From the IMG/VR virus record IMGVR_UViG_3300000213_000010, positions 1 through 20,239 of that record: a stretch of 20,239 nt of DNA, one strand, 5' to 3'. The notes below the pieces were generated by a model. It was not told the origin of the DNA, made no database searches, and saw nothing but the letters and a program-made list of their open reading frames with translations. Source of the stretch: a virus. Below, in pieces: positions 1-20,239 of this stretch (positions are counted from its first letter, which is position 1; each line of letters begins with the position of its first letter). Made by a program: the position numbers and the translations under genes.

Positions 1-1
1 G

Positions 2-340
2 AACGGGCCTCTGGCTCAGGCGTTGGGAACAGCAGTTGAGGCGGGGGTTGCACAGGCGTTTAGCACACAGGCAAGGTATTCAGGGACGAGTCCATTGGTT
101 GCTGTTGGGGCAGATGTGGCGAAAGTTTCTGTAGCTAACGGACCTGTATTGGTTGGTATCTTGAAGCAGACCCTAGCGGCGGTAATGGGAGTTGGCCCGG
201 CATACGGGATGATGGCGACAGGACTGGGGATCGGGGTAGCAGCCCTGCTCTTGACCGGAACTGGATCAGGAACGGTTACAGGAACGCCGGTAGTTCCGGC
301 GGCTCCCGCAACCGGAGCGACAACCTCAGTGGTGATATAG
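2..340 (+). CDS. C-terminal part of a hydrophobic Gly/Ala/Val-rich protein, function unknown (5' truncated)
   Basis: The frame is open from the first full codon in the window to a TAG at 338-340, giving 112 visible residues. A TTG at 23 could be a start, but the frame continues upstream without a stop and no convincing Shine-Dalgarno precedes it, so the gene most likely begins outside the window. The first half looks helical and amphipathic (Ala/Val/Gln-rich). From about base 140 to 285 come two hydrophobic stretches separated by a Gly/Pro turn, which could be a membrane hairpin or buried virion helices. The tail is Gly/Thr/Pro/Ala-rich. The stop codon directly abuts the ATG of the giant gene with no spacer, so the two are probably translated together. 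I do not recognise the family. A small membrane-interacting protein or the end of a longer tail protein are both possible. Confidence 0.7.
   Translation, partial: NGPLAQALGTAVEAGVAQAFSTQARYSGTSPLVAVGADVAKVSVANGPVLVGILKQTLAAVMGVGPAYGMMATGLGIGVAALLLTGTGSGTVTGTPVVPAAPATGATTSVVI
331..336 (+). promoter_or_regulatory. Shine-Dalgarno-like GGTGAT for the giant gene
   Basis: GGTGAT matches the 3' part of the extended consensus TAAGGAGGTGAT and lies 4 bases before the ATG at 341. That short gap is expected when this end of the consensus pairs. It lies inside the end of the preceding gene and supports the ATG that directly follows that gene's stop. It is weak as a stand-alone site, so translational coupling probably helps. 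Confidence 0.45.
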
Positions 341-3300
341 ATGGGCGTCAGATTCACAGGACACGTACTCAGGGGGGCTAGGATTGCCCCTAGTAACTCG
401 ATTACCACGGGTGAGCCTAATACCGGCGTGGTGCGGTTTCCGATTGCTGTTCCAGACGCTTATACGTTGGATGCTCCTGCTTTCGTAGACCCCGCAGCGG
501 ATCAGTATCGGGCAGCTATCATCCAAGGACCGGGGACTACCCCGACTGAGTATCTCGTTTGGGCAGAGAATTCCTCACAGTTGGCATTGCTTGACGGCGA
601 CATCTGGTGGACAGAGGACGGTGCTGGGGCGATCCCTACAGGAACTATCGTTGTTACCGATGATGACCCGCCAGAGGTTGAGGGGGATGTTGACCCTCCG
701 CCTACTTATGGGACGGACCGGATCATAGTCACAGATAACGGCGGTAGGAACGTCTCCAACATCATCGTCATTGTAGTTGCCCGAGGGGACGTGGACTATG
801 ACGATGATGGCTGGAAGGATAGCGACGAAGAGAGCGTGCTCCCTAGTTCATGGGCTGGCCAACCTCGATTGGGTTCTACCCCTTACATCACGTTGGAGAT
901 CAGTGCCGCACAACAGGTGCCCTCTGCTGGGCTTGTCTACCTAACGGGAGCCCAGAAGACAGAATTGGGTGGGGGCGTGTCGTTGGATCGGGGTGATTCG
1001 ATTGTTTCTGTCCGGTACACAGCGGCCCCGGCTCGGTTCTGGTGGAGCCGCAATGACAGGTATGAGACACGGTTTGGGTGGCATGGAAAGAACCAACGGT
1101 GGCAGCCGTACAAGGGTTCCGGGGCGGTCAATGTAGGCACGTTGGAGTTTGGTATCACCTACAAGCTGGCACCTCCGGTGAGAAATCTCCCGGTGGGTGC
1201 ATATTTGCCGGGCGACTCCGCAGTTCCCGATTCCTACAGCATGCTCCGGGTAGGGACGGATGCTGGAGCGACAGGGGTTCCGGTTGATAACGTCCGGGTC
1301 AAGAATAATGCTGAGTTGGAAGACTTCGATTTCTCCTCCGAGCCGGTCCTTAATGCTGTGATGGGTCAGAGTAACGGTGAGGTCAAATTCAACCCTTCAT
1401 TTGTCCAACTACATGCGGGCAAGACCCTCTGGTTCAGCTACAGCGGGTTCCAAGAAGATTCCGAGGGTGCCATCGGACCTCTCCGGCAAGCGGACCTGAC
1501 ACCACCATTCATTGCCCCGATACCTGGGCCAACCGATTATCCCTTCATCCGGTTGGGGTCACGCCGCCCATTGCAACCAACACTGGTAGCGGATGAAGCA
1601 GCATTAGAAGCAGCTACGGCCCCGGCGTCCGGTTCTGTCATTGTCGCTTTGTCTACTGGGCGACTCCGGTTGTCCCTGGATGATGTGCGGAAGGCGGACC
1701 CGGACCGGACAGATGACTTCGATAAGAACTATCTAGGTGAGAACGTCTATTACGAAGGGGTTGCTCTGAACGCTGTGCCCCAGTCTGTCCGCCCGGCGGT
1801 ACAACTGTTGGACGGTGACGGAGATCCCGGAGTTGCCAACAGTAGTGTCCTGTATGTCCCTGACGGTGAATATCTCCCCTCAGAGTTTGTGGCAGATGAC
1901 CCGTGGCGGGGCCTGGGTGTGTCAGGAATTCTGGATGTACCCGATGGCACGGGCGCACTTCCGGTCCTCCCTGGGGTTGCTGCCAGTGTGCGGGCTGGGG
2001 GCGACACGTTGTCTTCAGCTTCAACAGGGCGTGTACGTCAGGTCAGTGACGGGGTGGGAGACACCATCCTCTTCACCCGGAAGGGTGCTATCGAGACTAT
2101 CATTGAGGAGGCGACAGACGAGGATCTCCCGTCTATGGGGTTCCAGGTGGCCTCAAGTAAGGCTTATGTTGCCAAGGAGAGGGGCACTCACGGGTCAAGA
2201 GTGGTTATCGGGAAGAAGGACCGGAAACGGTTCGGTTCTAGCCCCATATACTTCCTTCAGGCTTCATTGGTGCCCGCCATGTACACCTTGGAAGCCGAGA
2301 TGTTCTCCCGGAATAGGGAGATCTTCCGGTTCGAGGGCACCGAGACGTTGTACTTTGCTGTTGACGGGGTCTCCTACACATGGACCCCAGCAACTTTGGT
2401 AGCAGGTGGGCTCACCGCAACCTTCTTTACCGCTGCAGAGGTAGCAGCATCCCTCAATACGGACAGCACGCCAGCAGGCACGTTTGCAAGGGAGCAGAGC
2501 GGACGCATCTGCCTGTACGGGACGACCTCGGTAGAGATCGGGTTCGGGACAGAGGATGAAAAGGATTTGACCGGCAGTGCTATCCTTGGGTTCCCGCCCG
2601 GTTGGCGGGCGGTAGCTGATGTTTCCAACTGGATGCCCGACTCAGGGATCTCGTTGGGGTTGACCCGCAGCCCGGTGAATCTCGACCGGAGTCAATCGGA
2701 CCCCGATTTCAAAGCGGACGTTCGGGTTGAGGACATGCTGCTGGTTGACAGCGTGCAAGAGTCACCCTTTGTGTTTATGAATCAGCCCCCATTACAAGAC
2801 GTTGCTGGGGTTGATGACAACGTGTTCTTCAACATCACTTCCATTGTCCTTGAGAACCTGACCCTCCGGGTGATCCAGCAACCTCTGAGACATTACGAGG
2901 ACATCATCCATCGGTTCGGACAGAGCAAGTTTGATTGGATCGAGCGGGGGGTCATTGTCAGTTCCATTGACCAGCCTACGACGACCCTAACGCTGGGTAC
3001 CCCGAATGTGGTGTTGGAATCCTTGATGGCAGCCCCAGGGATCGGCGGTGGTCTTTACATCAGCGATGACACGGGCAGTTTGGAGTTCCAGGATCCCGAT
3101 ACTGCTTTTGTATTGCCGCAAGATGGAATCCCCGGAAGTGTCACACTGGTCGAGAGATACGGGGACCGTGTGACATATGGCGGAATGGGGACATGTATCA
3201 CCGGAGGAGTGGCATTTGTAGACCTGACAGCGAACTTCCAATCCGAGCTTGACCCCGTGTTGCCGGGCCATCGGCTCAAGATTGCGTCCGGGGACAACGC

Positions 3301-6300
3301 CGGGTCATACAAAGTGGACAGCGTTACGCCCACTACATTAGGGGTTACACCACCTTTCCTGAGTACTACGGTGCGTCCGGTTGCTTGGGAGGTGTTCCGG
3401 GGCTACACCGATGCTGTTTACGACCCTTCGCTGGTTGCGGACATTTCCTACAAGAGTTTTGACCACCTGCAAGAGGAGCCTTTCAAGGTACGTTTGCTGC
3501 ATTCGGTTGGGACGGTTGGGTCCATGATAGATGCCGAGGTAGAGGGTGCTGTTGCCAGCGGTCGGATAGTCACGTTACGGTTCGGCCTGGTAGCCCCCAC
3601 GTCGTCCACTGTCGCTACTTTAGAAGCTCTGGGCACCCAAGCGTTAGGTCCGGTAGCAAACGGCGTACTGGACGTGCCTGATACAGCCTCGGATAGATTC
3701 TCGGAGCAGGCTTTCAGTATTCAGGTGGGACCATCAGAATACAGCGGTGCGAATGTTGTAGGGGTTACGGAGTTCAGTGCCGACCCGGTCTGGATCGAAT
3801 ACCTCACAGAGAATGGTGTAGAGAACGATGTCGCTGTCCCCAAGGGACGGTTGAAGTTTGGGTCTACCCTCATCAGCCAGTATGGGTACGCCCCCGTGAC
3901 CTACCGGGAATTGTTCCTCGCTCCGGCGTCGCTGACAGCAGGACAGGCCGAGTTCAATCCGGTCACAGGGGCTTTGAATATCTCCAGTGCTGATGCAACC
4001 ACTCACGCCGGGAAGCGGCTCTACTTTGTGGAGCAGTTGATAACTGAGGGTGAGCAGGACGTTGCCATCAACCCTCAACTGGGAGCCTTTGCCCCCAATG
4101 TACCGATACCTCCGGGCACAGTAGCCGAAGTAGAGTACTGGACAGCGGATTTGGAGGGGCGGCGCATCGAAGGGTTGGTTACCGAGTTCCTTTCCGTGTT
4201 TATCCAGCGTGAGGATGCAACCCGTGAGAAAGAGAACATCTACAGATTCAATCCTGATGGAATGACTGTAGACGAACGGATTGACCCGACCGTTTGGATC
4301 GGGGCTATGATGCAGAACTTCGGTCAGACCGACTACATCGTTGACTACCCCGAGGGTGCCACCGGAGAGGGACGCATCACTTTTGTAGGGAAGATCGTTG
4401 CGGAGAGTGATCCCGTTCAAGTGACCTATGCTGTATTTGAGGCACAGGGGGGTGAACGGACATTTGAGGCGAGTCAGAAGCCTGTGTACCGACCTCCGTT
4501 CTTTATCAAGGTGAACCAACCTCAGTTCGGATTGCGGGGCGACCGGGAGGCAGAGTTCCTACCGGGCCAGTTGATCCGTCTAGGTGAGGATTGCTTCTAC
4601 ATCAGGAGTCTCAAGTATTATCCTGCAACGGACACAGGCGGGGACGTGACAGCGGTTCGTATCTTCCCTTCTACCGTAGGTGAAGTTGGCAGCCGGTCGC
4701 CGGGGAATGATGTATTGCGGTTGATCTCGGATCAGCCTGTGACAACTGTAGTAGACCCGGACGGCACGACCCCGGTGGCTACGACAGCCCCCGCAGGGTT
4801 CATGTCTACCATCGATTGTACAGTGTTCCCGTTTGAGCCTGTGAGTCAGGGGCAGAAGACTGTCGTTTTCAAAGGTGACCTGACTCAGTTTGCAGTGCCA
4901 GGCCACATTCTGGAGATTGCTGGGTGCCCCCACACGATTGCGGATACAAAACAGTCCGAGGATGGTTCCCGAACGCTGATTACTGTGACAGGGGGCTTTG
5001 TCCGGGGCTACGACGTGTTAGAAGAGCCCACCATCAAACTCTCCTACCGGCCCCTGTACCCGCCGAACACACGGGACTTCGTGGGCTGCGGACCCATGTT
5101 GGAGTCAGAGAACATCGAGTTGGTTCTGTTTGGTGAAACCAATTCTGCAGGGGTGGAGACCCCTGGGCGGACACTGGTTACTGGAGTCGAGTATTTTGCC
5201 GACCCGACCTCGGGGGCAGTCAATCTGTTGAGTCCTGCTCAATCAGCACTAGGGGACGGCCAGTTCCTTTCCTTATCCTTCACCAGGGTAAGAATGGAAC
5301 AGCCCTACATGAAGAATGGGGCTTTGATTCAACCCTCTTACAATGCCGATTACCTCTACAACACGCTCCCCAACACGGATAACGGATTCCTGAAGGCACA
5401 GGTTACAGCGACCTACACCTTCCACAGTCCTGACAGCTTCTACTTCCGGGCGGTTTCTCTGCAGCAGTTCCTGGGCGAGGCTACACAGGAAGCGGTGGCT
5501 GAGATTACAAGTAAGACTCCGGCGGGCGGCGCAGTCAGAGGCTTGCCTGCTTCTGAGAACTGGCAGCAAGGACGGTTCGGGATACTGGGGGAACGTAAGC
5601 ACCTGGTAGATAAAGACCGAGCGGCTCGTGCTTTCTTGTCCTTCTACAATGATAGCATTGTGATGTTCGAGCAGGTGAAGGAAGCCATTTCGGGTGGCAT
5701 TGTAGGTGACCGGGATGGGAAGTTCCGATTCTGGGTTGGTCATGACCGGGCCTACCCGACACCGGGTTATGAGGATGAGATTACGGGCGTACTGGCTCCC
5801 CGGAACATCTGGGCCGATGTGTTCCTGTCTCACCTTTACAAGACGCTTCACATTGATGCAGATGATTACGTGACGACGCCTTTCTCGGCAAGCCTCTCCA
5901 ACGCTAAGATTACCGGAACGATCCCGGACACGGATTATCTGGAGACCCTGCTGACAGAACAGGGTGCGATGGTTCAGAATGACATCGATGACATTGCGAT
6001 GCTCCGCCTGGGCAAAACCACTTTCACTTTCACCCCAACGCCTCCCTTCTTCTTGTTCAAGGCTAAGGGTGTGTTTGCTTCAATGGGGTCCGAGCACCGC
6101 TTCTCACGATTGTTCCCTACCTTGAGCCGGGCGTTCATCCGGTTGTTACCGGGCGTTGGAGCCGAGATTGATGTTGGGGACGGGTTTGATCCGGGTGTTT
6201 ACACCGCAGGCAGGGAGATTGACGGCAAAGATGCCAAGACCCGATGGAAGCAGATAGGTCAGTTGAGTAACCCCGTGTTGGGTGAGATCGATGGGGTCAA

Positions 6301-9300
6301 GACTGCGGCCCTTCAGGTCCGTCGGGCGAGGGGCCGTATCTGGGGTTACTTCCCGGATGGGATCCCGGCGGGAGCTTTTCTGGATGGGATCTCCGCAGCG
6401 ATCATCGAACCTTGTGTCATTGCGTTCCCGACGTTGCTGGGAGAGGTGCCTATCAATCCCAACACGGGATTCCCGGATGAGTCCAAGCTTATGTCCGATG
6501 ATGGACAACTGGGTTGGGTTCCTGATGCGACAGCGGGAGACCCTGTGTTGGCTATCCCAGGGTTCGGTGAGGGTGACCAAGTAGCATGGGGTCAACCGGA
6601 TGGGACAACCTACAAAGCCGTGACAGGTGCTCCGTTCCCGATGTTTGGGACAACGATGTTGACGAGTGCCTTTGTCAATGACGTTCAGCACGGGTGCGTA
6701 ATCCGGTTCAAGGATTTCTTGGGGAATCTGGTAGAGAATCCTGATCTCTTGATGGTTGCTACCGAGACGGCAGCCGGGGTGCCCGCACACGAGTTCCCGA
6801 TCAGTCGGGGTGACACCCTCTATGCGGTTGCCCGGACAGGTTACCGTCCTTCCAGCATGGAAGACGAACCGGAACTGACAGACACACCGACGTTTGAGAC
6901 ATACTCACAGATGGCTTCAGGGTTGGACACCTATCGGGAGAACTTTGACCTCGACGTCAAGAAGGACGGGCGTGTTGTAGACAAGACCCTTTGGTCCTGG
7001 AACGACCCCAACTTCTTTGGCTTGAAAGAATTGTTCGGACAGAACCCCCCGACCCCCATGAGTGCTCTTGAAGGTCCGGTGGAGTTTGTTTACGGGCTTC
7101 AGAACCCTCTTATAATCCCGGCACTTGAGGGCTTGTACCAGAATGACTCCGGTGACTACACACTCCCGTACTTGAAATCCGGGGTGACGGAGATGGATCG
7201 GTTTGATCAGATCTCCGCCGGGTTGTCTGAAGTAATCAGTTCTGAGTCCGCTGGGGATGAGTCGGTCTACCCGGATGAGTTCCTGGGTGACGACGGCACG
7301 GTCGTTGGTTCCGGGGTGTCCCCCGCAGCTTTGACGACAGCGGTTGATGTGTTGCCGGGGGCGTCCCTGGGCGTGAACGACGCTCGTCCCTTTGATTTCT
7401 TGCTAGTACAGGCCCCCGCTGCGGGTCAGGACGCTTCTTTCACAGGTGAGGGGGGCTTGACACTAGGGCCGCATGGTATCTGGTCTGTAGGGGCTGTGAC
7501 GGCGGCAGAGGGTGGCCCATCTGTTGTAGAACCACCGAGGTTCATTACCCACAGCCGGGCACCGCAAGCTGGTTCCACAGATACCGGGGACGCTATCCGG
7601 TACACGTTGGATAATGCCATCGTGCATCTTTACGGGGCGGCATACCCGCCAACCCCACAGGGTGAGGACGTATCAGGTGTCCAAGTCTATGAGCGGGCTG
7701 CCGGTGTCACTGTGTTGGATTTGACCTCGACTCCGATAGCTTTGAACAACGGGGAGACCCTCGGCACAGGTAACCTCAATGATATTGATGCAGACGGGGC
7801 CAGTATCACAATCCGTTTCATTGCATACCCGGATAACCTGGTTGAGTTTGGTCCCGCCGGGGCGGACCCGTTGCCGTCTGCTACCGGAGGCGTTGAGGCA
7901 CTCCGTATCCGTATCACGGATGGGTTGTTAGAGTTGTGGACCTATCAGGATGATCCCGATGGTGCTCCTTCCTTTAGTGGTGCGATAGGTGCAGCAGTTC
8001 AATGGGGCGTGAAAGAAGCGGCGGACCCTGCTCCGGGCAGCGTTCTGGGCTACCGTAAGATCATCATTCCTTTGACCGGGTTTATGCCCTGGGTACCCGA
8101 TGTCCTGCCTCCAGGCTGGGCCTTGAACAAGTGGTTCCTCCCATATGAAATGAATGTAGCGGACTATGAGATGCTCTACCCGATGGAAGTTGTCATCGAT
8201 GTAGATGCACAGGACGGGAAATTGTCCAACCGAGGTTGGGTCAGTGAGGACCGCCTGACGTTCAATGAGATTTACGACCTGCGGTATGCCAAGGAGAGGG
8301 GTGCAACTCATCCTTTGACGGACCTCTCGCTGGAGACCCAGTTAGTTGTGTACGGGACACAGACAGGCTTGACGGCGGGTACCGAAGTGTGGAGTGAGGC
8401 TAACAAGTACGTCAACGGTCTGTCCGGTGCCAATCCTATCCCGTTCACATTTGTACCCCGTGATTCTGTAGTTGGTGTCTGGGCTGTTAGGGACGGGGAC
8501 ACGACGGAACGGGGTTCCTTGAAAGTGATGGCGTTTGAAGGTTGGGGTGATGATCCTCTGACAGCAGAGGATGTGACCTTCTCGGTTGTACCTTCCAGTG
8601 ACTATGCGACGGACGGGGCGGCTCCAATCCTTCTCGGTACAGGACTGATGGGCAGCCAGTTCAACACCAGTATGACGGCAGCCGAACGTGAGAGCACAGA
8701 TAACCGTATCAAGTTGGTTGGACCTGTTGTTGGTGATGTTGAGGATGTAGTGGCGGGTGATGTTGCTGTTGTCACGGGGTCATCGAACTCGGACCACCCA
8801 GGTTCCTTACACATCGGGACGTACCTGGTCCGTCATGGGGTCACGGCGAATGAAGACCCCCTTGTGGGTGAGTTCCGTTTGGTCAGTCCATTGTCCAAGA
8901 TTGATAGCACCTCTGATTGGTGTCAGGTCTCCTTCCCGGAGGTTCTCTCTTATGACTCTGGTGAGAGCAAGCTGACCATCAGCCACCTAGCCCCCGCTGG
9001 GTCTTTGGCGAGTGGGTTTGCGCCCGCCGGGGCCGGGACTCGAATCTATGTGCTAGTGAACTATCCCAAGTTGGCATCCGGGACAGAGTTGATCTTCCGG
9101 CGGGCGGTCATCAGTGCCTTGTATACGGAGATCGAGACTGGGCCGAACGGTGAAGGGATCTTCACTGTCTCCGATTGGAAGGATGCCAAGGGTGAGGCCC
9201 CGGAGGTAGGTGAAGACTACTACACAGATTTCGAGGCTCTCTTAGAAGCGGGGCAGCCTATCTCCGGGATGATCTACCTCCCTGTTGTGATGGGTGGTTC

Positions 9301-11710
9301 CAACTACGGGTTGCCGGACAATAACACGGTGGGTTGGGATAGCGTGGTTGCGGGCAAGGAAGCTGTCTACGGTTGGCGACGTCTGACCTTGAATCCACCT
9401 CTGGTACTACGGAACTTCGCTGCTGATGCGGATAAGGCATTGCCTCTACAGTTTAACGTCGCAGGCGCACTGGGTGACGCAGACGGGGGCATCGTCAAGG
9501 TAGGGGCCGCAGGCAACATCACGCCGGTAGTAGCGACTCCTGAAATCAGCAATGAGTTCTACAGTGACCCCACGACCCCTGTTTATCACTGGGTGACCGA
9601 GCGGCTGGATGTATCCCAGTTGTCCGATGCTCAGTGGGACAAGTTGAATGTACCGACGGGGTCTGCTGGTGCCGGTGCTGGATTGGTCAACTGTGTGTTG
9701 CCCCGTTCAGAGTTCCGATGTACCTCCTACGATGATGCAGGAACACCTCTCTTGCAGCCAGGGTTCCTAGCCCAGGCTGGAGTGTTCCTTGAGCCCTCGG
9801 TGCCGAGAGCGGTTGCTGACCGGGGGCAAAACTTCGTTCATGTGGTTGATCAGGATCACAACAATATACCTGATCCCACGGCACTGGATGACTGGGACCG
9901 GGTAATAGGGGCACGGGAAGCGAACGACTACAACCCTAGTGCAGCGGTAGCGGACCCGGAGACGGTATCTTTCACGATCCGCCGCATCCGACGGTTCCAT
10001 GATGTTGCTCAGGTTGAACAGAATCTGAAGCCTCTCCGCTTTGCCTATGAGATACGGCGGGGCTTCATTACAGGTTATGTCCAGGACAACAAACAGACTG
10101 CCATTGTGACGGCACAGTCCTTTACGATGAACTGGGAGGCTACCAAACCTGCGGGGGCACCCAAGGCAAACGACGCTTGGGCAGACGGGTTGACCTACAC
10201 AGGGACGAACCTTGGTCCCTTTGATGACCCGGACGTGAATATCCATCCCGGCGATATGTTCCGATTGCTGGATGAGAACGGACTCATGGTTGAAGAAGCT
10301 CGTATTGTGACGGTGCTGGGACCGAACCAGATGAAGCTGGCGGTACCTGGGTTGGCTTTGTACGAGGCCGGTACCGTTTGCCGGTTTGAAATATGGTTAC
10401 GGCAAGCACCCGTGCCCCACGAGCAGTCCAACGAGAAGTTGTTGGATCTCATCTCGGACTCGGAAGTTACCCGCACAGATGCGGCTTGGGGTGAAGCGTC
10501 TGAGACCGGGGGTTACACCCTACAGGTCACGGGGGAACTCACTTACGACGACTGTGTGAACAAACTCTATGATGATCAGAAGGCACCTGGAACGGATGGA
10601 CAGACCTTCGGGGCGTTAGGCGTTCGGGCGGGTGACATCATTGTGGTAGACCCTGTGGGCGTTATTCCACAGAAGGGTGGGTTGCCGCTGGTTCAGGAGG
10701 TAGGGGTAAGGCCACTAGGGGATGAGGCTGTACCAGGGCGCACTGATTGGGATGCCAACTCAGTGTACACGGCTGGGGAACCCAACCCGTTGGATGATAA
10801 CCGAGGGTTCTATCGAGTCCTGTCTATTGTAGACACGGAGATCCCGCCGTACCTGATTGTGGACCCTGTAACAGAGTTCACAGGGACAGCGGCGGCTCCG
10901 GTGACGTTTGATCCTACCGACTCGACTCGTGAGTATGCTGTGTACCCCACGGTGAACGACTCCTCCTTGTCCGAGGATGACACAGAGGGGCAGATGGACC
11001 TCCGGCCTACACGGGCCAGGAACCCCGTTACAGGGTCATTCAAGAATTACGATGAGGGGTTGAGCAACCATTCGGTCCGTCCCTTCTCCTACCGGGTTAT
11101 TCGGCCCTCAGCTTTGTTCGAGGATGAATCCATCGACCTGGTGTTGTCTACCCGTGAACGGATGCAGAGTCTCATTGAGTTCATTTTGAGAATCAGCCGA
11201 GCGAAAGGTGGGTCATACTTCATCTTCCAACGTGACGTGCATATCGGTGAACTGGGAGACCCCACAGATGCGGAGCTTGGTCTGGGGGTGATGTCCAACG
11301 ATTTCCTGGAGATGGTTATGGGCCGGGTAGAGGTAATGCCTTACGCCAACAACTCCGGGTGTATGTCGGTACTTGACCGGAGATTCTGGGTACTTGACCA
11401 GCGGTTGGACTCCTTGACCTATGATGCTGTTACGCATGGGATGAAGAAATCTACGCCGGGTGATCCTACCTACACAGCCTATACGGATGACACTGGTGGG
11501 TTGGTACGTCCGGTGCTCCCGGATCTCATTGACGGGGTGTTGGACCACGACGAGCGGTTCCGGGCTGTCCGGTATGTTTGGTTGTCTTACCGGGTGCATA
11601 CGGTACTGGGCACTCTAGCTGCTATTCAGCGATTCGATGATGAGTTACCCGCCCGCCTTGCTGAACGTGAGCAGTTGTTGTTGCAGTTGAAGTCGACGGA
11701 GGACGTTTGA
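341..11710 (+). CDS. Giant (3,789-residue) beta-rich virion protein, probable baseplate or tail-tip component
   Basis: One unbroken frame from ATG 341, directly after the upstream TAG, to TGA 11708-11710. The protein is rich in Asp, Gly, Pro, Thr and Val, poor in Lys and Cys, and dominated by short strand-turn patterns. It lacks the long Ala/Lys/Gln helices and hydrophobic segments of a tape measure. Visible elements in order: an acidic, proline-rich linker with an EF-hand-type loop at residues 152-163; beta-hairpin modules of similar layout near 347-365, 1203-1235 and 1616-1653; a hook-IN-like module near 660-752; a possible lectin-like beta region around 2400-2700 (weak); a second calcium-loop-like motif at 3170-3181; an Arg-rich stretch (RIRRFHDV) soon after it; and a helical C-terminus from about 3588, ending in a charged helix over the last 25 residues. 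No signal peptide or catalytic motif is seen. It heads a coupled block that ends in gp25-like and J-like baseplate genes, so a structural role is very likely. The exact role is inferred. A giant receptor-binding or baseplate-decorating protein is the main alternative. Confidence 0.85.
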   Translation: MGVRFTGHVLRGARIAPSNSITTGEPNTGVVRFPIAVPDAYTLDAPAFVDPAADQYRAAIIQGPGTTPTEYLVWAENSSQLALLDGDIWWTEDGAGAIPTGTIVVTDDDPPEVEGDVDPPPTYGTDRIIVTDNGGRNVSNIIVIVVARGDVDYDDDGWKDSDEESVLPSSWAGQPRLGSTPYITLEISAAQQVPSAGLVYLTGAQKTELGGGVSLDRGDSIVSVRYTAAPARFWWSRNDRYETRFGWHGKNQRWQPYKGSGAVNVGTLEFGITYKLAPPVRNLPVGAYLPGDSAVPDSYSMLRVGTDAGATGVPVDNVRVKNNAELEDFDFSSEPVLNAVMGQSNGEVKFNPSFVQLHAGKTLWFSYSGFQEDSEGAIGPLRQADLTPPFIAPIPGPTDYPFIRLGSRRPLQPTLVADEAALEAATAPASGSVIVALSTGRLRLSLDDVRKADPDRTDDFDKNYLGENVYYEGVALNAVPQSVRPAVQLLDGDGDPGVANSSVLYVPDGEYLPSEFVADDPWRGLGVSGILDVPDGTGALPVLPGVAASVRAGGDTLSSASTGRVRQVSDGVGDTILFTRKGAIETIIEEATDEDLPSMGFQVASSKAYVAKERGTHGSRVVIGKKDRKRFGSSPIYFLQASLVPAMYTLEAEMFSRNREIFRFEGTETLYFAVDGVSYTWTPATLVAGGLTATFFTAAEVAASLNTDSTPAGTFAREQSGRICLYGTTSVEIGFGTEDEKDLTGSAILGFPPGWRAVADVSNWMPDSGISLGLTRSPVNLDRSQSDPDFKADVRVEDMLLVDSVQESPFVFMNQPPLQDVAGVDDNVFFNITSIVLENLTLRVIQQPLRHYEDIIHRFGQSKFDWIERGVIVSSIDQPTTTLTLGTPNVVLESLMAAPGIGGGLYISDDTGSLEFQDPDTAFVLPQDGIPGSVTLVERYGDRVTYGGMGTCITGGVAFVDLTANFQSELDPVLPGHRLKIASGDNAGSYKVDSVTPTTLGVTPPFLSTTVRPVAWEVFRGYTDAVYDPSLVADISYKSFDHLQEEPFKVRLLHSVGTVGSMIDAEVEGAVASGRIVTLRFGLVAPTSSTVATLEALGTQALGPVANGVLDVPDTASDRFSEQAFSIQVGPSEYSGANVVGVTEFSADPVWIEYLTENGVENDVAVPKGRLKFGSTLISQYGYAPVTYRELFLAPASLTAGQAEFNPVTGALNISSADATTHAGKRLYFVEQLITEGEQDVAINPQLGAFAPNVPIPPGTVAEVEYWTADLEGRRIEGLVTEFLSVFIQREDATREKENIYRFNPDGMTVDERIDPTVWIGAMMQNFGQTDYIVDYPEGATGEGRITFVGKIVAESDPVQVTYAVFEAQGGERTFEASQKPVYRPPFFIKVNQPQFGLRGDREAEFLPGQLIRLGEDCFYIRSLKYYPATDTGGDVTAVRIFPSTVGEVGSRSPGNDVLRLISDQPVTTVVDPDGTTPVATTAPAGFMSTIDCTVFPFEPVSQGQKTVVFKGDLTQFAVPGHILEIAGCPHTIADTKQSEDGSRTLITVTGGFVRGYDVLEEPTIKLSYRPLYPPNTRDFVGCGPMLESENIELVLFGETNSAGVETPGRTLVTGVEYFADPTSGAVNLLSPAQSALGDGQFLSLSFTRVRMEQPYMKNGALIQPSYNADYLYNTLPNTDNGFLKAQVTATYTFHSPDSFYFRAVSLQQFLGEATQEAVAEITSKTPAGGAVRGLPASENWQQGRFGILGERKHLVDKDRAARAFLSFYNDSIVMFEQVKEAISGGIVGDRDGKFRFWVGHDRAYPTPGYEDEITGVLAPRNIWADVFLSHLYKTLHIDADDYVTTPFSASLSNAKITGTIPDTDYLETLLTEQGAMVQNDIDDIAMLRLGKTTFTFTPTPPFFLFKAKGVFASMGSEHRFSRLFPTLSRAFIRLLPGVGAEIDVGDGFDPGVYTAGREIDGKDAKTRWKQIGQLSNPVLGEIDGVKTAALQVRRARGRIWGYFPDGIPAGAFLDGISAAIIEPCVIAFPTLLGEVPINPNTGFPDESKLMSDDGQLGWVPDATAGDPVLAIPGFGEGDQVAWGQPDGTTYKAVTGAPFPMFGTTMLTSAFVNDVQHGCVIRFKDFLGNLVENPDLLMVATETAAGVPAHEFPISRGDTLYAVARTGYRPSSMEDEPELTDTPTFETYSQMASGLDTYRENFDLDVKKDGRVVDKTLWSWNDPNFFGLKELFGQNPPTPMSALEGPVEFVYGLQNPLIIPALEGLYQNDSGDYTLPYLKSGVTEMDRFDQISAGLSEVISSESAGDESVYPDEFLGDDGTVVGSGVSPAALTTAVDVLPGASLGVNDARPFDFLLVQAPAAGQDASFTGEGGLTLGPHGIWSVGAVTAAEGGPSVVEPPRFITHSRAPQAGSTDTGDAIRYTLDNAIVHLYGAAYPPTPQGEDVSGVQVYERAAGVTVLDLTSTPIALNNGETLGTGNLNDIDADGASITIRFIAYPDNLVEFGPAGADPLPSATGGVEALRIRITDGLLELWTYQDDPDGAPSFSGAIGAAVQWGVKEAADPAPGSVLGYRKIIIPLTGFMPWVPDVLPPGWALNKWFLPYEMNVADYEMLYPMEVVIDVDAQDGKLSNRGWVSEDRLTFNEIYDLRYAKERGATHPLTDLSLETQLVVYGTQTGLTAGTEVWSEANKYVNGLSGANPIPFTFVPRDSVVGVWAVRDGDTTERGSLKVMAFEGWGDDPLTAEDVTFSVVPSSDYATDGAAPILLGTGLMGSQFNTSMTAAERESTDNRIKLVGPVVGDVEDVVAGDVAVVTGSSNSDHPGSLHIGTYLVRHGVTANEDPLVGEFRLVSPLSKIDSTSDWCQVSFPEVLSYDSGESKLTISHLAPAGSLASGFAPAGAGTRIYVLVNYPKLASGTELIFRRAVISALYTEIETGPNGEGIFTVSDWKDAKGEAPEVGEDYYTDFEALLEAGQPISGMIYLPVVMGGSNYGLPDNNTVGWDSVVAGKEAVYGWRRLTLNPPLVLRNFAADADKALPLQFNVAGALGDADGGIVKVGAAGNITPVVATPEISNEFYSDPTTPVYHWVTERLDVSQLSDAQWDKLNVPTGSAGAGAGLVNCVLPRSEFRCTSYDDAGTPLLQPGFLAQAGVFLEPSVPRAVADRGQNFVHVVDQDHNNIPDPTALDDWDRVIGAREANDYNPSAAVADPETVSFTIRRIRRFHDVAQVEQNLKPLRFAYEIRRGFITGYVQDNKQTAIVTAQSFTMNWEATKPAGAPKANDAWADGLTYTGTNLGPFDDPDVNIHPGDMFRLLDENGLMVEEARIVTVLGPNQMKLAVPGLALYEAGTVCRFEIWLRQAPVPHEQSNEKLLDLISDSEVTRTDAAWGEASETGGYTLQVTGELTYDDCVNKLYDDQKAPGTDGQTFGALGVRAGDIIVVDPVGVIPQKGGLPLVQEVGVRPLGDEAVPGRTDWDANSVYTAGEPNPLDDNRGFYRVLSIVDTEIPPYLIVDPVTEFTGTAAAPVTFDPTDSTREYAVYPTVNDSSLSEDDTEGQMDLRPTRARNPVTGSFKNYDEGLSNHSVRPFSYRVIRPSALFEDESIDLVLSTRERMQSLIEFILRISRAKGGSYFIFQRDVHIGELGDPTDAELGLGVMSNDFLEMVMGRVEVMPYANNSGCMSVLDRRFWVLDQRLDSLTYDAVTHGMKKSTPGDPTYTAYTDDTGGLVRPVLPDLIDGVLDHDERFRAVRYVWLSYRVHTVLGTLAAIQRFDDELPARLAEREQLLLQLKSTEDV
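794..829 (+). other. EF-hand / dockerin-type calcium-binding loop in the giant protein (residues 152-163)
   Basis: The 12 residues read DYDDDGWKDSDE. They place Asp at loop positions 1, 3, 5 and 9, Gly at 6 and Glu at 12, the canonical calcium-coordinating spacing. Position 8 is Lys instead of the usual hydrophobic residue, so it resembles isolated dockerin or extracellular loops more than a paired EF-hand. More Asp residues flank it on the N-terminal side. Calcium binding is inferred from this pattern alone. Confidence 0.6.
2321..2593 (+). other. Hook-IN-like module in the giant protein (about residues 661-751)
   Basis: A beta-hairpin (YFAVDGVSYTW) is followed by a helix with the pattern FTAAEVAASLN, then a strand (SGRICLYG) and a closing G-x-A-x-L-G-F segment. 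The order 'strand pair, TA-x-E-[IV]-x-x-x-[IL]-N helix, G-x-[IL] strand, A-x-LGF' is the layout of flagellin-hook IN-type motifs found in flagellar and phage tail proteins. The same order appears in the gp25-like protein of this cluster (about residues 75-151). The boundaries are approximate and the fold is inferred from the pattern. Confidence 0.4.
9848..9883 (+). other. Thrombospondin-type-3-like acidic loop in the giant protein (residues 3170-3181)
   Basis: The residues DQDHNNIPDPTA follow the D-x-D-x-N-N-I-P-D spacing of TSP3/dockerin-like calcium loops and are followed at once by LDDWD. The final acidic ligand is not in the canonical position 12, but Asp residues lie just after it. It is weaker than the loop at residues 152-163. 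Calcium binding is inferred. Confidence 0.4.
11698..11702 (+). promoter_or_regulatory. GGAGG ribosome binding site for the 81-residue gene
   Basis: GGAGG lies inside the last codons of the giant gene, 7 bases before the ATG at 11710 and only 4 before the in-frame TTG at 11707. The spacing favours the ATG, which overlaps the upstream stop as TGATG and suggests termination-reinitiation coupling. Confidence 0.75.
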
Positions 11711-11955
11711 TGATTGAGGATACCAAAAAGATGTCCCCGGAAGAGGTGCGGAAGGCTTTGAAGGACATGGGGATTGATATAGATGGTTGGGGGGACGTTG
11801 AAAGCCATTCTGCTCAACCCGAGTTCTTACAGCGTCAGGGGCGTACCCTCGTTAAGCTCCGTGATATTCTGACGTCGGTAGTGGCTAAGGACCAATCTGA
11901 TGTAGCCCGGTTGCGTGAACAACTCGCCCGGCTTCAGCACGGCGGGGGGTCATAA
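11710..11955 (+). CDS. Small helical protein, function unknown
   Basis: An 81-residue protein from the ATG at 11710, which shares a base with the giant gene's TGA, to the TAA at 11953-11955. The TTG one codon earlier is a less likely start because of Shine-Dalgarno spacing. The N-terminal half contains a charged helix (MSPEEVRKALKDMGI) and an acidic turn. The C-terminal half (about residues 38-76) is a heptad-like helix ending in RLREQLARLQ, followed by a short Gly-rich tail, so it could form a coiled coil. No enzyme motif, signal peptide or membrane segment is visible. Sitting between two large virion genes with one-base overlaps on both sides, it is plausibly a small baseplate or assembly partner of one of them. 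That is context only; I do not recognise a family. Confidence 0.8.
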   Translation: MIEDTKKMSPEEVRKALKDMGIDIDGWGDVESHSAQPEFLQRQGRTLVKLRDILTSVVAKDQSDVARLREQLARLQHGGGS

Positions 11956-14867
11956 TGTCAGACGACTGGGGAACAATCACGTTTGATGTGCCCGATATTT
12001 TGGAGGACACCCGAGATTTCATCAACAGTGTCGCCGAGTTCCTGGTCACGATGCTGGATATTGCGTTGATGGCACTGGAGTTTGCCAAGGTATTCCTGGT
12101 TGGCTTGCTCGACCCCATTGCAGCATTGATCCAACTTATCGTGGATGAACTCAAGGCATTACTCCGTGATCTCCGGCAGATGGGGTTGTATATGACCGGG
12201 GATTGGGGGCTGCTGACGTACCCCTATGATGATCTGTTGGGTGGATTTGCTGAGTACGAGCGGCGTATGATTGCTCGGCTGACAGACAGGACGGACCCCT
12301 CTCGCCCTGACCTGTCCGGTAAGACCTCTATCCTGTCCATCTTTTTCTACCTCTCGGTGGACATCTCAGACATCCAGCGGCTGATCAAGTTCCTTAAGCA
12401 ATTAGTCAAGTATTTCAATCAGTCCTACGACAATGCCAGCGGCTATCCTATCTGTCAGGTCACTGACGTTCTGTACGGGGCCAGTGCTGCTACCATTATG
12501 CAGGCGCAGGACATCGCCAGCTTCTTTACTACAGAATCAACTCCTCCGCCCATCTCGTTGGTCAAGTGGGGGGTTCAGTCCCCAACCCAGCGTTCCCCTT
12601 TCAATCCGTTCCCACCTGGTCCTCCCGGTGGGTTCATCGTGACGGTCTCCACTGTTCAGGACGGGATTCAGCTTGTCTATGACCGCCCCTCCTCTACCGG
12701 GGGCATGAAGCCCGCTCCGTCTGGGCCAGGTCAGGTACAAGGGCGTGAATACGGGATGGTCAAAGATAGCGTCGGCAAGCCTGTAGTCATTATGGGTGGC
12801 GATGAGATGTTGGACGACCTTGCCCCTATGATGCAGTACAACTTTGGCCTTGAGAGTGACGGGACAATCAAACCGGGTGCTGTCCGGGTTTACGGGCTGG
12901 TTCCCAGTACCAAGACAATGATCCCGTTAGACCAGCTCAAACAGGGTGACAACTACTACTTCCAGCGGACGTTCTATGTGTCGCCAGCGCAAGCTGGAGC
13001 AGCTTGGTTTACGGGTGAATATTCAGTCCTGTTGAAACAGGAGGAAATGCCCCGTGCCGGGCATGTCGTAACTAACTCGGACGGGACGTTGACTATTGAA
13101 GACGATGGTGTCCCAGCGGTCTTGTACGTCCGGGTAGCGTGCTGTGCTAAGAACATCGCTGACACTGAGGTTTTCCAGTACTCGTTCGATCCAGCGGGCA
13201 AGGACGTAGTGGGGGACAACATCATCGCTTTGAACCTGGGTGCCCTACCTACGGATAAGCCTGCACCGACGGAACTGGGGGATTGGAGTGCGCCCCGTCA
13301 GGTTGTGTTCCCGAACGCCAACACGAAGGCATATCTGGAGGCTCTCAAGACAGCATTGATGGTGTTGGTGTTGAGCCGCCCGGACCTGACCCCACTGGAC
13401 ACACTGGCCGAGACGTTTTCCGCTGAAGACCTTGCCCGGATACAAGCTAATAAGTGGCTGATACCTCAGTTGGCGTTAGAAAGATGCGGGCTGGAGAAGT
13501 TCGTGCATCTGGCGGATTTAGTTGTAGGGGGTGATTACACGGAATGGGTGCAGTCCTATGAGGACTCAGACCCGATGGAATGGCGGAAATCCCTGTACGA
13601 CAACATTCAGAAAGTTGCTCACGACATATACAGCAAGACGGGGCCGATGCCCGAGGTCGAAGCTATCGTAGCCCAACAGACAGAGTTCCTCCGGTTGGCC
13701 ACCTGGAACACCATTTTGAGTGCCGCTCACACCAGCGACGTGATTAACCACATGGATGAGGAGGTCCAACTGGCTACGACGATGAAGGGTCCGATACTGG
13801 ATTCGCTGGAGACCAAGGAGAGTACCAGCAAGGGTTTCCATCTGATGGCCGGATTGGCTCGAAATCCTGCAGGGATAATGGGGGAGACGGGTCATCTGGA
13901 TATGATTATGTCTTCTCCTTTTGTCACGTTGGATAGGCTCCCCCAGATGCAGGAATGCAAGGTAGGGGATAATGGGCCGAAATGGGGAGCAGGAGGTCAT
14001 GCAACCGAAGTTAAGGCTGCGGAGGTACCCGCTTTCTTGGCGGAACTCCCCGTCGGGCTACGGGTCATATATGAGAAGTTAGTCCAGGAGGACGGTTCCA
14101 TTCAGGTGCCTGTTACGGGTGGGTGGGATGATGCGATTATGGATGTCTATGCACAACCTGCACAGTACATGGGGTCCGCTGACATCTCACCAGTGTTCTA
14201 TTTGAATCGTTCACTGTTGGAGAGCAGCGTTGACTATGGATTAGGGCGTGTCCTCTATTGTCGGGGCCTCTTTGCTAAAGCTAACAATGGGCAAATTTTC
14301 CGGGAGGCTGCAATCGCATTGAGTATGGCCGCTGCAACCACCCGCTCTCCCGACGACGGTGCTTGGATGAATGTCCGGTTTGTAGACACCCTCCCTGGCA
14401 TTGATAAAGTAGTCTCCATGATTGTGAACTGGGTTGAGGCTGTTCAGAAATCTCTTCAGTCCATTATCGATGCCTATCTGAAGTACATCGGATTCATTGA
14501 GGATCGCATTGTTGAGATGCAGCAGTTGATCCGGCGCATAAACAGTATGATCCAGACGATACTGGGAACTACCCTCCAGATCCCCAAGTGCTCTGCTTTG
14601 ACGATGGTCTCGGCGGGTACTAACGGGATACTGGCTGATTTGGTTGCGGCTCAGACTAAGCCGAGTGACGGTCCACGGGCTTACGGGGCCGGGGTGGCCA
14701 TCGTATTGCCTATCGGACCCACCTGGATTATGGATCTCATCTCGGCAGCATTGGTTACGAGTGAGGGTTCCCCTGTAGAGGGGCAGTACCTGGCGGGGAG
14801 CGGTATCACGGGTATCTCAGGTGTCCCAGACCCGGTTGTTGAGAGCGAGGAACCTGATGTCCTGTAG
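11955..14867 (+). CDS. 970-residue virion protein with terminal hydrophobic/amphipathic helices, function unknown
   Basis: Starts at ATG 11955 in a TAATG overlap with the preceding stop, with a G-run at 11944-11949 as a weak ribosome site. Ends at TAG 14865-14867. Residues about 10-75 are several consecutive hydrophobic or amphipathic helices rich in Leu, Ile and Val, and residues about 120-160 contain another hydrophobic helix pair. A proline-rich hinge (PFPPGPPGG) near 217-226 leads into a beta-rich middle with strand patterns such as GFIVTVSTV. The stretch from about 440 to 640 is more helical. Near 815-875 there is a long amphipathic or coiled-coil helical region, followed by another hydrophobic segment before the acidic C-terminus. 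No signal peptide or catalytic motif is recognised. The position in a coupled baseplate operon implies a virion or assembly role. The terminal helices could bundle inside the baseplate or contact membrane; this cannot be decided from sequence. The family is not recognised. Confidence 0.85.
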   Translation: MSDDWGTITFDVPDILEDTRDFINSVAEFLVTMLDIALMALEFAKVFLVGLLDPIAALIQLIVDELKALLRDLRQMGLYMTGDWGLLTYPYDDLLGGFAEYERRMIARLTDRTDPSRPDLSGKTSILSIFFYLSVDISDIQRLIKFLKQLVKYFNQSYDNASGYPICQVTDVLYGASAATIMQAQDIASFFTTESTPPPISLVKWGVQSPTQRSPFNPFPPGPPGGFIVTVSTVQDGIQLVYDRPSSTGGMKPAPSGPGQVQGREYGMVKDSVGKPVVIMGGDEMLDDLAPMMQYNFGLESDGTIKPGAVRVYGLVPSTKTMIPLDQLKQGDNYYFQRTFYVSPAQAGAAWFTGEYSVLLKQEEMPRAGHVVTNSDGTLTIEDDGVPAVLYVRVACCAKNIADTEVFQYSFDPAGKDVVGDNIIALNLGALPTDKPAPTELGDWSAPRQVVFPNANTKAYLEALKTALMVLVLSRPDLTPLDTLAETFSAEDLARIQANKWLIPQLALERCGLEKFVHLADLVVGGDYTEWVQSYEDSDPMEWRKSLYDNIQKVAHDIYSKTGPMPEVEAIVAQQTEFLRLATWNTILSAAHTSDVINHMDEEVQLATTMKGPILDSLETKESTSKGFHLMAGLARNPAGIMGETGHLDMIMSSPFVTLDRLPQMQECKVGDNGPKWGAGGHATEVKAAEVPAFLAELPVGLRVIYEKLVQEDGSIQVPVTGGWDDAIMDVYAQPAQYMGSADISPVFYLNRSLLESSVDYGLGRVLYCRGLFAKANNGQIFREAAIALSMAAATTRSPDDGAWMNVRFVDTLPGIDKVVSMIVNWVEAVQKSLQSIIDAYLKYIGFIEDRIVEMQQLIRRINSMIQTILGTTLQIPKCSALTMVSAGTNGILADLVAAQTKPSDGPRAYGAGVAIVLPIGPTWIMDLISAALVTSEGSPVEGQYLAGSGITGISGVPDPVVESEEPDVL

Positions 14868-14870
14868 GAG
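14867..14870 (+). promoter_or_regulatory. GGAG ribosome binding site for the 295-residue gene
   Basis: GGAG begins at the last base of the upstream TAG stop and lies 8 bases before the ATG at 14879. With the preceding A it reads AGGAG. This clear site in an 11-base spacer fixes the start. Confidence 0.75.
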
Positions 14871-14878
14871 AAACTAAT

Positions 14879-15766
14879 ATGGCGTCCTTTTCAAAGCTGT
14901 GTGTCTGGCCGGTTGGTTACTTCCGGGCGTACTCAAGCTGGCTTCTCAAGAATCGACGGGAGGTAGCTGCTCGGATCAATGTGTTAACGGCTGAGATTGA
15001 CAGAATTGGGTTCATCACAGTGGAGTATGGGAAGGAGGAGCAGGATAACGGAGCTATTGTCCGTAATGAACAGAGAATGGGTATCCGAGTTACAGAGGGC
15101 TCATCGCTGGGATTGTTGCTTCGGGCTTACATCGCCAGCGGGGGCGACCCTCTGAACATTTCACCTTTCATGTACCCCAATACCAATGAGATTTCTAGCC
15201 TCTCGGGTGCTGAGGAACCTGTTGTCAAAGAGAAGTACCCGCACGGGGGAATAGCGGCTCCTATCTCCTCCTCCCCCCTTGGGTCGGAAGTGTCTGAGAC
15301 CACTACGGGGTTTGAACCAGACCCCGGTGGGAACATCAGGATGGAAGCCTACTATCCGGCCCGGCAGGGCGGGGTGATCGATCCCGGTTCCTATGACTAT
15401 GACGCTATCGTTAAATCCATGCACCACCTTCGAAGCTGGGCGAATCAGGACATCAAGGAGAGGGTCCAGGACATTGAGTGGCGGATTATCAAGCTCTGTG
15501 ACCTTCGGGAACAGTTGACCAAAGAGCGTGATGAAGTGCTGATTGCAGCTTTTGGTGGTGCCGTGAGTGGTGTTGGACCTCTGGATGAGGAACAGTTTGA
15601 TCCGGGTCTTCGGGTACAGTGTCTTGTCCAGGATATGTACGAGTTGCTCTATGATGTTGATGATACCGGCGGGGCTGTTTACCGAGCGAAGGAGGATGTT
15701 CAGTTCCTCCAGTTCACCTTCCCCGATACCGCAGCCGAAGCGGTAAGAGACCCGTTAGGCTGCTAG
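14879..15766 (+). CDS. 295-residue protein of unknown function, probable virion or baseplate component
   Basis: Starts at ATG 14879 after a good AGGAG and ends at TAG 15764-15766. The N-terminal part (about 1-90) looks helical, with a basic amphipathic helix (WLLKNRREVAARINVL) and a later RMGIRV-type strand. Residues about 95-180 are Pro/Gly/Ser-rich with few secondary-structure signals and look like an extended linker. Residues about 183-225 form a strongly charged helix (KERVQDIEWRIIKLCDLRE), probably a coiled coil. The last 60 residues are acidic and end in a Cys. No known domain is recognised and no signal peptide or membrane helix is seen. It lies between the 970-residue protein and the gp25-like gene, so a wedge or adaptor role is plausible but is inferred only from position. 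Confidence 0.8.
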   Translation: MASFSKLCVWPVGYFRAYSSWLLKNRREVAARINVLTAEIDRIGFITVEYGKEEQDNGAIVRNEQRMGIRVTEGSSLGLLLRAYIASGGDPLNISPFMYPNTNEISSLSGAEEPVVKEKYPHGGIAAPISSSPLGSEVSETTTGFEPDPGGNIRMEAYYPARQGGVIDPGSYDYDAIVKSMHHLRSWANQDIKERVQDIEWRIIKLCDLREQLTKERDEVLIAAFGGAVSGVGPLDEEQFDPGLRVQCLVQDMYELLYDVDDTGGAVYRAKEDVQFLQFTFPDTAAEAVRDPLGC

Positions 15767-15780
15767 GTCTTTCGGTGTCT

Positions 15781-15806
15781 CGTCTATATCGGACGGTATG
15801 TAGACG
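15781..15806 (+). promoter_or_regulatory. RNA hairpin just upstream of the gp25-like gene's ribosome binding site
   Basis: The only gap in the block longer than about 11 bases (15767-15823) contains an inverted repeat. Bases 15781-15789 pair with 15798-15806 (CGTCTA against TAGACG, extended by one T-G wobble and two A-T pairs) around an 8-base loop. The stem ends one base pair before the Shine-Dalgarno AAGGAGG. No T-tract follows, so it is not an obvious intrinsic terminator. It could be an RNase processing site, an mRNA stabiliser or a translation control element. I see no convincing promoter in the gap. Confidence 0.5.
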
Positions 15807-15813
15807 AAGGAGG
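15807..15813 (+). promoter_or_regulatory. AAGGAGG Shine-Dalgarno for the gp25-like gene
   Basis: A near-perfect Shine-Dalgarno 10 bases before the ATG at 15824 and directly at the foot of the hairpin. It is the strongest ribosome site in the window. Its strength fits a gene that is not coupled to the preceding stop. Confidence 0.75.
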
Positions 15814-15823
15814 CCGGAAGGCT

Positions 15824-16978
15824 ATGACACGAGAATATCAACTGGCGTGGCCATGCCCGCATACAACGGTGGAGGAATCGGTAACGCTAGGGGCCGACCG
15901 CCGTACCTTGCGGACTCAACAACCCGTAGCGGGTGCGGCCACTATCCGCCTACTGGTGAACAACGAGATGTTCATCCCACAGGCCGGGTTGTATTCCAAT
16001 GCATCGTTAGCAAGTGCTGTTTCCGGCCCCTACGAACTGATCCCGGATGAAGATACCATCACGATTTTGACCTCAGCGGGCACCACGACTCATACTTTCA
16101 ATGTGCCTCGAACGACTAGATACACAGCGACCCAGATCATAGAGTTACTCAAGCGAGCTAATATCCGGGTCTACATGGAGAACGATAACGGTCATCTGGT
16201 GTTCTATGACACTGAGGCAATAGGGCCTGGTTCACGGGTCAAGGTGACGGGGACGGCAGCGGGGGCATTAGGTTTTGGGGCACCCGGTGTCAACACCTAC
16301 CAATGGCAGGCGATGGGCAAGGAGTTGTACCCAAGCTGGCACCTCTACACCCCGGACGATGAGGTGACCACCCGGTTTCCACGGTTCGACCGTATTATCC
16401 GGGGGAACCCTATATTCAAGGCTACATACACGACAGCCCCCAATAGATGCCTCCGGTGCGGGGCGTCCTATGTAGAGAATGACCTTCGCTTTGATTCCCA
16501 GGGTCAGAGCCTGATGATTGAGAATGAGAATCTGTTGTACCAAGCGGCCCTCAAGGTGCTGTTGACGGACAAGGGTTCCAACCCTTATCACCCCTGGTAC
16601 GGAACGTCTTTGCGGTCCCGAATAGGGAGCAAGGCTGTCTCAGGGGTTGCATCCCTGATCAGTGAGGACATCCGCAAAGCGTTGGAGAAATTCCAACGGC
16701 TTCAGGAATCTCAGGCACAGTACCAACAAGTGACCTTCAAAGAACGATTGCTCGTGATCCAATCGGTAGATGTGAAGCGGCACGAGCAGGATGAGACAAC
16801 CTACTTGATAGATGTGACGGTGCGGAATGCGTCCTCACAGCCGGTGTCCTTATCGATAGTCTTCACCGTGCCCTCCGTTGTTGCCCTGATGGGTTCCAAT
16901 GGTTTGATGCTCGGAACGGAGCCTACCGGGGTACTCCCGCAGAATCAGGGCCAGTTGTTCCTTACCGGACAGAGGTAA
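15824..16978 (+). CDS. Baseplate wedge protein with C-terminal gp25/gpW-like domain and N-terminal extension
   Basis: A 384-residue protein, ATG 15824 to TAA 16976-16978. Residues about 230-293 match the gp25/gpW pattern: ENLLYQAALKVLLTDKGS, then P-x-YG, then S-R-IGS, then a helix ending DIRKALEKFQ. That domain helps form the wedge core and starts sheath assembly in contractile tails. The family norm is about 115-140 residues (T4 gp25 is 132), so this protein is roughly three times as long. The extension has a beta region (1-70), a hook-IN-like module (about 75-151, with TATQIIELL and a closing AAGALGF) and a linker. Just before the gp25 domain comes a CLRCG motif (Cys209, Cys212) followed by DLRFD. 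A beta tail (about 303-384) follows the gp25 domain. It lies 3 bases upstream of the J-like gene, a typical gp25-J pairing. The gp25 assignment is from pattern recognition and fairly secure; the roles of the extensions are unknown. Confidence 0.8.
   Translation: MTREYQLAWPCPHTTVEESVTLGADRRTLRTQQPVAGAATIRLLVNNEMFIPQAGLYSNASLASAVSGPYELIPDEDTITILTSAGTTTHTFNVPRTTRYTATQIIELLKRANIRVYMENDNGHLVFYDTEAIGPGSRVKVTGTAAGALGFGAPGVNTYQWQAMGKELYPSWHLYTPDDEVTTRFPRFDRIIRGNPIFKATYTTAPNRCLRCGASYVENDLRFDSQGQSLMIENENLLYQAALKVLLTDKGSNPYHPWYGTSLRSRIGSKAVSGVASLISEDIRKALEKFQRLQESQAQYQQVTFKERLLVIQSVDVKRHEQDETTYLIDVTVRNASSQPVSLSIVFTVPSVVALMGSNGLMLGTEPTGVLPQNQGQLFLTGQR
16046..16276 (+). other. Hook-IN-like module in the gp25-like protein (residues 75-151)
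   Basis: A beta-hairpin (TITILTSAG and THTFNV) is followed by the helix TATQIIELLKRANI, a strand in NGHLVFYD, a GPGSRVKVTG segment and the closing AAGALGF. This order matches hook-IN-type motifs of flagellar and tail proteins, and the module near residues 661-751 of the giant protein in this window. Fold and boundaries are inferred. Confidence 0.5.
16511..16702 (+). other. gp25/gpW-like wedge domain (residues about 230-293)
   Basis: Shows the family's 'L-x-Q-x-x-x-x-x-L-x-T-x-x-G-S' helix-turn, then P-x-YG, an IG turn and a final alpha helix with Ile-Arg-x-Ala-Leu spacing. This short region is the basis for calling the gene a baseplate wedge component. Confidence 0.75.
16972..16975 (+). promoter_or_regulatory. 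GAGG ribosome binding site for the J-like gene
   Basis: GAGG (in AGAGGTAA) sits in the last codons and stop of the gp25-like gene, 6 bases before the ATG at 16982. It supports that start and coupled translation of the two baseplate genes. Confidence 0.65.
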
Positions 16979-16981
16979 CAG

Positions 16982-19900
16982 ATGGCAACTACACCTACCT
17001 TTCTAGGCCCAGACGGTGTGCAACGTACTCAGTACATCTTCACTACGGATCAATCGACCCGGTTCTTCACGGGACAGATGGATGCGGATACCGTCGACAT
17101 GCGGGTTTCTATCCGAGGCGGAGCCGAGAGCGCCGACCCAGACCTGATCACTTTCGAAGGGACCAGCTTCACAATCCCTAACCCTTCAGCATTCCCGGAG
17201 GGGATGTCCCTATTGGCGGGGTCGAATTTGATTACAGTGCGGTCGGTCTTGTCCAACGGCGAGACGACCCCCTACGGCACTATTCAAGCGAATCTGGCGT
17301 TGGATAGGGACACACGATCCCTTGTACCCCCTCCCACGGGCGTGTTCCTTGAACAGAAGGACCAGACGGTGGCGGTTTCCCTCATCGGGGGCGAGGGTGA
17401 GGACATTGTTGGGTACAACTTCTATGCCGCCACTTCACCCGGCGGCGGTTTGGGTGGGTACAAGCGAGTCAATATCGGCGTGGTGACAGCTTACGATGAG
17501 GATGAAGAAGTCACCGCCATCGGAAGCCTAACAGCAGATTCTGTTGTTGATACGAATGATGATGGCTCCCCCGTAACTGATCCGCTGTATTTTAGGATCA
17601 CGGGGGCACAAACGGATGAGGATGCGGTAGTCATCTCTACGGACTTCGATGAGCAAATCGAGGTGCCGGAGACTGCGGGGCGTTTGCGAACTGTAGCCTA
17701 TACCGCCGTGGTTACAACCTTGAGGCGGTATTCCTTCACCCATGACAGGGGAGGGTCTGCAAACTCCACATACCCCACGATTCCCAATTCCGAGTTCACA
17801 GCAGTTCCGTCTGAAGATCCACTCTACTACACGGCGACGGCAATCTATCTGATTGATGGGGTTGAGTATGAGTCCTCAATGTCACAGGAGGTCGCAGGCC
17901 GTCCCCTAATGGTTACGACTTCGGTAGCAGATTTGCCGACAGTATCCCGGCAGCAGATCATTAGAGACTCAACATTGGCTATTTTCCGGTCACGACCGGA
18001 TGTGGATGTGAAGCCAGGGTCATACCTTCGGGACACCTTCTTGGATCCTTTCGCAACGGAATCTGAACGGCTCCGGTTCATTATCAACTTCCTGCAAGCA
18101 GCGCAGAGCTTCACTACTTTGCTGGCTATTGATGACCCTACCGGGAGTGGAACTTCGGTCTCGGTAGCCCAGTCCCCCTACAAGATTGCGCTAAAGCAGG
18201 CTTTCTTCCTGCAAGATAACCAATCGGCTCAGAATCTCATCGACAATGCCTTTGACCATCTGGCATCCCGTCGGGGTGTCACTCGGTTGTTAGGCCAGCG
18301 GGCCAAAGGTGAGGTTACCTTCTATGTGACGGTTCGGCCCGCAAACACCAGATACATGGCTCTTGGGACGATTGTTTCCGGTGGGGCTATTCGTTGTAGG
18401 ACAATCTCAGGTGCTCGTATTACCTCGTCCGGGGCCGGGAGTATCTTTAACCCAGGGACAGGGCGTTGGGCAGCGACAGCTTACGTTGAGGCTGAGAGCA
18501 TCGGAAGTGCCGGGAATCTGGCAGGATCCCAGATCACTACCATTGTGGATGGACCCAGAGGCGTGAAGGTCACGAACGCCAACGGTTTGTTCGGGGGTAC
18601 GGATGCTGAAAGCAATTACGCTCTTGCAGTCCGGGCCGACGGCGTTCTCTCCTCTGTAGACACAGGCACCTACCGAGGCTACGTCCAGACTGCAGCCAAG
18701 ACCGCCGGGGTGGAACAGGTCAACGTAGTAGACGGAGGCCATGCCCTGATGATGCGGGATATGGATCTGACTACCGGACAGCACTGGGGCGGCAAAGTTG
18801 ATGTGTGGGTCCGAGGGTCTAACCTCGCTACCGTGACAGATACTTTTGCGTTCTCTTTCCAGACAGTAGTGGATGGGAGATTTCTCCCGGTAGGGGACAT
18901 TCAGAATCTACGGTTCCGGGTCGTCAATACAGCAGTGACCGCTGACAACCCCATCATTGAGATGATGGAGAATGCTGACTGGGACTATGAGTTCCGGGCG
19001 ATCAATGCCAGTGACGGGTCAACCACAGTGTTGGATCTGACGGATGCAATTATCATCGCTCCAGACGGGCTCCAGCTATCCACAGATTACAATGATCCTA
19101 ACGTGTTACACCTGAAGGACATCTTTGAGGGCACCTACCGCTACCGCACCAGTGTCCTCTATGAGTTCACCCGGCAGCCCGTGACTGAGATTCTGAGTTT
19201 CTACCGGGTAGACAGCAACGGTGTGCAGCAGATTGTATCCGATTCAGCTTACAAGTTGTTCCATCCCAGCGGGCCACTAGAGTTGGGGACGTCTACTGAA
19301 GCGGGTAATTACCTTCAGGTCATCCAGCCTATTGACGGTACGGCTCCGGTTAACTTGCCGTCTGGGGATGCTATTGTTGTGACAGGGGAGTCCCATACCC
19401 TGCTGGACAGCGCCGAGTACTTGAACAACTTGGGTGTAAACAAGCGCACCGTTCATATCTGGAATGTAGAACGGACTGTTGAGTATCGGGGGCCTTATCA
19501 CCCTGGAACTGCCCAACGGGATTTCAGCTTTGTGGATGAGTTGGGGCAGAGGCCCGTAGCTTTCACTATGATCTCCGCCGGGGCATTGTCAGCGGGCATG
19601 TCAGTCGTTGTGGATTACGAGCACGATGAAAACTATGTGGTCAAGTACAAGACCGACTCTCTGGTCGGGGTTGTCCAGACGGCCATCGATGAGAAGCGCC
19701 ACTCGACTGCGGACGTGTTGGCCAAGTCAGCTTTCTCTGTAGGGGTCGATATCCAAGCCACAGTGGTATTGCAACTGAACCAGACTGCATCCGTTGTAGA
19801 TGGTGCCATCAGGACCGCCCTGGGGCGTTTGTTCGGACGTTTAGGGCTGGGCTTACCCATCCGTCAGGGTGACGTTATCAAGACCATAGAATCAACGAGC

Positions 19901-20239
19901 GGCGTGTCCTACGTTGTTGTTCCGCTGGTAGAGATGGATCGCCAGGATGGTTCGGTAGTGATTCAGGAGACGGTTATCACTACCGAGTCGACAGACAGCG
20001 TTGAGATTACGGACTGGAGCACTGACAATGTGAAGGTCTATCTGTTGACCAACCCCTTACTGTACGGGACGATAAACGGCGGTGGCGATTTCAATGACTT
20101 CCGGGGTGTCAGGTTGGACGACCTCCCCTTGACCTTGAACCGAGGGGTTCCTGCGGTGAGTGGGTCACCTTTGAAGGGCGTGTCCATGTCAGCTTGCATA
20201 ATTGGTGACGGCGGGGCAGCAATCTCGGGGTATACCGGG
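16982..20239 (+). CDS. Baseplate J-like (Mu gp47 / T4 gp6 family) protein, extended and 3' truncated
   Basis: Open from ATG 16982 to the window edge, 1,086 codons with no stop. Residues 1-110 form a beta region. Residues about 115-310 are FN3-like, with VGYNFYA, a GGG turn, GYKRVN and a closing YYTATAIY. J-family marks start near 340: PGSYLRDTFLDPF, a helical segment, then GQRAKGEVTFYV (438-449), GSAGNLAG (508-515) and GGTDAESN (538-545), followed by GVEQVNVVD and GKVDVWV (604-610). A later stretch (about 911-985, AFSVGVDIQATVVLQL to ESTSGVSYVVV) looks like the C-terminal J subdomain. The core is therefore split by roughly 260-300 beta-rich residues. J-family proteins such as Mu gp47 and T4 gp6 (660 residues) link wedges into the baseplate ring. 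This one is far longer, with extra modules at both ends and inside. The J assignment is confident; the insertion's role is unknown. Confidence 0.85.
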   Translation, partial: MATTPTFLGPDGVQRTQYIFTTDQSTRFFTGQMDADTVDMRVSIRGGAESADPDLITFEGTSFTIPNPSAFPEGMSLLAGSNLITVRSVLSNGETTPYGTIQANLALDRDTRSLVPPPTGVFLEQKDQTVAVSLIGGEGEDIVGYNFYAATSPGGGLGGYKRVNIGVVTAYDEDEEVTAIGSLTADSVVDTNDDGSPVTDPLYFRITGAQTDEDAVVISTDFDEQIEVPETAGRLRTVAYTAVVTTLRRYSFTHDRGGSANSTYPTIPNSEFTAVPSEDPLYYTATAIYLIDGVEYESSMSQEVAGRPLMVTTSVADLPTVSRQQIIRDSTLAIFRSRPDVDVKPGSYLRDTFLDPFATESERLRFIINFLQAAQSFTTLLAIDDPTGSGTSVSVAQSPYKIALKQAFFLQDNQSAQNLIDNAFDHLASRRGVTRLLGQRAKGEVTFYVTVRPANTRYMALGTIVSGGAIRCRTISGARITSSGAGSIFNPGTGRWAATAYVEAESIGSAGNLAGSQITTIVDGPRGVKVTNANGLFGGTDAESNYALAVRADGVLSSVDTGTYRGYVQTAAKTAGVEQVNVVDGGHALMMRDMDLTTGQHWGGKVDVWVRGSNLATVTDTFAFSFQTVVDGRFLPVGDIQNLRFRVVNTAVTADNPIIEMMENADWDYEFRAINASDGSTTVLDLTDAIIIAPDGLQLSTDYNDPNVLHLKDIFEGTYRYRTSVLYEFTRQPVTEILSFYRVDSNGVQQIVSDSAYKLFHPSGPLELGTSTEAGNYLQVIQPIDGTAPVNLPSGDAIVVTGESHTLLDSAEYLNNLGVNKRTVHIWNVERTVEYRGPYHPGTAQRDFSFVDELGQRPVAFTMISAGALSAGMSVVVDYEHDENYVVKYKTDSLVGVVQTAIDEKRHSTADVLAKSAFSVGVDIQATVVLQLNQTASVVDGAIRTALGRLFGRLGLGLPIRQGDVIKTIESTSGVSYVVVPLVEMDRQDGSVVIQETVITTESTDSVEITDWSTDNVKVYLLTNPLLYGTINGGGDFNDFRGVRLDDLPLTLNRGVPAVSGSPLKGVSMSACIIGDGGAAISGYTG

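Follow-up and report, generated by a model that had tools for sequence, protein, structure and literature searches.

A family of giant beta-rich proteins from the tail gene clusters of huge phages, with a proposed place in the baseplate

Bacteriophage T4 gp7, a monomer of 119 kDa present in six copies (PMC3004832), is a large multi-domain wedge protein that, with the peripheral gp8 and gp10, bridges the gp6/gp25 core of the baseplate to its periphery. In Bacillus phage G, gp183-gp189 follow the order tape measure, gp184, hub, spike slot, gp25, J and I, and the tail bears an outer coil of unknown protein (PMC8570332). Bacillus phage 0305phi8-36 is a myovirus with an unusually large amount of virion protein sequence and with inserted multi-gene structural modules (PMC2147016). 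Proteins of up to 7,694 aa, some of them tentatively structural, were reported from huge phages by Al-Shayeb et al. 2020, and large putative structural proteins of such phages are thus already known as a kind (PMC7162821). The LR7452xx records belong to that set (PMC9723777), and one of them, LR745208, carries a full-length homologue of the protein described here. The text of the 2020 paper does not draw particular attention to this family, its fixed length, its gene cassette or its module repeats (PMC7162821). In the open-access literature we found no account of such a family or of its uniform size, its cassette and its separation from the tape measure.

The giant gene and its family

The window, the whole stretch of DNA analysed here, is a complete IMG/VR record of 20,239 bases. 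Relatives are designated below by L or G numbers or by accession. The window carries the following genes:

2-340, plus strand: C201, the 3' part of a Gly/Ala-rich protein of ~200 aa, directly upstream of the giant gene in most loci
341-11710, plus strand: the giant protein, a proposed baseplate scaffold or arm (open reading frame, family, models, selection)
11710-11955, plus strand: D82, a small helical protein, 81 aa from the ATG at 11710, coupled to the giant gene and conserved in position
11955-14867, plus strand: E966, 970 aa with hydrophobic helical ends, the inseparable gene partner of the giant, conserved in position
14879-15766, plus strand: F294, 295 aa, conserved in position
15824-16978, plus strand: a gp25-like sheath initiator/baseplate wedge protein with an extra N-terminal part (profile comparison)
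16982-20239, plus strand: a J-like (T4 gp6-type) baseplate wedge protein, truncated where the window ends (Baseplate_J, 4.7e-18)

The original prediction of a single 3,789-residue protein was borne out: the reading frame runs intact from its ATG to a TGA and is conserved. The product has a mass of 408 kDa, a pI of 4.44 and a net charge of about -232, and Gly, Pro, Thr and Val together make up 33.4% of its residues, in keeping with its description as acidic and rich in these four amino acids. Its stop codon overlaps the ATG of the next gene (TGATG, 11708-11712), and the stop codon of that 82-aa gene overlaps the following ATG (TAATG, 11953-11957), so the giant is translationally coupled with downstream genes. 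That this series ends in gp25-like and J-like genes, as had been read from the sequence, was confirmed by profile matches of both.

No Pfam, PHROGs or NCBIfam model matched the giant protein significantly, which agrees with the earlier impression that it has no standard name, and a profile of 26 full-length giants gave chance-level matches only against PDB sequences. Among 50,697 phage records, the sole homologue-bearing record was LR745208.1, an uncultured and unannotated genome of 485 kb whose giant is full length and 33% identical; none of these records was an isolate with a giant homologue. A search of IMG/VR with patterns derived from a four-member alignment of giants yielded 140 relatives, from which 80 loci were retained, with full-length giants on contigs of 536, 497 and 436 kb. 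The same pattern search, which may miss distant relatives, found none in 84,980 prokaryote genomes.

The 47 non-redundant full-length members measure 3,444-4,024 aa (mean 3,738, s.d. 129) and can be aligned end to end, with pairwise identities of 32-86% (mean 40%). Conservation extends over the whole length and includes both termini; it dips at ~2401-3100, a region that is probably surface-exposed, and is high again at the C-terminus. The best-conserved 60-residue block is 1741-1800.

7541-9640, plus strand: giant residues ~2401-3100, the least conserved part (column conservation)

Compared with its closest relative, in L003 (82% identical), the giant gene has an overall dN/dS of 0.07, and the ratio is low in every 300-codon window, one of which has saturated dS. 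Given this ratio and the 47 full-length homologues, the gene is real, and it is under strong purifying selection along its full length. Two loci, L111:10001-21141 and L060:3-8022, show the giant as two overlapping reading frames, either through sequencing error or as a true split.

Gene neighbourhood in the window and in relatives

Across dozens of contigs the gene order is A206-B522-hub-spike-C201-giant-D82-E966-F294-gp25-J-I, which places the giant in a conserved baseplate gene cluster; the exception is the LR745208 clade, described below. The core genes were identified by profile comparison. The J profile matched gp241 of Tunturiibacter phage Tunturi_5 at an hhalign probability of 100% and phage G gp188 at 99.6%. 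The gp25-like protein is weak on its own (Pfam, 5.4e-5, below the cut-off; PHROG, 1.9e-7) and clear by profile, at 98.5% each to Tunturi_5 gp242 and phage G gp187. The I profile matched phage G gp189 at 98%, B522 matched gp184 (95%) and the hub gp185 (85%). The spike is named for its position and for a weak signal of 37% to Tunturi_5 gp253. Family searches returned nothing for C201 (Pfam and PHROGs) or F294, and neither family nor PDB searches did so for E966. Segments of the giant, E966 and F294 gave no match to 17 annotated phage proteins, used as single sequences. Against the PDB, the spike, 970-aa and I-like profiles found nothing clear (the spike reached a VgrG at E 0.056), and the hub profile picked up coiled-coil noise only.

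In LR745208, the giant, D82 and E966 genes lie together on one strand (~230-244 kb), with C201 nearby on the other. The gp25-J-I genes (258-269 kb) and the sheath-to-hub genes (~315-335 kb) are set apart, on the strand opposite to the giant. The cassette has thus moved as a unit in this clade and now lies ~20 kb away from gp25-J, with the hub at a distance of ~70 kb. Four further loci (L042, L050, L067 and L080) also have the giant and E966 together, with gp25 and J absent from the 10-kb flanks. The strongest sign of a joint function of the giant and E966 is this shared behaviour, which also speaks mildly against an obligatory gene link of the giant to the wedge. The reading frame directly upstream of the relocated cassette (LR745208.1 228481-230241, plus strand) was considered as a spike and rejected, as it resembles a helicase by motif reading, unlike a tail gene, and has no match to the spike profile. 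Pairwise identities of the giant track those of J (r = 0.95), E966 (0.95), B522 (0.93), hub (0.90) and gp25 (0.86). By this comparison of sequences the giant is passed on together with the core genes instead of being exchanged, although such correlations also arise from shared phylogeny alone.

The original prediction had called for a tape measure to be sought elsewhere in the genome, and one was found upstream in three relatives (1,009-1,142 aa). On the 75.8-kb contig G002, a gene of 1,142 aa, Ala-rich and including a strongly hydrophobic segment, was assigned to phrog_24 ('tail length tape measure protein') at E 4.3e-5, and at 1.1e-7 by genome search; its orthologues have 1,009 aa in the 536-kb contig and 1,127 aa in LR745208. 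Each of these two orthologues directly follows two genes in the chaperone position. In all three relatives the slot after the tube and chaperone genes, where a tape measure is expected, is held by this gene, and the giant lies elsewhere, farther along the same tail cluster in G001 and G002. At ~0.15 nm per residue, a tape measure of this size corresponds to a tail of roughly 150-170 nm.

Several other tail genes of the relatives deserve a record in their own right. The protein in the tail-sheath slot has 1,665-1,770 aa (LR745208.1 330421-335418, minus strand, also L114:30421-35418; orthologues at L005:751-6063, plus strand, and G001 96401-101713). Its C-terminus matches Phage_sheath_1 (E 0.013) and Phage_sheath_1C (E 9.8e-4) weakly, colinearly and below the curated cut-offs, and it may be a tail sheath that a long beta-rich N-terminal addition has brought to roughly threefold the normal size. 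The hub has different domains of the cell-wall-degrading kind at about the same place in two relatives, both weakly recognised: a tail lysozyme domain at L002:1874-6937 (PF18013, E 1e-4) and an endolysin-like domain at L003:1931-6973 (phrog_894, E 0.008). The I-like protein and the large protein that follows it form a single fusion in G002 48237-53678 (1,813 aa), and this region is split in G001 51963-59563 (464 + 1,858 aa). Upstream of the hub lie two paralogues, L005:17873-18493 (206 aa) and L005:18493 to L006:61 (522 aa), the larger of which matches phage G gp184. Relative to phage G gp178-gp189, most tail proteins of the L003 and L002 clusters are much larger (hub, 1,680 versus 840 aa; J, 1,157 versus 619; I-like, 1,813 versus 1,109), and the tape measure, at 1,142 versus 2,893 aa, is far shorter (PMC8570332).

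Predicted fold and internal modules

AlphaFold2 models built on 46-member alignments cover 2,391 residues, or two thirds, of the giant. The model of residues 1215-2410 is fair (mean pLDDT 75, pTM 0.47, 31% strand) and that of residues 2595-3789 is good (mean pLDDT 83, pTM 0.70, 26% strand); helix accounts for 12-18% of the two. The final 195 residues, 3595-3789, are 57% helix in the model and among the best-conserved parts, so that a beta-rich protein with a helical C-terminus, as originally described, is also what the models predict. A second helical stretch, at ~1707-1784, goes beyond that description. It overlaps the best-conserved block and has helices at model-local positions 493-510 and 534-570, part of it with pLDDT below 50.

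Profile self-comparison with hhalign revealed three small module families inside the giant. These and the other features of the protein are:

1211-1711, plus strand: residues ~291-457, two module copies (296-357 and 390-450; hhalign probability 59-84%)
2081-2236, plus strand: residues ~581-632, a further copy of the 296-450 module (57-81%)
3224-3520, plus strand: residues ~962-1060, the 'PGxxLxIxxGxxAGxYxVxxV' module (92-95% to the I-like family)
3671-4060, plus strand: residues ~1111-1240, a copy of the 296-450 module (81-93%)
4193-4444, plus strand: residues ~1285-1368, a weakly indicated beta domain like those of Ig, pilin, S-layer and phage baseplate proteins (VIA Z ~5-6, background level)
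4505-5062, plus strand: residues ~1389-1574, paired beta barrels (1389-1468 and 1489-1575; duplication 93-95%)
5459-5692, plus strand: residues ~1707-1784, helical stretch (model helices with pLDDT partly below 50, conservation)
10034-10420, plus strand: residues ~3232-3360, a beta barrel common in tail proteins and elsewhere (VIA Z ~8, background level)
11123-11707, plus strand: residues 3595-3789, the conserved helical C-terminus (57% helix in the model, conservation)

The first module family thus recurs at 296-450, 581-632 and 1111-1240. The 962-1060 module has weaker copies near 3293-3353 and 3486-3593 (hhalign probability 53-75%), and the I-like baseplate protein has two or more copies of it (92-95%). 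This was the only cross-protein match obtained from the module seeds of the giant; hub and spike gave none in the same search. The common module ties the giant to the baseplate by content, beyond position. The original term 'modular' holds in the sense of small repeated folds and fails in the sense of shuffled parts, since the architecture is fixed in 47 of 47 full-length members.

The best structural match was that of the barrel 1485-1574 to a domain of the K1 capsule lyase tailspike (VIA Z 10.7, r.m.s. deviation of 1.8 Å for 75 residues). The JBD30 baseplate (hub), a tail tube, T5 pb9 (Dit) and the phi92 tailspike followed at Z 7-8, and about 20 of the 25 top rows were virion proteins of phages or gene-transfer agents. 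The barrel at 3232-3360 was dropped as evidence because its Z of ~8 was also reached by barrels of EF-Tu, UBA6 and V-ATPase, and most other VIA matches were at the level given by unrelated models. A predicted fold in common with virion proteins says nothing of the function of the giant. Foldseek found no match at E < 0.001 with a meaningful TM for either model in the PDB. Five matches at E < 0.001 to predicted viral structures, all of large cyanophage or Caudovirales proteins, had a TM of ~0.06 and therefore mean only 'multi-domain beta-rich'.

Location, proposed role and known systems

From gene order and shared modules we infer that the giant is a virion protein located in the baseplate, as the original prediction of an unusually large baseplate or tail-tip protein had supposed. 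Our favoured reading, to which we assign a probability of about 0.6, is that it forms a structural part of the baseplate on the contractile tails of a huge-phage lineage, as a fixed scaffold of beta modules with helical anchors. The gene order, the profile-matched core genes, the separate tape measure, the I-like module and the barrel 1485-1574 all point this way, as do the constant length, termini conserved unlike those of a fibre, co-inheritance with J and E966, and purifying selection. Against it stand the lack of any sequence match or clear whole-fold match to a known baseplate protein, the circumstantial nature of gene order, and the LR745208 clade, in which the cassette lies away from gp25-J and the hub.

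Size is what would suggest a tape measure, as big phage genes often encode one. The predominantly helical, extended structure expected of such a protein is at odds with the strand-rich models; no PHROG or Pfam tape-measure family matched, and the relatives have their separate phrog_24 gene. As the original prediction had maintained, a tape measure or other tail-lumen protein is extremely improbable. We regard it as unlikely that the giant is a host-recognition appendage, that is, a long fibre, whisker or spike that is anchored in the baseplate and binds surface sugars through its beta modules. Its small barrels do resemble those of tailspikes and carbohydrate-active proteins, and the acidic, Gly/Thr-rich composition and the variable region 2401-3100 would suit such a role. 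A receptor-binding fibre is expected to vary most at its tip, however, and the giant has no variable tip: its C-terminal 190 residues are among the best conserved, and its length is fixed. Family searches gave no match to a known fibre, S74 chaperone or lyase domain, and other large beta-rich genes occupy the usual fibre place downstream of the I-like gene.

If the giant belonged to the central hub-spike assembly, as a collar or sleeve enclosing the spike and produced along with the adjacent spike and C201 genes, this would account for the position of its gene directly after these two, for the matching barrel in Dit and hub proteins, and for the hydrophobic helical ends of the 970-aa partner. 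Yet in the LR745208 clade the giant is far from the hub and still accompanied by E966, and its shared module is that of the I-like wedge protein, the same search giving no match in hub or spike, which leaves this arrangement quite improbable. The outer tail coil of phage G (PMC8570332), and the occurrence of the cassette apart from other tail genes, could be taken to favour a structural role at another site of the virion, for instance as a coil on the sheath surface or a decoration of neck or head; the usual place between spike and gp25 and the module common to the I-like protein make this very unlikely.

If the giant is indeed a baseplate scaffold, a single chain would carry many small beta modules, with helical anchors in mid-chain and at the C-terminus. 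Both ends and the middle helical stretch would bind neighbours, most likely the 82-aa and 970-aa partners and the gp25/J/I wedge. The beta modules would span and brace a large baseplate from wedge core to periphery, keeping the wedge in place on the hub-spike and extending out to the fibre attachment sites. By analogy with T4 gp7, the giant is probably a wedge-associated scaffold or arm; its copy number, too, would be set by this analogy, and six copies would alone contribute ~2.4 MDa to the baseplate. More tentatively, and with some doubt, the giant and its partners (C201, the 82-aa and 970-aa proteins and possibly the 295-aa protein) could make up a further layer of the baseplate outside the canonical hub and wedges, a sub-assembly that evolved as one inherited block and allows huge phages to surround an ordinary core with an outsized baseplate.

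The virion genes of huge phages include large ones without annotation, and one putative gene of this kind now stands as a defined family of fixed size and place with named partners. For annotation, a gene for ~3,800 residues between spike and gp25 in such genomes should not be called a tape measure. If the proposed location is correct, the giant ranks among the largest baseplate proteins that any phage makes as a single chain.

The likeness to T4 gp7 is one of analogy; the giant is 3.4 times larger and no homology was detected. A protein of the T4 gp7/P2 gpI type would be recognised by homology and by its place after J; the giant matched neither phage G gp189 nor Tunturi_5 gp240, and in its lineage the gp7/I slot is held by the separate I-like protein, which corresponds to gp189. 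In Tunturi_5, a 308-kb isolate whose J and gp25 match strongly, the interval from spike to gp25 is also filled by large proteins (1,003-1,969 aa, two with RCC1-like annotations), which showed no detectable relation to the giant when compared as single sequences. The extra modules of 0305phi8-36, compared here by description only, come and go among its relatives, whereas the giant is kept at constant length. A parallel in gene order is phage G, five genes of which were matched by profile. There, gp186 in the spike slot adjoins gp25 (gp187), and we found no counterpart of the giant or of the 82-, 970- and 295-aa proteins, so the cassette of the giant amounts to ~16 kb of extra genes at that point. 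If the baseplate reading holds, a contractile-tail core of the phage G type has been enlarged by one inherited inserted cassette and not by new core parts.
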